A stretch of 64,000 nt of DNA from Deltaproteobacteria bacterium (lineage in GTDB: Bacteria; Desulfobacterota; Syntrophia; Syntrophales; UBA2210), in NCBI GenBank assembly GCA_016933965.1, contig JAFGTS010000014.1, positions 1 to 64,000 on the forward strand, given 5' to 3'. Positions within the stretch are counted from its first letter, which is position 1. Every line of letters starts with the position of its first letter. The notes under the pieces are model-generated. The model saw only the letters and a program-made list of their open reading frames with translations. It was not told the DNA's origin and made no database searches. Positions 1 through 64,000 of the stretch are shown piece after piece. The translations under genes were made by a program, and so were the position numbers.

Positions 1-363
<363 letters not shown>

Positions 364-427
364 AAATTTGTGAAGTAAATTCACTTTTAATCTGAAAAGG
401 ACCCACAAGCTGCTATCCCACTATTTG

Positions 428-440
428 ATTGTTAGAGAAC
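428..440 (-). promoter_or_regulatory. boxA-like antitermination element in the rRNA leader
   Basis: The minus strand reads GTTCTCTAACAAT, close to the rrn boxA consensus TGCTCTTTAACAA that binds NusB/NusE. It lies between the promoter-proximal P2 and the 16S 5' end, where boxA is normally found. Confidence 0.55.
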
Positions 441-456
441 TCGAAAACGAGCCTAA

Positions 457-486
457 AATCTACAATAAACGAATTCAGACTGTCAA
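457..486 (-). promoter_or_regulatory. rRNA operon promoter P2 (sigma70 type)
   Basis: On the minus strand, TTGACA (481-486) and TAGATT (457-462) are separated by 18 bp. It lies about 95 bp upstream of the 16S 5' end and just upstream of the boxA-like element. The perfect -35 and its position support the call; the -10 is weaker. Confidence 0.6.
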
Positions 487-542
487 GGATTATTTCTTTT
501 CGCTGCAATATGTGAAAGAAAATTTCGCCATGCAGGGGGCGG

Positions 543-571
543 TGTATACACTCTCATTTCGGTCGAGTCAA
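543..571 (-). promoter_or_regulatory. rRNA operon promoter P1 with A/T-rich UP region (sigma70 type)
   Basis: On the minus strand, TTGACT (566-571) and TATACA (543-548) are spaced by exactly 17 bp. Immediately upstream (572-592) is an A/T-rich stretch with a run of seven A, as expected for an alpha-subunit UP element. Together with the second promoter near 470 this gives the tandem P1-P2 layout typical of rRNA operons. Confidence 0.7.
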
Positions 572-727
572 GACTTATTTTTAAAAAAAGACGACGGAAC
601 CGAAAATAATTGCGTTCATGCCGGCCGGTGACCGTGAAACGTGCCCGTTGACCTGATGTGGTGGAACGATGTAAAAGCAACGCTGACAATATGTTATGCC
701 GGTTCCGATCAGTGACGCCTGCGGGTT

Positions 728-750
728 CCCTTTTGAGGGGTGTTTTTTTT
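728..750 (+). terminator. short hairpin plus T8 in the leader of dus (attenuator-like)
   Basis: CCCT (728-731) pairs with AGGG (736-739) around a TTTG loop and is followed by a run of eight T (743-750). The stem is only 4 bp, so this is a weak intrinsic terminator or attenuator. It lies upstream of dus in the 364-837 gap. A possible promoter, TTGACC-18-TAAAAG (648-677), precedes it. The rest of that gap holds only the rRNA control region. Confidence 0.3.
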
Positions 751-837
751 GTCGACGCAATCCTTCAGGCGGTATATGGTCTGGGGCGACCGGAAGGCGC
801 GGCATCAGCCCGGACAGGAGAATCATTCGTAAAAGCT

Positions 838-1824
838 ATGGAAAGACGAGTCATCATAGGAACACTGGAAGTATCAAACCCTGTTTTTCTCGCCCCCATG
901 GCGGGTATCACGGATTCCATTTTCAGACAGGCGGTTCGTGCCTGTGGATGTTCTCTGTGCTTCACGGAGATGATCAGTGCCGCCGGGCTGGTTCGCAATA
1001 CATTGAAAACCCTTGAATATCTGGAATCGTCAGACAGGGACAGGCCTCTCGGTGCCCAGATATTCGGATCGGACCCGGACGTGCTGTCACGGGCCGCCCG
1101 GTACATAGTGGAGCGTGGAGGAGCGGACCTCATCGATATCAACATGGGCTGTCCCGTCCGCAAAGTCATCAAAACCGGTGCCGGTGGGGCGCTCATGCGG
1201 GAGCCCGCCAGGGTGAAGGAAATCCTGCTGTCGATGCGAAAAGCCTGCGGTGCCGTGCCGCTGACCGTCAAGATCAGGTCAGGGTGGAAAAGGGAAGGTC
1301 CGCAAGCACTTCTTATCGCCCGCCTCGCGGAAGAATGCGGGGTTGACGCCGTCGTCCTTCACCCGCGGACCGTGGAGCAGGGATTCAGCGGTTCCGCCGA
1401 TTGGGACCTGATAAGGGAGGTAAAAGAGTCCGTGTCCATACCCGTTATCGGAAGCGGCGATATCAGGAACGGAAAGGACGCCCGACGGATGCTCGACATG
1501 ACGGGATGCGACGGTGTCATGATCGGCCGGGCAGCCCTCGGGAATCCCTGGATATGCGGGGAAGCTCTGCAGAGCCTGTCAATGGAGCCTTCTTCCGCCG
1601 TGTCCCTGGAAGAACGGGAACGGATGATACGTTGGCATCTGAACGCCATGGTCGGCCGGTATGGAGAAAAAGCGGGTGTCAGGAAGTTCCGCAAGCATCT
1701 CCTGTGGTACACAAAGGGCTTGAGAGGGGGGGCGCGATTCAGGGAAGCAGCGGCGGCCCTGCTTGAGAAGGACGTCATTCTTGAACGGCTCCATGAATAC
1801 TTTGTCGAACTTGATACGATCTAA
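838..1824 (+). CDS. dus: tRNA-dihydrouridine synthase (DusB family)
   Basis: This is a flavoprotein that reduces uridine to dihydrouridine in the tRNA D-loop. The 328-residue product has the N-terminal LAPMAGITDS flavin-binding motif. It also has the active-site NMGCPV segment with the conserved Cys, followed by KVIKTGAGGALM, and later phosphate-binding segments typical of the TIM barrel (GSGDI, GVMIGRAALGNPW). Length fits bacterial DusB (about 320). The frame is open back to 658, but homology begins only at MERRVIIGTLEVSNP. The ATG at 838 is therefore chosen, although its ribosome site (CAGGAG near 816) is distant. It is divergent from the rRNA operon. DusB is preferred over DusA or DusC on overall similarity, but the exact subfamily is not proven. 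Confidence 0.93.
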   Translation: MERRVIIGTLEVSNPVFLAPMAGITDSIFRQAVRACGCSLCFTEMISAAGLVRNTLKTLEYLESSDRDRPLGAQIFGSDPDVLSRAARYIVERGGADLIDINMGCPVRKVIKTGAGGALMREPARVKEILLSMRKACGAVPLTVKIRSGWKREGPQALLIARLAEECGVDAVVLHPRTVEQGFSGSADWDLIREVKESVSIPVIGSGDIRNGKDARRMLDMTGCDGVMIGRAALGNPWICGEALQSLSMEPSSAVSLEERERMIRWHLNAMVGRYGEKAGVRKFRKHLLWYTKGLRGGARFREAAAALLEKDVILERLHEYFVELDTI

Positions 1825-1855
1825 AGGCCTGTTGCCCGGATCCTCGCGCCCTGCT

Positions 1856-2094
1856 TTTTCGTACGTCGCAATGACGAAGGGTGAAGCATAACGCAGCATA
1901 TGGGCTTTTTACGAAGTCGCCAATAGATGACGGTAAACGTAAAAAGCCTCAAAACGATAATATGAAGCGGCTTAGTAAAAAGTTCCAGAGGCAAGGCGTG
2001 CGAGTCCTGAGGAATGAGGCGTACTTTTCGTACGTCGCAATGACGAAGGGTGAAGCATAACACAGCATATGGGCTTTTTACGAAGTCGCTAATA
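1856..2094. repeat. two 70-bp direct repeats in the dus-zapB intergenic gap
   Basis: Positions 1856-1925 and 2025-2094 match at 68 of 70 bases; the differences are ACGCAG/ACACAG and GTCGCC/GTCGCT. Each copy ends with GGGCTTTTTACGAAGTCGC. The intervening 99 bp is unique. No open frame with coding character crosses the gap (1825-2180), so this is an intergenic dispersed-repeat type element. Shorter relatives of its end occur near 13161 and 53032. Confidence 0.85.
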
Positions 2095-2103
2095 AATAGA
2101 TTC

Positions 2104-2132
2104 TTGACAATTATATAGTGACTTGGCATAAT
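2104..2132 (+). promoter_or_regulatory. sigma70-type promoter of the zapB-zapA-6S-rny unit
   Basis: TTGACA (2104-2109), a 17-bp spacer and CATAAT (2127-2132). It lies about 50 bp upstream of the zapB-like start and directly after the second 70-bp repeat. Confidence 0.7.
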
Positions 2133-2180
2133 CCATAGACTTTTGGAATCGCAAGAGATTATTTTTAGCGGAGAGTGCCT

Positions 2181-2420
2181 GTGGATACGGTTGAAGTGGA
2201 AAAATTCAATGAACTGGAGCAGAAGGTAAAAGGTATTATTGAGGAACATGCCCTGATAAAAAAAAGGAACCGGGAACTGGAATCGATGCTTGAGGGGGCG
2301 AATGCGGAGCTGGCGGAGGCGAAGAACAGGATCAGGGCATTGAACGATGAACAGGGAACGGTGCGCGGCAGGATCGACGCTCTTCTGGGGATGCTTCGCA
2401 ATATCGACGTTCCCGAGTAA
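2181..2420 (+). CDS. zapB: ZapB-like short coiled-coil cell-division protein
   Basis: This is a 79-residue, highly charged, almost entirely helical product. Heptads run through EKFNELEQKVKGIIEEH and a long Glu/Ala/Lys-rich stretch, with no Cys and no membrane segment. Size, coiled-coil character and position directly before zapA fit ZapB, a Z-ring stabiliser that works through ZapA. Two GTG starts are possible: 2175, which lies on top of the ribosome site, and 2181, which is 6 bases from GGAGA (2170-2174). The second is chosen. Ten bases separate it from zapA. Function rests mainly on context because short coiled coils are not diagnostic. Confidence 0.65.
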   Translation: MDTVEVEKFNELEQKVKGIIEEHALIKKRNRELESMLEGANAELAEAKNRIRALNDEQGTVRGRIDALLGMLRNIDVPE

Positions 2421-2429
2421 TCGGATGGT

Positions 2430-2744
2430 GTGAGCGGATTGAAAAAACGTTTTAACATAACTGTCATGGAACAGGATTTATCGGTTTTAAGTGATAAAGG
2501 GGATGAATATGTAGAGAGTGTTGTTGACTATGTGAATGAAAAAGCAAGGGAAATGCGAGAAGCCTCGGATCAGCTGACGGCTCTGAACAGTGCGATATTG
2601 GTTGCATTGAATATTGCCGACGAGTTGTTCACCCTGAGAGAAGAAAAACGACAGTTGAGCGATACGGTGCGGGGCAGGACTGAGAAATTGATTGAATATA
2701 TAGACAAAAAACAGAAAGTGTTTGAACCCCTCAGGGGTGCGTGA
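2430..2744 (+). CDS. zapA: cell division protein ZapA
   Basis: A 104-residue protein that matches the ZapA family in length. It has an N-terminal globular head (KRFNITVMEQDLSVLSDKGDEYV) followed by a C-terminal coiled coil (residues about 55-95, rich in Ile, Leu, Glu and Arg). ZapA binds FtsZ and crosslinks protofilaments at the Z-ring. The GTG at 2430 follows the zapB-like gene by nine bases, so the two are co-transcribed from the promoter at 2104-2132. The stop codon overlaps the 5' end of the proposed 6S RNA, an arrangement known for zapA-ssrS loci in other proteobacteria. Confidence 0.85.
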   Translation: MSGLKKRFNITVMEQDLSVLSDKGDEYVESVVDYVNEKAREMREASDQLTALNSAILVALNIADELFTLREEKRQLSDTVRGRTEKLIEYIDKKQKVFEPLRGA

Positions 2745-2915
2745 GGTGCAGAGGACAGGCCGGCGAAACGGTTCCGGCCATTCCCCGGAAACACGGGGGC
2801 AGTGACAACCGGGAAGGTATGGCATTGATGAGATCGACAATGATGAGAAATCCGGTGCGAAGTGTCCATACCGAATTGTTGTCACTGAAATGTCCGGTAT
2901 CCCTTGGGTGATCAC
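2741..2915 (+). ncRNA. ssrS: probable 6S RNA (SsrS-type regulator of RNA polymerase)
   Basis: The 330-bp gap between zapA and rny holds a structured segment of about 175 nt. A long apical arm is formed by CAGTGACAA (2800-2808) with TTGTCACTG (2879-2887), and GGTATGG (2816-2822) with CCATACC (2866-2872). A terminal CATTG/CAATG hairpin lies inside. A closing stem is possible between GTGA...GAGG...CCGG (2741-2764) and CCGG...CCTT...TCAC (2895-2915). The enlarged internal loop carries a TTCCGG/CCGGAA hairpin on its 5' side. A T5-G-T7 tract follows at 2916-2928. Length, central bubble and the zapA neighbour all fit 6S RNA. No own promoter is obvious, so it may be processed from the zapA transcript. 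Confidence 0.6.
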
Positions 2916-3077
2916 TTTTTGTTTTTTTCCTGTCTGTTCCGCAATAGTTTTGCGAGGCTTCACGGGTACTTCCGAGGTCTTGCCGTCACCAGTTATCACC
3001 CTGGTTTCCCGCCTTTTTCATCCATAAAAAATTTCTCCATCGATATACGAGATTATGGGGGGAGGTGAAAGATTGGT

Positions 3078-4640
3078 ATGAATGAAATGATAGTATTATT
3101 TGTCTGTGCCGGATTTCTGGCGGCGGGACTTGTGCTGGGCTATCTGCTCAGAAAGAAAGTTTCCGGCAGGTTCCTGGAATCTTCAGAGAATCTGGCCAAG
3201 AGGATTGTAGAGGAAGCCAAGAAAGAAGCGGACAGCATCAAGAAAGAGTCGATCCTTCAGGCAAAGGATAATCTCCTGAAGGCGAAGAATGAATTTGAAA
3301 AGGAGACTCGAGGGCGCCGGGCCGAGCTTGATAATGTCGAGAAAAAACTGCGCCTGAAAGAGGAAAATCTTGATAAGAGACTGGACATGATGGTCCAGAA
3401 GGAGACGAACCTGGAAAGACGGGAGCAGTCCTTCATAAACAAGGAATCAGCCCTGAACGAGAAACACGAGACACTTGACAGGCTCGTCACCGCACAGCAG
3501 GAGCAGTTGGAAAAGATCGCCGGGATTTCCTCCCAGGAAGCGAAAAACCAGTTGATGCAGGCGATGCTGTCGGAGGCGAAACAGGAAGCGGCCGGCATGA
3601 TCCGGAAGGTGGAGGAGGAAACCAGGCGGGAAGCGGACAAGAAATCCCGTGAGATCCTTGCCTACGCGGTTCAGCGATATGCCGCCGATTTCGTGGCCGA
3701 GAGCACCGTTTCCGTCGTCAATCTACCTTCGGACGAAATGAAGGGCAGGATCATCGGGCGGGAAGGCAGAAATATCAGGGCTATCGAGGCGGCCACGGGA
3801 ACGGACCTCATAATAGACGATACACCGGAGGCGGTCGTCCTTTCGAGTTTCGACCCCATTCGCCGTGAAGTGGCAAGAAGATCACTCGAGCAGCTGATCA
3901 GCGACGGAAGGATCCACCCCGGCCGCATAGAAGATGTGGTCAGAAAGGTGAAAGCGGAGGTCGATGATCTGATCCGTGAAACCGGTGAACGGACATCCTT
4001 TGATGTCGGTGTTCATGATCTGCATCCGGAACTGATCAATCTTCTCGGCCGCTTGAAGTTCAGGACGAGCTTTTCCCAGAACGTGCTGGTCCATTCCATC
4101 GAAGTGGCCCACCTGACGGGCATGATGGCCGCCGAACTGGGGATGAACGTCAGGGAAGCAAAACGGGCGGGACTGCTTCACGATATCGGCAAGGCGATCG
4201 ATCACGAGGTTGAAGGGACCCATGCGGCGATCGGGGCTGAATACGCCCGCAAGTTCGGGGAGTCCGATCGTATCGTGCAGGCCATCGCCACCCATCACGA
4301 TGACGGAAGGAACAACACCCTTCTGGGCGTCCTGGTCCAGGCGGCGGACTCTCTCTCGGCGGCGCGACCCGGGGCCCGCAGGGAAATGCTTGAGACCTAT
4401 GTCAAGCGCCTGAGCGAACTGGAAGCAATCGCCGGGTCCTTCAGCGGTGTCGACAAATGTTTTGCCATTCAGGCGGGCAGGGAGATCCGGATCCTTGTGG
4501 AGAATGAAAAGATCTCCGATAATGATGCCGTCATGCTCTGCAAGGACGTCATCAAGAAGATCCAGGAGGAACTGACCTACCCCGGCCAGATCAAGGTGAC
4601 CGTTATCAGGGAGATGCGGGTCAGTGATTATGCGAAGTAG
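3078..4640 (+). CDS. rny: ribonuclease Y
   Basis: A membrane-anchored endoribonuclease that starts mRNA decay. The 520-residue length is standard. Order of parts: an N-terminal transmembrane helix (residues 2-24), a long charged coiled coil (about 30-200), a KH RNA-binding domain with [15 protein letters not shown], and an HD domain with the metal pair H368-D369 in [12 protein letters not shown]. The C-terminal part contains the conserved THHDD and RPGARRE segments. The start ATG has a good ribosome site (GGGGAGGTGA). It is followed after 13 bases by the YmdB-like gene, the usual partner order in many bacteria. Possibly expressed from read-through of the zapA transcript and from a local promoter after the 6S RNA. 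Confidence 0.97.
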
Positions 4641-4653
4641 GAATACGTGAACC

Positions 4654-5439
4654 ATGAAGGTATTGTTTATCGGAGATATAGTCGGAAAACCCGGCAGAAA
4701 AGCCGTCGCCCGGCTCCTTCCCCGGCTCACGGAGGAATATCGGATCGATTGCACGGTGGCGAATTGCGAAAACGCCGCCGGCGGTTTCGGTGTGACCAGG
4801 GACGTGGTCGATGAACTCTACGGACTCGGCATTGATATATTGACCTCGGGAAATCATATCTGGGACAAAAAGGAAGTCCTGGATTTCATTGATGACTATG
4901 AAACGCTCCTGCGCCCCGCCAACTATCCCGACGGTGTTCCGGGGCATGGAAGCATAACGATGCGGTTTGACAATGGGACGTCTATCGGTGTTCTGAATGT
5001 GGAGGGGCGAGTTTTCATGAAAGATCTCGATTGTCCCTTCCGAAGGGCCAAACAGGAACTGGAGATTCTGCACGCCATGACACGGACCGTCATCGTCGAT
5101 ATGCATGCCGAGGCCACCTCCGAGAAGCAGGCCATCGCATGGTTCCTTGACGGCGACGTAAGCGCCGTCATCGGTACCCATACCCATGTTCAGACCGCCG
5201 ATGAGCGGATCCTTCCCGATGGCACGGCCTACATCAGCGATGCCGGCATGACGGGCCCCTTCGATTCCGTGCTCGGCGTGAAAAAAGAGATCGCCATAGA
5301 ACGCTTTCTCCGCATGACACCCAACAAATTCGACGTGGCCCGGGGAAACGTCCGGCTTCAGGGGGTCGTGATCGACATTGACGATGAGACGGGGAAAAGC
5401 CTGAGTATAGAGAGGATTGATGTTCCATTGGAGCAGTGA
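4654..5439 (+). CDS. YmdB-family metallophosphoesterase
   Basis: A 261-residue protein of the TIGR00282/YmdB family, cyclic-nucleotide phosphodiesterase-like enzymes with a di-iron site. Visible metal-ligand motifs are GDIVG (residues 7-11), NCENAAGG (38-45), TSGNHIWD (about 65-72), DMHAEATSEKQA and GTHTHVQTADE. The frame spans the expected family length from the first residues (MKVLFIGDIVGKPGR). It lies directly downstream of rny, and in other bacteria this pair is conserved. In Bacillus the homologue hydrolyses 2',3'- and 3',5'-cyclic nucleotides and influences biofilm decisions. The substrate here is not known. Confidence 0.9.
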   Translation: MKVLFIGDIVGKPGRKAVARLLPRLTEEYRIDCTVANCENAAGGFGVTRDVVDELYGLGIDILTSGNHIWDKKEVLDFIDDYETLLRPANYPDGVPGHGSITMRFDNGTSIGVLNVEGRVFMKDLDCPFRRAKQELEILHAMTRTVIVDMHAEATSEKQAIAWFLDGDVSAVIGTHTHVQTADERILPDGTAYISDAGMTGPFDSVLGVKKEIAIERFLRMTPNKFDVARGNVRLQGVVIDIDDETGKSLSIERIDVPLEQ

Positions 5440-5500
5440 TCTCGCAGCAGTTGGATTATTTATCCGGTCGACAATACATTGAATGAGAAGGTTTTGATAG

Positions 5501-6781
5501 ATGAGCGTGTATGATGTTCTGGAGGAACGGGGGTTTGTCGAGCAGGTGACCGACGAGGGGCCGATCCGTGAGATCCTGGCGAAAGAGAGCATAACCTGTT
5601 ACATCGGGTTTGATCCTACGGCCAGGAGTCTCCATGTCGGAAGCCTTGTTCCGATCATGTCTCTGGCCCACATGCAGCGCCACGGTCACCGGCCCATCGC
5701 CCTGGTGGGGGCCGGCACGGCCCTGATCGGTGACCCGAGCGGTAAAACGGAGATGCGGCGGGTCCTCACACGCGGGGAGATCGATGAGAACGCTGAGGCC
5801 ATCAAGCAGCAACTCTCCCGCTATATCGACTTCAGCGAGGGGAAGGCTGTTCTGCTAAACAACGCCGACTGGCTGATCCCCCTCAACTACATAGAGTTTC
5901 TCCGTGACGTGGGTCGCCACTTCAGCGTGAACCGCATGCTGGCCGCCGAGAGCTACCGGATGCGGCTGGAAACGGGGCTCAGTTTCATCGAGTTTAATTA
6001 CATGCTCCTGCAGTCCTATGATTTCTATCATCTCTACCGGCATCATGACTGCATCCTGCAGATGGGCGGAAATGACCAGTGGGGCAATATCGTGGCCGGG
6101 ATCGACCTCACACGGCGCCTTGCCGACGGGAAGGTCTTCGGCATGACCTTTCCCCTCCTGGTGACCTCCCAGGGGCACAAAATGGGGAAGACCGAGAAGG
6201 GAACGGTCTGGCTTGATCCGGACCTGACGTCCCCCTATGAGTATTTTCAGTATTGGATGAATACGGAGGACGCCGATGTGGAAAGGTTCCTGGCGTTCTT
6301 CACCTTTCTGCCCGTTGAGGAGATAGGGGAAGCCGGCAAGCTCAGGGATGCCGAACTGAACATGGCGAAAACCGTCCTTGCCTATGAGGCCACGAAGGTT
6401 ACCCATGGTGAGGAAGCGGCCCTGGCGGCATGGAAGGCATCGTCGGGGGCCTTCAACCTGCGGGCGGTGCCGGAAAACCTCCTTCCCTCGAGCTCCATCC
6501 CGCGGTCTGCGGCCGCCGCGGACGTATCGGCGATCCCCTTTGTGGAGAAGGAACGGAAGGAAATAGAAGCGGGCATTCCGGCCTTTGAACTGTTCCATGA
6601 GGTCGGGCTCTGCTCCTCCCGGGGGGAGGCCCGGCGGTTGATCAGTCAGGGCGGATGCTACGTGAACGGTGAGCCTGTGCGGTCCTTTGACGACCGTATC
6701 GATGCTGCGCATATCGATGGGAACGGTGAGATACGGTTGAGAAAAGGGAAAAAACGATATACCGTTATCAAAGTGCTGTAG
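5501..6781 (+). CDS. tyrS: tyrosyl-tRNA synthetase
   Basis: Class I aminoacyl-tRNA synthetase charging tRNA-Tyr, 426 residues (family about 400-430). The HIGH-type ATP motif is LHVGS in DPTARSLHVGS near residue 45. The Tyr-binding region includes MLLQSYDFYHL and QMGGNDQWGNI. The KMSKS-type loop reads HKMGKTEKG. The C-terminal S4-like tRNA-binding domain is about residues 360-426 (SRGEARRLISQGGCYVNG). Start ATG at 5501 follows GAGAAGG. It follows the YmdB-like gene by 61 bases and is probably in the same unit. Confidence 0.97.
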   Translation: MSVYDVLEERGFVEQVTDEGPIREILAKESITCYIGFDPTARSLHVGSLVPIMSLAHMQRHGHRPIALVGAGTALIGDPSGKTEMRRVLTRGEIDENAEAIKQQLSRYIDFSEGKAVLLNNADWLIPLNYIEFLRDVGRHFSVNRMLAAESYRMRLETGLSFIEFNYMLLQSYDFYHLYRHHDCILQMGGNDQWGNIVAGIDLTRRLADGKVFGMTFPLLVTSQGHKMGKTEKGTVWLDPDLTSPYEYFQYWMNTEDADVERFLAFFTFLPVEEIGEAGKLRDAELNMAKTVLAYEATKVTHGEEAALAAWKASSGAFNLRAVPENLLPSSSIPRSAAAADVSAIPFVEKERKEIEAGIPAFELFHEVGLCSSRGEARRLISQGGCYVNGEPVRSFDDRIDAAHIDGNGEIRLRKGKKRYTVIKVL

Positions 6782-6858
6782 GAAGCCGCCCCGATCGTCA
6801 CGGGGGAAAAGGCGGACATCTCTCATGAAAGGGTCGACCGACGACCGAGGAGGATGAC

Positions 6859-7716
6859 ATGAACACGCGGGAACTGATTACAATGTTGAACAAGGACCTT
6901 GCCGATGAACACGCGGCGATCATCCGGTACCTGATCCATGCCTATCAGGAGGGTGAGGATACGCCGCTCGGTGCCGGCCTTCTGTCCCGCTCGCGCGAGG
7001 AGATGTGGCACATGCACTGGCTCGGTATGATCATCTGCGATCTGGGCGGGGAACCCGATTTTTCCCCGGGACCGTACCCCTTTGATCCCACGGACAGGTC
7101 CACTGTTCTTAAATCCTATATCGACTATGAGCTCAAACTGATCCCCCACTATAACGCCGAGGCGGATGCCGTTGATGATCCCCATATCAAGCGGGTGTTG
7201 CGACGGGAAGCCTGGGAGTCGGCGATCCATGCCCGGAGATTTCAACGGATGCTCGACAAGCTGTCGCCGGAAGAGGCATCGAGCCTCGCCGTGAACGATC
7301 ATGAACTTCCGGAAGCGTTCCTGGAGAAACTCCAGAAGGAAGTGGCCGCGCAATACACAGGGATGCTCCGTCATATCCGCATGTCCTGGATGTTCCAGAA
7401 AGAGGACAGGACGGGGTGGCGGTTGATGGACCAGGCCATGGAGAAGATGAAGCACCTCGCCATGTTCGCCGAAGCGGCCGCGGAGGACGGGGTGGTCCCG
7501 CGCCTGAAAGCGGAGTCCGTCAACACGGGAGCCGCCGTATCACAGGCGTTGCAGCGGGCGATCGAGGACATCAGCGCGGACCTTGAGCGGTATTCGACCC
7601 TGACGGACGAAGAGGAGTTCAGGAAACATGCGGGACTCGCTCTGAAAATGGACCTCACCGTTCAGCAGCTGGAATACCAGGCCGCCGAGATCGGTGACTG
7701 GCTGAAGAGGAAATAA
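6859..7716 (+). CDS. ferritin-like domain protein, two helical-bundle halves
   Basis: A soluble, wholly helical 285-residue protein. The N-terminal half looks like a ferritin/rubrerythrin-type four-helix bundle: DLADEHAAIIRYL carries the first-helix acidic ligand E17, REEMWHMHW has an E48-x-x-H51 pair, and DYELKLIPHYNAEADAV and REAWESAIHARRF supply further Glu/His. The C-terminal half (about 180-285) is a second helical segment with no clear metal motif. The ATG is preceded by GAGGAGGATGAC. It follows tyrS by 77 bases and is convergent with the CaiB-like gene, only 15 bases away, with no obvious terminator between them. Iron storage or peroxide protection is possible, but the substrate is unknown. 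Confidence 0.65.
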   Translation: MNTRELITMLNKDLADEHAAIIRYLIHAYQEGEDTPLGAGLLSRSREEMWHMHWLGMIICDLGGEPDFSPGPYPFDPTDRSTVLKSYIDYELKLIPHYNAEADAVDDPHIKRVLRREAWESAIHARRFQRMLDKLSPEEASSLAVNDHELPEAFLEKLQKEVAAQYTGMLRHIRMSWMFQKEDRTGWRLMDQAMEKMKHLAMFAEAAAEDGVVPRLKAESVNTGAAVSQALQRAIEDISADLERYSTLTDEEEFRKHAGLALKMDLTVQQLEYQAAEIGDWLKRK

Positions 7717-7731
7717 CCGGTCCCCGGCATG

Positions 7732-8937
7732 TCAGGGAATAACACCGGCGGCCCGGAGGTCATCGATCTCATCCTCGCCGTACCCGAGCCAGTCTCGAAG
7801 AATGAGATCATTGTGCTCGCCCAGTTCCGGAGCGGCCATCCTGAGGCTTTCCTCGGACCGGGAAAACTTGAAGGGGATGCCCGGCACGGCTATCTCGCCG
7901 AACCTTCTGTGCCGGACCGTGGCAAGCATGCCTCTCGCCCTGAGATTGGGATCCTCGTTCACGCCGTCGATATCGTGGGCGGTGCCGCAGGGAATCTTTT
8001 TCTTTTCCAGAACGGAAATGATGTGATCGGAATCATGGACCGACGTCCACTCCTCGATCCGCCGGACCGCTTCGGCGTGATTGTGGATCCTGGTCACGAT
8101 ATTTGAGAACCGTTCATCCCTGAGCATTTCCGGATGCCCCGCCGTTTCTGCGAGGTCCTGCCACTGGCGCTGGGTGAGGGCGACAATGGCCACCTTGCCG
8201 TCCCGTGACTTGAAGAATCCGTAAAAGGGCATGCGGTCCTTCGAATTCAGCACGTCGTCGGGTTTCCTGCCCAGTCTTTCCGTCACGGCCTCCATGATGG
8301 GACCCATGGCCCGGTTGATCATGGCCCGGTAATTATTGAAATAGAGGATATCCTGCATTGACAGATCGATGAACTGACCTTCTCCCGTTTCCCTTCGGTG
8401 CATCAAGGCCAGGAGCAGGGCGATGGCGCCGTAGGCCCCGCACATCAGGTCTCCCCAGTAATTCGACGGTGGTTTCAGGTTTTCCCGGTCATCCCAGAAC
8501 TGGCCGGACACCGCCTGGGCGACGATATCGAACGCGGCCCGTTCGGGATTGATCCCCTCGGACCCGAAACCCGACAGGGACAGATAGATGATGTTTTCCT
8601 TCAAATCCTTCAGGTCGTCATAACCGAGGCCATGCCTTTCAAGCGTTCCTGGTATGAGATTGTGGACGAAGACATCCGACACGGTGGCCAGTCGTCTGAT
8701 CATGTCCCGTCCCGGGAGGGTTCTCCAGTTCACGGATATGCCGTACTTGTTGCGGTTGAAGACGGAATAATTGCGCTCCGCCCCCGGCAGGAGCTGGAAT
8801 ATCATCCGAAGGGCGTCTCCATGGGGGAGTTCCACCTTGACGACCTGGGCCCCCATGTCGGCGAGGATCTGCGTGCACCGTGAGCCGCTGATGAACTGGG
8901 TGCAGTCGATGATCCTGATGTTTTTGAGAATTTCCAT
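7732..8937 (-). CDS. CaiB/BaiF-type family III CoA-transferase
   Basis: This 401-residue enzyme moves CoA between carboxylic acids. The family is recognised by the N-terminal RIIDCTQFISGSRCTQILADMGAQVVKVE and by NRNKYGISVNW. The Asp that forms the acyl-enzyme intermediate in this family is expected near residue 170, around WGDLMCGAYGAIALLLAL. C-terminal GMLATVRHRRFGEIAVPGIPFKFS is also typical. Length is normal. It is the last gene of a minus-strand run: M55 peptidase, FAD oxidoreductase, CoA-transferase, with 13 bases to the oxidoreductase. The context suggests organic acid or amino acid breakdown, but the substrate cannot be read from the sequence. Confidence 0.9.
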   Translation of the reverse strand: MEILKNIRIIDCTQFISGSRCTQILADMGAQVVKVELPHGDALRMIFQLLPGAERNYSVFNRNKYGISVNWRTLPGRDMIRRLATVSDVFVHNLIPGTLERHGLGYDDLKDLKENIIYLSLSGFGSEGINPERAAFDIVAQAVSGQFWDDRENLKPPSNYWGDLMCGAYGAIALLLALMHRRETGEGQFIDLSMQDILYFNNYRAMINRAMGPIMEAVTERLGRKPDDVLNSKDRMPFYGFFKSRDGKVAIVALTQRQWQDLAETAGHPEMLRDERFSNIVTRIHNHAEAVRRIEEWTSVHDSDHIISVLEKKKIPCGTAHDIDGVNEDPNLRARGMLATVRHRRFGEIAVPGIPFKFSRSEESLRMAAPELGEHNDLILRDWLGYGEDEIDDLRAAGVIP

Positions 8938-8950
8938 GATCCGCCTCCGT

Positions 8951-10303
8951 TCAGAACATGCATTTCTCCGGCATGAGGCCGGTGTCCGGCCGTATGTTCA
9001 CGCCCCGCGCTTCAAGTTCCTGCCTTACGATCGTGCCGTCGAGATCGCGAGGTGTCACGTTCCGCGTGATCGACAGGGCGGCGCCAGTCCCGGCCGCCTC
9101 CCCGGTGCTCATGCAGGTGCCGCTGATCCGCAGGGCCGACTGAGCGACGCGGTCGGCCGAAATGCACCGGCCGGCGGTGAGGAGGTTGTCCACCTTCAGA
9201 GGGACAAGGCACCGGTACGGTATGTCAAAGGGTTCATGATTTTCATAGCGGCCGACCTCTGTGTCGTCGATGGGATGAACATCGATCATGTAGCGGCATG
9301 AGGTGATCGCGTCCTCGAACCGCTTTCCCTGCACGGCGTCGTCCTCGGTCAGCTTGTATTCGCCCATGACGCGGCGTGTTTCACGGATGTACACGTGGGT
9401 GGCCGTCGCGGCCACATATGAACGGGTGAAATAGGGGTGGTGCCGAAAGACCGCAGCGGCCTCCATGACCTGCCTGTGCAGGGTGATCTGGGCGCTCGTG
9501 AGGTCGGCTGCGTTCGTTCCATCCACGTTCTTCATGTGAGACAGATTGACCAGCAATCTCCCCGGACTGACGGGAAGGGGGACACAAAAACTGACGTCGT
9601 AGGGCAGTGTGTATGCTATCTCCGCGTTCCGTGCCGTTTCCGTCAGGAGCGGGCCGATAAGGTATATCCCGCCGAATTGCATGGCCGGAAGGTCCTCGAT
9701 CATACCTTCGTTGTGCAGGTGAAACAAAAGCGAAACGGAAGGCATCAGGCCGTCCTTATCCCTTCCCTTTTCAAAGGGTGCGCCTGCCATGGCGGCGATG
9801 TCACCATCACCGGTGCAGTCTATTACCCGTTTTGCCATGATCGCCTGCCTTCCCGATTTGTTCTCGATAATGACGCCCCGAATGCTGTTCTCCTCAATGA
9901 CCGGCCTGACGCACATCGTGTGGAGCAGGAGATCCGTGCCGGATTCCGATACCATCGAGAGGGCCACATGTTTGAAGGACTCCACGTCGAAGGTGTTTGC
10001 CGATGAAAAATCATACTCGATCTCGGCCGGGTCGCGCCTGATGTAGCCGCCGATCGCGGCCATCCGATCGAGAAACTCTTCCAACAGACCGCCTTTCCCC
10101 ATGATCTCCGGCAACGGGTTGACGAGGTATGATGTTGCGGTTCCGCCCAGGAATCCCTCCTGCTCGAGAAGCATCGTTCGGGCCCCGAAGCGCCGGGCCG
10201 CGAGTGCGGCGAACAGGCCCGAGGTGCCTCCCCCGCAGACCAGTACGTCAACGGAATCGATGATCGGTATCTCCCTGGCTTCTTCGTGAAGATATTCCTG
10301 CAT
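8951..10303 (-). CDS. FAD-dependent oxidoreductase (FAD_oxidored family)
   Basis: A 450-residue soluble flavoprotein. The N-terminal dinucleotide fold reads DVLVCGGGTSGLFAALAARR, followed by the acidic end of beta-2 at LLEQ. GGTATSYLVNPLPEIMGKGG and the second flavin motif VIDCTGDGDIAAMAGAPF are characteristic of the FAD_oxidored family. The C-terminal CISADRVAQSALRISGTCMSTGEAAG closes the FAD site. No iron-sulfur motif is seen. In other bacteria these proteins often sit in catabolic clusters and have no fixed substrate. The ATG has TTTGC...GGAGGGA upstream. It lies 54 bases downstream of the aminopeptidase gene and 13 bases before the CoA-transferase. Confidence 0.85.
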   Translation of the reverse strand: MQEYLHEEAREIPIIDSVDVLVCGGGTSGLFAALAARRFGARTMLLEQEGFLGGTATSYLVNPLPEIMGKGGLLEEFLDRMAAIGGYIRRDPAEIEYDFSSANTFDVESFKHVALSMVSESGTDLLLHTMCVRPVIEENSIRGVIIENKSGRQAIMAKRVIDCTGDGDIAAMAGAPFEKGRDKDGLMPSVSLLFHLHNEGMIEDLPAMQFGGIYLIGPLLTETARNAEIAYTLPYDVSFCVPLPVSPGRLLVNLSHMKNVDGTNAADLTSAQITLHRQVMEAAAVFRHHPYFTRSYVAATATHVYIRETRRVMGEYKLTEDDAVQGKRFEDAITSCRYMIDVHPIDDTEVGRYENHEPFDIPYRCLVPLKVDNLLTAGRCISADRVAQSALRISGTCMSTGEAAGTGAALSITRNVTPRDLDGTIVRQELEARGVNIRPDTGLMPEKCMF

Positions 10304-10357
10304 GGATGTTCCCTCCTTTGCTGGAATCGGACAGCCGATCGGGACCTGAGAGGTTCC

Positions 10358-11278
10358 TTATGAAATGACGACCGCGTCCTCGGGGTCGGGCTTCGGCGGG
10401 AAATAGGTATTTTTCGTGCGGCAGTAGAGTCGTGTGAGGAACATGATCGGCCTGCGGACAGGATACATGTATTTCGGGAAAAAGGTCAATTTATTCAGCT
10501 TCTCGAATCCCTCGATCATGGTATCCGCATCCCAGGAAACCGTCTCGGCGGTCTGTTCGAACTTCCAGGTATTGTAACGGTCCGCCAGTTTCCGTGATCT
10601 GAAGACCGCTTCAAAGTGAAGAGTACCGCCGAGAACAAGCGGTTTCATCTCCGATGCCCTTTGGACGGCCTCGGCGGCCTTTTCACGCAGTCTCGCCCTG
10701 CCTTCCCGCAGGTAGCGGCGGCTCGCTTCGCCCGCGTTGTAGGCTTCATGCCGTTTGTCAACCGCTACCGGGAGCGCCCATGGCAGGGCCTGCAGCGCCT
10801 GCTCCAGGGCCACCTCTTCTCCGGACACGAGTCCGATGGGGACACCGAATTCGCCGAGATAGGCGCCGTAAATGTCCATTTCGCAGGCCCGCCGGCCGTT
10901 TATTCGAACGTCTGAAAAGATGCCGTAGTGCGTATGGGGGAAAAACGCCTTTTCCGTGCCCGACGCGGCATGGATGGCAACGTACAGGATCAGGTCATAC
11001 TCCCGGACGGCGCCGAAGAAGGTAGGCCTGATGTAATGGCCGCCCACATAGCGGGCACGGCGGTCGAGCCGGTCGATGATGCAGTTGAACCCCATTTCGT
11101 GAATATCCTTGACGGTGACCGTGCGGGCACCTCCCTCAAAGGCCCCCTGTACGGCGTGGTTCACGTCCTCCGTCAGGCACGAACGGCCGTACTGCCACTC
11201 GGGTGTTCCCATCCGGCACTGGCGCATCCGCCAGATGCCGAAACTTCCCTCGATGTCGGCGAAGACGGCAACGTTCAT
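10358..11278 (-). CDS. M55-family D-aminopeptidase (DppA-like)
   Basis: A 306-residue zinc peptidase. The metal residues of Bacillus DppA (Asp8, Glu10, His60, His104, Glu133) have clear counterparts: D8 and E10 in FADIEGS, H60 in KDIHEMGFN, H103 in AIHAASG, and E133 in NGRRACEMD. PHTHYG near 115 matches the active-site His region. The C-terminus is about 30 residues longer than DppA. The known family cleaves the N-terminus of D-amino-acid peptides such as D-Ala-D-Ala and forms a decamer. No dpp transporter lies nearby; instead it heads a run with an FAD oxidoreductase and a CoA-transferase. It starts with ATG 39 bases after the ClC gene, so these may be one transcript. Confidence 0.85.
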   Translation of the reverse strand: MNVAVFADIEGSFGIWRMRQCRMGTPEWQYGRSCLTEDVNHAVQGAFEGGARTVTVKDIHEMGFNCIIDRLDRRARYVGGHYIRPTFFGAVREYDLILYVAIHAASGTEKAFFPHTHYGIFSDVRINGRRACEMDIYGAYLGEFGVPIGLVSGEEVALEQALQALPWALPVAVDKRHEAYNAGEASRRYLREGRARLREKAAEAVQRASEMKPLVLGGTLHFEAVFRSRKLADRYNTWKFEQTAETVSWDADTMIEGFEKLNKLTFFPKYMYPVRRPIMFLTRLYCRTKNTYFPPKPDPEDAVVIS

Positions 11279-11317
11279 GTTCCCTCCTCAAAAACGGTTC
11301 TTGAAAGTGCATCGTGG

Positions 11318-13084
11318 TTATTTTTCTGTCGCGATCCTCTCTCTCAGCGACCTGTTGATAAGTTCCTTGTTGTATGCGGCGAATATGTCACGACGCGACA
11401 GGATCCCGACGATCTTTCGCCGGTTGTGTTCGTCAACGACCGGAAGCTGTTCTATGTTCCTGAAACCGATTTTCTCCAGCGCCCTGTCAAGACTTTCATT
11501 TTCCGTTATCGTAATCACATCGGTTGTGGCGATGTCTTTGACGATAATGAGGTCATCCAGCCCTTCCTCGAAAATGATTTCCTTGAAATCCTGAAATGTC
11601 ACGATCCCTGAAAGCAGGTTCTCCCCGTCGACGACGGGAAATCCGGCATGTTTCCCCTCGATGGTCGTTCTCATGAGGTCCTTGAGGTGCATGGTTTCCG
11701 GAACGGTCATGACGTCCTTCGTCATGGCGTCCTTGACGCGAAGGGATTTCATAATGTTCATTTCCCGTCCGGCCTTGATGTCTATTCCCCTCCGCGCGAG
11801 CTTCAATGTGAAGATGGATTCCCTGTTGATATAGGATGCCACAACATAACCGATGATGCATGACAGCATGAGCGGGGGGAGTATCTTGTAGGTTCCTGTT
11901 ATTTCAAAGATGATGAGGATGGCATGCAGGGGACCGTGGGTCGTTGCCGCCAGGACCGCTCCCATGCCGACGAGACAGTACGCACCGGATGTCGCCGTAA
12001 ATGAGGGGAACAGGGAGTGTGCGAAATACCCGAAGGTTCCGCCCGCCATCGCCCCCATGAAGAGAGAAGGCGCAAAGATACCGCCGGCGCCGCCGGAACC
12101 GATCGTCAGGGAGGTCGCCAGTATTTTGACGAAGATAAGGATCAGCAGGAGGTACCAGGCAAGATGTCCCCACAGGGCGAGTGAAATGGTGTCATAGCCG
12201 ACGCCGAAAACATGGGGAAGGAAGATGCCGATGACGCCGACCAGAAGTCCTCCCAGGGCCGCCTTCAGGTATTCCGGAAAGTGCAGGGAGTTGAAAAAAT
12301 CCTCCGTTCTGTAGAGGCAGGTGATGAAGAGAGAACCGACCAGCCCCGCTATAATGCCGAGAAGAAGATAGAGGGGGAGCTCGAGGGGGCTCACGAGTGT
12401 ATAGTGAGGAACGAAAAACGCAGGGTGATCGCCGAGATGCGCCCGGGATATGACCGTGGCGATGACCGATGAAATGATGATGGGACTGAACATGGCGATC
12501 CCATAGCTGCCGATGATGATCTCCATGGCGAACATGACACCGGCGATGGGCGCGTTGAACGTTGCCGCGATTCCCGCAGCCGCGCCGCACCCGACGAGGG
12601 TCCGCATCCTGTCCGATGAAACCCGTGAGATCTGACCCACGAAGGAGCCGATGGCGGAGCCGATCTGAACGATGGGTCCCTCTCTTCCGGCCGACCCCCC
12701 CGACCCGATGCATATCGCCGCCGTTATTGTTTTCGCGAAGAAAACCCGTTTCCTGATCAGTCCGCCCCTTATTGCCACGGATTCAATGGTCTCGGACACA
12801 CCGGGACCTTTCGCCTCGCGGGCGAAGAAATAGATGATCGGGCCTACAATGATGCCACCGGCGAAGGGGGGGAGCAATTTCGCGTACCAGGGCAGGCGCA
12901 ACAGATGCTCAAGGTACGAAAGACCCTCCGGCCTGAAAAAGAGAAGCTTGAAAAGATCGATGAGAAGCCGGAAGAGAATGGCGCCATATCCGCCGAGAAT
13001 CCCGATGATCATGGCAAGGATGAGCATAACGGCATGTTCGTTCATGTTGAATTTCGGCAATGCGGGTATGACGTGTTTTTTCAT
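11318..13084 (-). CDS. ClC-type chloride channel/antiporter with C-terminal CBS pair
   Basis: About ten membrane helices cover the first 430 residues, followed by two CBS domains (about 440-580). Selectivity-filter motifs are present: GSGGSAGREGP with the gating Glu, GAAAGIAATFNAPIAG, and GSGGAGGIFAPSLFMG. Prokaryotic ClC proteins move chloride passively or in exchange for protons. The CBS pair may sense nucleotides. The frame is open to a TTG at 13114, but the ATG at 13084 has AGGA at a good distance. A promoter at 13117-13146 would start transcription near 13110, so 13084 is chosen (588 residues). Transport mode is not decided by the sequence. Confidence 0.93.
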   Translation of the reverse strand: MKKHVIPALPKFNMNEHAVMLILAMIIGILGGYGAILFRLLIDLFKLLFFRPEGLSYLEHLLRLPWYAKLLPPFAGGIIVGPIIYFFAREAKGPGVSETIESVAIRGGLIRKRVFFAKTITAAICIGSGGSAGREGPIVQIGSAIGSFVGQISRVSSDRMRTLVGCGAAAGIAATFNAPIAGVMFAMEIIIGSYGIAMFSPIIISSVIATVISRAHLGDHPAFFVPHYTLVSPLELPLYLLLGIIAGLVGSLFITCLYRTEDFFNSLHFPEYLKAALGGLLVGVIGIFLPHVFGVGYDTISLALWGHLAWYLLLILIFVKILATSLTIGSGGAGGIFAPSLFMGAMAGGTFGYFAHSLFPSFTATSGAYCLVGMGAVLAATTHGPLHAILIIFEITGTYKILPPLMLSCIIGYVVASYINRESIFTLKLARRGIDIKAGREMNIMKSLRVKDAMTKDVMTVPETMHLKDLMRTTIEGKHAGFPVVDGENLLSGIVTFQDFKEIIFEEGLDDLIIVKDIATTDVITITENESLDRALEKIGFRNIEQLPVVDEHNRRKIVGILSRRDIFAAYNKELINRSLRERIATEK

Positions 13085-13116
13085 GAAGTTCCTGCGACCC
13101 TGTGGTGGTTTCAAAA

Positions 13117-13146
13117 GTATTACCTTTTACATGTCTGATATTTCAA
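13117..13146 (-). promoter_or_regulatory. candidate promoter of the ClC-DppA-FAD-CaiB unit
   Basis: On the minus strand, TTGAAA (13141-13146) and TAATAC (13117-13122) are spaced by 18 bp. It places the start of transcription just upstream of the ATG at 13084. Confidence 0.45.
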
Positions 13147-13160
13147 GAAAAATATTGAAA

Positions 13161-13176
13161 ACTTCGTAAAAAGTCC
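13161..13176 (-). repeat. dispersed GACTTTTTACGAAGTC-type hairpin repeat (partial copy)
   Basis: On the minus strand it reads GGACTTTTTACGAAGT. It is related to the ends of the 70-bp repeats near 1911 and 2072 and to the hairpin at 53032. It lies in the 186-bp gap between the divergent ClC and engB genes. Confidence 0.6.
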
Positions 13177-13270
13177 ACAGGGGGGTCGCGCTTCGTTCCT
13201 TCCCCCGTGGTGTTTTCGGCTCCGCTGTGCTATAGCTTCTTCCAGTATTCCCGTTATCCCGGAGGAGCGC

Positions 13271-13855
13271 ATGAAAATACGGTCGGCCGAGTTTATAAAA
13301 AGCGCGGAATTTCCTCCTCAGTTTCCCGATGACGCCCTGCCGGAGATCGCCTTCGCGGGACGGTCGAACGTGGGAAAATCCTCACTTATCAATACGCTGG
13401 TCAACAGGAAGAACCTTGCCCAGACCAGCAATACCCCCGGGCGGACACGGCTGATCAATTTTTTTCGTATCAACGACCTGTTCTATTTCGTCGATCTTCC
13501 CGGCTACGGGTACGCACGGGTCCCGGCCGCCATGAAAAAGAAATGGGGACCCATGGTGGAGCGTTACCTGGGGACCCGGCAGACCCTTCGCCTGGTTATC
13601 GTGATCCTCGATGTGCGCAGGGACCTGTCGCCAGACGACCGCTCACTCATCGACTGGCTGGAACATTATGCCATACCGGCCCTGTTCGTCATTACCAAGA
13701 CGGACAAACTGTCGCGCCACCAGATACGCATAAAGTGCGATCTCATCAAGGCGTCTCTCGCACCCTCTCCCGCCGCGGTCATTCCCTTTTCGGCCCGATC
13801 GGGGAGCGGCAGGGACGAGGTGTGGAAACACATTACCGACGTACTCTCCCGTTAG
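13271..13855 (+). CDS. engB: ribosome-biogenesis GTP-binding protein EngB (YihA/YsxC)
   Basis: An essential GTPase of the TrmE-Era superfamily that acts in large-subunit assembly, 194 residues as usual. Motifs: G1 GRSNVGKSS (residues 30-38), G2 around NTPGRT, G3 DLPGYGYA, and G4 TKTDK with G5-like FSARSG near the C-terminus. The start ATG follows CGGAGGAGCGC. It is a single gene between the divergent ClC unit and the hdr operon and ends in a short intrinsic terminator (13871-13888). Confidence 0.96.
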   Translation: MKIRSAEFIKSAEFPPQFPDDALPEIAFAGRSNVGKSSLINTLVNRKNLAQTSNTPGRTRLINFFRINDLFYFVDLPGYGYARVPAAMKKKWGPMVERYLGTRQTLRLVIVILDVRRDLSPDDRSLIDWLEHYAIPALFVITKTDKLSRHQIRIKCDLIKASLAPSPAAVIPFSARSGSGRDEVWKHITDVLSR

Positions 13856-13870
13856 TGGGTTCGCGTTTTG

Positions 13871-13888
13871 GACGGTGCCGTCTTTTTT
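13871..13888 (+). terminator. intrinsic terminator after engB
   Basis: GACG (13871-13874) pairs with CGTC (13879-13882) around GTGC, followed by six T. The stem is short but directly follows the engB stop by 16 bases and precedes the hdr promoter region. Confidence 0.5.
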
Positions 13889-13922
13889 CTTTCTAAAAAA
13901 CCATCAAAGAAGCAAATCCAGC

Positions 13923-13951
13923 TTGACAACCAGGGTAAATTTTGATAGCGA
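13923..13951 (+). promoter_or_regulatory. weak candidate promoter of the hdr-flox operon
   Basis: A perfect TTGACA (13923-13928) is followed after 17 bp by TAGCGA, a poor -10. It lies about 75 bp upstream of the hdrA start in the only non-coding gap before the operon. Confidence 0.3.
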
Positions 13952-14026
13952 CTGCATCGGTTCGATGACACTGACCGACGGTCAAATGTTGGAAATATAT
14001 TCAATGAAATCCGAGGTGTATATACG

Positions 14027-17000
14027 GTGGTAAAAGATAGCGAAAAAGTCGGTGCTGTTATGGTAGTGGGTTCGGGGATCGCCGGTATTCAGGCATCCCT
14101 GGATCTTGCGAATTCGGGTATGAAAGTATACCTCGTCGAGAATGATATCAGCATTGGCGGTATCATGGCCCAGCTCGACAAGACCTTCCCCACCAACGAT
14201 TGTTCCGCCTGCATCCTTTCCCCCAAACTGGTTGAAGTCGGGAGACACCCGAATGTGGAGATACTCACCAACAGGACGGTCCTGTCGGTGGATGGTGAGG
14301 CCGGCAGATTCGATGTCCGGTTGAAAAGAGCACCGCGGTACGTGGATATCAGCAAATGCACCGGATGTGGTGATTGCGCCGGTGTCTGTCCCGTTTCCGT
14401 TCCCTCCGCTTTTAATGAAGGTCTTGATGAGCGGAAAGCGATATACCGCAAGTTTCCCCAGGCGATCCCGAGTGCCTTCGCGATAGACAAACTGGGAACG
14501 GCGCCCTGCAAGGCGGCATGTCCCACACACATCAGCGTCCAGGGGTATGTGGCGCTCATCGCGGCGGGCAAATACAAGGAAGCGCTGAAACTGATCAAAC
14601 AGGAGAACCCCTTTCCCGCCGTGTGCGGCCGGGTCTGCAACCATCCCTGTGAATCGGCCTGTAAGCGGGCGGAAGTGGATGAGCCCGTTTCGATCATGTA
14701 CCTCAAACGGTTCGTGGCAGACCTCGATCTGAACGATGAATCGAAATATATTCCCGAAGTCAAGGACAAGAGGGACAAGAAGGTCGCCGTCATCGGCGGT
14801 GGTCCCGCCGGTCTCACGGCAGCCTACTATCTGGCCGTTGAAGGATACCGGGTCACGGTCTTCGAGGCGCTGCCCGTCGCGGGCGGCTGGCTCTCCGTCG
14901 GTATTCCCGAATACCGCCTTCCCAAGGACATCATCAATGCCGAAATAAAGATCATAGAGGAGCTGGGTGTCGAGATCCGGCTTAATACCAGGGTCGGGGT
15001 CGATGTTTCCTACGACGAGCTCAAAAGAGATTATGACGCCGTCTTCCTGGGGGTCGGTACCCATGTGAGCAGCAAGCTGAACGCGCCCGGCGAAGACCTC
15101 GAGGGCGTCGTTCACGGCATCGATTTCCTCAAACGGGTCAACCTTGGGGAAAAGGTGTTCCTCGGCAACAAGGTCGCCGTCATCGGCGGTGGAAACGTGG
15201 CGATGGATGCCGTACGGACCGCACTGCGAACGGGCTCGAAAGAGGCATTCGTCCTCTACCGCCGGACCCGCGCGGAAATGCCCGCGTCACCGGAAGAGAT
15301 AGAAGAGGCCATCCAGGAAGGGATCAAGATGGAATTTCTGGCGGCCCCCGTCAGGGTCCTTGGTGACGGCGGCAAGGTGACCGGTATCGAGTGCATCAGG
15401 ATGGAGCTGGGCGAACCGGACGCGAGCGGACGGCGGCGCCCCGTACCCGTCAAGGGGTCCGAATTCACCATCGACCTCGACGCCGTCATTCCCGCGATCG
15501 GCCAGCAGACCGACCTTTCCTTTATTTCAGAGGACAGCGGGATCGCCGTGAACAAGTGGGATACCTTCGAAGTCGATCCCGTTACCTTCATGACCAGTGC
15601 CGAAGGGGTTTTCGCCGGTGGTGACGCCGTGACAGGACCCGCGACGGTCGTTGAGGCCATCAATGCCGGCAAGGAAGCGGCGAAATCCATCGACCGCTAT
15701 CTCCGCGGCGAAGATGTGAAGGCGGGACGTGAGCGGAACTGGAAGGAATGCATTGCCGACAAGGGTGATGTGAGCTGGATGCCGCGAGAAGCCCGCCCGG
15801 AACTGAGAGAACTCGATGCGAACGACCGGAAGACCCATTTCAGGGAGGTCGTTCAGGCTTACACGGAAGAAGAGGCCGTCAGGGAAGCCAATCGCTGCCT
15901 GAGCTGCGGTGTCTGCTCCGAATGCTATCAGTGTGTCGAAGCCTGCATCGCCGGTGCCATCGATCACGAGATGAAGGAAGAGGAAGAGACCATAGCCGTC
16001 GGTGCCATCATCGCGTCACCGGGCACGGAGCTCTTTCATGCCTCTCTCCGCGGTGAGTACGGGTTCGGCGTGTATGACAACGTGGTCACCAGTATTCAGT
16101 TCGAGAGAATTCTCTCGGCCTCGGGTCCATACTTCGGCCATGTACAGAGATTGTCCGATGGAAAGGAACCGCGGAAGGTCGCCTTCATCCAGTGCGTCGG
16201 TTCCCGTGATGTCAACTGCGGCAACAGCTGGTGCTCGTCGGTGTGCTGCATGTACGCCACCAAGGAGGCGATCATCGGCAAGGAGCACGCCAAGAACCTG
16301 GAGCCCACCATTTTCTATATGGATATCAGGGCCTATGGAAAAGACTTCGACCGTTTCGTGACACGGGCGAAGGAAGAATACGGCATCCGCTATATCAGGG
16401 CCATTCCATCGTCGGTGAAGGAACTGCAGCAGACGAAGAACCTTCTCCTGACCTACGTTCAGGAAGACGGGACGCTGGTCGAGGAAGAATTCGACATGGT
16501 GGTCCTTTCCGTGGGGCTCATGCCGCCCCGGGAGGCAAAGGAGCTGGCGGCGAACCTGGGTATCGAACTCGAAGAGCACGGATTCGTCAAAACGTCGCTG
16601 GAGAACCCCGTACAGACCAGCCGTGACGGTGTCTATGTCTGCGGTGTCTTCGGCGGTCCCAAGGACATTCCCGAAACGGTCATGGAAGCAAGCAGCGCCG
16701 CCGCCTGTGCCGAAGGCCTTCTCGCGTCGCAGCGTGGCACCCTGATCAAGGAAGCGGAACTGCCCGCCGAGATGGATATGCGGGGGACTGGCCCCCGGAT
16801 CGGCGTTTTTGTCTGTCATTGCGGTATCAACATCGGCGGCGTCGTCGATGTGCCTGGCGTTGTCGAATATGCCAAAAGCCTTCCAAACGTGGTCTACACC
16901 ACGGACAACCTCTTTACCTGTTCCCAGGATACGGCGGTAAAGATGGGAGAGGTGATCAAGGAACACAATCTCACCAGAGTGGTCGTGGCATCCTGCTCAC

Positions 17001-18451
17001 CGCGCACCCACGAGCCGCTTTTCCAGGAGAACTGCGAGAAAGCCGGCCTGAACCGCTATCTTTTTGAGATGGCGAACATCAGGGACCAGGATTCCTGGGT
17101 CCACATGCACGAACCCGAGGCTGCAACGGAAAAGGCGAAGGACCTCGTCCGGATGGCCGTTGCGAAGGCGCAGTTCCTGAAACCATTGAAACCGGGACAG
17201 CTCAGCGTCAACAAGGCGGCGCTCGTCATCGGCGGCGGCATCGCCGGTATCACGGCGGCCCTCTCGCTGGCGGCCCAGGGATTCGAATCGCACCTGGTGG
17301 AAAAGGAAAGGGAACTGGGCGGCAACTATGGAAAACTGTACTACACCCTCGAGGGGCTTGACACCCGCGCGCACCTGGCGAGGCTCGTCGACGAGGTCCG
17401 GAAGAACGAACTCATACACGTTCACACCGGTGCTGAAATAAAGAGCATCGAGGGGTTCATCGGCAATTACAAGACGACCGTCACCGCTGCGGGCAAGGAA
17501 GAACAGTTCGAGCACGGTGTCGTCATCGTCGCCACCGGCGCCTATGAGTATCAGCCGAAGGAATACCTGTACGGGCAGCATAACGCCGTGGTGACCCAGA
17601 GAGAGCTTGAAGAACTGCTGGCGACGAAGGATCCCCGCGCGGCGAAGGCGAAGCGCGTGGTCATGATCCAGTGCGTCGGCTCGCGGTGCGAAGAGAGACC
17701 GTACTGCAGCCGCTACTGCTGCAGCGAGGCGATAAAGAACGCCCTGAAGCTGAAAGAGCTCGATCCCTCCGCTGATGTGACCATCCTTTACCGTGACGTA
17801 CGCACCTACGGATTGAAGGAGGATTATTATAAGAAGGCCCGCGAAGCCAACGTAAAGTTCGTTCGCTATGAGGAGAACCTGAAACCGGAAGTGATCAGCA
17901 ACGGTTCGAAGATCAGGGTGTCGACCTTTGATTACATCCTGAACGAGACCGTTGAAATGGAAGCCGATCTTTTGGCACTGAGCGTCGGTACCATACCGAA
18001 CGCGGGGAACGAAAAGGTCGGCATGATGCTGAAAATACCCATCAATCAGGATGGATTCTTCCTCGAGGCGCACGTAAAGCTGCGCCCCGTGGATTTTGCC
18101 ACTGACGGCGTGTTCTTCTGCGGCATGGCCCATTCACCGAAGATGAGCGACGAGTCCATTTCGCAGGCGAACGCAGCCGTGTCACGGGCCTGCACCATCC
18201 TGACAAAGGACTTCATCGAAGCCGAAGGCAAGACCGCCTATGTCATCAAGGAACGCTGCATGGCCTGTGGTCTGTGCGAAGCGAACTGTCCCTTCGGTGC
18301 CATAGAGGTTGATGTGAAGGAAGGATGTGCGGTGGTCAATTCCGTTCTGTGCAAGGGATGCGGTGTCTGCACCGCTTCGTGCAGAATGAACGCCGTCGAT
18401 CTGAACGGATTCAATAACGAAGAGATCCTGGCGCAGATAGCCGCTCTGTAA
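14027..18451 (+). CDS. hdrA: HdrA-type electron-bifurcating flavoprotein with internal GltD/NfnB-like insert and second HdrA module
   Basis: 1474 residues, about twice a usual HdrA. Modules: residues 1-155, HdrA FAD domain (GSGIAG 15-20) and first half of the ferredoxin insert (C111, C114, C117, C121). Residues about 156-620, a full GltD/NfnB-like unit with N-terminal cluster cysteines (161-212), FAD motif GGGPAG (257-262) and NAD(P) motif GGGNVAMDA (387-395). At 624-640 the HdrA ferredoxin cysteines resume and HdrA continues to about 905. A second HdrA module follows, with CHCG (930-933), FAD motif GGGIAG (1069-1074) and two C-terminal 4Fe-4S sites (C1411-C1421, C1442-C1452). HdrA normally bifurcates electrons between ferredoxin and a disulfide-type acceptor. 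Three flavin sites suggest direct NAD(P)H coupling (inference). Start GTG at 14027 has GAGGTG eight bases upstream. First gene of the operon. Confidence 0.9.
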   Translation: MVKDSEKVGAVMVVGSGIAGIQASLDLANSGMKVYLVENDISIGGIMAQLDKTFPTNDCSACILSPKLVEVGRHPNVEILTNRTVLSVDGEAGRFDVRLKRAPRYVDISKCTGCGDCAGVCPVSVPSAFNEGLDERKAIYRKFPQAIPSAFAIDKLGTAPCKAACPTHISVQGYVALIAAGKYKEALKLIKQENPFPAVCGRVCNHPCESACKRAEVDEPVSIMYLKRFVADLDLNDESKYIPEVKDKRDKKVAVIGGGPAGLTAAYYLAVEGYRVTVFEALPVAGGWLSVGIPEYRLPKDIINAEIKIIEELGVEIRLNTRVGVDVSYDELKRDYDAVFLGVGTHVSSKLNAPGEDLEGVVHGIDFLKRVNLGEKVFLGNKVAVIGGGNVAMDAVRTALRTGSKEAFVLYRRTRAEMPASPEEIEEAIQEGIKMEFLAAPVRVLGDGGKVTGIECIRMELGEPDASGRRRPVPVKGSEFTIDLDAVIPAIGQQTDLSFISEDSGIAVNKWDTFEVDPVTFMTSAEGVFAGGDAVTGPATVVEAINAGKEAAKSIDRYLRGEDVKAGRERNWKECIADKGDVSWMPREARPELRELDANDRKTHFREVVQAYTEEEAVREANRCLSCGVCSECYQCVEACIAGAIDHEMKEEEETIAVGAIIASPGTELFHASLRGEYGFGVYDNVVTSIQFERILSASGPYFGHVQRLSDGKEPRKVAFIQCVGSRDVNCGNSWCSSVCCMYATKEAIIGKEHAKNLEPTIFYMDIRAYGKDFDRFVTRAKEEYGIRYIRAIPSSVKELQQTKNLLLTYVQEDGTLVEEEFDMVVLSVGLMPPREAKELAANLGIELEEHGFVKTSLENPVQTSRDGVYVCGVFGGPKDIPETVMEASSAAACAEGLLASQRGTLIKEAELPAEMDMRGTGPRIGVFVCHCGINIGGVVDVPGVVEYAKSLPNVVYTTDNLFTCSQDTAVKMGEVIKEHNLTRVVVASCSPRTHEPLFQENCEKAGLNRYLFEMANIRDQDSWVHMHEPEAATEKAKDLVRMAVAKAQFLKPLKPGQLSVNKAALVIGGGIAGITAALSLAAQGFESHLVEKERELGGNYGKLYYTLEGLDTRAHLARLVDEVRKNELIHVHTGAEIKSIEGFIGNYKTTVTAAGKEEQFEHGVVIVATGAYEYQPKEYLYGQHNAVVTQRELEELLATKDPRAAKAKRVVMIQCVGSRCEERPYCSRYCCSEAIKNALKLKELDPSADVTILYRDVRTYGLKEDYYKKAREANVKFVRYEENLKPEVISNGSKIRVSTFDYILNETVEMEADLLALSVGTIPNAGNEKVGMMLKIPINQDGFFLEAHVKLRPVDFATDGVFFCGMAHSPKMSDESISQANAAVSRACTILTKDFIEAEGKTAYVIKERCMACGLCEANCPFGAIEVDVKEGCAVVNSVLCKGCGVCTASCRMNAVDLNGFNNEEILAQIAAL

Positions 18452-18478
18452 CTACCATATCCAAAGAACGAGGATTGT

Positions 18479-18922
18479 ATGGCTGATAACAATAAAGAAG
18501 ATCAAAACTGGGAACCCAAGATCGTGGCCTTTGTCTGCAACTGGTGTACCTATGCGGGGGCCGACCTGGCGGGGATCAGCAGAATTCAGTATCCACCCAA
18601 CGTCAGGCTGATACGGCTTCCCTGTTCCGGAAGGGTCAATCCCTTCTATGTCGTCAAAGCGCTGCAGGAAGGGGCTGACGGTGTTCTCGTATCAGGTTGC
18701 CATCCAGGCGAGTGTCACTACCTCACGGGAAATCTCTCGGCCCGGAGAAAGTTCTCCATGCTGAAAAATTTCCTGACCTATGTCGGGGTCGAACCCGACC
18801 GAACGCTTTTTACGTGGGTTTCAGCATCGGAAGGCGAGAAGTTCGCTCATGTCATCAAGGGTGTGACCGACAAGGTAAAAGCCCTGGGACCGGCGAAAAA
18901 GCTGGTGAAGAAGTTCGATTAG
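18479..18922 (+). CDS. floxD: MvhD/FloxD-type iron-sulfur electron-transfer subunit
   Basis: A 147-residue protein of the MvhD (hydrogenase delta subunit) family, which passes electrons to HdrA through a [2Fe-2S] centre. Conserved cysteines are C20 and C23 in VCNWCTYAGAD, C49 in RLPCSGRV, and C74 and C79 in SGCHPGECHY. Length fits the family. No hydrogenase gene is present in the window, so the donor is probably the Flox module downstream, as in the FloxABCD-HdrABC complex of sulfate reducers. It lies 27 bases after hdrA with GAGGA before the ATG, and is followed 47 bases later by the FloxC-like gene. Confidence 0.9.
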   Translation: MADNNKEDQNWEPKIVAFVCNWCTYAGADLAGISRIQYPPNVRLIRLPCSGRVNPFYVVKALQEGADGVLVSGCHPGECHYLTGNLSARRKFSMLKNFLTYVGVEPDRTLFTWVSASEGEKFAHVIKGVTDKVKALGPAKKLVKKFD

Positions 18923-18969
18923 GCGATGCATTGCGAAAACCAAATACTGGGAACGAGGAATCTTAGGCT

Positions 18970-19980
18970 GTGAAAAATATTGAGAATCAATTGCGGGAAG
19001 AAGCAAAAAAACTGCTGGATGACGGTAAGGTCAACGTCATTGTCGGGTACGAGGAAGGAACACTTCCCGGGCAGACGACACCCTGTTTCATTGAAAGTTC
19101 GGCCGACGCCGACCGGCTTGTTTGGAATCCCTTCTGTTCCATGAATCTGGCAAAGTACGTTCATGATATCATCCATCGTCACAGGGACTCGCAGAAACGG
19201 GCGAAGCCGGAAGAACGGACGAAGAAGATCGTCGGTGTCGTGGCGCGGGGCTGTACCACGCGGTCACTCATTCTGAACCTGCAGGAGAAACAGTACGAAA
19301 GAGAAGAACTGGTCATTATCGGCGTTCCCTGCACAGGGTACGTGGCCCGCAGGAAACTTGACCGTGCGGCCGGTGGAAAAGAGATCATCGGGTGTGCCGT
19401 CAACGGCGACCGGTTGACGGTGACCACCGCCGGTGGTGACAGCGACATTCTCCTGAAAGACATCATTTCCAACAGCTGTATGACCTGTCGATATAACAAT
19501 CCCATCATATCGGACATCATGGTGGGAGATCCGGCCCCTCCCATGGAGCCCGGCAGGGAATACGACGCCGTAACGGAATTCGAGAACAAAACAGAGGAGG
19601 AGCGCTGGGCCTATTTCGCCGGGGAGATGGACAAATGTATCCGCTGTTACGCCTGCCGGAATGCCTGCCCCTCCTGCTACTGCAAAGTATGCTTCCTTGA
19701 GCAGAATCAGCCCAAGTGGATCGGCGTCGGCGTCGAGGAGACCGACACCCAGGTATTCCAGTTCATGCGGATGTTCCACATGGCGGGCAGATGTGTCGAT
19801 TGCGGTTCCTGCGTCGAGGTCTGCCCCATGGGCGTGGATCTGAGAACATTCCTCAAAAAACTCGATAAGGACGGATTTGAACTTTTCGAACACCGGGCCG
19901 GTGAGTCTCTCGAGAGCCTGCCGCCGCTCAGTGTCCATTCGATGAACGATAAAGAGGAATTCATCTACGAACCGGAGTAA
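18970..19980 (+). CDS. floxC: FloxC-like iron-sulfur protein with two 4Fe-4S sites
   Basis: This 336-residue protein has a C-terminal ferredoxin-type domain with C223/C226/C229/C233 and C275/C278/C281/C285. A nearby CPSCYCKVC stretch adds C236, C238 and C241. The N-terminal half carries ARGCTTRS, GVPCTGYV and SCMTCRYNNP, resembling F420-hydrogenase/dehydrogenase beta-type proteins. By position and motifs it fits the FloxC electron-wire subunit between NADH-oxidising FloxA and HdrABC. That name is an assignment by context. It starts with GTG at 18970, and GAGGAA lies about 11 bases upstream. It is followed by hdrC after 22 bases. Confidence 0.75.
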   Translation: MKNIENQLREEAKKLLDDGKVNVIVGYEEGTLPGQTTPCFIESSADADRLVWNPFCSMNLAKYVHDIIHRHRDSQKRAKPEERTKKIVGVVARGCTTRSLILNLQEKQYEREELVIIGVPCTGYVARRKLDRAAGGKEIIGCAVNGDRLTVTTAGGDSDILLKDIISNSCMTCRYNNPIISDIMVGDPAPPMEPGREYDAVTEFENKTEEERWAYFAGEMDKCIRCYACRNACPSCYCKVCFLEQNQPKWIGVGVEETDTQVFQFMRMFHMAGRCVDCGSCVEVCPMGVDLRTFLKKLDKDGFELFEHRAGESLESLPPLSVHSMNDKEEFIYEPE

Positions 19981-20002
19981 GAGAACAATAAACGGAGTGA
20001 AC

Positions 20003-20527
20003 ATGGGAACGTTTTTAGAAGAGATCAATGAGAAAATCGGGGGAGTCCCCATTCAGGCCTGCTACCACTGCAGAAAGTGTACAGCCGGGTGTCCGGTGGC
20101 CTTTGCCATGGATTACAACCCGAACGCCGTCATCAAGATGATCCAGATGGGGAAGCGTGATGAGGTTCTGAACAGCTCGACGATCTGGCTCTGCGCCTCC
20201 TGTGAAACCTGCGTAACGCGCTGCCCCAACGAGGTCGATATCGCCCGGATGATGGACGTGTTGCGGGAAACGGCGATCGAGAACAATATCGAGCCGAAAG
20301 AAAAGAATATTCTGAAATTTCATGAAGCGTTCCTATCGAATATCAAGTTCGGCGGCAGGATCAACGAGCCGCTCATGATCATGCTCTATAAGATGAAATC
20401 GGGAGATTATTTCTCCGACCTCGGGATGGGAATGAGCATGTTCATGAAGGGGAAGATAAAACTTCTGTCCCCGAGAACGAGTGACATGAAATCGGTGAGA
20501 AATATATTCAAAGCAACCGGTAAATAG
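20003..20527 (+). CDS. hdrC: HdrC, 4Fe-4S subunit of heterodisulfide reductase-like complex
   Basis: A 174-residue, two-cluster ferredoxin-type subunit that relays electrons from HdrA to HdrB. Cysteine sets are C20/C23/C26/C30 (CYHCRKCTAGCP) and C64/C67/C70/C74 (CASCETCVTRCP), followed by the VDIARMMDVLRE helix typical of HdrC. A GTG six bases upstream (19997) is also in frame, but CGGAG at 19993-19997 is correctly spaced only for the ATG at 20003. Length is normal for soluble HdrC. It sits between the FloxC-like gene and hdrB (gap 51 bases). Confidence 0.92.
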   Translation: MGTFLEEINEKIGGVPIQACYHCRKCTAGCPVAFAMDYNPNAVIKMIQMGKRDEVLNSSTIWLCASCETCVTRCPNEVDIARMMDVLRETAIENNIEPKEKNILKFHEAFLSNIKFGGRINEPLMIMLYKMKSGDYFSDLGMGMSMFMKGKIKLLSPRTSDMKSVRNIFKATGK

Positions 20528-20578
20528 AGAAGAGACGGCCCTGTCATCGCTGTTTGCCGATGTTGAAGGAGGCTATCG

Positions 20579-21427
20579 TTGAAAGTTTCATATTATCCAG
20601 GATGTTCGCTGCATGCCACGGGAAGGGAGTATGACGAGTCCGTTAAAGCCGTCAGCACGGCATTGAATATAGAACTCAATGAGGTGGATGACTGGTCCTG
20701 CTGCGGAGCGTCATCGGCCCATATGACCAATTACAAGCTCTCCGTCGCGCTTCCGGCAAGAAACCTGATCGCCGCCGAGAAAAATGAATGGGACGTCATG
20801 GTTCCCTGCGCCGCCTGTTTCAACCGGTTCAAGTCCGCGCAGCACCACCTTGAGAAGGATGAGGCGTTGCGCTCTGAAATAGAAAACGCTCTCGGCATGA
20901 AGTACGCCGGTTCGGTGGCGGTCCGGACACCGATCGATGTCATTTACAATGACATCGGTATCGATGCGATCCGGGAACTGGTAAAGAAACCCCTGGAAGG
21001 CCTGAAACCCGTCTCCTATTACGGATGTCTGCTCCTGCGGCCGCCCGAGGTGTGCCAGTTCGATGATTACGAGAATCCCTACATGCTTGACGCGATCATG
21101 AACGGTCTCGGTGCGGAATCGCGCAAATGGTCCTGCAAGACCGACTGCTGCGGAGGAAGCCTGACCCTGGGGAAAACGGAGATCGTCATCAGGCTGGTGG
21201 ACCGTCTCATGACCATGGCCCGCGAAGCGGGGGCCAATTGCCTGGTGACGGCATGCCCCGTCTGCTTTGCGAACCTCGATACAAGGGCGAGTGAAAACGT
21301 GGTGCTCCCGGCGTTTTACTTTACCGAACTCATTGCTCTTGCCCTGGGGCTTGAGGGATACGATTCCTGGTTCAGGATGCACAACGTCAATCCCCGTCCC
21401 CTGCTGAGCTCCCTGGGGCTTGTGTAA
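20579..21427 (+). CDS. hdrB: HdrB, catalytic CCG-domain subunit
   Basis: A 282-residue protein with two CCG domains. The first has C9, C41-C42, C77 and C80; the second has C150, C190-C191, C226 and C229. In methanogens each set binds a non-cubane [4Fe-4S] cluster that cleaves the CoM-S-S-CoB disulfide. All ten cysteines are present, so the protein looks active. CoM and CoB are not expected in this organism, and the physiological acceptor is unknown. In sulfate reducers DsrC trisulfide or a small thiol has been proposed. Start TTG at 20579 is supported by GAAGGAGG nine bases upstream. Confidence 0.93.
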   Translation: MKVSYYPGCSLHATGREYDESVKAVSTALNIELNEVDDWSCCGASSAHMTNYKLSVALPARNLIAAEKNEWDVMVPCAACFNRFKSAQHHLEKDEALRSEIENALGMKYAGSVAVRTPIDVIYNDIGIDAIRELVKKPLEGLKPVSYYGCLLLRPPEVCQFDDYENPYMLDAIMNGLGAESRKWSCKTDCCGGSLTLGKTEIVIRLVDRLMTMAREAGANCLVTACPVCFANLDTRASENVVLPAFYFTELIALALGLEGYDSWFRMHNVNPRPLLSSLGLV

Positions 21428-21491
21428 GCATGAGGGTTGATTACGAACAATCCTGAAAGCACATAACTAAAAAAGCTGACTAAGGAACGAT

Positions 21492-22517
21492 ATGGAAAAG
21501 AGAGTGATTAAAAAGGACGCCCTGGCCGGTATTGTACAGAAACTGGCGGAAGATACGCTGGTCTATGCGCCGGTTCAGGAAGAGGATCAGGTACTCTTCA
21601 AGGCTCTGAAACAGGGAATGGCGCCGTTGATCGACTTCGCGAACGCGAAAAACGCGCCGAAAAATTTCTTCTTTCCCCAGACGGAGACAATGCTCAAGTT
21701 CTTTCGCAGTGAGCGGGGCAGGGAACTTTCCGAGGTCGTCGAAGGATCTCCCGAGGCGATCCTGTTCGGCGTCCGTCCCTGCGATGCGCGGAGCTTCGTC
21801 CTGCTGGACGCTGTCTTCAATGATCCGACATATAAAGATCCCTATTACATCGAGAGAAGAGAAAAAACGACAATCGTCTCGCTGGGCTGTGTCAACCCGC
21901 CCTACACGACCTGTTTCTGCACCTCCGTCGGTGGCCACCCCCTTTCTTCGGAAGGTGCCGACGTGATGCTGACGGAGATGGAAGAGGGATATCTGGCCGA
22001 GTTTCTGACCGAGAAGGGTGAGAAGCTTCTGGCCCGTCTGGGTGATCTGTCGGCGGCCGATCAGGGGTTGGATGAGAAAAAGAAGGAAATCTCCGCAGCA
22101 GCTGAGGGTAAGATCAAATCCCATATTCCGGGTAAAGAGATCAAACCATGGCTCGATGAGAATTTCGAACATCCCTTCTGGGATACGATTCATAAAAGCT
22201 GTCTTGCCTGCGGTACCTGCACCTATCTGTGTCCCACCTGCCACTGCTTTGACATCACCGATGAAGTGAAGGGCGACGGCGGGCAGCGTATCCGCTCCTG
22301 GGATTCCTGCATGTCCTGGCTTTTCACCATGGAAACCTCGGGCCATAATCCGAGACCGAGCCAGAAGGAGCGATGGCGCCAGAGACTGATGCACAAGTTC
22401 CGGTATTTCGTTGACAGATATGGGGCGATCGCCTGTGTCGGTTGCGGCCGGTGCGTCATGTACTGCCCCGTCAATATAGACATACGAAAGATTGTAACGG
22501 ATATTTCGAAACAATAG
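21492..22517 (+). CDS. floxB: FloxB-like 4Fe-4S protein (AsrA/HydB type)
   Basis: A 341-residue soluble protein. The N-terminal two-thirds carries the family segment EAILFGVRPCDARSFVLLD and SLGCVNPPYTTCFCTSVGG, and two 4Fe-4S sites lie at C237/C240/C243/C247 and C315/C318/C321/C325. This arrangement is shared by anaerobic sulfite reductase subunit A, sulfhydrogenase beta and FloxB. No sulfite reductase catalytic subunit lies nearby, and hdr genes flank it, so FloxB is preferred. It should carry electrons from FloxA to the FloxC/MvhD branch. ATG at 21492 with AAGGA upstream. FloxA follows at 22533, 15 bases after the stop. Confidence 0.82.
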   Translation: MEKRVIKKDALAGIVQKLAEDTLVYAPVQEEDQVLFKALKQGMAPLIDFANAKNAPKNFFFPQTETMLKFFRSERGRELSEVVEGSPEAILFGVRPCDARSFVLLDAVFNDPTYKDPYYIERREKTTIVSLGCVNPPYTTCFCTSVGGHPLSSEGADVMLTEMEEGYLAEFLTEKGEKLLARLGDLSAADQGLDEKKKEISAAAEGKIKSHIPGKEIKPWLDENFEHPFWDTIHKSCLACGTCTYLCPTCHCFDITDEVKGDGGQRIRSWDSCMSWLFTMETSGHNPRPSQKERWRQRLMHKFRYFVDRYGAIACVGCGRCVMYCPVNIDIRKIVTDISKQ

Positions 22518-22532
22518 TGTGTGGAGATGGTA

Positions 22533-23375
22533 ATGCAAACGAACCCTTATGTACCGATACCTGTCAACGTCGATAAAATCATCACGGAAGTGACGACCAA
22601 GGATATCAAGACGTTCCGCCTCGCCTTCGTGAACAAGGAAGATGAGGAAAACTTCAAGTACCTTCCCGGCCAGTTCGCCGAGCTTTCCGTCTTCGGAAAG
22701 GGCGAGTCACCGATCGGGATCGCGTCCTCACCCACGCAGAAAGGTTACATTGAATTTACCGTGCAGAAGGCCGGTGTGGTAACGAGCGAGCTCCACGCCA
22801 TGGAAGAAGGGACCCTGATGGGTGTACGAGGCCCCCTGGGGAACACCTGGCCCATCGATTACCTCGAGGGAAAGAACATCGTCATCGTCGGCGGCGGGTT
22901 TGCCTTCACCACGCTCCGGTCGCTGCTCAATTACATGATAGACGACGCGAACCGCTCCCGGTTCCAGAACATCACCGTCGTGTACGGCGCCCGTGAGCCG
23001 GGTCTCCTGATCTACAAGGACGAGCTTGCACAGTGGGAGAAAAGGGACGACATTAATCTCAATGTCACCGTCGACAAAGGGGATGAGACTTGGAAAGGTC
23101 GCGAAGGATTCGTTCCCACGGTCTGTAAGGAAGTGGCCCCGAGCTCTGAAAACGCCGTGGCTGTCATATGCGGGCCTCCCATCATGATACGGTTCACCCT
23201 GCCCGTCTTCTTCGATCTCGGATTTTCCAGGGAGAACATCTATACCTCACTGGAAATGAGGATGAAGTGCGGCATTGGAAAGTGCGGTCGCTGCAACGTG
23301 GGACACAAGTATGTCTGCAAGGACGGCCCCGTGTTCTCACTTGCCGAACTGGACGGCTTGACGAAAGAATACTAA
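22533..23375 (+). CDS. floxA: FloxA-like FAD/NAD(P)H oxidoreductase with C-terminal 2Fe-2S site
   Basis: A 280-residue ferredoxin-NADP reductase-fold protein. The FAD domain contains LPGQFAELSV and SPIGIASSP. The NAD(P) domain has VRGPLGNTWP, IVIVGGGFAFTTLRSL and CGPPIMIRF. The C-terminal CGIGKCGRCNVGHKYVC binds [2Fe-2S], as in AsrB and PyrK relatives. It is the likely entry point for NADH electrons into the Flox-Hdr complex. Two upstream in-frame starts exist (GTG 22521, ATG 22527), but TGGAG at 22522-22526 is best spaced for the ATG at 22533. It is the last gene of the operon, followed by a 196-bp gap with a 36-bp palindrome. Confidence 0.85.
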   Translation: MQTNPYVPIPVNVDKIITEVTTKDIKTFRLAFVNKEDEENFKYLPGQFAELSVFGKGESPIGIASSPTQKGYIEFTVQKAGVVTSELHAMEEGTLMGVRGPLGNTWPIDYLEGKNIVIVGGGFAFTTLRSLLNYMIDDANRSRFQNITVVYGAREPGLLIYKDELAQWEKRDDINLNVTVDKGDETWKGREGFVPTVCKEVAPSSENAVAVICGPPIMIRFTLPVFFDLGFSRENIYTSLEMRMKCGIGKCGRCNVGHKYVCKDGPVFSLAELDGLTKEY

Positions 23376-23411
23376 ATACAGTCTGATAGAATTCATCCTT
23401 CCAACCAGAAA

Positions 23412-23447
23412 ACGGATGTTTATCCTTTAAAAAGGATAAACATCCGT
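23412..23447. repeat. 36-bp perfect palindrome between floxA and nfnA
   Basis: ACGGATGTTTATCCTTT is followed by AA and then by its exact reverse complement, giving 17 paired bases on each side. No T-tract follows on the plus strand; on the minus strand TTTTCTGGTT follows. It lies 36 bases after the floxA stop and about 125 bases before nfnA. It could be a 3'-end stabiliser, a Rho-aided stop or an operator. Confidence 0.8.
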
Positions 23448-23571
23448 GCTATAGTCCGCGAGCATGTGAACGCCCGGCGGCCGCGCGGGTATTCGCAGTA
23501 TACGTATTTTACGGCTTTGTAGGAAGTCATCATATCAATCTGCAGAATTTCAATTCAGGGGGTGTCAAACC

Positions 23572-24411
23572 TTGAACAGGATCATCGATAAGGAATCAAT
23601 ATCGGAGAATGTCATACAGATGGTCATCGAAGCGCCCGAGATCGCCCGCAAACGGAAGGCGGGGCAGTTTGTCGTGCTCATGACCGACGAAAAGGGGGAG
23701 CGGATACCGCTCACCATTGTCGACGAGGACAGGGAAGCGGGAACGATAGACATCATCTATCAGGTCGTCGGGAAGACAACCGCCTGCCTTGCCGCCATGA
23801 ATCCGGGGGATGAACTATTCAGCGTTGTCGGACCCCTCGGCAAGGCGACGGATATTGAGCAGTTCGGTACCTGTGTCTGTGTCGGCGGCGGTGTCGGTAT
23901 CGGTGTCGTGTATCCCATCGCGAAGGCGCTGAAAGAGCTGGGGAACCGGGTCGTATCGATCATCGGGGCCCGGTCGAAGAACATCCTTATTCTCGAGGAG
24001 AAGATGCGTGCCGTGAGCGACGAACTTCTGGTCGCCACCGACGACGGGAGTTATGGCCATCACGGTTTTGTCAGCGATGTTCTCCAGAGCCGCATCGATG
24101 CGGGAGAGACGATAGACCGTGTCTTTGCCGTCGGTCCCGTGCCGATGATGCGGGTCCTCTCGGAACTGACCAGGCCCTATCACATTCCGACCATCGTCAG
24201 TCTCAACCCGATCATGGTCGATGCCACCGGCATGTGCGGCGCCTGCCGCGTTTCCGTCGGCGGCGAGACAAAACTTGCCTGCGTCGACGGTCCGGAATTT
24301 GACGGGCATGAGGTTGATTTCGGCCTGCTGGCGAGCCGCCTGAGGATGTACACGGAACAGGAAAAAGAAGCAATAGACCATCTGGAGTGTCAATGCCATG
24401 GACGAAAGTAA
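23572..24411 (+). CDS. nfnA: NfnA-type ferredoxin:NADP oxidoreductase small subunit (SudB-like)
   Basis: A 279-residue FAD and [2Fe-2S] protein. Motifs: RKRKAGQFVVLM and ERIPLTIVD (FAD), VGPLGKATDIEQFG, CVGGGVGIGVVYPIAKAL (NAD binding), VGPVPMMRVLSEL, and C-terminal GMCGACRVSVGG...ACVDGPEFDGHEVDF with the cluster cysteines. NfnAB couples NADH and reduced ferredoxin oxidation to NADP+ reduction, or the reverse, by electron bifurcation; older names are SudB or GltX. The TTG start at 23572 has AGGGGGTG eight bases upstream. Its last 14 bases overlap nfnB, a sign of coupled translation. Confidence 0.9.
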   Translation: MNRIIDKESISENVIQMVIEAPEIARKRKAGQFVVLMTDEKGERIPLTIVDEDREAGTIDIIYQVVGKTTACLAAMNPGDELFSVVGPLGKATDIEQFGTCVCVGGGVGIGVVYPIAKALKELGNRVVSIIGARSKNILILEEKMRAVSDELLVATDDGSYGHHGFVSDVLQSRIDAGETIDRVFAVGPVPMMRVLSELTRPYHIPTIVSLNPIMVDATGMCGACRVSVGGETKLACVDGPEFDGHEVDFGLLASRLRMYTEQEKEAIDHLECQCHGRK

Positions 24412-25801
24412 GAAGAAAAAGGAAAAGGTCCCGCGGCAGGGCATGCCGGAACAGGACCCGGGAGAACGGGTGCGGAACTTTGATGAGGTGCCCCTGGGAT
24501 ACACGGAAGAACAGGCCCTGCTCGAAGCATCACGCTGCATTCACTGTAAAAAACCCCTCTGTGTCAACGGGTGTCCTGTCGATATCGATATTCCCGGCTT
24601 CATTGCACTGATCACAGAGAGGGATTTTGCCGGCGCGGCCCGCAAGATCAAGGAAACCAATTCATTGCCGGCGGTCTGCGGCCGTGTCTGTCCCCAGGAA
24701 AGCCAGTGCGAGGCGACCTGCATCCTCGGCAAGAAAGGCGATCCTGTGGCGATCGGACGGCTCGAGCGTTTTGTCGCCGACTTTGAGCGTGGCACCGGGG
24801 AGATCCTGATCCCGGAGATGGCGCCGAAAACGGGCAAGCGGGTCGCCGTCGTCGGTGCCGGACCGGCGGGGCTGACCATAGCGGGGGACCTCATCAAGCT
24901 CGGCCATGACGTGACCATATTTGAGGGCCTTCACAAGTCCGGCGGCGTCCTGATCTACGGCATACCGGAATTCCGTCTTCCCAAGAGCATCGTTGATGCC
25001 GAGGTAGATTTTCTGAAGCGCATGGGTGTCGAGATCGTCACCAACGCCGTGGTCGGGAGACTGAAGACCGTGGATGACCTCTTCGCGGAGGGGTATGATG
25101 CCGTTTTCCTGGGTGTCGGCGCCGGCGCGCCGGTCTTCATGAACATCCCCGGCGAAAACCTGAGCGGCATATACTCGGCCAATGAATACCTGACCCGGTC
25201 GAACCTGATGAAGGCCTACCGGTTTCCCGAGTATGACACGCCTATCGCCCGCGGAAGAAACGTGGGCGTCATCGGCGGCGGGAATGTGACGATGGATGCC
25301 GCCAGGACAGCCCTTCGAATGGGCGCCGAGAACGTCTATGTCATCTACCGGCGAACCGAAACGGAAATGCCCGCCCGGATAGAGGAAGTACATCACGCCA
25401 GGGAAGAGGGCGTGCAGTTTCACCTGTTGACCAATCCGGTCGAATATATCAGCGACGAGAGCGGCTGGGTGAAGGGTGCCCGGTGCATCCGCATGGAGCT
25501 GGGTGAGCCCGACGAATCGGGACGGCGGCGTCCTGTGCCCATTGAAGGTTCGGAATTCGTCATCGACGTGGATATGGTGGTCGTTGCCATCGGGACCATG
25601 GCGAATCCCGTCATTCAGGCTACCACGCCCGGTCTGGAAACGAACCGGCGCGGCTATATCATTGCTGATGAGGAAACGGGAGAAACAACCCGTGAGGGCG
25701 TGTTCGCCGGCGGTGACATCGTGACCGGGTCGGCGACGGTGATACTTGCCATGGGCGCCGCAAAAAAAGCCGCCCGGGCGATCCATGCCTACCTAAAATA
25801 A
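24398..25801 (+). CDS. nfnB: NfnB-type large subunit, GltD-like flavoprotein (SudA-like)
   Basis: A 467-residue partner of NfnA. The N-terminal double-cluster domain has the series CIHCKKPLCVNGC, then AVCGRVCPQESQCEATC. The b-type FAD domain has VVGAGPAGLTIAGDL and FGIPEF-like YGIPEFRLPK. The NADP(H) domain has IGGGNVTMDAARTALRMGAENVYVIYRR. The C-terminal FAGGDIVTGSATVILAMGAAKKAARAI closes the flavin site. The same architecture is found inside the HdrA of this window (residues about 156-620), so the two are paralogous modules. Length is standard. The stop codon is directly followed by the left end of an RAYT element (25803). Confidence 0.92.
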   Translation: MDESKKKKEKVPRQGMPEQDPGERVRNFDEVPLGYTEEQALLEASRCIHCKKPLCVNGCPVDIDIPGFIALITERDFAGAARKIKETNSLPAVCGRVCPQESQCEATCILGKKGDPVAIGRLERFVADFERGTGEILIPEMAPKTGKRVAVVGAGPAGLTIAGDLIKLGHDVTIFEGLHKSGGVLIYGIPEFRLPKSIVDAEVDFLKRMGVEIVTNAVVGRLKTVDDLFAEGYDAVFLGVGAGAPVFMNIPGENLSGIYSANEYLTRSNLMKAYRFPEYDTPIARGRNVGVIGGGNVTMDAARTALRMGAENVYVIYRRTETEMPARIEEVHHAREEGVQFHLLTNPVEYISDESGWVKGARCIRMELGEPDESGRRRPVPIEGSEFVIDVDMVVVAIGTMANPVIQATTPGLETNRRGYIIADEETGETTREGVFAGGDIVTGSATVILAMGAAKKAARAIHAYLK

Positions 25802-25802
25802 A

Positions 25803-26753
25803 TGGGGTCAGGTCTTGCAATATAACATTTACGGCATTTTTTGCCCCTTGGTCTTTTCAATCCGGCGAATTGTTCTACTGACCGTCGTATAATGGACACC
25901 GATAAGATTGGAAATTTCATTCATTGTATATCCATATTCCACATAGGCACGATATATTAAATTCCCTCGTTCTCTCTTGTCCTTTCCTTCCAATTCGATG
26001 CGTAAATCCTCAAGAGACGGGCGATTTGCGAAACGGTGTTCTCGTGGGACCTCCCTTGCGTCGTGTTGTTCTTCCAGGTGAGGCTTTAGCCTGTCAATAA
26101 ATTCTATCGAACCAAGGAATATCTGTCCCTTCACTTCGGTCCAAGGTGGTTTTTCATCAATGCCATCATAAATATATTGCGTATACGCCTGTATCGCTTT
26201 TTCTCTTGTTTCACCAAATTGCAGAAGAAGCCAATCAATTGTGAGAAATGGAGGTTTCTGAGTCATTCCCGCCATTGCCCGATAGCTGCTCCATGGCCAG
26301 CGCTCAGGACCCGACACAATTCCTGTCCGTACCGGATTCAGAACAATGTATCGACACAATGATAGCAAGTAACTTTCTTTTTCGACCAGGATCGCCTTGT
26401 ACCGTCCCTGAAAGAGATGACCAACATTGTTATAGCGATAGTTGAACTTCTGTGTATAGACACCGTTGAGATGTCTCATCCCCTTGGAAAGATTACCATC
26501 CGGTGTCTCTATCACGAGATGGTAGTGATTTTTCATCAGACAATATGCATGGCAAAGCCAGTTGTATCTTTCCACAACTGACTCAAGCACGTTGAGAAAG
26601 GTGTTTTTATCGCTGTCATTACGATAAATATCATGTCGGGCATTACCTCGCGAGGTAACATGGTATATCGCATAAGGATATTCTATACGAAGTGGTCGTG
26701 CCATATAACCCCCCCTTGGTTCTAAAAATGTTATAATGCAAGACCTGACCCCA
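25803..26753. mobile_element. RAYT transposon-like unit with 28-bp inverted ends
   Basis: The left end (25803-25830) and right end (26726-26753) are inverted copies with one mismatch in 28, both beginning TGGGGTCAGGTCTTGCA. They enclose one transposase gene. The left end starts one base after the nfnB stop codon and covers the transposase stop; the right end lies ten bases before the rmlC stop. No target-site duplication is evident. Confidence 0.8.
25829..26704 (-). CDS. REP-associated tyrosine transposase (RAYT, Y1/IS200-like)
   Basis: A 291-residue Y1 HUH endonuclease. The N-terminus MARPLRIEYPYAIYHVTSRGN is characteristic. The metal-binding HUH motif is HYH in LMKNHYHLVIE, and the candidate catalytic Tyr lies in LNGVYTQKFNYRYN. 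RYIVLNPVRTGIV is a further family block. The C-terminus has a helix-turn-helix (NEISNLIGVHYTTVSRTIRR). These enzymes act on hairpin-forming single-stranded ends. The frame is intact and the ends are preserved, so it may be active or recently so. It sits antisense between nfnB and rmlC. Confidence 0.92.
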   Translation of the reverse strand: MARPLRIEYPYAIYHVTSRGNARHDIYRNDSDKNTFLNVLESVVERYNWLCHAYCLMKNHYHLVIETPDGNLSKGMRHLNGVYTQKFNYRYNNVGHLFQGRYKAILVEKESYLLSLCRYIVLNPVRTGIVSGPERWPWSSYRAMAGMTQKPPFLTIDWLLLQFGETREKAIQAYTQYIYDGIDEKPPWTEVKGQIFLGSIEFIDRLKPHLEEQHDAREVPREHRFANRPSLEDLRIELEGKDKRERGNLIYRAYVEYGYTMNEISNLIGVHYTTVSRTIRRIEKTKGQKMP

Positions 26754-26763
26754 GGTTTGGGTT

Positions 26764-27219
26764 TCAGCCGTCTTTTCGATCCCAGTCGTAGGGGATGTGC
26801 CCGCCGTGGGGCGGATGGCGGTGTTCGTCGGACTCCTCGTAATCATAGACTTCCGTCGGCGCGTTGATCACGATGGCCTCGGCCTCGGAGACACACTTGA
26901 ACCCGTGACAGACAAGGGGAGGGATGTGCAGCAGGATCGGGTTGTGCTCACCGGCGAAGAATTCATTTATTTCCCCGCGGGTGGGTGATCCCTCGCGGTC
27001 GTCGTAAAGGACGATCTTCATCATGCCTTTCACCACGGCCATATTGTCGGACTGCGCCCGGTGATAGTGCCAGGCCTTGACCACGCCGGGATAGGCAGTC
27101 GTCATGTAGACCTGCCCGAATTTTTCGAACACCTCATCGTCGTTGCGCAGAATCTCCATCAGGCGTCCCCGCTCATCGGGAATCACCCGCAGCTTTTTGA
27201 CCTTTACGCCCTCGATCAT
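26764..27219 (-). CDS. rmlC: dTDP-4-dehydrorhamnose 3,5-epimerase-like cupin protein
   Basis: A 151-residue cupin. VIPDERGRLMEILR, YMTTAYPGVVKAWHYHRAQSDNMAVVKG and IPPLVCHGFKC are the RmlC-type conserved strands and include the catalytic-region His residues. It is shorter than classical RmlC (about 180), so it may act on a different nucleotide sugar. The downstream order rmlA-rmlC is typical, but rmlB and rmlD are not in the window. The ATG at 27219 has GGGGGAGATCC upstream and lies 25 bases after rmlA. It ends next to the right end of the RAYT unit. Confidence 0.8.
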   Translation of the reverse strand: MIEGVKVKKLRVIPDERGRLMEILRNDDEVFEKFGQVYMTTAYPGVVKAWHYHRAQSDNMAVVKGMMKIVLYDDREGSPTRGEINEFFAGEHNPILLHIPPLVCHGFKCVSEAEAIVINAPTEVYDYEESDEHRHPPHGGHIPYDWDRKDG

Positions 27220-27244
27220 AGGATCTCCCCCTTGGAAATGATTG

Positions 27245-27973
27245 TCACGGCTTGTTCGCCCCCGTCTTTGCCACCAGATTGCTCGCGTTCAGGAGTGACT
27301 CGAAGGTTCCCGCGTCGGTCCACCAGCCCTCGAGGAAATCACAGGTCATGGTCCCTTCCCGGATATAGTGGTTGTTGACATCCGTTATTTCCAGCTCTCC
27401 GCGGTCCGACGGTTTCAGCGTCCTGATGACGTCAAAAACGGTCCTGTCGTACATATAGATCCCCGTCACCGCGTAAGATGAGGCGGGCTCCTTCGGTTTC
27501 TCGTCTATGCGGACGATCCGGTCTCCCTCGAAGGCGGGGACACCGAAACGCTGGGGATCGGGTACTTCCTTGAGAAGGATCTTCGCCCCCCGTTCCTGTT
27601 TTTTGAAGGACTCGACGGCGCTCCTGATATTCTTTTCGATGATATTGTCACCGAGAACGATGACGATCCGGTCATCGTCGGCAAAATGCTCAGCCAGGCG
27701 GAGCGCGTCAGCGATACCTCCTTCTCCTTCCTGATAGGTATAGTTGATATGCTTCAGGCCGAAATCCTTCCCGTTTCCCAGGAGCCGCAGAAAGTCGCCG
27801 GCGTTGTTGCCGCCGGTCACGATCAGTATCTGGTCGATACCGGCATTGATGAGGGTCCGAAGCGGGTAGAATATCATGGGCTTGTCGAATACGGGGAGAA
27901 GATGCTTGTTCGTGATCTTCGTAAGCGGGAACATGCGGGTGCCGAGGCCCCCGGCCAGTATGATGCCTTTCAT
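27245..27973 (-). CDS. rmlA: glucose-1-phosphate thymidylyltransferase-like nucleotidyltransferase
   Basis: A 242-residue NTP_transferase. The N-terminal nucleotide-binding motif is MKGIILAGGLGTRMFPLT, followed by KHLLPVFDKPMIFYPL, GDNI and GVPAFEGDRIVRIDEKP. It activates a sugar 1-phosphate, usually glucose, to dTDP-sugar. It belongs to the short class that lacks the C-terminal allosteric tail of RmlA (about 290 residues). The frame is open to 28117, but GGAGG five bases before the ATG at 27973 fixes the start. It is divergent from ribD with 173 bases between. Confidence 0.9.
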   Translation of the reverse strand: MKGIILAGGLGTRMFPLTKITNKHLLPVFDKPMIFYPLRTLINAGIDQILIVTGGNNAGDFLRLLGNGKDFGLKHINYTYQEGEGGIADALRLAEHFADDDRIVIVLGDNIIEKNIRSAVESFKKQERGAKILLKEVPDPQRFGVPAFEGDRIVRIDEKPKEPASSYAVTGIYMYDRTVFDVIRTLKPSDRGELEITDVNNHYIREGTMTCDFLEGWWTDAGTFESLLNASNLVAKTGANKP

Positions 27974-28081
27974 CGATTCCTCCTTCATATACGGGTGGTT
28001 CCGCATATATAGCACAGGTGGTCCCGGCTTCGCCACCCGTATTGTCTGGATACCAACCTGAAAATCACATAAGAGCCCTTC

Positions 28082-28110
28082 TTTACAGAACTGGAAACCT
28101 GTAGTATATG
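28082..28110 (+). promoter_or_regulatory. candidate sigma70 promoter of ribD
   Basis: TTTACA (28082-28087), a 17-bp spacer and TATATG (28105-28110), about 37 bp upstream of the ribD start. No FMN riboswitch is recognisable in the short leader. Confidence 0.45.
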
Positions 28111-28146
28111 CTTCCACAGTCGCTCAATATCAACCGAGGGGTATCG

Positions 28147-29238
28147 ATGAACGATAGGGATTACATGGAGCGGGCGATCCGGCTCGCCCGAAAGGGAGAA
28201 GGCCGGGTGAGCCCGAATCCGATGGTCGGTGCCGTCATCGTCAAAAAGGGCATAATAATCGGCGAGGGCTACCACAGGCAGTTCGGCGGTCCCCATGCCG
28301 AGATACAGGCCCTTCATAATGCTGTTGAACCGGTCGATGGGGCCACCTGGTATGTTACCCTCGAGCCCTGTTCCCACCATGGAAAGACACCGCCCTGTGT
28401 CGATGCGATCATCGCGTCACGGCCGGCCAGGGTGGTGGCTGGAGTGCAGGACCCCAATCCGGTCGTTGGGGGCAAGGGGTTGGAAAAACTACGCAAACAG
28501 GGGATCGACGTCACGCTCGGAGTGCTGGAGGAGGAATGCCGGGAGTTGAACGAGACCTTTTTCACCTTCATGACGACCCACCGCCCCTTCGTTACACTGA
28601 AATACGCCCAGACCGCGGATGGAAGGATAGCCGCGGGAACCGGTGACTCACGGTGGGTCAGCTCCGAGCCTTCCCGGCGTTTCGCCCATATGCTGCGGTC
28701 ACACCATGACGCCATCCTGGTGGGTGTGGATACGGTGATCCATGATGACCCGGAACTGACGGTCCGGCTGGTGCGGGGCCGGAATCCCCTCCGGATCGTC
28801 CTGGACTCGACGCTGCGTATTCCCGATAATGCCCGGATCCTTCGGGACCAGGACCAGGCCAATACGGTGGTCGTCGCCGCTGAAGGATGTTCAGAGAAAC
28901 GGCGGCGGAAACTGCTGGACCGGGGTGTCGAAACGATAACCGTCCCGGCCGGTGATTCGGGTATCAACCCGGAAACGCTCCTGATGGAACTGGGGAGCCG
29001 AAGCATATCGTCCCTCCTGGTCGAAGGGGGCTCAAAGGTCATCACCTCTTTCCTGAAGGAGCACCTCGCGGACCGGCTCGTGATCATCACGGCCCCGAAG
29101 ATACTGGGCGCCGGTATTGAGGCGGTCGGCGACCTCGACAGCACGAGCATCGATGATGCCCTGCAGCTCTCCCTGCGCAGGATCACCCGGAAGGGAGACG
29201 ATGTAATACTCGATTACCGGATGAAGAGAAGGGATTAG
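28147..29238 (+). CDS. ribD: bifunctional riboflavin biosynthesis deaminase/reductase RibD
   Basis: A 363-residue two-domain enzyme for the second and third steps of riboflavin synthesis. The N-terminal deaminase has zinc ligands H50 (in HAE, 50-52), C75 and C84 (PCSHHGKTPPC). The C-terminal reductase starts near residue 145 with RPFVTLKYAQTADGRIA and has DAILVGVDTVIHDDPELTVR and LLVEGGSKVITSFL. The ATG at 28147 has GAGGGG upstream; an earlier in-frame ATG at 28108 has no ribosome site. The rest of the rib pathway is not adjacent. A NusG paralogue follows nine bases later. Confidence 0.95.
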   Translation: MNDRDYMERAIRLARKGEGRVSPNPMVGAVIVKKGIIIGEGYHRQFGGPHAEIQALHNAVEPVDGATWYVTLEPCSHHGKTPPCVDAIIASRPARVVAGVQDPNPVVGGKGLEKLRKQGIDVTLGVLEEECRELNETFFTFMTTHRPFVTLKYAQTADGRIAAGTGDSRWVSSEPSRRFAHMLRSHHDAILVGVDTVIHDDPELTVRLVRGRNPLRIVLDSTLRIPDNARILRDQDQANTVVVAAEGCSEKRRRKLLDRGVETITVPAGDSGINPETLLMELGSRSISSLLVEGGSKVITSFLKEHLADRLVIITAPKILGAGIEAVGDLDSTSIDDALQLSLRRITRKGDDVILDYRMKRRD

Positions 29239-29247
29239 AGCAGGGAA

Positions 29248-29751
29248 ATGTCCTGGTACGCCGTTCATACCCGCAGCCGTCACGAGGATCGTGTCCATGC
29301 CCGCCTGACGCAGAAGTCCATCGACACCTTTCTTCCCAAGATGGAAGTGTGGAGCAGGCGGAAGGACCGGAGAAAACGGATACAGGTCCCCCTTTTTTCC
29401 GGTTATCTCTTTGTTAATATTGAAGAACTGACGAATGAGAGAAAACTTGACGTCCTGACGACGGCCGGTGTGGTCAGGATACTCGGAAGACCTGACAGCA
29501 GCAGGCCGGAACCGGTTCCCGACGAGCAGATCGAGGCGGTGCAGCGTCTTGTCAACTCCGACGTGGAGCTCCAACCCTTTGAATATCCTCGGGCGGGTGA
29601 ACCGGCCCGTATCGTGGACGGCCCCTTCAAGGGTATCGAGGGAACCGTTATCAGTACCGATTACCGCAAGAATCTTTTTGTCGTTTCCATTGACATCCTG
29701 CAACGATCCGTTGCCATTCGGGTCGAGGGATTCCAGATAGAGAAGGTGTGA
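29248..29751 (+). CDS. NusG-family specialised transcription elongation factor (RfaH/UpxY-like)
   Basis: A 167-residue NusG paralogue. The NGN domain (1-105) begins MSWYAVHTRSRHEDRV and contains FLPKMEVWSRRKDRRK and VPLFSGYLFVNI. A linker leads to a KOW domain with GEPARIVDGPFKGIEGTV. Such paralogues bind paused RNA polymerase and help transcribe long polysaccharide operons. The true nusG normally sits with secE and rpl genes, so this is a specialised copy. It follows ribD and is about 4.3 kb before the polysaccharide locus rather than at its head, so its target is not certain. Only five bases separate it from the convergent RNase Z-like gene. Confidence 0.85.
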   Translation: MSWYAVHTRSRHEDRVHARLTQKSIDTFLPKMEVWSRRKDRRKRIQVPLFSGYLFVNIEELTNERKLDVLTTAGVVRILGRPDSSRPEPVPDEQIEAVQRLVNSDVELQPFEYPRAGEPARIVDGPFKGIEGTVISTDYRKNLFVVSIDILQRSVAIRVEGFQIEKV

Positions 29752-29756
29752 GGGCC

Positions 29757-30782
29757 TCAAAATAGGGGGATTTCCTCTTCAAGATCAATGAAGGCTTCCA
29801 GTGCCTCGTCTTCCAGAAGAAACTCCTGACCACGGTATTTCGGGGAAAAGTGAAAGAGGACAAACCGCTTTACCCCGGCCTTTCGCGCCAGTTCGCCCGC
29901 CTGGCGTGCCGTCAGATGGTATTTCGCGGCGGCCTGCTCGGCCTCCTCGTCAAGAAAGGGTGCTTCGATGAAGAGGATGTCGGCCGATTCGGCCAAGTCT
30001 ATGATCTTCCTCGCGTTTTCCTCGCTGTACACGGCGTCCGCCACGTAGGCCAGCTTCTGGCCCGGCGTTATCATGACAAGGCTGTCCCGCAATCTGCCCA
30101 GCGGCATCGTTGCGGCTTCCCCGCCCCTCCCGGTCTTCACTGTTCGGGGCAGGGAGACCGGCGTCTCGTCGGGTTCATTGCGCCGTATACGGTCTTTCAG
30201 GTCAGCCAGCCAGTCGCCCTGGGGAAGACCGAGCTCTTCCAGGGCGTTTTTCATGATATTGATATGTTGTTTCTCCTTCAGGGAGAAGGCGAGGGAGGGT
30301 ATCCGGTGATCGAGAAAGGCGGTTTTCACGATACAGTCTTCCCGGTCCAGAAGGACAGCGGAGGTGTCCGTCATTTCGCCGGTGACTTCTCCGCTGAAGG
30401 CGTTCCGGCACTCGAATCGCTTCGTTATCCTTTTGTTTTCATGAACTTCCGTGACATCGATGACGAAATCATTACTGTAGTTTCCCACCAGGTTCCAGCT
30501 GTAGGCGCCGATCTTGCTTTCCACGTTGGTGATAAACCCCGGCGGACCGAAGAGAGAAAGGTGCCTGTCGCGCCCCAGGCAGATCCTCAGGATGTAATCG
30601 AACCCGATGAAGTGATCCATGTGGGTGTGGGATACGAAGATATTGCTGAGTCTCAGTATCTTTCGCGACGGGGTGGCGCAGAGATTTCCCACATCAAAGA
30701 GAAAGGCTTCATTGCGGTGCTTGAATTTCACATAGACACCGGGATCGGCGCAGGGTTCGTTGATGAGTTCGGCCGAAAACAT
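29757..30782 (-). CDS. MBL-fold hydrolase, ribonuclease Z-like
   Basis: A 341-residue metallo-beta-lactamase-fold protein. The main zinc motif is SHTHMDHFIGFD (HxHxDH), with other ligands at FLDHRIPSLAFSL, VADAVY and HFSPKYRG. The long form of the RNase Z/ElaC group processes tRNA 3' ends, but the fold also serves other phosphodiesterases, and this protein has a larger insert than ElaC (about 305). No lactonase or arylsulfatase motif was seen. It is a single gene convergent with the NusG paralogue; upstream lies a repeat-rich gap. Confidence 0.75.
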   Translation of the reverse strand: MFSAELINEPCADPGVYVKFKHRNEAFLFDVGNLCATPSRKILRLSNIFVSHTHMDHFIGFDYILRICLGRDRHLSLFGPPGFITNVESKIGAYSWNLVGNYSNDFVIDVTEVHENKRITKRFECRNAFSGEVTGEMTDTSAVLLDREDCIVKTAFLDHRIPSLAFSLKEKQHINIMKNALEELGLPQGDWLADLKDRIRRNEPDETPVSLPRTVKTGRGGEAATMPLGRLRDSLVMITPGQKLAYVADAVYSEENARKIIDLAESADILFIEAPFLDEEAEQAAAKYHLTARQAGELARKAGVKRFVLFHFSPKYRGQEFLLEDEALEAFIDLEEEIPLF

Positions 30783-30868
30783 GGTATCACTTTACCTGTT
30801 GATTTTTTTTGGGAAAATCACTATAAACGAGGGCTCCGGCGGAGTCAAGGATTACCCGCGGAGGAAGA

Positions 30869-30900
30869 GAGCTCGTGAGCTCGTGAGTTCATAAGCTCTT
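30869..30900. repeat. degenerate 8-bp tandem repeat (GAGCTCGT type)
   Basis: Four units, GAGCTCGT, GAGCTCGT, GAGTTCAT and AAGCTCTT. It lies in the 30783-31133 gap between the divergent RNase Z-like and release-factor-like genes, which otherwise contains only repeats. Confidence 0.7.
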
Positions 30901-30920
30901 GAGTTTTTTGCAGTGTAGTT

Positions 30921-30940
30921 GCCCGATCCATCGGGCGTTT
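30921..30940. repeat. GCCCGAT/ATCGGGC hairpin with GTTTT, dispersed
   Basis: GCCCGAT (30921-30927) pairs with ATCGGGC (30930-30936), preceded by TGTAGTT and followed by GTTTT. A close relative lies at 37641-37660, also after TGTAGTT. It could act as a terminator but follows no plus-strand gene. Confidence 0.6.
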
Positions 30941-30976
30941 TGAAAAAGCGCCGATAAATAGGCACACTACTATTTT

Positions 30977-31054
30977 CCTCCCTTTGTAAGGGGAGGCCGG
31001 GAGGGATTTATATTTACAAATCCCCCTCAATCCCCCTTTTTCAAAGGGGGAGGC
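30977..31054. repeat. G/C-tract inverted repeat (CCCCCTTTTTCAAAGGGGG type)
   Basis: Two related arms, TCCTCCCTTTGTAAGGGGAGG (30977-30997) and AATCCCCCTTTTTCAAAGGGGGAGG (31029-31053), each fold alone and can also pair with each other through GGGATTT and AAATCCC. There is no open reading frame. It resembles miniature dispersed elements common in deltaproteobacterial genomes (general impression, not searched). Confidence 0.6.
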
Positions 31055-31066
31055 GGGTTTTGTCCC

Positions 31067-31130
31067 GCACTCAGGCACTCAGGCACTCAGGCACTCAGGC
31101 ACTCAGGTACTCAGGTACTCAGGTACTCAG
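31067..31130. repeat. 8 x 8-bp tandem repeat, five GCACTCAG then three GTACTCAG
   Basis: Eight consecutive octamers with no other variation. The array ends three bases before the ATG of the release-factor-like gene, so its 3' units form the ribosome-binding region. Confidence 0.95.
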
Positions 31131-31133
31131 ATC

Positions 31134-31550
31134 ATGTTCGCTGTATCAGAACAGAAGGAAAAGGAACTGCTTGACAGGATGGAGAAGCTCGGGGTCCGGG
31201 ATGAAGACCTGCGGGAGACGTTCGTCAGGTCCTCGGGTCGCGGCGGGCAGAAGGTGAACAAGACCTCCAGTTGCGTCCATCTCATCCACAAGCCCACGGG
31301 CCTTATCGTCAAGTGCCAGCAGGAGCGGTCGCAGGCGCTGAATCGATTTCTGGCCCGGCGGATCCTCCTGGACCGCCTTGAACGGATAGAAAAAGGAAGA
31401 CAGAGCGCTGAAGGACAGCGCATCGAGAAGATAAAAAGACAGAAACGAAAACGGTCAAAGCGGGCCAAGGAGAAAGTTCTGCAATCGAAGCACCTGCAGT
31501 CTGAGAAAAAGATGCGTCGCGCGAAGATCCCTCTTCCCGAAGGGGAGTAG
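31134..31550 (+). CDS. peptide chain release factor-like protein (GGQ domain only)
   Basis: A 138-residue RF-1 catalytic-domain protein without codon-recognition domains. The GGQ motif is in FVRSSGRGGQKVNKTSSCVHL, followed by GLIVKCQQERSQALNRFLARRILLDRL and a strongly basic C-terminal tail (KRQKRKRSKRAKEK). The tail recalls ArfB/YaeJ, which rescues stalled ribosomes by entering an empty mRNA channel, although the sequence is closer to the RF-like group found next to unrelated genes. The start codon lies directly after the octamer array; the only Shine-Dalgarno-like bases are AGG within the repeats. A strong bidirectional terminator follows. Confidence 0.85.
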   Translation: MFAVSEQKEKELLDRMEKLGVRDEDLRETFVRSSGRGGQKVNKTSSCVHLIHKPTGLIVKCQQERSQALNRFLARRILLDRLERIEKGRQSAEGQRIEKIKRQKRKRSKRAKEKVLQSKHLQSEKKMRRAKIPLPEGE

Positions 31551-31570
31551 GCCCGGCTTTTTCAAGGCAA

Positions 31571-31608
31571 AAAAAGGGGGAAGTCGCTCTTATACGCTCC
31601 CCCTTTTT
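31571..31608. terminator. bidirectional intrinsic terminator between the RF-like gene and atpE
   Basis: AAAAAGGGGGA (31571-31581) pairs with TCCCCCTTTTT (31598-31608) around a 16-nt loop. The T-rich 3' side serves the plus-strand gene and the A-rich 5' side serves the minus-strand atpE. Confidence 0.85.
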
Positions 31609-31627
31609 CCCTATGAGACCACAATCA

Positions 31628-32002
31628 CTATCCGACGATGTACTTCAGCAGCGGATTGGCATACAGGATCGCCAGAGCAATAACGAGCGCGTAGATCGCG
31701 ATGGACTCGGTCATTGCCATACCGACCAGCATGGTAAGCATGATTTTGCCCTGTGCGTCAGGATTTCTGCCCACGGCGTTCGTGGCTCCACCCGTCGCCT
31801 GCCCCATTCCGAGACCGGGACCGAATGCACCCACACCCATTGCAATACCGGCCGCGATGATACTGCACGCGAGAACAAGCGCCTTTCCCGATACGTCGCC
31901 ACCTGCGGCTGCTTCCTCAGCGGCGAACGCGAAGGGTGCCGTTACCATCAGACCCGCCAGGGAAATCATGCAGTACATGATGCCTCTCAACATTTTTCTC
32001 AT
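31628..32002 (-). CDS. atpE: ATP synthase F0 subunit c with signal-like N-terminal extension
   Basis: A 124-residue rotor subunit. Residues 1-28 form a signal-peptide-like segment (MRKMLRG, hydrophobic core, APFAFAAEE), probably a presequence as in other delta-type c subunits. The mature part has helix 1 (GKALVLACSIIAAGIAMGVGAFGPG), the conserved polar loop GRNPDAQGK and helix 2 with the ion-carrying carboxylate E99 in MAMTESIAIYALV. The Gln that in Ilyobacter c-rings helps bind Na+ (GPGVGQ) is Met here (GPGLGM), which argues for H+. No atpB or atpI is adjacent. The ATG at 32002 has AAAGGAG upstream. Confidence 0.93.
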   Translation of the reverse strand: MRKMLRGIMYCMISLAGLMVTAPFAFAAEEAAAGGDVSGKALVLACSIIAAGIAMGVGAFGPGLGMGQATGGATNAVGRNPDAQGKIMLTMLVGMAMTESIAIYALVIALAILYANPLLKYIVG

Positions 32003-32114
32003 ACCGTATCCACTCCTTTCATTGATTTTTTCCGCTCCGCCGGTCAGAAAACATCCTCTCCCATAACCGGTATGGCACGGGTCGGAACTTCTCACCATTG
32101 TAGCAGATGGGACC

Positions 32115-32143
32115 TCTTTATCTGCAAGAAAAACGATTGTCAA
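32115..32143 (-). promoter_or_regulatory. candidate sigma70 promoter of atpE
   Basis: On the minus strand, a perfect TTGACA (32138-32143), 17 bp and TAAAGA (32115-32120). It lies about 110 bp upstream of the atpE start. The divergent siroheme decarboxylase gene starts 50 bp away. Confidence 0.55.
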
Positions 32144-32192
32144 GCAATATTTAGATATGCTAAGGAAAATTTCCATCGAGGTAATTTTTGTC

Positions 32193-32669
32193 ATGATTTT
32201 TCCGGCCATTACGGAGAAAGAAAAATCGATCGCCCGGGTCGTGCAGGGTGACCTCCCCCTTGTCAGGAAGCCTTTCGAAGAAGCCGGCCGGCGGATCGGA
32301 ACAACGGGAGCGGAGGCCCTCGAAACGATCCGGTCCCTTGTGAAGCGCGGCATTATCAGGAAATTCGGCGCTATTCTGAAACATCGTGAAGCGGGATTCA
32401 GGAGAAATGCCATGGTGGTCTGGGCGGTGCCGCCGGAGCGCTGTGAGGAGATCGGGGGAAAACTGGCGGCCTGCCGCGATATTACCCACTGTTACGAGAG
32501 GACACCTCCCTTTGAGGGCATCTACACGATCTTTACCATGGTCCACTGCCGGGATGAGGAACCGGAGCAGCGGGTCGCCGCTCTCGCCCGGCACATCGGC
32601 ATCGATTCTTATGCAATTCTCAGAAGTCTCGAGGAATACAAGAAGAGCAGCATGGAGTATTTTTCATGA
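32193..32669 (+). CDS. siroheme decarboxylase subunit (AhbA/AhbB/NirDLGH type)
   Basis: A 158-residue AsnC/Lrp-like protein. There is an N-terminal winged helix ([31 protein letters not shown]) and a segment [28 protein letters not shown] that is diagnostic for the NirD/AhbA group. The C-terminal ligand-binding fold contains [25 protein letters not shown]. AhbA and AhbB together decarboxylate siroheme to didecarboxysiroheme in the alternative heme pathway. Only one subunit gene is present here; the partner must lie elsewhere. ATG at 32193 has GAGGTAA upstream. Its stop overlaps the hemL start by four bases, so the two heme-pathway genes are coupled. Confidence 0.85.
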
Positions 32670-33946
32670 AAAAGAAGTCAGCCGTCTATTTTGAAGAGGC
32701 ACAGAACTATATCCCGGGTGGCGTCAACAGTCCCGTCAGGGCCTTCAGGTCCGTTCAGGGCGACCCGCTTTTCATCTCCCGCGCCTCGGGGGCACGAATA
32801 TATGATGCCGATGGAAAAGAATATATTGACTACGTGGCTTCCTGGGGTCCCATGATCGCGGGACATGCGCATCCCGCCGTTGTGACGGCCATTCAGGAGG
32901 CCGCCGGAAGGGGAACCAGTTACGGCGCGCCGACGGAACTGGAGATCGAGATGGCCCGGTGCATCGTTGAAGCCTTTCCCGCCATCGACATGGTGAGAAT
33001 GGTCAACTCCGGAACGGAGGCGACCATGAGCGCCGTCAGGCTCGCCCGCGGCGTGACAGGGAAAAATAAAATACTGAAATTTGAGGGATGCTATCACGGA
33101 CATGTTGATTCCCTCCTCGTCAAGGCGGGATCGGGCGTGGCTACCCTGGGAATACCCGGAAGTCCCGGCGTCCCTCCGGAATTGGCGGCATTGACCGTTA
33201 CCGTTCCTTACAACAACATCGACGCCGTGAGGGATGCCCTTGACGAATACGGTACTGAGACGGCCTGTGTCATCGTGGAGCCGGTAGCCGGGAACATGGG
33301 TGTTGTCCCGCCTCTGCCGGGGTTCCTCGAAGAGCTCAGGGAAATAACCCGCAAGAAAGATGTTATCCTCATTTTCGACGAGGTCATTACCGGCTTCCGC
33401 CTTTGCTACGGCGGGCTCCAGAACCTGGCCGGCATCGAACCCGACCTGACCTGTCTCGGAAAGATCATCGGCGGCGGTCTCCCCGTGGGGGCCTTCGGCG
33501 GCAGGAAAGACATTATGGAACAACTGGCGCCCCTGGGGCCGGTCTATCAGGCGGGAACCCTCTCAGGGAACCCCCTTGCCATGGCGGCGGGGCTCGCCAC
33601 GCTGAAGATATTACGGGAAACGGACGGCTATAAAGATTTGGAACGGCGAACCTCCTATCTCTGCGAAGAGACGGACGGCCTTTTCGTTGAAAAGGGGATC
33701 CCCCTCACCATCAACCAGGTCGGTTCGATGTTCACCCTTTTCTTTACGCCGGCGGCCGTCGTTGATTTTCAATCGGCCAACGCCTGTGATACCGGGCGCT
33801 TCGCGTCCTTCTTCAAAGGCATGCTTGAAAGGGGCATCAGTATGGCGCCCTCCCAGTTCGAGAGTTCCTTTCTGTCGCTCGCCCACAACGACGAAGATAT
33901 TGACCATACTCTCCAGGCCTGCAGGGAGACGCTTGCGGACCTGTGA
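32666..33946 (+). CDS. hemL: glutamate-1-semialdehyde 2,1-aminomutase
   Basis: A PLP enzyme of the C5 pathway giving 5-aminolevulinate, 426 residues as expected. Motifs: the N-terminal [30 protein letters not shown] (phosphate-binding region), [23 protein letters not shown] and [17 protein letters not shown] with the Schiff-base Lys. [14 protein letters not shown] follows. It starts at an ATGA overlap with the siroheme decarboxylase gene, linking the first and late steps of tetrapyrrole synthesis. Downstream is a 270-bp gap with the promoter of the polysaccharide locus and a long leader. Confidence 0.97.
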
Positions 33947-33997
33947 AAACCTCTCCACGGGTACATTGTTCATCATCTATCACCCCCCCTTTTCTCT

Positions 33998-34026
33998 TTG
34001 ACAGAGTACGGCTGTTATTATATAGA
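33998..34026 (+). promoter_or_regulatory. strong sigma70-type promoter of the polysaccharide locus
   Basis: TTGACA (33998-34003), a 17-bp spacer and TATAGA (34021-34026). Transcription would start near 34033, leaving a leader of about 185 nt before the first gene. The leader holds no riboswitch I can name and no recognised ops element. It has a few short GC-rich segments. Confidence 0.75.
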
Positions 34027-34217
34027 CCTAACTCCATGAGATTTCATAAAAACCTTACGGGTTACAGGATATTGCGCCACCGGGGAACCACTATTGAAGG
34101 AAGGGTGTTTCATCCGACGGGGATATGTTTCCCACTGTGAATGAGGAAAGGTATGGCGCAGTTCATGTAATTCAAAGGGCGAAGCTGTACATTTTTTGAA
34201 TGAAGGAGCCGTTTCAC

Positions 34218-35906
34218 ATGACGCAGAATGAACCAGGACAGGACAGAGAACTACAGGTTGATTTGAAGGAAGGAGCCGTTTCCGTTTCCCCCGCCGGTGA
34301 GGCCTTTCCGCTTCCCCAGGAAGAAGATTACGTTCGCGAGTACAAGCGGCTGCAAACGATCGTTGCCGAGCAGCGTCAGATAGGGCGGGAGATCGTGGTC
34401 GTCATGGGCGTCGGTTTCGTCGGCGCCGTCATGGCGGGGGTTGTCGCCGACTCCATCGATAAGAAGACCGGTGAGCCCCTGAAGTTCGTCATCGGCATGC
34501 AGCGACCGTCTGCCCGCTCCTACTGGAAAATACCCCTCATCAATCGCGGTGTGGCACCTGTTGAAGCGGAAGACCCCGAAGTGGTCCCCATGATCAGCCG
34601 CTGCGTGCTTGAAAGGAAAAATCTGATCGCCACATACACCTATGACGCCCTCTGTCTGGCCGATGTCGTGGTCGTCGATGTGCAGTGCGACTACTTCAAG
34701 GAAAACCTCGGAGACGTTCGAAAGGGCAGGGCCGAGATCGCGGCCCTTGAAGAAAGCCTGAAGATAATCGGCGAGAAGATCGGTCCCGACTGCCTGGTCC
34801 TGATAGAAACCACGGTGCCTCCCGGGACCACCGAGTATATCGCCTACCCCATTATCAAGAAGGCCTTTGAAAAGAGGGGACTCAACGACCGGGAACCGCT
34901 TCTCGCTCATTCTTTCGAGCGGGTCATGCCGGGAAGGGAATACGTATCGTCCATCAGGGATTTCTGGCGGGTATGCAGCGGTATCAATGAGGAGGCGCGG
35001 GATCGCGTGACGGCGTTTCTTTCCGACGTTCTCAACGTTGAAAAATTCCCCCTCACCGTTCTTGACCGTCCCATGGAGAGCGAGACCTGCAAGATCGTGG
35101 AGAACTCATACCGGGCCACCATACTTGCCTTTCTTCACGAGTGGAGTCTCTTTGCCGAGAGAAACGGCGTCGACCTCATCAAGGTCATAAAGGCCATCAA
35201 GGTCCGCCCCACCCATTCCAACATGATTTTTCCCGGTCCCGGCATCGGCGGGTACTGCCTTCCCAAGGACGGGGGGCTGGGCGTGTGGTCCTATCACAAA
35301 CTGATGGGGTTCGATGACGATATTTTCCGGATCACCCCGGCCGCGATCGACATCAACGACACCCGTTCCCTGCATGCCGCTGAACTGGTCCGGGACGCCC
35401 TGCGGAACATGGGGAAAATAGTCGCTGCATCGAAGATAGCCGTTCTCGGTGCTTCCTATCGTGAGGATGTGGGTGATACCCGGTACAGCGGCTCCGAGAT
35501 CATCGTCCGCAAGCTGACGGAGATGGGTGGTGAAGTGGAGGTCCATGATCCCTATGTGAAGCACTGGTGGGAGTTCGAAAAACAGGAAACCTACCCGGCG
35601 CCGGGGCATTCGTGGTCACGCTTTTTCAGGAACCAGGACAAACTGTCGGAACTCCGCATCCACGAGGACATTAAAGATGTACTGAAGGGCGCCGATGCCG
35701 TCGTCCTGGCGGTCCGCCACGAGCCCTATCTCGCGTTGACCCCTGACGAGATCGTCGATATGGTCGGAAAAGAAACGGCCATCGTTGACTGCTTCGGAAT
35801 ACTCAGTGATGACAATATTCGCCGCTTCATCGAACTGGGGTGCGAGGTAAAAGGCCTCGGAAGGGGACATATAAAAAGGATCAAGGATTCGGTGAAGAAG
35901 GATTAA
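34218..35906 (+). CDS. UDP-glucose/GDP-mannose dehydrogenase family, long form
   Basis: A 562-residue NAD-dependent nucleotide-sugar dehydrogenase that oxidises C6 to a uronic acid. The N-terminal NAD motif is VVVMGVGFVGAVMAGVVADS (about residue 60), then ETTVPPGTTEY, ENSYRATILAFLHEW and the catalytic Cys in GPGIGGYCLPKDGG. The C-terminal UDP-binding domain contains LGASYREDVGDTRYSGS. It is over 100 residues longer than usual UGDs, with an N-terminal tail and a W-rich insert (about 440-490). By neighbours (WecB, WbpB/D-like fusion) the substrate may be UDP-GlcNAc or UDP-ManNAc. The start at 34218 uses AAGGAG; an ATG at 34200 has no ribosome site. Confidence 0.85.
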   Translation: MTQNEPGQDRELQVDLKEGAVSVSPAGEAFPLPQEEDYVREYKRLQTIVAEQRQIGREIVVVMGVGFVGAVMAGVVADSIDKKTGEPLKFVIGMQRPSARSYWKIPLINRGVAPVEAEDPEVVPMISRCVLERKNLIATYTYDALCLADVVVVDVQCDYFKENLGDVRKGRAEIAALEESLKIIGEKIGPDCLVLIETTVPPGTTEYIAYPIIKKAFEKRGLNDREPLLAHSFERVMPGREYVSSIRDFWRVCSGINEEARDRVTAFLSDVLNVEKFPLTVLDRPMESETCKIVENSYRATILAFLHEWSLFAERNGVDLIKVIKAIKVRPTHSNMIFPGPGIGGYCLPKDGGLGVWSYHKLMGFDDDIFRITPAAIDINDTRSLHAAELVRDALRNMGKIVAASKIAVLGASYREDVGDTRYSGSEIIVRKLTEMGGEVEVHDPYVKHWWEFEKQETYPAPGHSWSRFFRNQDKLSELRIHEDIKDVLKGADAVVLAVRHEPYLALTPDEIVDMVGKETAIVDCFGILSDDNIRRFIELGCEVKGLGRGHIKRIKDSVKKD

Positions 35907-36376
35907 GGATTACGGGATAGAGGATTACGGATTATAATACAAAGACATGATGATTCAGGGGGGATGACGCGTGGCTTTGCATTGGAAAGAATTGAGAGTA
36001 TGGGAAAAGGCCCACGAACTGGTACTTGAGATTTACAAAACAACTTCTTGTTTTCCGGCCTCTGAGACATACAATCTTACCGGTCAACTTAGAAGAGCAG
36101 CCAGTTCCGTGCCGGCGAATATCGTTGAAGGGCAGAGTCGAAACACCACGAGAGAATACCTGAAATTCTTGTATAATGCTCGCGGGTCTCTTGAAGAAGT
36201 GAGGTATTTTTTATTACTTGCAAGAGACCTTCTTTTCCTGGACGATATTCATTACACAAAACTCGAGAACAACTATGAATCAGCAAGCAGAATGTTGAAC
36301 GGTCTTATTCGTTCATTAAGGGAACCGGCTGCCGGACATGCTAATCCGTAATCCGTAATCCTTTAATCCTTTATCC
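35900..36376. repeat. inverted GGATTACGGATTA-type repeats flanking the four-helix-bundle gene
   Basis: The left arm (35900-35938) contains GGATTAAGGATTACGG and AGGATTACGGATTATAAT. The right arm (36342-36376) is the inverse, TAATCCGTAATCCGTAATCC and further TTTAATCC units, and overlaps the stop of the enclosed gene. The left arm begins within the last codons of the dehydrogenase gene (KKD-stop, AAGGATTAAG). The same motif occurs inside pglE at 59527-59560. Confidence 0.75.
35971..36351 (+). CDS. four-helix-bundle protein (S23/IVS-type)
   Basis: A 126-residue helical protein of the family first described from 23S rRNA intervening sequences. Key family segments: WKELRVWEKAHELVLEIY, FPASETYNLTGQLRRAASSVPANIVEG, REYLKFLYNARGSLEEVRYFLLLA and a final Leu-rich helix. 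The fold is related to bAvd of diversity-generating retroelements, but no reverse transcriptase or template repeat is present. Function is unknown. GTG start at 35971 with GGGGGG upstream. It is enclosed by inverted GGATTACGGATTA repeats and interrupts the polysaccharide operon between the dehydrogenase and wzz, so it looks like a small inserted cassette. Confidence 0.85.
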   Translation: MALHWKELRVWEKAHELVLEIYKTTSCFPASETYNLTGQLRRAASSVPANIVEGQSRNTTREYLKFLYNARGSLEEVRYFLLLARDLLFLDDIHYTKLENNYESASRMLNGLIRSLREPAAGHANP

Positions 36377-36387
36377 GGAGGTTCACA

Positions 36388-37545
36388 ATGGATCAAGATA
36401 GTCACTATATTCAATCACGGGAAGACGAGATCGAGTTGATCGATCTTCTCCGGGTCATCTGGAAATGGAAATGGATGATCGTGATCGGGACCTTTCTCTG
36501 CGTCGTGGCGGCCGTGGTGCTTTCCTATCAGCTTCCGAAGGTGTACCTGGTGGATATGATCATCGAGCCGGGGATCATGGGGGTCGATGAAAAGGGGAGC
36601 TTCATATACTTGGATTCACCGGAGAATATCAGCCGCAAGATAGACCAGCAGGCCTATAACCAGCGGATCGTGCAGGTCCTCAATATCGATCCGAGAGAGG
36701 TCAGGTTGGATATCAATGCCGATGTGGACCGGAAGGGCGGATCGCAGGTCATCAGGGTGACATCACAGTGGGAGGAAGAGAAGGTCGGCCTCGGTGTTAA
36801 TGTCCTTACCCGTCTCGTTGACCTGCTTACGAATGATTACCAGGCCATCGTGCAGCAGAAAAAGCTCAATTACGATTCAAAAATAACGACCAATAAAAAC
36901 AAGATACAGGAAGTCGAGATCCAGAGAAAAGACCTGGAAAAACAGATCCAGATCAAAATGAGCGATATCCAGAGCAAGCAGAACCAGATGCGGGTCAAGC
37001 AGGAGAGGCTTGAAAGTGTCAGGCAGCAGGTCGAAAAACTATTGCTTGAGTTGAAGCAGGTGAAGGACAACTCCGAAAAGATCGCCGCGAAGAGAAACGA
37101 ACTGATCACCGAAAGCACCGCTCAGGACGACCTGTCGCTCATGCTCTACGGGACGACGCTTCAGCAGAACATTATCTATTTCAATGAACTTAGCACACAG
37201 ATCTACGATCTGAGAGATGAACAGCATGAAATTGAATCAGAGATATCGTTGCTCGAAGGGGAAGTTAATATGAAGACCGGGGAAGCAGAGCGCCTGCGGC
37301 TTCAGAAGGACGAAGGGGTGCGGACAAAGATCGATGACATCACCGCCGAGATCGAACGACTGCGGTCAGAGAAGGACATCATCACCAATATCAAGGTCGT
37401 CAAGACCCCCGAAATATCGGTGCGTCCCGTCAAGCCGAAAAAGAAACAGATCGTGGCGCTTGCCGGTGCGGGGTCCCTCTTTTTCTTCCTGCTCCTGGCA
37501 TTTTTCATCGAATACGTGCGCAACGCGCAACGGCAGGAACGGTGA
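36388..37545 (+). CDS. wzz: Wzz-type chain-length determinant / polysaccharide co-polymerase
   Basis: A 385-residue inner-membrane protein. The N-terminal Wzz domain begins DEIELIDLLRVIWKWKWMI and runs into TM1 (about 31-50). The periplasmic region is dominated by two long coiled coils (about 150-235 and 270-330). TM2 lies at about 352-376 (IVALAGAGSLFFFLLLAFFIEYV), preceded by the Pro-rich RPVKPKKK typical of the family. It controls O-antigen or capsule chain length with Wzy. No cytoplasmic tyrosine kinase domain is attached. ATG at 36388 follows CCGGAGG. A terminator lies about 100 bases downstream. Confidence 0.88.
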   Translation: MDQDSHYIQSREDEIELIDLLRVIWKWKWMIVIGTFLCVVAAVVLSYQLPKVYLVDMIIEPGIMGVDEKGSFIYLDSPENISRKIDQQAYNQRIVQVLNIDPREVRLDINADVDRKGGSQVIRVTSQWEEEKVGLGVNVLTRLVDLLTNDYQAIVQQKKLNYDSKITTNKNKIQEVEIQRKDLEKQIQIKMSDIQSKQNQMRVKQERLESVRQQVEKLLLELKQVKDNSEKIAAKRNELITESTAQDDLSLMLYGTTLQQNIIYFNELSTQIYDLRDEQHEIESEISLLEGEVNMKTGEAERLRLQKDEGVRTKIDDITAEIERLRSEKDIITNIKVVKTPEISVRPVKPKKKQIVALAGAGSLFFFLLLAFFIEYVRNAQRQER

Positions 37546-37576
37546 AGCTGAGTGTATAATGTGATCAATTGGATCA

Positions 37577-37594
37577 TTCAGTTGATCAACTGAA
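37577..37594. promoter_or_regulatory. 18-bp perfect palindrome, possible operator
   Basis: TTCAGTTGATCAACTGAA is self-complementary. It lies between wzz and the next gene, 17 bases after a TATAAT (37555-37560) that has no clear -35 partner, with a related GATCAATTGGATC alongside. A repressor site or chance palindrome. Confidence 0.35.
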
Positions 37595-37640
37595 CAAAAG
37601 TAAAACAACAAAACTGAAATTTCAGCGGTATGTGTAGTTT

Positions 37641-37660
37641 GCCGATTCATCGGCGTTTTT
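37641..37660 (+). terminator. intrinsic terminator after wzz (dispersed hairpin type)
   Basis: GCCGA (37641-37645) pairs with TCGGC (37650-37654) around TTCA, followed by G and five T. It is closely related in sequence and preceding context (TGTAGTT) to the hairpin at 30921. Confidence 0.6.
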
Positions 37661-37745
37661 AATCGGCCCGGCACATTGAGTAATGATGGGTCATTCCCCG
37701 AACAGTTCCAACGGGGAGAGCGTTTTCATATAAAAAGGAGCTTCC

Positions 37746-39308
37746 ATGAACAAAAAGATCTGTGTTGTCGGTGCCGGGCGGTGGGGCAGGAATCACATCA
37801 ATACCCTCAATACCCTGGGATACCTGGGAGGGATCGTTGAGGCCGATTCCGATGTTCGTCGGCAGTTCCAGGAGCGCTTTCCCGCCGTAAAGACCTTCGC
37901 CAATATCCGGGAGGCCATGCAGGAGGATTTCGACGGGTTCACCGTGGCCACGCCGGCGGAGACCCATTACGAGATCGCCGACTATATCATCGAGCACAAA
38001 AAACACGTCCTGGTGGAAAAACCCCTGACGCTCACCGCCAATGACGCCCGCAGGCTCAAGAAACATGCCGAGGAAAAGGGCGTCAATCTCATGGTGGGCC
38101 ACCTGCTGCTCTTCCATCCCGCCATCAGGAAGATGAAAGAGCTCATCGACGGCGGCAAGATCGGAAAATTCGAATATATCTACAGCAACCGCCTCAATCT
38201 GGGCACGGTCCGCACCGAAGAGAACATCCTCTGGAGCTTTGCGCCCCACGATATATCCATTTTCCAGTACCTCATCGGCAGATTTCCCCTGGAGATCCTC
38301 TCTCGGGGAGGGACCTTCATCCAGCCGAGCATACACGATTCCTCCATGACGGTTTTGACCTATCCGGACAACATCGTGGGACACATCTTTGTCAGCTGGC
38401 TTCATCCCTTCAAGGAGCACCGGATCGTGGTGATCGGCTCAAAGGGGATGCTTTCCTATGAAGATTCCTCCGAGAAGAAGGAGATCCTCTTTTATGAAAA
38501 GGGCATCGACTGGATACAGGGCGAGCCCATCATGCGGGACGGCCCCACGGAAGTGATCGAGCATGAAAAAGGAATGCCGCTGACGGCGGAGCTTCAGTAT
38601 TTTGCCGATCACCTGAATGGAGACCCCGTCCTGCTCGCCGATGCCCACAATGCCCTGGAAGTGCTTGAGATCCTCGAAATGGCCACGGAAAGCCTCCTGA
38701 AGGGGACCGAGGTCAGCGTCAAAGAAAAAAAACCATATCCCGAAGGCGCGTTCTTTATTCATCCAACCGCAGAGGTCGATGACCAGGTATCCATCGGCGT
38801 CGGAACAAAAATATGGCATTTTTCCCACATCCTTTCCCGTACCCGGATCGGGGAGAACTGCAATGTCGGGCAGAACGTCGTCGCCGGTCCCGCGGTAACG
38901 ATAGGCAACAACTGCAAGATACAGAACAATGTCAGCGTGTACAAGGGCGTGACCCTGGAGGACGGTGTTTTCTGCGGACCCTCCATGGTCTTCACGAACG
39001 TCTTCAATCCCCGGGCGGAGATCCGTAAAATGGACCAGGTCCGTCCCACCCTGGTCAGGAAAGGGGCAACCATCGGTGCCAATGCCACCATCGTCTGCGG
39101 GGCGACCATCGGCCGATACGCGTTCATCGGCGCCGGTGCCGTGGTCCTGGAAGATGTGCCCGATCACGCCCTGGTGGTCGGCAATCCGGCAAAACGCAAA
39201 GGCTGGATGTGTGAATGCGGTGAACGGCTCGACGATAACCTGAAATGCATCGAATGCGGGAAGAAGTATAAGAAGAGCGGGAAAGGGTTGAAGCTGAAAA
39301 ACACATAA
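37746..39308 (+). CDS. fusion of Gfo/Idh/MocA oxidoreductase and hexapeptide N-acetyltransferase with zinc-ribbon tail
   Basis: 520 residues. The N-terminal half (1-about 330) is a sugar-nucleotide oxidoreductase: [15 protein letters not shown] (NAD fold), EKPLTL with the conserved Lys, and the catalytic-region His in [13 protein letters not shown]. The C-terminal half (about 335-490) is a left-handed beta-helix with hexapeptide repeats ([35 protein letters not shown]) and [23 protein letters not shown]. The tail [23 protein letters not shown] has four Cys like a zinc ribbon. It corresponds to WbpB/WlbA joined to WbpD/WlbB, enzymes for 2,3-diacetamido uronic acids. The matching WbpE aminotransferase is not next to it. 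Confidence 0.88.
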
Positions 39309-39318
39309 GCATCACATA

Positions 39319-40500
39319 ATGAATCGACCATTAATCATAGTCACTATCGTCGGCGCCCGGCCCCAGTTCATCAAGGCCGCTCCCGTGGGCAGGGCCATCA
39401 GGCAGGCCGGCCACCGGGAGATCCTCGTACACACCGGCCAGCATTACGATGATGAAATGTCACGGGTGTTCTTCCAGGAAATGGGGATCCCCGAACCTGA
39501 CCATAACCTTGGTATCGGTTCCGGCTCACACGGGTATCAGACGGGGGAGATGCTCAAGGGGATCGAGGATGTCCTCATACAGGAAAGGCCCGATTGCGTC
39601 CTCGTCTTCGGTGACACGAACTCGACCGTCGCCGGGGCCCTCGCCGCGGTGAAGCTCCATATCCCCATCGCCCATGTCGAGGCGGGCCTTCGTTCATACA
39701 ACCGCGAGATGCCCGAGGAGCACAATCGAGTCCTGACGGACCACTGTGCCGACATCCTTTTCTGCCCCACGGAAACGGCGGTGAGGAACCTTCAAAAGGA
39801 AGGATTCACCGGAATCGTCAATAACGGGAAATGTATTGATCTGCAAAGTGATCCCGTCCTTTCCCATCATGCCCTCCCCCTTGTGGTGAACGTGGGCGAT
39901 ACCATGTACGATGCCGTTCTCCAGTTCGGGGAGATTGCGCGCAGGACGTCGACGGTCCTGGATGCCCTCAAACTGGAAAGTGGCCGCTATTTCCTCGCGA
40001 CACTCCACCGGCCGTACAATGTTGATATCCCGGAACACCTGGAGAATATCCTGGCGGCCTTCATTGAACTTGAAGAGACTGTCCTGTTCCCGGTCCATCC
40101 CCGGACCCGCAAGCAGATCGCTGCCTTGAACATGGCCTTTCTGGAGCATCTGAAAAAGAGCACGGTGAAGCTTGTGAATCCTGTGGGATATCTCGACATG
40201 CTCGTCCTCGAGCAGAACGCCCGCGCCGTCCTCACCGACTCCGGCGGCATGCAGAAAGAGGCCTATTTCTTTGGTGTCCCCTGCATTACCCTGCGGCCGG
40301 AAACGGAATGGGTTGAGACGGTGGATTCGGGATGGAACACGGTGGTTGGGACGGATAAAGCACTCATCATTGAAAAGGCCGCTTCAGTGAAACCGTCTGC
40401 GTTGCGCCGGGTATCCTATGGAGACGGAAGGGCTGCCGAAAAGATTGTTCACACCATTGCGACGAATATGTCAAATTTTTTTAAAAAGGTTGTATTATGA
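39319..40500 (+). CDS. wecB: UDP-N-acetylglucosamine 2-epimerase (non-hydrolysing, WecB/WbpI type)
   Basis: A 393-residue GT-B-fold epimerase. It has IVTIVGARPQFIKAAPVGRAI at the N-terminus, LVHTGQHYDDEMS, HVEAGLRSYNREMPEEHNRVLTDH with family catalytic acidic residues, and the UDP-binding C-terminal segment TDSGGMQKEAYFFGVPCITLRPETEWVET. It forms UDP-ManNAc or UDP-ManNAc3NAcA from the gluco isomer, the latter fitting the fusion gene just upstream. ATG at 39319, ten bases after that gene. Its last 12 codons become AT-rich, marking the left edge of the AT-rich island. Confidence 0.92.
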   Translation: MNRPLIIVTIVGARPQFIKAAPVGRAIRQAGHREILVHTGQHYDDEMSRVFFQEMGIPEPDHNLGIGSGSHGYQTGEMLKGIEDVLIQERPDCVLVFGDTNSTVAGALAAVKLHIPIAHVEAGLRSYNREMPEEHNRVLTDHCADILFCPTETAVRNLQKEGFTGIVNNGKCIDLQSDPVLSHHALPLVVNVGDTMYDAVLQFGEIARRTSTVLDALKLESGRYFLATLHRPYNVDIPEHLENILAAFIELEETVLFPVHPRTRKQIAALNMAFLEHLKKSTVKLVNPVGYLDMLVLEQNARAVLTDSGGMQKEAYFFGVPCITLRPETEWVETVDSGWNTVVGTDKALIIEKAASVKPSALRRVSYGDGRAAEKIVHTIATNMSNFFKKVVL

Positions 40501-40604
40501 GTCCATTTTGTCTCGAAAAAAGAGATAAAAATGGATTAATTTATCTTTTAAAAAGATACGATATAAAATTTTTCAATGATATATCTGTTATATTTAGAAG
40601 TTTT

Positions 40605-40633
40605 TTGTCATTCAAACGATTATTTTTTCTATA
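40605..40633 (+). promoter_or_regulatory. weak candidate promoter before legB
   Basis: TTGTCA (40605-40610) with TCTATA after 17 bp, or TATAGC after 19 bp. It lies in the 178-bp AT-rich gap between wecB and legB, about 45 bp upstream of the legB start. The region is so AT-rich that chance matches are likely. Confidence 0.3.
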
Positions 40634-40678
40634 GCATTATAAGTAAATAATAACATTGCGAAAAAGGATAAAAGGAAA

Positions 40679-41671
40679 GTGGATTTATCAAATAAAACAA
40701 TTCTTGTAACTGGAGCTGATGGTTTTATAGGTTCTCATCTGACAGAAATGTTAATTAAAAAGTCAGCCAGGATTAAGGCCTTAAGCTATTACAATTCATT
40801 CAATTATTGGGGATGGCTGGAGGATTTAGATTGCTTGAACGATATCGAAGTGCTGACTGGAGATGTGCGGGACCCCCACTATTGCAAGCGTATCGTCAAG
40901 GATGTAGATATAGTTTTTCATCTAGCAGCTCTTATCGCTATACCCTATTCTTATGTTGCTCCGGACAGTTATGTGGATACCAATATCAAGGGGACATTGA
41001 ATATCTGCCAGGCCGCACTTGAAAACGGGTGCAGTCGTGTGATTCATTGTTCCACATCTGAAGTCTACGGCACGGCTCAATATGTTCCCATTGATGAAAA
41101 ACATCCATTACAGCCCCAATCACCATACAGTGCCTCAAAAATAGGCGCCGATGCAATCGCACAAAGTTTTTTCAATGCTTTTGATCTGCCCTTGACAATA
41201 GCACGTCCCTTTAACGCATATGGCCCACGTCAGTCAGCTCGGGCTGTTATTCCCACGATAATTACGCAAATTGCAACCGGTACGGAACAAATAAAACTTG
41301 GTGATTTTACGCCAACAAGAGACCTCAGCTACGTTGAGGATACGTGCCGTGGATTTATCGCCCTTGCCGAATGCGAAAAAACAATCGGTGAGACGGTCAA
41401 TATAGGCTCCAACTTCGAGATTTCGATTGGAGACTTGGTTGATAACATAAAAGAAATCATGAATTCAGACGCACCCGTAATTACGGATGATATACGACTT
41501 CGTCCCGAAAATTCCGAAGTCTTTCGCTTGTGGTGCGATAATACAAAGATAAGAGAACTTACAGGTTTTGAACCAAAGTATTCAATAAAGGAAGGCTTGC
41601 GCAAAACAATAGCCTGGTTTACAAACCCTGAGAATCTGAGAAAATATAAAACAGATATTTATAATATCTAG
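40679..41671 (+). CDS. legB: LegB-type nucleotide-sugar 4,6-dehydratase (legionaminic acid pathway)
   Basis: A 330-residue extended SDR. The NAD motif is TGADGFIGSHLTEML. The family block ALSYYNSFNYWGWLEDL and then HLAALIAIPYSYVAPDSYVDTN closely resemble Campylobacter LegB (Cj1319). Catalytic CSTSEVYGT and YSASKIGAD are intact, as is RPFNAYGPRQSARAVIPTII. LegB acts on GDP-GlcNAc in Campylobacter, giving the 4-keto-6-deoxy sugar that LegC aminates. Start GTG at 40679 uses AAGGAT nine bases upstream. It is the first gene of the AT-rich island and of the leg cluster, which then runs with four-base overlaps. Confidence 0.88.
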   Translation: MDLSNKTILVTGADGFIGSHLTEMLIKKSARIKALSYYNSFNYWGWLEDLDCLNDIEVLTGDVRDPHYCKRIVKDVDIVFHLAALIAIPYSYVAPDSYVDTNIKGTLNICQAALENGCSRVIHCSTSEVYGTAQYVPIDEKHPLQPQSPYSASKIGADAIAQSFFNAFDLPLTIARPFNAYGPRQSARAVIPTIITQIATGTEQIKLGDFTPTRDLSYVEDTCRGFIALAECEKTIGETVNIGSNFEISIGDLVDNIKEIMNSDAPVITDDIRLRPENSEVFRLWCDNTKIRELTGFEPKYSIKEGLRKTIAWFTNPENLRKYKTDIYNI

Positions 41672-41720
41672 AAAATCAAAGCAGGATGATGAAGAGTTAA
41701 AACAGAAAGTTCAAAGCAAA

Positions 41721-42884
41721 ATGACAAAAGAAATATCATCAAAGTCATTTTCAAGAATGATCGATTTCATCAAGTCACTTTATCCGGATGAAAACCCAGT
41801 GCCGTTGCACGCGCCACGGTTTGTCGGAAATGAAAAGAAATATGTCTTAGATGCTATAGATTCAACCTTTGTTTCATCTGTTGGCAAATACGTTGATCGT
41901 TTTGAAGAAATGATATGTGAGATTACAGGTGCAAAATATTCAATAGCAACTGTCAATGGAACATGTGCATTGCATCTTGTTTTAAAGCTTACCGGTGTTC
42001 AGCCAGGCGATGAGGTAATTACCCAGCCTTTGACCTTTGTGGCAACCGCCAATGCTATTGCACACTGCGAAGCGAATCCAATATTCCTTGATGTTGAGCG
42101 AGAAACATTGGGGCTTGATCCAATTGCTTTAAGAAGATTTCTACAAGTCCATACGAGTATTAAGGAGAATGCCTGTTACAATAAAACTACCGGCAATCGA
42201 ATTGCAGCATGTGTTCCCATGCACACCTTTGGCCATCCATGCCGTATCAGTGAAATTGCGGACACTTGTAAGCTTTATAATATTTCACTTATCGAAGATG
42301 CTGCTGAATCACTTGGAAGTACATACAAGCAAAAACACACGGGTACCTTCGGGTTGTTTGGAATTTACAGCTTTAACGGGAATAAAACTGTGACCTGTGG
42401 CGGTGGTGGGGCCATTGTGACTAATAATGAAGATCTTGCGAAAAAAGCAAAACACATAACCACAACTGCCAAAGTGCCCCACCCATATGAATATGTCCAT
42501 GACATGATTGGGTATAACTATCGACTTCCAAATCTCAACGCGGCCGTTGCATGTGCCCAATTGGAACAACTCAATACTTTTATAGAAAAAAAAAGGGAAC
42601 TGGCAAGGCTATACAAGGAATTTTTTAGGTCTTTGAGGATACTTTTTATTGAAGAACCGGCAAACACCCGATCAAATTACTGGCTGAGTGCCGTCATTAT
42701 GCCAGACCGGAAAACACGTGATGAGTTTTTGGAAGCGACAAACGGGGCGGGAGTTATGACTCGTCCCATCTGGAGACTATTAAACAAACTGAACATGTAC
42801 AAGAGTTGCCAGACCGATGCGCTGAAAAACGCGAAATGGCTGGAAAACAGAGTGGTAAATATCCCGAGCAGTGTGAGATTATGA
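41721..42884 (+). CDS. legC: LegC-type PLP aminotransferase
   Basis: A 387-residue DegT/DnrJ/EryC1 aminotransferase. Motifs: VPLHAPRFVGNEKKYVLDAIDSTFVSSVG, typical of LegC, TVNGTCALHLVLKL, EDAAESLGSTYK, and YSFNGNKTVTCGGGG with the PLP Lys. It would add the C4 amino group to the product of LegB. The last residues end at NIPSSVRL, slightly short compared with similar enzymes that continue past the PSS motif. An A9 run occurs at 42586-42594 within the gene. The ATG at 41721 has a poor ribosome site; 41757 is an alternative. The stop overlaps legH by four bases (ATGA). Confidence 0.88.
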   Translation: MTKEISSKSFSRMIDFIKSLYPDENPVPLHAPRFVGNEKKYVLDAIDSTFVSSVGKYVDRFEEMICEITGAKYSIATVNGTCALHLVLKLTGVQPGDEVITQPLTFVATANAIAHCEANPIFLDVERETLGLDPIALRRFLQVHTSIKENACYNKTTGNRIAACVPMHTFGHPCRISEIADTCKLYNISLIEDAAESLGSTYKQKHTGTFGLFGIYSFNGNKTVTCGGGGAIVTNNEDLAKKAKHITTTAKVPHPYEYVHDMIGYNYRLPNLNAAVACAQLEQLNTFIEKKRELARLYKEFFRSLRILFIEEPANTRSNYWLSAVIMPDRKTRDEFLEATNGAGVMTRPIWRLLNKLNMYKSCQTDALKNAKWLENRVVNIPSSVRL

Positions 42885-43501
42885 AGAATGAAATTATTCT
42901 CATGGGTGGTGGCGGTCATTGCAAATCCTGCATCGATGTAATTGAACAGGAGAAAATGTTTCAGATAGCGGGCATTGTAGATCTGCCGGAAAATCTTCAC
43001 CAAAAAATCCTTGGCTATGAAATCATTGCGACAGATAATGACCTGCCACGATTGGTAAAGGAATATAAATACTTTCTGATCACTCTTGGCCAGATCAAAA
43101 GCCCGGACAAACGTAGAAGACTTTTTCAAATCCTGAAAGAATTAGGGGCGATATTTCCTGTAATTATTTCACCTTTTGCCTATGTGTCAAAATACGCAGA
43201 AATCAGAGAAGGAACAATAATAATGCACCAAGCCATGATAAATGTAGGGGCACGGATCGGAAACAATTGTATTATAAACAATAAAGTTTTGATTGAGCAT
43301 GATGCAATTATTGGTGACCATTGCCATATCGCAACTGGCGCCGTTATCAACGGGGGTGTTAAAATTGGTTCAGGAACTTTCTTCGGCAGCAATGCCGTTT
43401 GTAGAGAATATATTGAGATTGGGGAAAATTCCACAATCGGCTTGGGGATAAAAATTACCAGGAATATTTCTACTGGCACAAGTATTAAAACAAACAGATG
43501 A
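42881..43501 (+). CDS. legH: LegH/NeuD-type sugar N-acetyltransferase
   Basis: A 206-residue PglD/NeuD-family acetyltransferase. The N-terminal Rossmann-like part has EIILMGGGGHCKSCIDVIE, and the C-terminal left-handed beta-helix has many hexapeptides (ISKYAEIREGTIIMHQ, IGNNCIINNKVLIEHDAIIGDHCHIATGA) with the catalytic His in IEHDA. It would acetylate the 4-amino group made by LegC. The frame is open upstream to 42806, but the ATG overlapping the legC stop (ATGA) is the natural start. The stop likewise overlaps legI. Confidence 0.87.
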   Translation: MKNEIILMGGGGHCKSCIDVIEQEKMFQIAGIVDLPENLHQKILGYEIIATDNDLPRLVKEYKYFLITLGQIKSPDKRRRLFQILKELGAIFPVIISPFAYVSKYAEIREGTIIMHQAMINVGARIGNNCIINNKVLIEHDAIIGDHCHIATGAVINGGVKIGSGTFFGSNAVCREYIEIGENSTIGLGIKITRNISTGTSIKTNR

Positions 43502-44499
43502 AAAAAACCTTCATAATTGCCGAAGCAGGGGTGAATCATAACGGCAGCCTCGATCTGGCCAAAAAGATGATCGATTCAGCTGCTGATTGCGGTGTGGATG
43601 CGGTCAAATTTCAAACCTTCAAGGCTGAAAAGGTTGTAAGTAAATTTACACCAAAGGCGGAATACCAGAAGGAAAAAACTAAGACTGATGAATCCCATCT
43701 TGAGATGATCAAAAAACTGGAACTGAATGCAGCGGCTCACCAAAGGCTCATCACGCACTGCAATAAGAAGAAGATTCAGTTTTTATCCAGCCCCTTTGAT
43801 CTTGGAAGCATAGACCTATTAAATGAACTTGGTCTCAATATTTTCAAGATACCCTCCGGCGAGATTACAAATCTGCCGTATCTTCGTAAGATCGGATCAT
43901 TAAAAAAAGAAATTATTCTTTCTACCGGCATGGCTGACTTGTATGAGATAGAAGATGCCCTTAATGTCCTTACTAATACCGGTGCAAAATTGAAAGATAT
44001 TACTATCCTTCACTGTAACACTGAATATCCCACACCCATTGAAGACGTTAATCTTAAAGCCATGCTAACGATCAAGTCCACATTCCCCGGTGTTAATATT
44101 GGTTATTCGGATCATACACTTGGAATAGAAATTCCCATTGCCGCTGTGTCAATGGGAGCAACGGTCATTGAAAAACATTTTACTCTTGATAAAAACATGG
44201 AAGGCCCTGATCACAAAGCATCACTTGACCCCAGTGAATTAAAGGCCATGGTTTGTGCAATTCGCAATATAGAAAGAGCGATGGGAAACGGAATTAAGAA
44301 ACCATCACCTTCAGAACTGAAAAATAAACTCATTTCCCGTAAAAGTATTGTGGCATGCCGCGATATCCACAAGGGTGAATTGTTCACCGAAGAAAATCTC
44401 ACCGTAAAGCGACCGGGCACAGGGATTAATCCCATGCGGTGGGATGAGATTATCGGCCAAAAGGCAAAGAGAGATTATCAACAGGATGAGTTAATATGA
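43498..44499 (+). CDS. legI: N,N'-diacetyllegionaminic acid synthase (NeuB family)
   Basis: A 333-residue NeuB-type synthase that condenses phosphoenolpyruvate with the 6-deoxy diacetamido mannose. The TIM-barrel domain starts FIIAEAGVNHNGSLDLAKKMID and includes FQTFKAEKVVS, SSPFDLGSIDLL, KIPSGEITNLP, LSTGMAD, HCNTEYPTP and IGYSDHTLG. The C-terminal SAF (antifreeze-like) domain begins near residue 275 (LISRKSIVACRDIHKGELFTEENL). It is complete. It overlaps both neighbours by four bases. LegI is preferred to sialic-acid or pseudaminic-acid synthase because of its partners LegB, LegC and PtmE. Confidence 0.92.
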   Translation: MKKTFIIAEAGVNHNGSLDLAKKMIDSAADCGVDAVKFQTFKAEKVVSKFTPKAEYQKEKTKTDESHLEMIKKLELNAAAHQRLITHCNKKKIQFLSSPFDLGSIDLLNELGLNIFKIPSGEITNLPYLRKIGSLKKEIILSTGMADLYEIEDALNVLTNTGAKLKDITILHCNTEYPTPIEDVNLKAMLTIKSTFPGVNIGYSDHTLGIEIPIAAVSMGATVIEKHFTLDKNMEGPDHKASLDPSELKAMVCAIRNIERAMGNGIKKPSPSELKNKLISRKSIVACRDIHKGELFTEENLTVKRPGTGINPMRWDEIIGQKAKRDYQQDELI

Positions 44500-45665
44500 G
44501 CCGAAAGATATGCGTTGTCACCGGGACCCGCGCCGAATACGGTCTTCTTTACTGGTTGATGAAAGAGATTCAGGAAGACGCTGATCTTGAACTCCAGCTC
44601 ATTGCCACCGGGATGCATCTTTCTTCTGAATTCGGCTTAACTTTCCGTCAGATAGAGAAAGACGGCTTTGAGATTAATAAAAAGATTGAGATGCTCCTTT
44701 CTTCCGATACCCCGGCAGGTATTTCAAAATCAATGGGACTCGGTATGATCGGTTTTTCAGACGCGTACGAAAACCTAAACCCGGATATTGTTGTCCTTTT
44801 GGGGGATCGATTTGAGATCTTCTCCGCTGCCGCCGCTGCAATGATTAATCGCATACCGATTGCACACTTACATGGAGGTGAGGCGACGGAAGGAGCGTTT
44901 GATGAAGCGATAAGGCATTCAATTACCAAGATGTCGCATATTCACTTTACCGCGACGGAAGAATACAGAAGACGGGTCATTCAACTTGGGGAGTCACCCG
45001 GAAGAGTTTTTAATGTAGGTGGTCTCGGTATCGACAATATTAATAAACTCAAGCTTATGAGTCGGGAGGAATTTGAAAATTCAATAAATTTTAATCTTGG
45101 TTCAAAAAATCTTATGATAACATTTCATCCTGTGACCCTGGAACATGCCACGGCGAGAAAGCAATTCAAGAATATTCTTGATGTCCTTAGTGAACTCAGA
45201 GATACCCACTTTATTTTTACAAAACCGAATGCCGATACCGAAGGCCGTGTTCTGATTGAAATGATTGATGATTATGTTTCCAAAAACAGCCATAATGCCA
45301 CTGCATTTGTCAACCTCGGACAACTCAGATATTTGTCAGCAATGCAATTTGTAGACGGAGTTCTGGGCAATTCATCAAGTGGGTTTACGGAGGCGCCGTC
45401 ACTCAAGATCGGTACGATCAACATAGGAGATCGCCAGCGTGGCAGAATAAGGGCCGATAGTATTATTGATTGTAACCCCACAAAAGAAGCAATTCTGGCC
45501 GCAATTACAAGGCTTTATTCAAAAGAATTCCAATCCAAACTTAAAAACGTAAAAAACCCTTATGGCGAGGGTGGTGCCTCTAAAAAAATCAAGGGAATCA
45601 TTAAAGAAACTAATCTTACAGATATTTTGAAAAAAGAGTTTTATGATGTAAAATTCGAAAAATGA
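44496..45665 (+). CDS. legG: hydrolysing UDP/GDP-sugar 2-epimerase (LegG/NeuC family)
   Basis: A 389-residue NeuC-type enzyme that removes the nucleotide and inverts C2 to give the free mannose-configured sugar for LegI. The N-terminus has KICVVTGTRAEYGLLYWLMKEI, which distinguishes the hydrolysing class from WecB (GARPQFIK). Further blocks are VVLLGDRFEIFSAA, AHLHGGEATEGAFDEAIRHSITKMSHIHF, VGGLGIDNI and GNSSSGFTEAPSLKIGTINIGDRQRGR. Length is standard. It overlaps legI by four bases and is followed by ptmE after 45. Confidence 0.9.
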   Translation: MSRKICVVTGTRAEYGLLYWLMKEIQEDADLELQLIATGMHLSSEFGLTFRQIEKDGFEINKKIEMLLSSDTPAGISKSMGLGMIGFSDAYENLNPDIVVLLGDRFEIFSAAAAAMINRIPIAHLHGGEATEGAFDEAIRHSITKMSHIHFTATEEYRRRVIQLGESPGRVFNVGGLGIDNINKLKLMSREEFENSINFNLGSKNLMITFHPVTLEHATARKQFKNILDVLSELRDTHFIFTKPNADTEGRVLIEMIDDYVSKNSHNATAFVNLGQLRYLSAMQFVDGVLGNSSSGFTEAPSLKIGTINIGDRQRGRIRADSIIDCNPTKEAILAAITRLYSKEFQSKLKNVKNPYGEGGASKKIKGIIKETNLTDILKKEFYDVKFEK

Positions 45666-45710
45666 AACTATCTGTATTCAAGAACTATTTTTTTGGACGA
45701 GGGAAAAGTC

Positions 45711-46769
45711 ATGAAAGACATAACAATTCATCCCGAAGCTACGATTAAGAATGCAATGGAATTACTTGACAAGACAGCACAAAAAGTGCTTCTGGTCGTT
45801 GATAAAGATAACTCGCTGCTTGGTACGTTAACTGATGGTGATATCAGGCGGCATATTCTGAAGGGTAATGATCTTGCTGGAACAATTCAAGGTGCATACA
45901 AAGCAGATCCAATCTGCTCATTTCAGGATAATTTTGATCTGGAAAAAATCAAAACGATTCTTACGAAAAATCAAATAGACCTGGTTCCCATTCTTGATCA
46001 GAACCGAAAAATAGTAGATTACATTACATGGTCAAAGGCTTTCGGAAATAGCAGTCGATCAACTGCAACGCAGCTTGATGCTCCAGTTGTAATAATGGCA
46101 GGAGGTAAGGGAACGCGTCTTGAGCCATTTACGAGAGTTTTGCCCAAACCCCTTATCCCGGTCGGGAACAAACCGGTAATTGATCATATCATCGACAGAT
46201 TCAGGGTTTATGGAATAAGTCAATTTTATTTAACGATTTATCACATGGCCAGGATCATCCGAGCCTATTTTGAAGAAAAAAGGCCGGATTATTCCGTGGA
46301 TATCGCCGAAGAAGATGAACCCAGAGGCACGGCGGGGAGTCTCAAACTCCTTTTAGATAAATTACATAAGCCTTTTTTTGTATCGAACTGTGACGTGGTT
46401 ATAGAGGCCGATTATGCTGATCTTTACCACTTTCATCTGCAAAACAGTAATGATATTACTCTTGTAGCCTCAACAAAACAGTTTAATATACCTTACGGTA
46501 TATGTGAACTGAATGGTGGGGGCAGTCTGGAACGAATAGAGGAAAAGCCCGAGTACAGTTTTTTGGTAAATACAGGGATGTATGTATTGAATCCCTCTGT
46601 CCTTGAATTGATCCCCGACAAACAACTGTTTCATATTACTCACCTGATTGACAGGATAAAGGAAAATGGTGGGCAAATTGGTGTGTATCCAGTAAGTGAA
46701 AAGGCATGGATAGACGTCGGCCAATGGGCAGAATACCGCAAGGCGTTGAAAGTGATTGAGGAAATTTGA
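45711..46769 (+). CDS. ptmE: PtmE-type nucleotidyltransferase with N-terminal CBS pair
   Basis: 352 residues: two CBS domains (about 1-115, LLVVDKDNSLLGTLTDGDIRR and VPILDQNRKIVDYITW) followed by an NTP_transferase domain with VIMAGGKGTRLEPFTRVLPKPLIPVGNKPVIDHII and FFVSNCDVVIEADY. In Campylobacter, PtmE is the guanylyltransferase that makes GDP-glucosamine-type donors, which makes legionaminic acid synthesis GDP-dependent. This gene therefore argues for the GDP route here. ATG at 45711 follows GAGGGAAA; a TTG at 45693 is also in frame. It abuts legF directly. Confidence 0.86.
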   Translation: MKDITIHPEATIKNAMELLDKTAQKVLLVVDKDNSLLGTLTDGDIRRHILKGNDLAGTIQGAYKADPICSFQDNFDLEKIKTILTKNQIDLVPILDQNRKIVDYITWSKAFGNSSRSTATQLDAPVVIMAGGKGTRLEPFTRVLPKPLIPVGNKPVIDHIIDRFRVYGISQFYLTIYHMARIIRAYFEEKRPDYSVDIAEEDEPRGTAGSLKLLLDKLHKPFFVSNCDVVIEADYADLYHFHLQNSNDITLVASTKQFNIPYGICELNGGGSLERIEEKPEYSFLVNTGMYVLNPSVLELIPDKQLFHITHLIDRIKENGGQIGVYPVSEKAWIDVGQWAEYRKALKVIEEI

Positions 46770-47483
46770 ATGATAAACGGGAAATCGGTTTTAGCGATAA
46801 TTCCTGCGCGAGGTGGATCAAAGGGACTGCCGGGGAAGAACATAAAAGAACTGTGCGGTAAGCCTTTGATTGCGTGGAGTATTGAACAGGCTCAATCTTG
46901 TAAGGATATTGATGAAATAGTCGTGTCAACAGATGACGAAGAAATTGCTGAAGTCGCAAAAAAGTATGGCGCAGGAGTACCCTTTATACGTCCTGCAGAA
47001 TTGGCAAATGACACAGCAAAAAGCATAGACGTTATTTTCCACACCATAGAATGGCTCAAAAAACACAAAGGTTACCAAACTGGATATATTCTGCTGTTAC
47101 AACCAACATCACCACTGCGTGCGGAAGAAGACATAGAAAATGCCATCCTGATCTTAAAAGACAAGAATGCTCGGGCAGTTGTCTCTGTGTGTGAAACGGA
47201 TCATCACCCATGGTGGTCCAACATATTGCCCGAAGATGGCAACATGGAATCTTTTATAAGACCGGAGATGATGAATAAACGCAGGCAGGAACTGCCCGTT
47301 TTTTATAAACTGAATGGTGCCATATATCTTGCTGATACGGATTACCTGTATAAATACAATGGATTTTTCGGGCCGGATACCTTTGCTCATAAAATGCCCC
47401 AAAGCCGTTCAGTTGATATTGATTCGGACTTGGATTTCAGTTTGGCGGCATTGTTATTAAGGGAAAAAATGAATGATAGTTGA
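46770..47483 (+). CDS. legF: CMP-legionaminic acid synthetase (NeuA/LegF family)
   Basis: A 237-residue CMP-nonulosonate cytidylyltransferase. The CTP-binding motif is AIIPARGGSKGLPGKNIKELCGKPLI, followed by VVSTDDEEIAEVAKKYG, LLQPTSPLRAEEDIENAI and FYKLNGAIYLADTDYL. The product, a CMP-sugar, is the donor for a sialyltransferase-type enzyme, and a candidate is encoded at 51890. It starts one base after the ptmE stop. A 167-bp non-coding gap with nothing recognisable follows. Confidence 0.9.
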   Translation: MINGKSVLAIIPARGGSKGLPGKNIKELCGKPLIAWSIEQAQSCKDIDEIVVSTDDEEIAEVAKKYGAGVPFIRPAELANDTAKSIDVIFHTIEWLKKHKGYQTGYILLLQPTSPLRAEEDIENAILILKDKNARAVVSVCETDHHPWWSNILPEDGNMESFIRPEMMNKRRQELPVFYKLNGAIYLADTDYLYKYNGFFGPDTFAHKMPQSRSVDIDSDLDFSLAALLLREKMNDS

Positions 47484-47650
47484 AAGCAGACGCCAATAAA
47501 AAATCTTTTTACTTTACGGACAAAGCAAATAAAGAGGCTAGTAATCTGTTTCGGACAATTTTCCCCAATATTATGTCACTGGTCGGCACATAATCGTGGA
47601 TGATTTTGGATGTGCGACAATGCAAATGAAGAAGCGAAGATATCAATAGA

Positions 47651-48628
47651 ATGATAAAAATTGCTTTAATCGGTGCAGGTCAACTTGGCAGTCGCCACTT
47701 ACAGGCCTTGGCTAAGATTGATATGCCCGTGATTTTACAGGTTGTAGACCCCAACAAAGACTCTCTGAAAGTAGCACGAGAGAGATACCTGGATATTCCA
47801 GTAAACAACAATATAGAACGTATCGATTTTCTGGAAGGAATGGCAAACCTGAATGTAAGCATTGATTTATGTGTTATTGCCACAAACGCGGACGTTCGAT
47901 TTAAGGTTTTCAAGGAATTGATCGGCAAAACGAAAGTCGCGAATATAATCTTCGAAAAGATTCTATTTCAATCAAAAAAGCAATTTAACGATGCAAAAGA
48001 ATTAATTAATCAGAAAGGTATTTCATGCTGGGTAAATTGTGCCCGCCGAATGTACCCAATATATAACAAAATAAAGGAAATGATGGCGGAAGATAACAAG
48101 ATTTGTGTACAAGTATCAGGAGGAGAGTGGGGATTAGCCTGTAACGCCATGCACTTTATCGACCTGCTGGCATTTATGTGCCGCAACACTTCGTATGAAC
48201 TGGATATTGCGGGCCTTGATCCCGTGGTCTTGCAAAGTAAACGAAAGGGTTTTGTAGAGGTGACCGGAAAGATCACCGGGGTTTTTTCAAATGGAAGCAG
48301 TATTGAGCTTGAATCAATTGCCGGTAAAAAAGAGCCCCCCCGGATTTCAATAAATAACTCACAAATAAAAATTGTACTTGATGAGAGCCGTGGTGAGGCA
48401 ACTGTTGCCAGAGAGGAAAATAACTGGAATGAAAAGATGTTGAAATTTACGGTGCCTTTTCAGAGTGAACTCACTCACCTGGAAGCAAAAGTAATCTTGG
48501 AGACTGGTACTTGTAAACTGCCTGATTATAATGAAAGTTCTATGCTGCACGAGCCTTTTTTAGACGCCATAAAAAAGCATATAGAGACTGTTGAACATAG
48601 AACATATGATTGCTGCCCGATAACATAA
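47651..48628 (+). CDS. Gfo/Idh/MocA-family oxidoreductase (PtmF-position)
   Basis: A 325-residue predicted dehydrogenase. The N-terminal NAD(P) fold is IKIALIGAGQLGSRHLQALAKI; the second region has VNCARRMYPIYNKIKE and SGGEWGLACNAMHFIDLLAFM, in place of the usual EKP and catalytic His motifs (here FEKILFQSKKQ). In Campylobacter legionaminic clusters an oxidoreductase of this group lies beside ptmE, which suggests a role in making or modifying the sugar. No defined reaction can be assigned. A C7 run occurs at 48335-48341. ATG at 47651. Confidence 0.75.
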   Translation: MIKIALIGAGQLGSRHLQALAKIDMPVILQVVDPNKDSLKVARERYLDIPVNNNIERIDFLEGMANLNVSIDLCVIATNADVRFKVFKELIGKTKVANIIFEKILFQSKKQFNDAKELINQKGISCWVNCARRMYPIYNKIKEMMAEDNKICVQVSGGEWGLACNAMHFIDLLAFMCRNTSYELDIAGLDPVVLQSKRKGFVEVTGKITGVFSNGSSIELESIAGKKEPPRISINNSQIKIVLDESRGEATVAREENNWNEKMLKFTVPFQSELTHLEAKVILETGTCKLPDYNESSMLHEPFLDAIKKHIETVEHRTYDCCPIT

Positions 48629-48705
48629 CGGGCTTAACATTCGAAGATCACAACCCCCGCCCGTTTACTCCTTTCAGATTTCACCTCGATAATTTGGAGG
48701 ATCAA

Positions 48706-49707
48706 ATGCCTTACAATACATTGCTGTCAATACCGGAAAGAGATTTTTCTGACAAGAAAGTCCTCATCATAGGTGCCGGCTGGATGGCGATGCAATATTG
48801 TATTGCGCTGACACAAATGGGTGTCAGAAATGTCAGTGTTGTATCCCGATCGGAAAAGTCGGCTAAGGTATGTTTTGATAAGTTTGGATTCCATTCCTAT
48901 CATGGGGGCTATGAACAATGTCTGCCGAATCTTGACACGTTTGATCTGGTTGTTGTTGCGACATCAGTGCATGAGTTGAAACCTGCATCCATGTGCGCAA
49001 TAGAATGCCGTAATAAAAATATCCTGGTTGAGAAACCTGCATCACTCTATTCGAGTGAGCTTTTTGAATGGGCAAGACAATCAGATGACAGCTATGCAAG
49101 AATACGCATTGCCTATAATCGCCTGACCTATCCCAATTTATGGAAACTCAAGCAATGTGTTCACGCTGAAGGAGGAATAACCTCATGCAGATATACGTTT
49201 ACAGAACTGGTACACGCCATCAATTTCAATAAGGACCAACCTGACGTTTATGAAAGATGGGGAATCGCGAATTCGCTGCACGTTATCTCCATGGCCCATG
49301 ATCTTATTGGAATGCCGGAAGAAATAAGAACATATCAGTATGGTAAATGTAATTGGCATCCTAGTGGTGATCGTTTTGTGGGAGCCGGTGTTACCCGGGG
49401 AAATATCCCTTTTTCCTATCATGCGGACTGGAGTTCCGCAGGTCGATGGGGAATAGAAATCATGACACCTGAAAATGCCTATCGGTTGATTCCATTGGAA
49501 CAACTTTATCGATGCAAAAAAGGTTCTTTTAATTGGGAACTTGTTGAGACAACTTCAGCTTACCCTTATGCAAAACAGGGGATCGCAGAAGAAGTGGCAA
49601 TAATGCTTGCCTTGGAACTTGAAAAGGCAGTTCCATTGGTTGATATAAAAAAAGCTGCGGAATATACAAAATTGGCGGAAGTGATTCTGGGATATTCTCT
49701 TATTTAA
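48706..49707 (+). CDS. second Gfo/Idh/MocA-like oxidoreductase
   Basis: A 333-residue protein with an NAD(P)-binding N-terminus (KKVLIIGAGWMAMQYCIALTQMG), the conserved VEKPASLYSSELF and RIAYNRLTYPNLWKLK, then HVISMAHDLIG in the second domain. It differs clearly from the preceding oxidoreductase and is not a duplicate. The frame extends upstream to 48610, overlapping that gene, but GGAGG five bases before the ATG at 48706 fixes the start. Its place after the leg genes suggests modification of a nonulosonic acid or neighbouring sugar; the substrate is unknown. Confidence 0.72.
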   Translation: MPYNTLLSIPERDFSDKKVLIIGAGWMAMQYCIALTQMGVRNVSVVSRSEKSAKVCFDKFGFHSYHGGYEQCLPNLDTFDLVVVATSVHELKPASMCAIECRNKNILVEKPASLYSSELFEWARQSDDSYARIRIAYNRLTYPNLWKLKQCVHAEGGITSCRYTFTELVHAINFNKDQPDVYERWGIANSLHVISMAHDLIGMPEEIRTYQYGKCNWHPSGDRFVGAGVTRGNIPFSYHADWSSAGRWGIEIMTPENAYRLIPLEQLYRCKKGSFNWELVETTSAYPYAKQGIAEEVAIMLALELEKAVPLVDIKKAAEYTKLAEVILGYSLI

Positions 49708-49726
49708 AATTATTGGTAAAAACAAC

Positions 49727-50434
49727 ATGAAAAAGAAGAAACGGGTTTTGATCATAGGCGATTCTCTGGCAATGCCACGCCCTGACGTATGCTATGAAGA
49801 TACATGGGTATACAAGTTAATTAAAGCGCTTCCTGAGTTGGAATTTATCGATAAAACGATGCGTGCGTCTACTTCTGAACGATTGGTAACTGAAGGGGGG
49901 GGGGATAATAACAATCCATACGGTGCTGATCTTTTGGAGCATTATATGCCTGATATCGTCGTTATGCAAATCGGTATTGTGGATTGTGCCCCGAGGTACA
50001 TAAAAAAAGGTAGCTTAGAAAATATAATACTCAACAGAATTATGCCGCGAAGTATGCGCACAGTATATATGGATTTAATAAAAAAGAATCGTGTAAGAGA
50101 CCCTCAAAAAGCTTATGTTCCGAGACATAGATTTCGGTCAAATCTCTCTAATTACTTTCAAAGAGCAGATAACCACAATGTAAAAGTCATAGCCATAATG
50201 ATTGCGCCTGTGACCAGTGCGTTCATCGATAAAAGTCCCTTCGCAAATCAAAGTATAAAAAATTATAATAATATTTATCATGATCTCAGTAGAGATTTTG
50301 GAAATGTTGATTTGGTGTATCCTTTTGATGATGTAATAAATTTGGAAGATGTTACTATTGATGGCTACCATATTAACTTAGAAGGACACGATATTATTTT
50401 TCGAATACTTATGAAACAGATATGTCCAAAATAA
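49727..50434 (+). CDS. SGNH/GDSL-type hydrolase containing a poly-G tract
   Basis: A 235-residue SGNH-hydrolase-like protein. Block I is GDSLAMP (residues about 10-16) with the nucleophile Ser; block V is DGYHINLEGH with the Asp-His pair; MQIGIVDCAP may represent the Gly/Asn blocks. No signal peptide. Such enzymes in glycan clusters remove or transfer O-acetyl groups. A run of ten G (49895-49904) codes for Gly57-Gly59 and the first base of the next codon, so a slip of one base would truncate the protein. Its last 13 bases overlap wzx. Confidence 0.75.
   Translation: MKKKKRVLIIGDSLAMPRPDVCYEDTWVYKLIKALPELEFIDKTMRASTSERLVTEGGGDNNNPYGADLLEHYMPDIVVMQIGIVDCAPRYIKKGSLENIILNRIMPRSMRTVYMDLIKKNRVRDPQKAYVPRHRFRSNLSNYFQRADNHNVKVIAIMIAPVTSAFIDKSPFANQSIKNYNNIYHDLSRDFGNVDLVYPFDDVINLEDVTIDGYHINLEGHDIIFRILMKQICPK
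49895..49904 (+). repeat. G10 homopolymer inside the SGNH hydrolase gene
   Basis: Ten consecutive G, the longest G/C homopolymer noticed in the window, in otherwise AT-rich coding DNA. Such tracts switch surface-glycan genes on and off in Campylobacter and Helicobacter. The tract is now in the reading-through length. Confidence 0.9.
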
Positions 50435-51870
50435 TTAAAAATACATTCCTTTACTCTATTGGCAATATCATTCCCCAGGCAGCGGGGTTTTTCCTCCTGC
50501 CGATTTATACACGTTATTTAACACCCGCCGATTATGGGATTGTCAGTTCCATGCAAGTTCTAAATACGATTCTCGCGGTTTTTTTTACCCTTGCTATTGA
50601 ACGGTCTGTTTATCGTCTTTACTGGGATTATAAAACAGAAAAGGGAAAGAAGGATTATTTAGGTTCCGTAGTTGTAGCGCTGTGTAGTATAGCCACCATA
50701 ATTTTGTTGTTATTATTTCTGTTTAAAGGTTTCGTGGGGTTGATTTATAAATCAATACCCTTCTATCCGTTTTATGCCTATGCCATTGTAACTGCTTATT
50801 TCTCAGTGCTGGGGCTCATACCTAAGATATACTTACAGTTGAAACAGAAAGCCGCAAGCTTTGTGATACTATCTATAATGCAGTTTGCTGCTAATACCAC
50901 ATTCATCCTTTGGTTCATCGTGGGATTGAAAGCTGGTGCTGAAGGTATGCTTAAGGGTCAGATGCTCGGATATGGAGTAATGCTTCCTGTATTCCTGTTT
51001 ATAGGATTTAGGATAATCAATTATACTGTTAATCTCTCGATTTTGAGAGAAAGTCTAAAGTTCAGTTTGCCGATGATACCTGCGTTGCTCAGCGCTTGGG
51101 TTTTAAATTTGTCTGACAGGATTTTTATAGAAAGATATTTTTCATTAGCGGATGTTGGAATATATTCATTGGGATACAAAATTGCAGGACTTGTATTAAT
51201 CCTATCAAGTGCTTTCAATATGGCATACGAGCCGCTTTTTTATAACTTAGCCAATTCTGACGATCAATTAATGGCCAGAAAAAAGCTTTTTTTTTATAAT
51301 AATACGTTTGTGATGGTCATTTTAGTTATATGTTTTTTTGTCAGCCTGTTTTCCAAAGAAGCCATAGTTATTTTACTGGATGAGAGATATGCAGAAGCCT
51401 ACAAGATAGTTCCAATCATAGCCCTAGCTTATTTTATTTCGCAAGCTGGAGGTCTTATGAATCGTTTGATTTATCAGGAGAAGAAAACGTTTGCCCTCAT
51501 GATAATAGTAATATTTGGCGCATTATTAAATATTGGTCTCAATTTTTTGTTCGTCCCCCCATTAGGAGCATACGGTGCTGCTTACGCAACAGTATTATCT
51601 TTTGCAGGATTATTTGCCGTTGAGTACTGGTATGCAAAGAAATGCTACTTTATCAATTACGACTGGAGCAAAATCATAAAGGGATTGCTGATTGCTATAC
51701 CAATTGCATCTACAGCGTATTTTATAGAAGTGAACATCCTTCTCTCTTTGTTCATAAAGTTAATTGTAGTATCAATTGCTTCAATGTTTTTATATGCGCG
51801 TTTTGGAGTTCAACTTAAGTCTGTCTTTGCGGGCAAAAACAATGAGAACGAGCTCACTGATTCTATCTGA
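50422..51870 (+). CDS. wzx: Wzx-type polysaccharide flippase
   Basis: A 482-residue MOP-superfamily transporter with about 12-14 membrane helices. The N-terminus FLYSIGNIIPQAAGFFLLPIYTRYLTPADYGIVS is characteristic. Later features are SLPMIPALLSAWVLNLSDRIFIERYFSLADVGIYSLGYKIA and two repeats of the bundle. It would move the undecaprenyl-linked repeat unit across the inner membrane for Wzy polymerisation. Length fits Wzx. A T9 run (51297-51305) lies within the gene. The start overlaps the SGNH gene by 13 bases. The DNA is strongly AT-rich. Confidence 0.92.
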   Translation: MSKIIKNTFLYSIGNIIPQAAGFFLLPIYTRYLTPADYGIVSSMQVLNTILAVFFTLAIERSVYRLYWDYKTEKGKKDYLGSVVVALCSIATIILLLLFLFKGFVGLIYKSIPFYPFYAYAIVTAYFSVLGLIPKIYLQLKQKAASFVILSIMQFAANTTFILWFIVGLKAGAEGMLKGQMLGYGVMLPVFLFIGFRIINYTVNLSILRESLKFSLPMIPALLSAWVLNLSDRIFIERYFSLADVGIYSLGYKIAGLVLILSSAFNMAYEPLFYNLANSDDQLMARKKLFFYNNTFVMVILVICFFVSLFSKEAIVILLDERYAEAYKIVPIIALAYFISQAGGLMNRLIYQEKKTFALMIIVIFGALLNIGLNFLFVPPLGAYGAAYATVLSFAGLFAVEYWYAKKCYFINYDWSKIIKGLLIAIPIASTAYFIEVNILLSLFIKLIVVSIASMFLYARFGVQLKSVFAGKNNENELTDSI

Positions 51871-51889
51871 ATTAATATTGGATTAGTAA

Positions 51890-52885
51890 ATGCTTTCGAA
51901 CTATGTTGCTGAAAGAGCCGAGTTGTTTTATTGCCTTTCATATCAGGCATTTCTGATGGGGCTCTATTTGATTCGTTGTGGCAGAAGGATAGTATTTGTC
52001 ACACAAAATCAAAATATTATCAGAACATGTGAGCAACTTGATCTTGAGGTTATAAAACTTGTCTCATTTTCTCAGAAGCATATATGTTTCAATTCAGGAA
52101 AGGTGAAAAAATATATTAATCAGTTATGTTTACTGGGCGATGGTGTACCTCTGCACTTTTCACATACGCAATTTGATAGTTTTTGTTTTTTATTGATCAA
52201 CGCTTATTCAAAAGTAGCCCCGATATTTTTTTATAATTTTGAGGTTGAATATGGTGTGGTTGAAAAAATATCGCTCGATTATGGTTTTTTGAAGACATTA
52301 TTTCTTCGCCTCATGATGAAAAAGATATATGAATGCGAATGCGTTATTAAAAAAGTGAGAGGTGTTTATCTGATCGGCATAGATAGGGAATTTTTAGAGA
52401 GACATAACATAGAGACAGTAGATAATAAAGATACCTATTATGAACAGATTGCAGAGGCAATAAAAGACAGGCAAATTGAGTTGAAAAAATGTCAGAATCT
52501 CTTTTTATATCAGGACTTCTCAAATGTGACGTGGCAAAGGTCCATAAATGCAATATACGACTTATTAAATAAGAAAGACTTTGTTGTAAAATCACATCCA
52601 AGTAAAAAAATTGCTGAAGCAGCTCTCAGAAATATGTGCCAATATCCAAAACACCTGCCTTCTGAGTTAATATTTGGTAATATTGATAAAAATGTTGTCG
52701 CAATATATTCATCTTCATTGATTAGTGCATCAAAATTTTCTCATCTCAAGGCAATAAGTCTTATTGAACTTGTGGAGTGGCGTAACAATGATTATAAAAT
52801 GTTTCTTAAAAAAGACCTTGTAACAAATTCAAATGGGAAAATATTTTTCCCTGAAAGTTTTGATGAGTTGTCTGCGCTTTTATAA
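51890..52885 (+). CDS. candidate sialyltransferase-like (nonulosonyl) glycosyltransferase
   Basis: A 331-residue soluble protein with no obvious common family. Features of bacterial sialyl- and polysialyltransferases are visible in order: an acidic-Gly site LLGDGVPLHFS (about 81-91), the CMP-binding HP motif in FVVKSHPS (H236-P237), LPSELIFGN (PxEL-type, 257-264), and a serine motif AIYSSSLISAS (271-281). The HP and SS/T motifs contact CMP in known enzymes. The preceding pathway makes a CMP-linked legionaminic acid, which needs such a transferase. The assignment is by motif and context; the overall similarity is too weak for a family number. ATG at 51890, 20 bases after wzx. Confidence 0.55.
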   Translation: MLSNYVAERAELFYCLSYQAFLMGLYLIRCGRRIVFVTQNQNIIRTCEQLDLEVIKLVSFSQKHICFNSGKVKKYINQLCLLGDGVPLHFSHTQFDSFCFLLINAYSKVAPIFFYNFEVEYGVVEKISLDYGFLKTLFLRLMMKKIYECECVIKKVRGVYLIGIDREFLERHNIETVDNKDTYYEQIAEAIKDRQIELKKCQNLFLYQDFSNVTWQRSINAIYDLLNKKDFVVKSHPSKKIAEAALRNMCQYPKHLPSELIFGNIDKNVVAIYSSSLISASKFSHLKAISLIELVEWRNNDYKMFLKKDLVTNSNGKIFFPESFDELSALL

Positions 52886-53031
52886 AAAATAAAACACTTT
52901 TCTTTGATCCAGATGATTTATTCAATGCTCATATTTGGCGAAGTCATGAAAAGCTCCATGGTGCCGAAAAACCAGCATTTTGATTTTTAACTGCTTGAAT
53001 ATATTAAATGCAAATTAAAAATTGCCACTTT

Positions 53032-53052
53032 ATGACTTTTTGACGAAGTCAT
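53032..53052. repeat. ATGACTT/AAGTCAT hairpin, dispersed GACTTTTTACGAAGTC-type
   Basis: ATGACTT (53032-53038) pairs with AAGTCAT (53046-53052) around TTTGACG. It lies in the 191-bp gap between the sialyltransferase-like and CatB-like genes, which has no other feature, and matches the type seen at 1911, 2072 and 13161. Confidence 0.65.
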
Positions 53053-53076
53053 CATATTTATTGATACACACTCATT

Positions 53077-53787
53077 ATGCCGGTTAACTTAAATAAAATA
53101 TTAAAAATCACTGCTCAAAGTGTGCCCGCCTGTTTAACCATTGCTGCGATGAATACCATCATGCGCCTCAAATACAACGTTAAGATAATGAAAAATTGTA
53201 AAGTTAAGATCGACTGTGAGTTTGAAGGGCATAATGCCGTGTTTCACAATACTGAAATATCGAATTCAATCCTTGGGTTGTTTTCTTATGTTGCTGAAAA
53301 TTCCGTCATTCGGAGCACAAAGATTGGTAGATTCTGTGCTATTGGGGACTATGTGAGAACGGGAGTAGGACGCCATCCCATCGATACGATGGTTAGTATT
53401 CATCCCGCATTTTTTTCGCTTAAGAAACAGGCAGGAATAACTTTCGCTCAAGAGCAACTATTCCATGAACATTTATATGTAGATGCAGAGAGAAGATTTG
53501 TTGTTGATATTGGCAATGATGTGTGGATTGGCAATAATGTTACGATAATGGATGGAATTATTGTATCTGATGGCGCGGTTATTGGTGCTGGTGCAGTAGT
53601 AACAAAAGATGTTGCCCCATATTGCGTAGTTGGTGGAATACCTGCAAGGGCGATAAGATACCGTTTTAGTAAAGAAGAAAGGAAGTTTCTCCAAGAATTT
53701 AAGTGGTGGGAGAAAGACGTTAATTGGCTCGCAAGAAATGCACACTTGTTTTGTGATATAGAAAAATTCATGAAAAATGTTGGTTAA
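53077..53787 (+). CDS. CatB-related O-acetyltransferase (hexapeptide repeat)
   Basis: A 236-residue left-handed beta-helix acetyltransferase. SVIRSTKIGRFCAIGDYVRTGVGRHPIDTMVSIHPAFFS carries the His-loop of the CatB/xenobiotic group, followed by DIGNDVWIGNNVTIMDGIIVSDGAVIGAGAVVTKDVAPYCVVGGIPARAIRYRF. The C-terminal W-rich helix is also typical. Acetylates a sugar hydroxyl, probably in the O-unit. The N-terminal 35 residues are hydrophobic-basic and may lie on the membrane. A single gene, with a 99-base gap to the following glycosyltransferase. Confidence 0.87.
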   Translation: MPVNLNKILKITAQSVPACLTIAAMNTIMRLKYNVKIMKNCKVKIDCEFEGHNAVFHNTEISNSILGLFSYVAENSVIRSTKIGRFCAIGDYVRTGVGRHPIDTMVSIHPAFFSLKKQAGITFAQEQLFHEHLYVDAERRFVVDIGNDVWIGNNVTIMDGIIVSDGAVIGAGAVVTKDVAPYCVVGGIPARAIRYRFSKEERKFLQEFKWWEKDVNWLARNAHLFCDIEKFMKNVG

Positions 53788-53886
53788 TATAATAACAATA
53801 ATAACAGGTTTATTAATGAGAAAAATGACATAAAAACAAGTCATTTAATATGAATAAGAATACTCCCGAAATGAAGAGCAGCAGCA

Positions 53887-54795
53887 GTGATTCAAAATAA
53901 AGCCGCCAGAGTATTTGTTATTATAACTTGTCATAATCAACTTCATGCGATTAAGCGGTGTTTGTCATCTCTTTTCAAACAAACATTTAAAAACATATCC
54001 CTTGTTGTTGTTGACGATGGGAGCAATGACAATACGTCTGAATTCCTCAGCCAGATTGGCAATAACACAGTGGTATTGCGTGGCGATGGCAACTTGTGGT
54101 GGGGCGGTGGGGTTTTGCGCGGCTATGAATCAATTTCTCATGTTGTGCAGGAGAGTGACTATATATATCTTGTCAATTGTGATGTCGAACTTAAAGAAGA
54201 CTGTTTGGAAAAACTTCTTTTTTTCCTTGAATCAAAGAAAAACAGCTGCATCGCACACTCTCTTACAGTAAACCAGTCAGACCGAGAAACTATAATTACT
54301 TGCGGGAGTAATATTAAAAGTTGGGCATTATTTCTTACAGATCACCCTCTGAGAGGAATGAAGCGTTCTCAGATTGATTTTGCGCCCGTTGCTATTGAGA
54401 CAGTTACCGCACGGTCCCTTTTAATTCCTAATAATGTAATAGAAAAAGTTGGTTTTATAGACGGCAAAGCTTTTCCTCATTATGGTGGTGACAGCGATTT
54501 CGGAGTACGCTGTAAGCGATTGGGATTTCAGCCTTTTGTGGTTCCACAAAGTGTCTGTTATTTGGATATTCTTTCTACAGGTAACAACCCGGGATTAGAT
54601 AGCGCTTCACTGAGGGATAAAATGGGAGGGCTTTTTTCCATCAAATCAACCAACAACCTTAAATATCGATGGAAATTTGGTCGTAACATAGAGAAAGGAT
54701 ATTTACGCATTCCATATTTTATATCGGTATGCGCACAGGTATTCGGGGGCATTATTGTCGAGATTCTTAGATCATTAGGAAGAAGATTATCATAA
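53887..54795 (+). CDS. family 2 glycosyltransferase (rhamnosyltransferase-like)
   Basis: A 302-residue GT-A enzyme. VFVIITCHNQLHAIKRCLSSLFKQTFKNISLVVVDDGSNDNTSEFL is the classical GT2 N-terminus, and YIYLVNCDVELKEDCLEKLL contains the DxD-type position (here CDV). WGGGVLRGYE and HYGGDSDFGVRCKRLGF fit the rhamnosyltransferase-like subgroup. No TM helices except a weak C-terminal hydrophobic segment. Start GTG at 53887 with a weak AAGAG. Donor and acceptor are unknown. It belongs to the AT-rich island. Confidence 0.85.
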   Translation: MIQNKAARVFVIITCHNQLHAIKRCLSSLFKQTFKNISLVVVDDGSNDNTSEFLSQIGNNTVVLRGDGNLWWGGGVLRGYESISHVVQESDYIYLVNCDVELKEDCLEKLLFFLESKKNSCIAHSLTVNQSDRETIITCGSNIKSWALFLTDHPLRGMKRSQIDFAPVAIETVTARSLLIPNNVIEKVGFIDGKAFPHYGGDSDFGVRCKRLGFQPFVVPQSVCYLDILSTGNNPGLDSASLRDKMGGLFSIKSTNNLKYRWKFGRNIEKGYLRIPYFISVCAQVFGGIIVEILRSLGRRLS

Positions 54796-54826
54796 AAAAT
54801 TTTCTTAAAGGCACGATATTAAATCC

Positions 54827-56194
54827 ATGACCTGCCGCCACGATTCTTCTTTTTACAATTCACACGATAGAAAAATTTTAGATGTTACGTCTATGCCTGC
54901 CAGAGGATATTCGCTGAATAAGTCTTTGTCAGTTGATACGAATTCAGACGGGATAGGTAATGCCGGAAGCCTTCTTGTTTGGATTGCAACAGTTTTCTTT
55001 GTTGCAAAATATTTCATCTGTAGGGGACCTCGCCCTCTAGATCTAATAAATATAGTTTCCGTTGAAACCGCAGGAATACTTACTGTGTATTTCCTTTCAC
55101 TATTGAAGGGGACTGTAAGAATTAATATTAAATATGTGATGTTTATTATAGGTGGTTATATTATTTTGCTCGGTCATCTTATGTTAGTGATTGATCACTT
55201 CACTTTTGAATATATCATCAAGCTGTCGCGATTATATGCATATATAGTCATTATTTTGATTTTTGCTATGCATTTCTTTAACTGGCATGTTTTTTATCGT
55301 GTATTGCTTACATTTTGTTATGCATCTTTGTTTCTTACAGTAATCGGGGCGTTTTTTTTCCCGAACTATTTTGTAGAGATAGGATATGGTTTTACTCGGT
55401 GGCGTGCCATGTTTTCGGAACCATCAGCGTTTGCGCCAGTAATAAGTATCGTGTTGTTTGATTCTCTGGTGCGAAAGAGGATTTTAGGGATTATATTATC
55501 TCTTTTCGTAGCTCATCTTGTGGCTTCCGGGACTGTATATGTTGTCATGGTACTTATGGCCATTATGTTTTGTGTCAGATACGTTATATTTCAAAAACGA
55601 AACATTAAAAAGCTTATCATCTTGTTTTCAGTGCCGTTATTTATAATGATAACAGTCGTTTTTTTATTGGTGTATCAGTCAGAAGTTATGAAAATACTTG
55701 ATAATAGCTTTAATTACGGAAGAATCGTCACTTCTATCCAAAGTGTTTCTGAAGAAGGTCATGGCAATTCAAGACTCCGTTCCCTGTTTAATTATTATAA
55801 AATCTTTAAGAACGAAGGCGGTCTATTTTTTGGTCGTGGTTTTAATGCAGCAACAGTTTTTTTCGGGGAAGAAAGCGGAGAAAATATTAATAGAGAATAT
55901 TCTATCCTTCATTCGTTTTTCTTTGCTTTTGGTATTATTGGAAGCGCTGCGCTAATATTTATTCTGTTCATGACATGGTTTTATTTAAATAAAACGGGCA
56001 ATGTGTTTATGTTAATAACATATTCAGCCTTTCTTTTTTCTTCTCTCTTGAATAGTTCGGGAGGACATACCCTTTATAAATTTTGTTACATCTTTATCCT
56101 TTCATCCATAATATATGGGAAAGATGGATTGCCGGGCTATGCGCGGAGCATCAAAAACCCTTCAATTTTCAGGAGGAGCGTTGAAGTGGCGTGA
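54827..56194 (+). CDS. wzy: Wzy-type O-antigen polymerase
   Basis: A 455-residue polytopic membrane protein with about 11 hydrophobic helices. There is a large periplasmic loop near residues 275-340 containing GHGNSRLRSLFNYYKIFKNEGGLFFGRGFNAA, as in O-antigen ligase/polymerase proteins. MFSEPSAFAPVISIVLFDSL is the usual glycan-polymerase block. The N-terminal 40 residues are hydrophilic, unusual for Wzy, so the true start may be later than the ATG at 54827. It polymerises O-units at the periplasmic face. The last 14 bases overlap the alternative TTG start of the next gene. Confidence 0.85.
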   Translation: MTCRHDSSFYNSHDRKILDVTSMPARGYSLNKSLSVDTNSDGIGNAGSLLVWIATVFFVAKYFICRGPRPLDLINIVSVETAGILTVYFLSLLKGTVRINIKYVMFIIGGYIILLGHLMLVIDHFTFEYIIKLSRLYAYIVIILIFAMHFFNWHVFYRVLLTFCYASLFLTVIGAFFFPNYFVEIGYGFTRWRAMFSEPSAFAPVISIVLFDSLVRKRILGIILSLFVAHLVASGTVYVVMVLMAIMFCVRYVIFQKRNIKKLIILFSVPLFIMITVVFLLVYQSEVMKILDNSFNYGRIVTSIQSVSEEGHGNSRLRSLFNYYKIFKNEGGLFFGRGFNAATVFFGEESGENINREYSILHSFFFAFGIIGSAALIFILFMTWFYLNKTGNVFMLITYSAFLFSSLLNSSGGHTLYKFCYIFILSSIIYGKDGLPGYARSIKNPSIFRRSVEVA

Positions 56195-56204
56195 AGAATT
56201 GGAT

Positions 56205-57416
56205 ATGAAAATTATCTATCTCCATCAATATTTTAATACCCCTTCTATGTCAGGTGGAACGCGTTCATATGAGATGGCGAGACGTTTCATTATTGCAGGA
56301 CATGAAGTACATATGATCACGTCACAAAGAGAGAATTCTCGTTATTTTTACAGATGGATGGAAGAAAATATTGATGGTATTCATGTCTACTGGTTACATG
56401 TGCCTTATTCAAACAAGATGAGATTTACGGCACGAATAATGGCTTTTATGAAGTTTGCCCTTTTATCCGCCCTAAAGGCTGTAAAAGTTGGTGGAGATAT
56501 AATATTTGCAACCAGTACTCCATTAACTATTGCCTTACCAGCAGTGTATGCTGCCCGGCGGTTGAAAAAACCGATGGTTTTTGAAGTGCGAGATCTGTGG
56601 CCGGAGATACCCATTGCCGTGGGCGCGATCAAGAACATATTTTTAAAAAAGGCAACGAGATGGTTTGAGTGTTTTGCTTACAAGAATTCAGAAGCCATAG
56701 TAGCTTTATCTCCTGGCATGGCTGCAGGTATAATTAAAACTGGGTATCCAGAAAACAAGGTGTATGTAGTACCCAACAGCTGTGATATTGAGATGTTTCA
56801 AATTTCAGAAAGCGAGAGGGATGCGTTTCTGAGGTTACACCCGGATTTGCGGGATGGGCCACTTGTTCTTTACGCAGGTACGCTTGGTCTCATTAATGGA
56901 GTTGGATATCTTGTTGAAATAGCAACTGCTATGATACGAATCGATGCATCGGTTCGTTTTTTGATTGTTGGTGAAGGTAAGGAACAAAAGAAAATTAGGG
57001 AAAAAGCCTTTAGTGCCGGTGTGCTGGGAAAAAATCTATGGATGTTGCCGTCGGTCTCAAAATCAGAGATGCCGCATTTACTTTCGGCAGCAACAATAAC
57101 GAGTTCGTTCGTTATAAATTTGAAGGAACTGTGGAATAATTCTGCAAATAAGTTTTTTGATGCATTAGCTGCTGGACGGCCAATTATGATAAATTATGGC
57201 GGATGGCAGGCGGATTTGATACGTGAAACAGGGGCTGGATTGGTTGTGCCGCCAAATGATGCCTTACGATCCGCTGAGATACTGCATGATTTTCTTTCCG
57301 AACCAGGTAGGGTAACAAGGGCCGGACAAGCGGCCTTTAAACTAGCCAAGTCCCGCTTTGCACGTGATGATTTAGCAGAAGAATTGTTGGCAGTATTGGA
57401 AAAAACATGTGGCTGA
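56205..57416 (+). CDS. family 4 glycosyltransferase (WbuB-like)
   Basis: A 403-residue GT-B enzyme. The N-terminus MKIIYLHQYFNTPSMSGGTRSYEMARRFI is typical of WbuB/WcaI proteins that transfer sugars such as L-FucNAc. EVRDLWPEIPIAVGAIK, VALSPGMAAGIIKTGYP, VPNSCDIEMF and the C-terminal nucleotide-sugar region ALAAGRPIMINYGGWQADLIRETGAGLVVPP follow. The ATG at 56205 is chosen by homology, but a TTG at 56181 has the much stronger ribosome site AGGAGGAG and overlaps the wzy stop, so it may be the real start (411 residues). GC content is intermediate. Confidence 0.88.
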   Translation: MKIIYLHQYFNTPSMSGGTRSYEMARRFIIAGHEVHMITSQRENSRYFYRWMEENIDGIHVYWLHVPYSNKMRFTARIMAFMKFALLSALKAVKVGGDIIFATSTPLTIALPAVYAARRLKKPMVFEVRDLWPEIPIAVGAIKNIFLKKATRWFECFAYKNSEAIVALSPGMAAGIIKTGYPENKVYVVPNSCDIEMFQISESERDAFLRLHPDLRDGPLVLYAGTLGLINGVGYLVEIATAMIRIDASVRFLIVGEGKEQKKIREKAFSAGVLGKNLWMLPSVSKSEMPHLLSAATITSSFVINLKELWNNSANKFFDALAAGRPIMINYGGWQADLIRETGAGLVVPPNDALRSAEILHDFLSEPGRVTRAGQAAFKLAKSRFARDDLAEELLAVLEKTCG

Positions 57417-57443
57417 AACTACCGATGTAGCAGCAACAAACGT

Positions 57444-58082
57444 ATGAGGATGATGTCTGTTTATGAACCGCACAAGAAACCGGGAAGACAGCTCTTTGAT
57501 CTGGCGATTGCTGTTCCTTCCATGATCATTCTAGTGCCCGTTTTGTGTGTGATAGGATTCCTGGTACGCCTTAAGATTGGGTCGCCGGTCCTTTTCCGCC
57601 AGATACGTCCAGGGTTGCATGGCAGGCCTTTTACCATCTATAAGTTTCGCACTATGACGGATGAAAGGAATAAGGACGGGAGTCTGTTACCTGACAGACA
57701 CCGCTTGACTAAATTCGGACGTTTTCTTCGGAGCACCAGTTTGGATGAATTGCCAGAATTGTTAAATGTTTTAAAGGGCGATATGAGTGTTGTCGGACCC
57801 AGACCATTACTTATGCAATATTTAGAGAGATATACACCCGAGCAGGCGCGCCGCCATGAAGTAAAGCCGGGTATCACAGGTTGGGCGCAGATAAATGGTC
57901 GTAATGCAATTACCTGGGAAGAAAAATTTCAGTATGATGTATGGTATGTCGATAATCAATCATTCTGGCTGGATTTAAAAATTATTATTTTAACGATTTG
58001 GAAAATTTTGAAACGTGAGGGAATTAATCAGCCAGGGCAAGCAACAATGGAAGAATTTATAGGATCAAAAAACAATGAGTGA
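57444..58082 (+). CDS. pglC: initiating sugar-phosphate transferase (PglC-type, monotopic)
   Basis: A 212-residue phosphoglycosyl transferase. A single N-terminal re-entrant hydrophobic segment (about 17-42) is followed by the core domain: GSPVLFRQIRPGLHGRPFTIYKFRTMTDERN, SLDELPELLNVLKGDMSVVGPRPLL with the catalytic Asp-Glu pair, and RRHEVKPGITGWAQINGRN. These enzymes load the first sugar phosphate onto undecaprenyl phosphate. Small size and neighbours pglE and pglF suggest UDP-diNAcBac or a related sugar as donor. The last eight bases overlap the next acetyltransferase. Confidence 0.9.
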   Translation: MRMMSVYEPHKKPGRQLFDLAIAVPSMIILVPVLCVIGFLVRLKIGSPVLFRQIRPGLHGRPFTIYKFRTMTDERNKDGSLLPDRHRLTKFGRFLRSTSLDELPELLNVLKGDMSVVGPRPLLMQYLERYTPEQARRHEVKPGITGWAQINGRNAITWEEKFQYDVWYVDNQSFWLDLKIIILTIWKILKREGINQPGQATMEEFIGSKNNE

Positions 58083-58491
58083 TCAAGACCGTTTTGCTGA
58101 TTGGGAATATCCTGAGATTGAAGAGGGGAAACCGACCAAGTATAACTGGGTGGTCCGGAATGTTTATGGACTGAGATTAGGTTATAAAACGGACATAGGT
58201 GCCTTCAGTTACATCAATGCAAAATATGGAGTCACGATTGAGGATTTTGTACAAATAGGATCACATTGTTCCATTTATTCCGTCTCTACCATTGATGGAA
58301 AAAGCGGACCAGTGTTACTGAAGAAGGGCTGTCGTGTGGGAAGCCACAGTGTTATCATGCCGGGTGTGACTGTAGGTGCAAATTCTATTGTCGGTGCATT
58401 GAGTTTTGTTAGTTGTGACATTCCCGAGAACTGTATCGCCGCCGGGGTTCCAGCGAAAGTGATAAAAAAAACCAAGCCACATATTGCGTAA
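58075..58491 (+). CDS. hexapeptide-repeat acetyltransferase (short PglD-like candidate)
   Basis: A 138-residue left-handed beta-helix protein: YINAKYGVTIEDFVQIGSHCSIYSVSTIDGKSG, VLLKKGCRVGSHSVIMPGVTVGANSIVGALSFVSCDIPENCIAAGVPAKVIKK. It occupies the position of PglD between pglC and pglE, and in that pathway the amino group made by PglE is acetylated. However, it lacks the N-terminal Rossmann domain of PglD (about 195 residues) and looks more like general sugar O/N-acetyltransferases of the WbbJ group. Coupled to pglC by an eight-base overlap. Confidence 0.82.
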   Translation: MSDQDRFADWEYPEIEEGKPTKYNWVVRNVYGLRLGYKTDIGAFSYINAKYGVTIEDFVQIGSHCSIYSVSTIDGKSGPVLLKKGCRVGSHSVIMPGVTVGANSIVGALSFVSCDIPENCIAAGVPAKVIKKTKPHIA

Positions 58492-58511
58492 ATCAAAGCA
58501 GATTTGTCTAA

Positions 58512-59738
58512 ATGATAAAAACAAAAACAAAACGCATCTTCCTTTCCCCGCCCCACATGGGGGGACAGGAACTCGATTTTATCCGGGAAGCCTTTGAAAG
58601 TAATTACATTGCTCCCCTGGGGCCCCAGGTTAACGCCTTTGAACGTGAGTTCTGCGAGCGGGTCGGGATCTCCCATGCCGTGGCCCTGGCGAGCGGAACG
58701 GCGGCGATACACCTGGCCCTGCGGATTCTCGATGCCGGCCCCGGCGACGAGATCTTCGCCTCAACACTGACCTTCATCGGCAGCGTCACTCCCATCATCT
58801 TTCAGGGGGCACGTCCCGTCTTTATCGATGCCGACCGTGTCTCTTGGAACATGGACCCGGGGCTGCTCGAGGAGGAACTCAAACGGTGTGCCGCGGCCGG
58901 CAGCCTGCCGAAAGCGGTGGTCCCAACTGACCTGTACGGACAGTGCGCCGACCTGGACAGGATCCGCGACATCTGTGAACCCTATGAAATTCCCGTTATT
59001 GTTGATGCCGCCGAATCCCTCGGTGCAACCTGCAGGGGCCGAAGCGCCGGTGTTGGGGCATGGGCCGCGGTGTTCTCCTTCAACGGGAACAAGATCATCA
59101 CCACCTCCGGAGGCGGCATGCTTGCCTCGGATGACAGGGCGATGATCGACCAGGCCCGGTTCCTGTCGCAACAGGCAAGGGATGATGCGCCCCACTACGA
59201 GCATTCGCAGATAGGCTATAACTACCGGATGAGCAACATCGTGGCCGCCATCGGCAGGGGACAGTTGCGGGTCCTTGACGAACGGGTCGATGCCCGTCGC
59301 CGCATCCGTGAATTCTATCAGGATGCCTTGAAGAAGCTTCCCGGCATATCCTTCATGCCCGAGGCTCCCTATGGAAAATCGAACTGCTGGCTGACGGTTA
59401 TTCTGATCGAACCTGAAGCATTCGGTGCCGACCGGGAACAGGTTCGCCGGGCCCTCGAGGCGGAAAATATCGAATCGCGGCCCCTGTGGAAGCCGATGCA
59501 CGCGCAGCCGGTGTTCAATGTGAAAGGGATTAAGGATTACGGATTAGGGATTACGGATTATGAATCGGGGATCGGGAATGGAAACAGGGGGCTCAGGCGG
59601 TATGAAGCACGGGTTGTGGGAGGAGCGGTCAGCGAGTACCTCTTTGAACGCGGTCTCTGCCTGCCCTCGGGAACGGCCCTGTCAAAGGACGACCTCGAGC
59701 GGATCGTGGCGGTGATCCGCAACTGCAAAGCCGCATAA
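58512..59738 (+). CDS. pglE: UDP-4-keto-6-deoxy-GlcNAc aminotransferase (PglE-like) with a repeat-derived insert
   Basis: A 408-residue DegT-family PLP aminotransferase. IFLSPPHMGGQELDFIREAFESNYIAPLGPQVNAFE closely matches PglE, and EDAAESLG-type VDAAESLGATCR, FSFNGNKIITTSGGGML (PLP Lys) and YGYNYRMSNI-type blocks follow. It makes the 4-amino sugar for bacillosamine-type products. Between MHAQPVFN and the conserved LCLPSGTALSKDD an extra segment of about 24 residues (about 339-362) is encoded by GGATTACGGATTA repeats. It remains in frame. The first ten codons are AT-rich and the rest GC-rich, so the island edge runs through the start of the gene. Confidence 0.88.
   Translation: MIKTKTKRIFLSPPHMGGQELDFIREAFESNYIAPLGPQVNAFEREFCERVGISHAVALASGTAAIHLALRILDAGPGDEIFASTLTFIGSVTPIIFQGARPVFIDADRVSWNMDPGLLEEELKRCAAAGSLPKAVVPTDLYGQCADLDRIRDICEPYEIPVIVDAAESLGATCRGRSAGVGAWAAVFSFNGNKIITTSGGGMLASDDRAMIDQARFLSQQARDDAPHYEHSQIGYNYRMSNIVAAIGRGQLRVLDERVDARRRIREFYQDALKKLPGISFMPEAPYGKSNCWLTVILIEPEAFGADREQVRRALEAENIESRPLWKPMHAQPVFNVKGIKDYGLGITDYESGIGNGNRGLRRYEARVVGGAVSEYLFERGLCLPSGTALSKDDLERIVAVIRNCKAA
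59527..59560. repeat. GGATTACGGATTA-type simple repeat inside pglE
   Basis: Alternating GGATTA and AGGATTAC/GGGATTAC units, the same motif that flanks the four-helix-bundle gene near 35900 and 36342. Here it is translated as IKDYGLGITDY. Confidence 0.85.
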
Positions 59739-59772
59739 AATTGTTGCAATCAGACCATTATGTGTTATTAGA

Positions 59773-61632
59773 ATGCCGTTCATGGTAAGAAATAAGAACT
59801 TCTGGTTCATGCTTCTAGGGGACGCGGTTCTCGTCCTCCTCTCGTATTACGCCGCCTATTTTCTCAGGTTTGACGGCGATATCCCCCCGGTATTTTTTGC
59901 AGGATTCGTAAAGACCGTTGTCTGGGTCGTGCCGTTGAAGCTTTTATGCTTTAACTTTTTCGACCAGTACAAGGGCATGTGGCGCTACACGAGCTTGCAT
60001 GACATCATCGATCTTTTGAAGGCCTGCCTGACATCGTCGGCCATAATCGCGCTGATGCTGCTTCTCGCCGTCCGGTTTATCGGATTTCCGAGAAGCGTGT
60101 TCGCCATAGATTTCATCCTCACCTTTTTCATGGTCGGAGGATACCGGGTCGCGATCAGGCTCTTCTATTCGCGGATGAACGGGCATTTCGCGGTTTCTTC
60201 ACTATGGAAGCCACCGGCGGACGCGAAAAACATCCTCCTCATCGGAGCGGGTGATGCGGGGGAGAAACTGTTGAGAGAGATCATGGAAACGGCGAATCTC
60301 CAGTATAACGTGGTCGGGTTTCTGGATGACGATACACACAAGATGAACCGGTCCATCCATGGTGTGCCCGTCCTGGGAGCCGTTGATCAGATCCAGAAGG
60401 TGGTGAAAAAGAATAGGGTGGAGGAGATCATTATTGCAATCCCCTCCGTCAGGGGCGAGCAGATGCGGCGGATCGTCGGCCTCTGCGAGCAGACGGGAAA
60501 GAGGTTCCGGACCGTGCCGGGCATCTGGGAACTGATCGAAGGCAAGGTGTCGGTGAAGCGGATCAGGGATGTGACCCTGGCAGACCTCCTCGGCCGGGAA
60601 GAGGTCCATCTCGATGAGGACGGGATCGAACAGTATCTCTCGGGGAAAAAGGTCCTCGTCACGGGGGCCGGCGGATCAATCGGTTCCGAGCTGGTGCGGC
60701 AGATATGCCGGTTCGGACCGGCGGCGCTGGGTTTGCTCGATTTCAGTGAGTTCAACCTGTTCAGTATCGAAATGGAGTGCCGGCAGCTCTTTGAAGATAT
60801 TCCCGTTCATCCCTTCCTGGTCGATATACGGGACGAGGAATCCCTGGAACAGACCTTCCGTGAATTCCGTCCCGATGTGGTCTTTCATGCCGCGGCGTAC
60901 AAGCATGTCCCCATGCAGGAAGTGAATCCCTGGGAAGCCGTTGTCAACAATATCTGCGGCACCCGGAATGTCGCAGAGACGGCCCTGAGATACGAAACAG
61001 GACGCTTTGTGCTGGTCTCGACGGACAAGGCAGTACGCCCCGTAAATGTGATGGGTGCGACGAAACGGGTCGCCGAGATGCTCATCGAATCCATCAACGG
61101 CGGCCGGACACGGTTCATGGCGGTCCGGTTCGGAAATGTCATCGGCAGTTCCGGTTCGGTCATTCCCCTTTTCCAGGAACAGATAGCGCGGGGCACGCCC
61201 GTCACGGTGACCCACCGCGAAGTGACACGATATTTCATGAGTATTCCCGAGGCGGCTCAGTTGATCCTCCAGGCGGGTGCCATGGGAACAGGCGGTGAGA
61301 TATTTATCCTCGACATGGGTACCCCCGTTCGCATTCTCGATATGGCGGAAGACCTCATCCGCCTCAGCGGCCTTGAACCGTACACGGACATCCCCATTGC
61401 GTTCACCGGTCTGCGGCCGGGTGAGAAGCTCTATGAGGAACTGATCACCGAAGGCGAGGGGATCGTATCGACGGAGCATGAGAAGATACTGGTCCTGCGG
61501 GGAAATACCGTGGACCGGGGGCGCCTGGAATCCTGTATCGAGGAACTGAAGAGGATCGCCCGTACCCATGACGCACCGGCGATCAAGAAGAAACTGCACG
61601 AGATCGTGGCTGAATACTCGCCGCAGCTCTAA
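59773..61632 (+). CDS. pglF: membrane-bound UDP-GlcNAc 4,6-dehydratase (PglF/WbpM/CapD family)
   Basis: 619 residues. Four N-terminal membrane helices (about 10-115) are followed by a Rossmann CoA-binding-like domain (LLIGAGDAGEKLLREI, residue about 153). The catalytic SDR domain starts near 290: VTGAGGSIGSELVRQICRFGP, HAAAYKHVPMQEVNPWEAVVNNICGT, LVSTDKAVRPVNVMGATKRVAEML with the active-site Asp-Lys, and FGNVIGSSGSVIPLF. It provides the UDP-4-keto-6-deoxy sugar used by the PglE homologue just upstream. Length is standard for the large class. The ATG at 59773 has no strong ribosome site. Confidence 0.94.
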   Translation: MPFMVRNKNFWFMLLGDAVLVLLSYYAAYFLRFDGDIPPVFFAGFVKTVVWVVPLKLLCFNFFDQYKGMWRYTSLHDIIDLLKACLTSSAIIALMLLLAVRFIGFPRSVFAIDFILTFFMVGGYRVAIRLFYSRMNGHFAVSSLWKPPADAKNILLIGAGDAGEKLLREIMETANLQYNVVGFLDDDTHKMNRSIHGVPVLGAVDQIQKVVKKNRVEEIIIAIPSVRGEQMRRIVGLCEQTGKRFRTVPGIWELIEGKVSVKRIRDVTLADLLGREEVHLDEDGIEQYLSGKKVLVTGAGGSIGSELVRQICRFGPAALGLLDFSEFNLFSIEMECRQLFEDIPVHPFLVDIRDEESLEQTFREFRPDVVFHAAAYKHVPMQEVNPWEAVVNNICGTRNVAETALRYETGRFVLVSTDKAVRPVNVMGATKRVAEMLIESINGGRTRFMAVRFGNVIGSSGSVIPLFQEQIARGTPVTVTHREVTRYFMSIPEAAQLILQAGAMGTGGEIFILDMGTPVRILDMAEDLIRLSGLEPYTDIPIAFTGLRPGEKLYEELITEGEGIVSTEHEKILVLRGNTVDRGRLESCIEELKRIARTHDAPAIKKKLHEIVAEYSPQL

Positions 61633-61724
61633 GGATGCGCGGGTTCATTCGCTGAGCATCGCGTATCCGACCCGATGCATCGTAAAAGCTCTTTTCCATA
61701 GGGAATGATATACCGGCGGGTATA

Positions 61725-62086
61725 ATCTATAACCCATTACCAAATACAATCCGGGGGGATGATATGATGAGAGTCAGGAAGTTCGTTGTTGTACTGCTTG
61801 TCGTTTCGTTGGTCGTTTCATTGGTTCCCGTTGTTTTTGCCGATGAGATGAAACCGGTCAATATCAACACGGCGTCGGCGGATGATCTGTGCACTCTGAG
61901 CGGGATCGGCAAGACCGTCGCTCAGCGTATCGTTGATTACCGTGATCTGAACGGTCCCTTCAAAACGCCGGAAGGCTTGATGGAAGTGAAAGGCGTGGGG
62001 GCGAAGATTTTCGATGCCAACAAGGATCGTATTACGATAAACTAACTTTCAACATATAATTTGCTCAATGGTAATGGGTTATAGAT
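61725..62086. repeat. 17-bp perfect inverted repeats around the comEA-like gene
   Basis: ATCTATAACCCATTACC (61725-61741) and its exact inverse (62070-62086) enclose a single gene of 282 bp. The left copy overlaps a TATAAT (61721-61726) that could be a -10 sequence. There is no transposase, so this is either a non-autonomous element or paired regulatory sites. Confidence 0.8.
61764..62045 (+). CDS. ComEA-like helix-hairpin-helix protein with signal peptide
   Basis: A 93-residue exported protein. Residues 1-26 are a signal peptide (MMRVRK, a long Val/Leu core, VVFADE). The rest is one ComEA-type (HhH)2 unit: VNINTASADDLCTLSGIGKTVAQRIVDYRDLNGPFKTPEGLMEVKGVGAKIFDANKDRI. Single-domain periplasmic ComEA proteins bind double-stranded DNA in uptake. 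No other competence gene is in the window. Two adjacent ATGs (61764, 61767) follow GGGGGGATG. It lies alone between pglF and gmd, bounded by 17-bp inverted repeats. Confidence 0.85.
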   Translation: MMRVRKFVVVLLVVSLVVSLVPVVFADEMKPVNINTASADDLCTLSGIGKTVAQRIVDYRDLNGPFKTPEGLMEVKGVGAKIFDANKDRITIN

Positions 62087-62118
62087 TTCCATATGGAATA
62101 TGACAAAGGAGGCCCCCT

Positions 62119-63142
62119 GTGAAAAAAGCCTTTATCACCGGAATCACCGGCCAGGATGGTTCCTATCTTACCGAATTTCTCTTGAACAAAGGGTACGAGG
62201 TCCACGGCCTGATCCGGAGGTCCAGCACCTTCAACACGGATCGTATCGACCATCTCTACCGTGACCTTCACGATCCCGAGGCCCGGATGTATCTCCATTA
62301 CGGAGACCTTTCCGTTTCGGGCCAGTTGATGGACCTGCTCTTCGATATCAGGCCCGATGAGATCTACCACCTGGGCGCCCAGAGCCATGTGCGCGTCAGT
62401 TTCGACATGCCCGAGTATACGGGTGATGTGACGGGTGTCGGCACGATACGGCTTCTGGAGGCGATCCGCAAAACAGGCATCGAGACAAAATTCTACCAGG
62501 CGTCGTCGAGCGAAATGTTCGGCGCGGCGCCGCCGCCCCAGAGCGAGAAGACCCCTTTTGAACCCCAGAGTCCCTATGCCGCGGCGAAGGTGTATGCCTA
62601 TTACGTGGTCAAGAACTATCGACAGGCTTACGGCATATTTGCCTGTAACGGCATCCTCTTCAACCATGAATCGCCGAGAAGAGGGGAGACCTTCGTGACG
62701 AGAAAGATCACCCGGGCGGCGACACGGATAAAACTTGGCCTTCAGGATAAGCTCTACCTGGGGAATCTGGAGGCAAAGCGGGACTGGGGATACGCCGGCG
62801 ATTACGTGGAGGCGATGTGGATAATGCTCCAGCAGGAAAGGGCCGACGACTTCGTTATCGCCACGGGCGAGACACACTCGGTCCGCGAGTTCGCCGAGCG
62901 GGTTTTTGAAAAGCTCGACCTTGATTACAAGCAATACGTGGAAATAGATAAGCGGTATTTCCGGCCCACCGAGGTCGATGTGCTGCTCGGAGATGCCTCC
63001 AAGGCGCGCGAGAAGCTGGGCTGGGTCCCCCGGGTCGGCTTCGAAGCCCTCATAGACATGATGATCGACCATGACCTGGAAACGGCGCAGAAGGAAAAGA
63101 CGCTGGTAGACGCGGGATTTGTGGTCGGGAATCGGCGGGGTT

Positions 63143-63147
<5 letters not shown>
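62119..63147 (+). CDS. gmd: GDP-mannose 4,6-dehydratase
   Basis: A 342-residue extended SDR giving GDP-4-keto-6-deoxymannose. The NAD motif is [17 protein letters not shown], then [18 protein letters not shown] (NADP phosphate site), [28 protein letters not shown] and the catalytic Tyr-Lys in [31 protein letters not shown] and [21 protein letters not shown] complete the family. GTG start at 62119 with AAAGGAGG upstream. It feeds the GDP-fucose synthase directly downstream. Its stop codon lies inside a 7-bp tandem repeat. Confidence 0.96.

Positions 63148-64000
<853 letters not shown>

Follow-up and report, generated by a model that had tools for sequence, protein, structure and literature searches.

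Fusions of heterodisulfide reductase with glutamate synthase were defined as HdrL by Strittmatter in 2009 in Desulfobacterium autotrophicum and were then called unique to that species (PMC2702500). Its HdrL1-HdrL3 fusions are followed by mvhD, the HdrL loci contain dsr or formate dehydrogenase genes, and two of the HdrL proteins are selenoproteins. The HdrA that belongs to the MetFV-HdrCBA-MvhD complex of Moorella, 1487 aa long, has the complete two-module architecture. The 2022 report on it (PMC9430772, citing Mock 2014) gives a TrxR domain with a GltD-interrupted ferredoxin, followed by an N-terminal domain, a further TrxR domain and a C-terminal ferredoxin, and records NADH oxidation by the recombinant HdrA at 190 U/mg. 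In ANME-1, NfnB is inserted in the ferredoxin domain of HdrA9-11 (Chadwick 2022, PMC9012536), and a 2025 survey placed such proteins of ANME-1 and Bathyarchaeota in a type III HdrA, separate from type II with its two modules, and proposed that GltD blocks ferredoxin and feeds in electrons from NADH (PMC12054007). GltD is also joined to other redox proteins in StnC of Sporomusa ovata (8oh5), whose host is NuoG-like rather than HdrA, and in NfnABC (9bov, 9n5u).

The window analysed here, a 64,000-nucleotide stretch of contig JAFGTS010000014.1 from a Syntrophales-related genome (96.7% complete), encodes an HdrL with the features of the class: GltD in the ferredoxin of a module, a second module with a C-terminal ferredoxin, and mvhD adjoining (Table 1). 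It shares with Moorella HdrA the domain order, the E/K residues in both modules and the neighbouring hdrC, hdrB and mvhD; however, copies from the Moorella genus carry CLE, an NAD-type motif, in place of YRR, and the M. stamsii copies sit with metV/metF whereas the window's HdrL sits with Flx-type genes. As in D. autotrophicum, the fusion precedes mvhD, but the dsr or formate dehydrogenase genes and the selenoproteins of that species set it apart. The GltD/NfnB insertion resembles that of type III HdrA, although reported archaeal HdrA proteins reach at most 1182 aa, against 1474 aa here, and type III has a GxGxxG (NAD) loop where the window's HdrL reads GGGNVA. FlxABCD-HdrABC has the same mvhD, hdrC, hdrB and HydB/HydG-like genes, yet lacks the GltD unit and second module that the window's HdrA carries. 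A preliminary description of the locus had implied that the arrangement was novel; literature and genome surveys did not support this. The architecture is widespread among anaerobic bacteria and had been described by 2009, 2022 and 2025 publications, an outcome that the preliminary description had itself named as refuting it, and one relative has been studied in vitro. Possible novelties are minor: the circular permutation of the GltD unit, its StnC-type Lys, and an NADP-type form with Flx-type operons.

Table 1. Features of the hdrL locus, in window coordinates.
Feature	Position	Strand	Remarks
hdrL, encoding a 1474-aa HdrA of two modules with a permuted GltD insert	14027..18451	+	single open frame, GTG start
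HdrA module 1, first part (residues 9-155)	14051..14491	+	FAD motif GSGIAG, Cys62, C111/C114/C117/C121
Circularly permuted GltD/NfnB-like insert (residues 156-628)	14492..15910	+	proximal and distal clusters, FAD and NADP sites (predicted)
YRR motif (residues 411-413)	15257..15265	+	predicts NADP(H); criterion PMC7596348
Second HdrA ferredoxin half C630/C633/C636/C640	15914..15946	+	
HdrA module 1, second part	15947..16741	+	C723/C736/C740/C741; bifurcation residues E693, K746
HdrA N-terminal cluster domain (residues 922-1060)	16790..17206	+	C930/C932/C965/C990
HdrA module 2, TrxR fold	17210..18226	+	E1195, K1237; C1216/C1227/C1231/C1232
C-terminal 2x[4Fe-4S] ferredoxin domain	18230..18421	+	
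mvhD/flxD	18479..18922	+	adjoins hdrL
336-aa Fe-S protein	18970..19980	+	weak FrhB/FdhB-C similarity
hdrC	19997..20527	+	two CxxCxxCxxxC motifs
hdrB	20579..21427	+	two CCG-type motifs
HydB/AsrA-like Fe-S protein, Flx-type	21492..22517	+	
HydG/AsrB-like FAD/NAD(P)H reductase, FlxA-type	22521..23375	+	
nfnA-nfnB pair, own unfused unpermuted NfnB	23572..25801	+	196 bp past Flx-type genes

Pfam, NCBIfam and PDB searches agreed on HdrA-like blocks at residues ~13-155, ~630-900 and ~922-1473 and on a GltD/NfnB-like block at ~157-627, upholding the earlier reading of a GltD-like unit inside the HdrA ferredoxin domain and a second HdrA module. The methanogen HdrA structure 5odc matched the ORF in four blocks, its ferredoxin domain being cut between 5odc residues 290 and 293, the exact site of the GltD insert in HdrL. 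An AlphaFold2 model of residues 1-1062 (48 homologues; pLDDT 88.8, pTM 0.82) was compared by Foldseek: HdrA chains aligned with it over ~900 columns that span the insert, for example 8rvu_a (897 columns, TMt 0.94), and the insert part matched NfnABC, StnC and NfnB. Three FAD motifs in the chain agree with the three flavin sites proposed before. The earlier minimum of four clusters is exceeded: up to nine [4Fe-4S] clusters are predicted, two each in the GltD unit, the inserted ferredoxin, the TrxR domains and the C-terminal ferredoxin and one in the N-terminal domain, with their ligand sets intact.

Residues 585-627 of HdrL aligned with residues 11-50 of the window's own NfnB with a score of 91 (shuffled mean 22, maximum 48), so that the segment with which a standard NfnB begins, first CxxC pair included, lies displaced behind the Rossmann domains. 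By this alignment, the GltD unit is circularly permuted, an arrangement that StnC and NfnABC share among the PDB matches, with the same permuted CxxC; a literature search combining circular permutation with GltD found nothing. Because the unit is permuted, C624 and C627 are the cluster cysteines of GltD that have moved away from its N terminus, and the second HdrA ferredoxin half therefore comprises C630/C633/C636/C640. The permutation, missed in the preliminary description, thus rules out its assignment of C624-C640 to one ferredoxin half and moves the end of the insert from 620 to ~628, while the start at ~156 stands. With both of its ends close to the distal cluster, a permuted GltD may for that reason be insertable into ferredoxin-like hosts.

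By homology to dihydropyrimidine dehydrogenase, NfnB and StnC, we take the distal GltD cluster to be held by C161/C212/C624/C627 and the proximal one, presumably under the same ligand rule, by C165/C204/C208 and Lys227. Lys227 aligns with StnC K170, a residue shown to matter for the proximal cluster, and a Lys occupies this position in 118 of 132 HdrL homologues; the Glu ligand of bifurcating NfnB is replaced by it in the alignment. Since the GltD clusters follow the StnC pattern, the FAD of the GltD unit probably serves as an NAD(P)H gate and does not bifurcate.

The two HdrA modules are complementary. Module 1 retains Cys62, the equivalent of Cys197 of M. wolfeii HdrA, and lacks the N-terminal cluster domain. 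Module 2 keeps this domain and is without both the Cys197 equivalent and an inserted ferredoxin. This complementary loss gives the pair of modules the look of an HdrA dimer joined into a single chain, as was suggested from the same complementarity for fused ANME HdrA and Moorella HdrA. Equivalents of E356/K409 of bifurcating HdrA occur in both modules (E693/K746 and E1195/K1237), corresponding to residues numbered E696/K750 and E1204/K1246 in the Moorella report (PMC9430772). Among 56 homologues from the matches listed, the Glu/Lys pair is invariant in module 1 and not in module 2.

The preliminary description had recognised a NAD(P) site in the insert and left its cofactor undecided. YRR is the NADP phosphate site as defined for NfnB and DsrL-2 (PMC7596348), and we predict that the window's HdrL uses NADP(H), because it has YRR where Moorella, whose HdrA oxidises NADH, has CLE. 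YRR was present in 103 of 132 HdrL sequences, most others reading C/A/M-L-E, and CLE in all 12 HdrL copies from 11 Moorella genus genomes. Where a HydG-like gene lies near hdrL, 28 of 28 loci were of the NADP type, compared with 69 of 92 elsewhere (Fisher p 0.0018, a statistic that ignores kinship and serves as a lead only). In a phylogeny-aware check of this link, about one of nine informative pairs differed, too few pairs to settle it.

hdrL heads its Flx-type operon, in which gaps of 3 to 64 bp separate successive genes. The gene order is conserved in relatives, and flx-type genes, hdrBC and hdrA were found together in one operon. The 336-aa Fe-S protein (18970-19980) is kept in Flx-type hdrL operons without a clear family name. 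The nfnA-nfnB pair also lies directly behind the Flx-Hdr genes in several relatives, placing an NADH:ferredoxin:NADP enzyme beside HdrL. Elsewhere hdrL often neighbours metV-metF, which are absent from the window operon; the sole MetF-family match of the genome is on contig C42. No HdrA other than HdrL was found in the genome, which makes the nucleotide specificity of HdrL directly testable. A DsrC-linked function of the complex, as in Desulfovibrio, was considered and set aside: a search of the 96.7% complete genome found no DsrC, DsrA or [FeFe]-hydrogenase, and no RnfC match above the cut-off, so a DsrC-linked sulfur role is unlikely.

We favour, with moderate confidence, a reading in which HdrL is the bifurcating/confurcating core of a cytoplasmic Flx-Hdr NADH/NADPH/disulfide complex, with NADP(H) replacing ferredoxin. 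NADPH would meet the GltD FAD, which would pass single electrons via the Lys-ligated proximal cluster and then the distal cluster to the clusters of the inserted HdrA ferredoxin, from where they would reach the bifurcating FAD of module 1. NADH would enter through the HydG/HydB-like pair and MvhD via the C-terminal ferredoxin, and HdrC/HdrB would form the disulfide branch. NADP(H) would thus fill the role of free ferredoxin in methanogen HdrA, and the complex could couple NADH, NADPH and a thiol/disulfide pair reversibly. The earlier proposal that the protein could link NAD(P)H to HdrBC and the bifurcating flavin has good support in the domain fusion, in the downstream hdrC, hdrB and mvhD, and in the NADH oxidation published for the Moorella counterpart (PMC9430772). 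A literature search found no biochemistry on Flx-associated HdrL. Far more tentatively, these proteins might as a class be ferredoxin-free disulfide-linked transhydrogenases (NADH at FlxA, NADP(H) at GltD, thiol/disulfide at HdrB) whose GltD type is matched to the operon, NADP with Flx and NAD only in metF-type or unassigned loci. Such a split of NAD-type and NADP-type GltD by operon type offers a simple rule that can be checked in the laboratory, and it bears on the NADH/NADPH/ferredoxin balance in syntrophic bacteria and on the thiol partner of Hdr where DsrC is lacking.

Cysteines C111-C121 and C630-C640 are fully kept, and Hdr/Flox of Smithella was proposed earlier as a ferredoxin source, as would fit Flx-Hdr bifurcation of the usual kind, in which ferredoxin carries the low-potential electrons and GltD is a second donor port, NADPH and NADH feeding the same clusters. 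We nevertheless regard this as rather unlikely, as the insert occupies the ferredoxin docking domain and has been modelled in type III HdrA as blocking ferredoxin access (PMC12054007). It is less likely still that bifurcation takes place at the GltD FAD, as it does in NfnB, so that one chain would hold two or three such sites: the proposal made for ANME-1 HdrA-NfnB (PMC9012536) would extend to HdrL through its strong NfnB similarity and the retained R297 (NfnB R201), but position 227 holds the Lys of StnC, a protein that lost bifurcation, where NfnB has Glu, and there is no fused NfnA-type partner, the downstream NfnAB pair having its own NfnB.

That HdrL is an assembly chimera or a decayed fusion is vanishingly improbable; nothing counted in favour, and the protein is intact in many genomes with conserved cofactor residues. 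Both insert borders (residues 90-760) were matched in 170 of 395 genomes and 113 of 246 genera of the phylum, nearly all in frames of ~1400-1520 aa, and these intact border-spanning frames rule out a chimera at the borders, the concern raised initially. When 40 relatives and the genome itself were compared, more than 20 genomes from the order carried an unbroken HdrL with 73-86% identity. Among the matches listed in named genomes, 65 of 80 loci carry the module set in one frame, 56 of these 65 with at least 1400 aa, and Syntrophaceae and Smithella are the nearest named relatives. Hosts include at least Desulfobacterota, Chloroflexota, Firmicutes, Acidobacteria, Delongbacteria, Armatimonadota, Cloacimonadota and Spirochaetes, with others.

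Three loci encode a full-length HdrL together with a separate HdrA of ~1050-1070 aa on the same strand (L072:8111-11284, L075:2660-5848 and L100:3119-6322). In four others (L061:586-4848, L086:9965-15358, L108 and L114), the HdrA modules are divided over two adjacent genes, the GltD unit of L061 and L086 sitting in the first. Farther along the window, positions 34200-61632 hold polysaccharide genes, encoding a UDP-sugar dehydrogenase, a MocA-type oxidoreductase, a UDP-GlcNAc 2-epimerase, a flippase and a capsule-type epimerase.

Follow-up and report, generated by a model that had tools for sequence, protein, structure and literature searches.

G tracts as long as the one described here act as switches in other bacteria (PMC6321876). 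In Campylobacter, poly-G tract lengths peak at 9 (53%) and 10 (26%), and lengths of 7 and 8 are rarer (PMC6321876). Genes for sugar O-acetylation can also be switched: oafA of H. influenzae is phase-variable, and oafB of Salmonella is epigenetically controlled (PMC9558356). The run of ten Gs described here lies in an SGNH/GDSL-like hydrolase gene of a Deltaproteobacteria bacterium, in the first 64,000 nucleotides of contig JAFGTS010000014.1 (hereafter the window). A switch and a chance run can be told apart by the genome-wide distribution of run lengths together with the comparison of homologues. Runs this long occur in this genome about as often as expected by chance, and homologues do not share the tract. 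The reading that we therefore consider probable is that the predicted protein is a functional ester hydrolase (or acyl transferase) of the SGNH type, and that its G10 is an incidental, slippage-prone stretch encoding a Gly-Gly-Gly loop.

The SGNH gene (49727..50434, plus strand) encodes 235 amino acid residues and is intact, or ON, at G10. The tract (49895..49904, plus strand) contributes the codons GGG-GGG-GGG and the first base of GAT (Gly57-Gly59 and Asp60), and the ORF is in frame across it, reading GAA-GGG-GGG-GGG-GAT or E56 G57 G58 G59 D60. Direct reading of the sequence gives exactly ten Gs, an ORF open from 49727 to 50434 at that length and a surrounding GC of 0.37, confirming the position and the AT-rich coding context given in an earlier note on this DNA. 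The tract lies 168 bases inside the ORF, within the first quarter of the gene, and regulation by promoter spacing was therefore ruled out. Promoter-like matches in the surrounding cluster were not above those in shuffled sequence (56 versus 54.4).

The frames downstream of the tract were read for each slippage outcome. One additional G (G11) adds a glycine followed by TAA, giving a 60-residue product, while the loss of two (G8) leads to the same stop and a product one residue shorter, of about 60 residues. G9 or G12 instead yields 32 aberrant residues and a stop at about 91 residues. This means that truncation after about residue 60, as the earlier note had proposed, applies to G11 and G8 but not to G9 and G12. 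All frame-shifted products lack in-frame sequence from the tract onward as well as the DGYH (DxxH) block.

The note's assignment to the SGNH hydrolases is supported, in that the protein is SGNH-like. The protein scores 32.5 bits against Pfam PF13472 (GDSL-like lipase), 0.4 below the gathering cut-off of 32.9, and a Helicobacteraceae relative (L044) clears that cut-off with 38.5 bits. A PDB sequence search with the SGNH protein gave no significant match, so a fold search was needed. Using an AlphaFold2 model built from four sequences (mean pLDDT 80.3), the best Foldseek matches in the PDB were mostly SGNH esterases and thioesterases, with E values down to 1.9e-9; they include the acetylxylan esterase Axe2 and TesA, and the catalytic domain of C. 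jejuni PatB ranks 47th. Alignments place the putative nucleophile Ser13 in block I (G11-D12-S13, 49757..49765, plus strand), and in an eight-sequence alignment D12, S13 and L14 of G11-D12-S13-L14 are invariant. Block III (G83-I-V-D86, 49973..49984, plus strand), located by alignment, has D replacing the usual N; in the eight sequences G83 and D86 are invariant and the Asn of GxND is replaced. Alignment also identifies block V (D212-G-Y-H215, 50360..50371, plus strand), which is the block absent from every frame-shifted product, and D212 and H215 are, like S13, invariant. The conserved Gly of block II is missing, with MRAST in the window protein versus GGAT or GGGT in Sphingomonas and Parvibium. 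Divergent SGNH proteins often lack this Gly, and SGNH membership therefore rests on the fold and the triad. No N-terminal secretion signal was evident on inspection, and the protein would remove or transfer an acetyl group.

The tract falls within an insertion of 7-9 residues, E56-P64 (codons 49892..49918, plus strand), which is absent from all homologues aligned. Residues 57-66 form one of two segments with pLDDT below 50 in an otherwise good model. The tract-bearing loop, probably disordered according to the model, tolerates glycine runs and would be dispensable and at the surface.

The earlier note pointed to phase-variable acetyl-modifying enzymes in surface glycan loci of other bacteria, and the gene lies in a low-GC, nonulosonate-type Wzx cluster. 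This polysaccharide cluster (40500..58000, plus strand) has a GC of 0.39, while neighboring 2-kb bins are mostly at 0.49-0.59. It encodes a NeuB-type synthase (43498-44499) and a NeuC-type UDP-GlcNAc 2-epimerase (44496-45665), together spanning 43498..45665 on the plus strand and both above NCBIfam cut-offs, and a CMP-nonulosonate cytidylyltransferase-like protein (46770..47483, plus strand; PseF-like, below cut-off). A dehydratase, a DegT aminotransferase, a PglD-like acetyltransferase and a CBS-nucleotidyltransferase are also encoded upstream. These genes are followed by a Gfo/Idh/MocA oxidoreductase (47651..48628, plus strand) and, directly 5′ of the SGNH gene, a Gfo/Idh/MocA-like oxidoreductase (48706..49707, plus strand) whose start ATG at 48706 follows GGAGG. 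On the 3′ side, a Wzx-like polysaccharide flippase (50422..51870, plus strand) has its start within the last bases of the SGNH gene, the two sharing 50422-50434, and a polysialyltransferase-like protein and glycosyltransferases come after it. Such a set of genes would be expected where a legionaminic-acid-like sugar is built into a polysaccharide of the Wzx type. The overlap suggests translational coupling, and a frameshift in the SGNH gene could therefore be polar on the flippase.

Simple repeats are also found elsewhere in the window. Positions 31067-31130 hold eight tandem octamers GCACTCAG, the last three being GTACTCAG. Only 3 bases separate the array from the start codon (ATG) of a release-factor-like ORF (31134-31550), in whose 5′ leader it is a possible length-variable element. 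Heptamer-type repeats GGATTAAGGATTAC, similar to the octamer array, occur at 35876-35934, 36342-36377 and 59527-59560, beyond both ends of the AT-rich cluster.

Members of the SGNH family are scattered over Campylobacterota and Pseudomonadota. A Sphingomonadaceae plasmid (L008) carries a full-length homologue (28% identity, E 1e-9) in a gene order closely like that of the window, comprising a cytidylyltransferase, an extra SDR gene, two Gfo/Idh genes, the SGNH gene and a flippase, and the Sphingomonas (L010) and Parvibium (L011) loci match this order. The oxidoreductase gene at 47651..48628 is syntenic with all three loci, a Gfo/Idh/MocA-like gene is the upstream neighbor of the SGNH gene in these and in L087, and an SGNH/flippase overlap of the same kind occurs in the plasmid and Sphingomonas loci. 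In the plasmid locus (CP099622.1), the SGNH gene occupies 5956-6645; its open frame begins about 390 bases before the start of the annotated CDS (6343-6645), which lacks the N-terminal region carrying the catalytic Ser block. Of the relatives, L087 has the highest identity (32%); it and L088 are Campylobacterota members more distant than those of the Helicobacteraceae. None of these five homologues (L008, L010, L011, L087 and L088) has a G tract, and in the alignments no homologue shares the tract position of the window. In genomes sampled from the family, order and phylum of the window, the gene itself was joined by no more than two weak profile matches, both N-terminal (L051, L113), so the tract could not be compared within these groups. 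Searches of phage, viral contigs and single-sequence genome contigs for the SGNH gene gave no matches.

Long G runs were surveyed on both strands of the genome, a draft of 2.85 Mb in 55 contigs, with exact run lengths counted by pattern searches. There are 194 runs of G7, 35 of G8, 2 of G9 and 2 of G10, and none longer; no excess of long runs over chance was found in this genome. Extending the decay from 7 to 8, about 1.4 runs of at least 10 are expected compared to 2 observed (P(>=2) = 0.40). Runs of at least 9 total four, of which the SGNH tract is the only one in a surface-sugar gene. The second G10 (C13:33704-33713) encodes Ser-Gly-Gly-Gly-Val in a radical-SAM/DUF2344 protein. Of the two G9 runs, one encodes Gly-Gly-Gly within a dihydroorotase-like amidohydrolase and one is either in a short ORF or intergenic. 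Most of the G8 runs examined encode Gly-Gly or Pro-Pro in long ORFs. Across the order, 121 of 155 genomes contain at least one G10 (overlapping matches counted). In Campylobacter, tract lengths peak at 9-10 (PMC6321876), while those of the window's genome show the opposite pattern, a smooth decay, and this genome is therefore without a poly-G phasome. Overlapping G9 matches number 267 in a Helicobacter genome (G534) versus 6 in the window's genome.

The local picture is different. The other runs of at least G8 examined have a local GC of 0.47-0.60, compared to 0.37 at the SGNH tract. Within the AT-rich stretch (40.5-58 kb; 17.5 kb at GC 0.39), the longest other G run has 5 bases, and a first-order Markov model predicts 0.006 runs of G>=10 and 0.002 of C>=10, about 0.008 in total. 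This figure is post hoc, since the G10 was already known when the stretch was picked. The G10 is unusual locally, yet ordinary genome-wide.

An incidental tract would work as follows. The three glycines encoded by the G10 would form a turn in a surface loop that is dispensable and probably disordered. The enzyme would act in the cytoplasm, on an O-acyl group of a nonulosonate (sialic- or legionaminic-like) or its precursor, before the Wzx step. Occasional slippage would produce rare null cells without being selected as a switch, and, given the overlap, frameshifted cells would probably translate less flippase as well. This reading is favored by the smooth decay of run lengths, by other long runs at Gly-Gly-Gly in housekeeping-type genes, and by the unshared, low-pLDDT insertion. 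Counting against it are the low local GC, the local expectation of about 0.008, the surface-sugar gene, the early position of the tract, which would make a switch effective, and the variable tracts of the Helicobacteraceae.

Those variable tracts came to light when 121 genomes from the family to which a Helicobacter locus (L009) belongs were searched with profiles; five contained members of the SGNH family. In four of the five, a tract occupies a common site immediately ahead of the second strand and about 20 residues upstream of the window's site: G9 and open in G534, G10 and open in G590, G11 and open in G597, and, in G595, G10 with the gene broken into two frames at precisely that point. 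In the fifth (G594), the contig starts just past this site. The tracts are at 4100-4108 of L009, 1633-1642 of L044, 2010-2020 of L046 (minus strand) and 2061-2070 of L045 (minus strand), the last gene being frame-broken at its tract. The gene just 5′ of the SGNH gene also has a G10-G11 tract in all four genomes (L009 3652-3661; L044 1176-1186; L046 2406-2416; L045 2482-2492). Judged from their sequences, the Helicobacteraceae members of the family are apparently phase-variable. A full-text literature search joining phase variation, GDSL and Helicobacter returned nothing beyond a review. Given the G9-G11 tracts and the frame-broken allele of these relatives, poly-G switching of this enzyme type is plausible in organisms that make use of such tracts.

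Such relatives lend some weight to the explanation that the window's tract is a selected contingency locus, which we regard as unlikely. High-rate slipping would then produce ON (G10) and OFF (about 60- or 91-residue) cells, and surface-sugar acylation, perhaps with flippase output via the overlap, would vary in the population. The tract is in frame, early in the gene, within a polysaccharide cluster and locally improbable, and tracts of this length have precedent as switches, but long G runs are not in excess in the genome, other long runs sit in housekeeping-type genes, and the five non-Helicobacteraceae homologues do without a tract. A common origin of the two tracts, in the window and in Helicobacter, was rejected: their positions differ, and the tree, although poorly resolved near the window sequence, requires the tract label to change twice, with one origin in 4% of bootstrap trees. 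Since the site is different, the window's tract would, if a real switch, be of independent origin. What the earlier note had called a candidate phase-variable SGNH hydrolase thus stands as an SGNH-like protein of a surface-sugar cluster that a one-base slip truncates and whose Helicobacteraceae relatives have variable tracts; its phase variation is opposed by the run-length decay, the long runs in housekeeping-type genes and the unshared tract position. If the tract did vary, it would be one isolated surface switch in an organism without a phasome.

A broader and more doubtful proposal is that poly-G switching has repeatedly targeted the SGNH esterases of nonulosonate clusters, with two independent origins at different loops (in the Helicobacteraceae and in the window's lineage), and that the window's switch would set both acylation and polymer export via the Wzx overlap. 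It is improbable that the tract is a relic, no longer selected, of a gene that arrived with the AT-rich cluster from a poly-G-switching donor. The cluster GC of 0.39 against about 0.55 nearby, the scattered family and its near absence from sampled genomes of the order and phylum are consistent with such an arrival, but the tract site is not that of the Helicobacteraceae, the closest relative by identity lacks a tract, and the other cluster genes have no G run longer than 5. A true tract length other than ten is very improbable: the assembly is a draft in 55 contigs and homopolymers are error-prone, but with ten Gs the reading frame runs on through the conserved blocks III and V, which is what a correct length should give, although a length error of a multiple of three would likewise keep it open.

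Compared to described SGNH/GDSL hydrolases (PF13472; Axe2, TesA and PatB), the window protein has the fold, the GDS nucleophile block and the DxxH block in common, but it is only about 12-18% identical to these structural matches, lacks the block II Gly and has GIVD rather than GxND. The Sphingomonadaceae, Sphingomonas and Parvibium loci largely share the window's gene order and encode SGNH proteins about 25-29% identical to the window's; they have an extra SDR gene after the cytidylyltransferase and neither the insertion nor a G tract, and the window differs in all three respects. The Helicobacteraceae genes (L009/L043, L044, L045 and L046) belong to the same protein family and, as in the window, have the tract in a loop within the first third of the protein; the L009 gene also lies near a NeuC-like gene, as in the window's NeuC-type cluster. 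Their tract, however, is about 20 residues earlier, is common to four genomes and includes one frame-broken allele, and the L009 genome is full of poly-G tracts whereas the window's has no phasome. An apparently phase-variable SGNH gene family in the Helicobacteraceae is thus a by-product of this analysis. Finally, oafA and oafB switch surface-sugar acylation on and off (PMC9558356), the behavior proposed for the window's gene; they are AT3 membrane acyltransferases, whereas the window's is a stand-alone SGNH protein and only a candidate switch.
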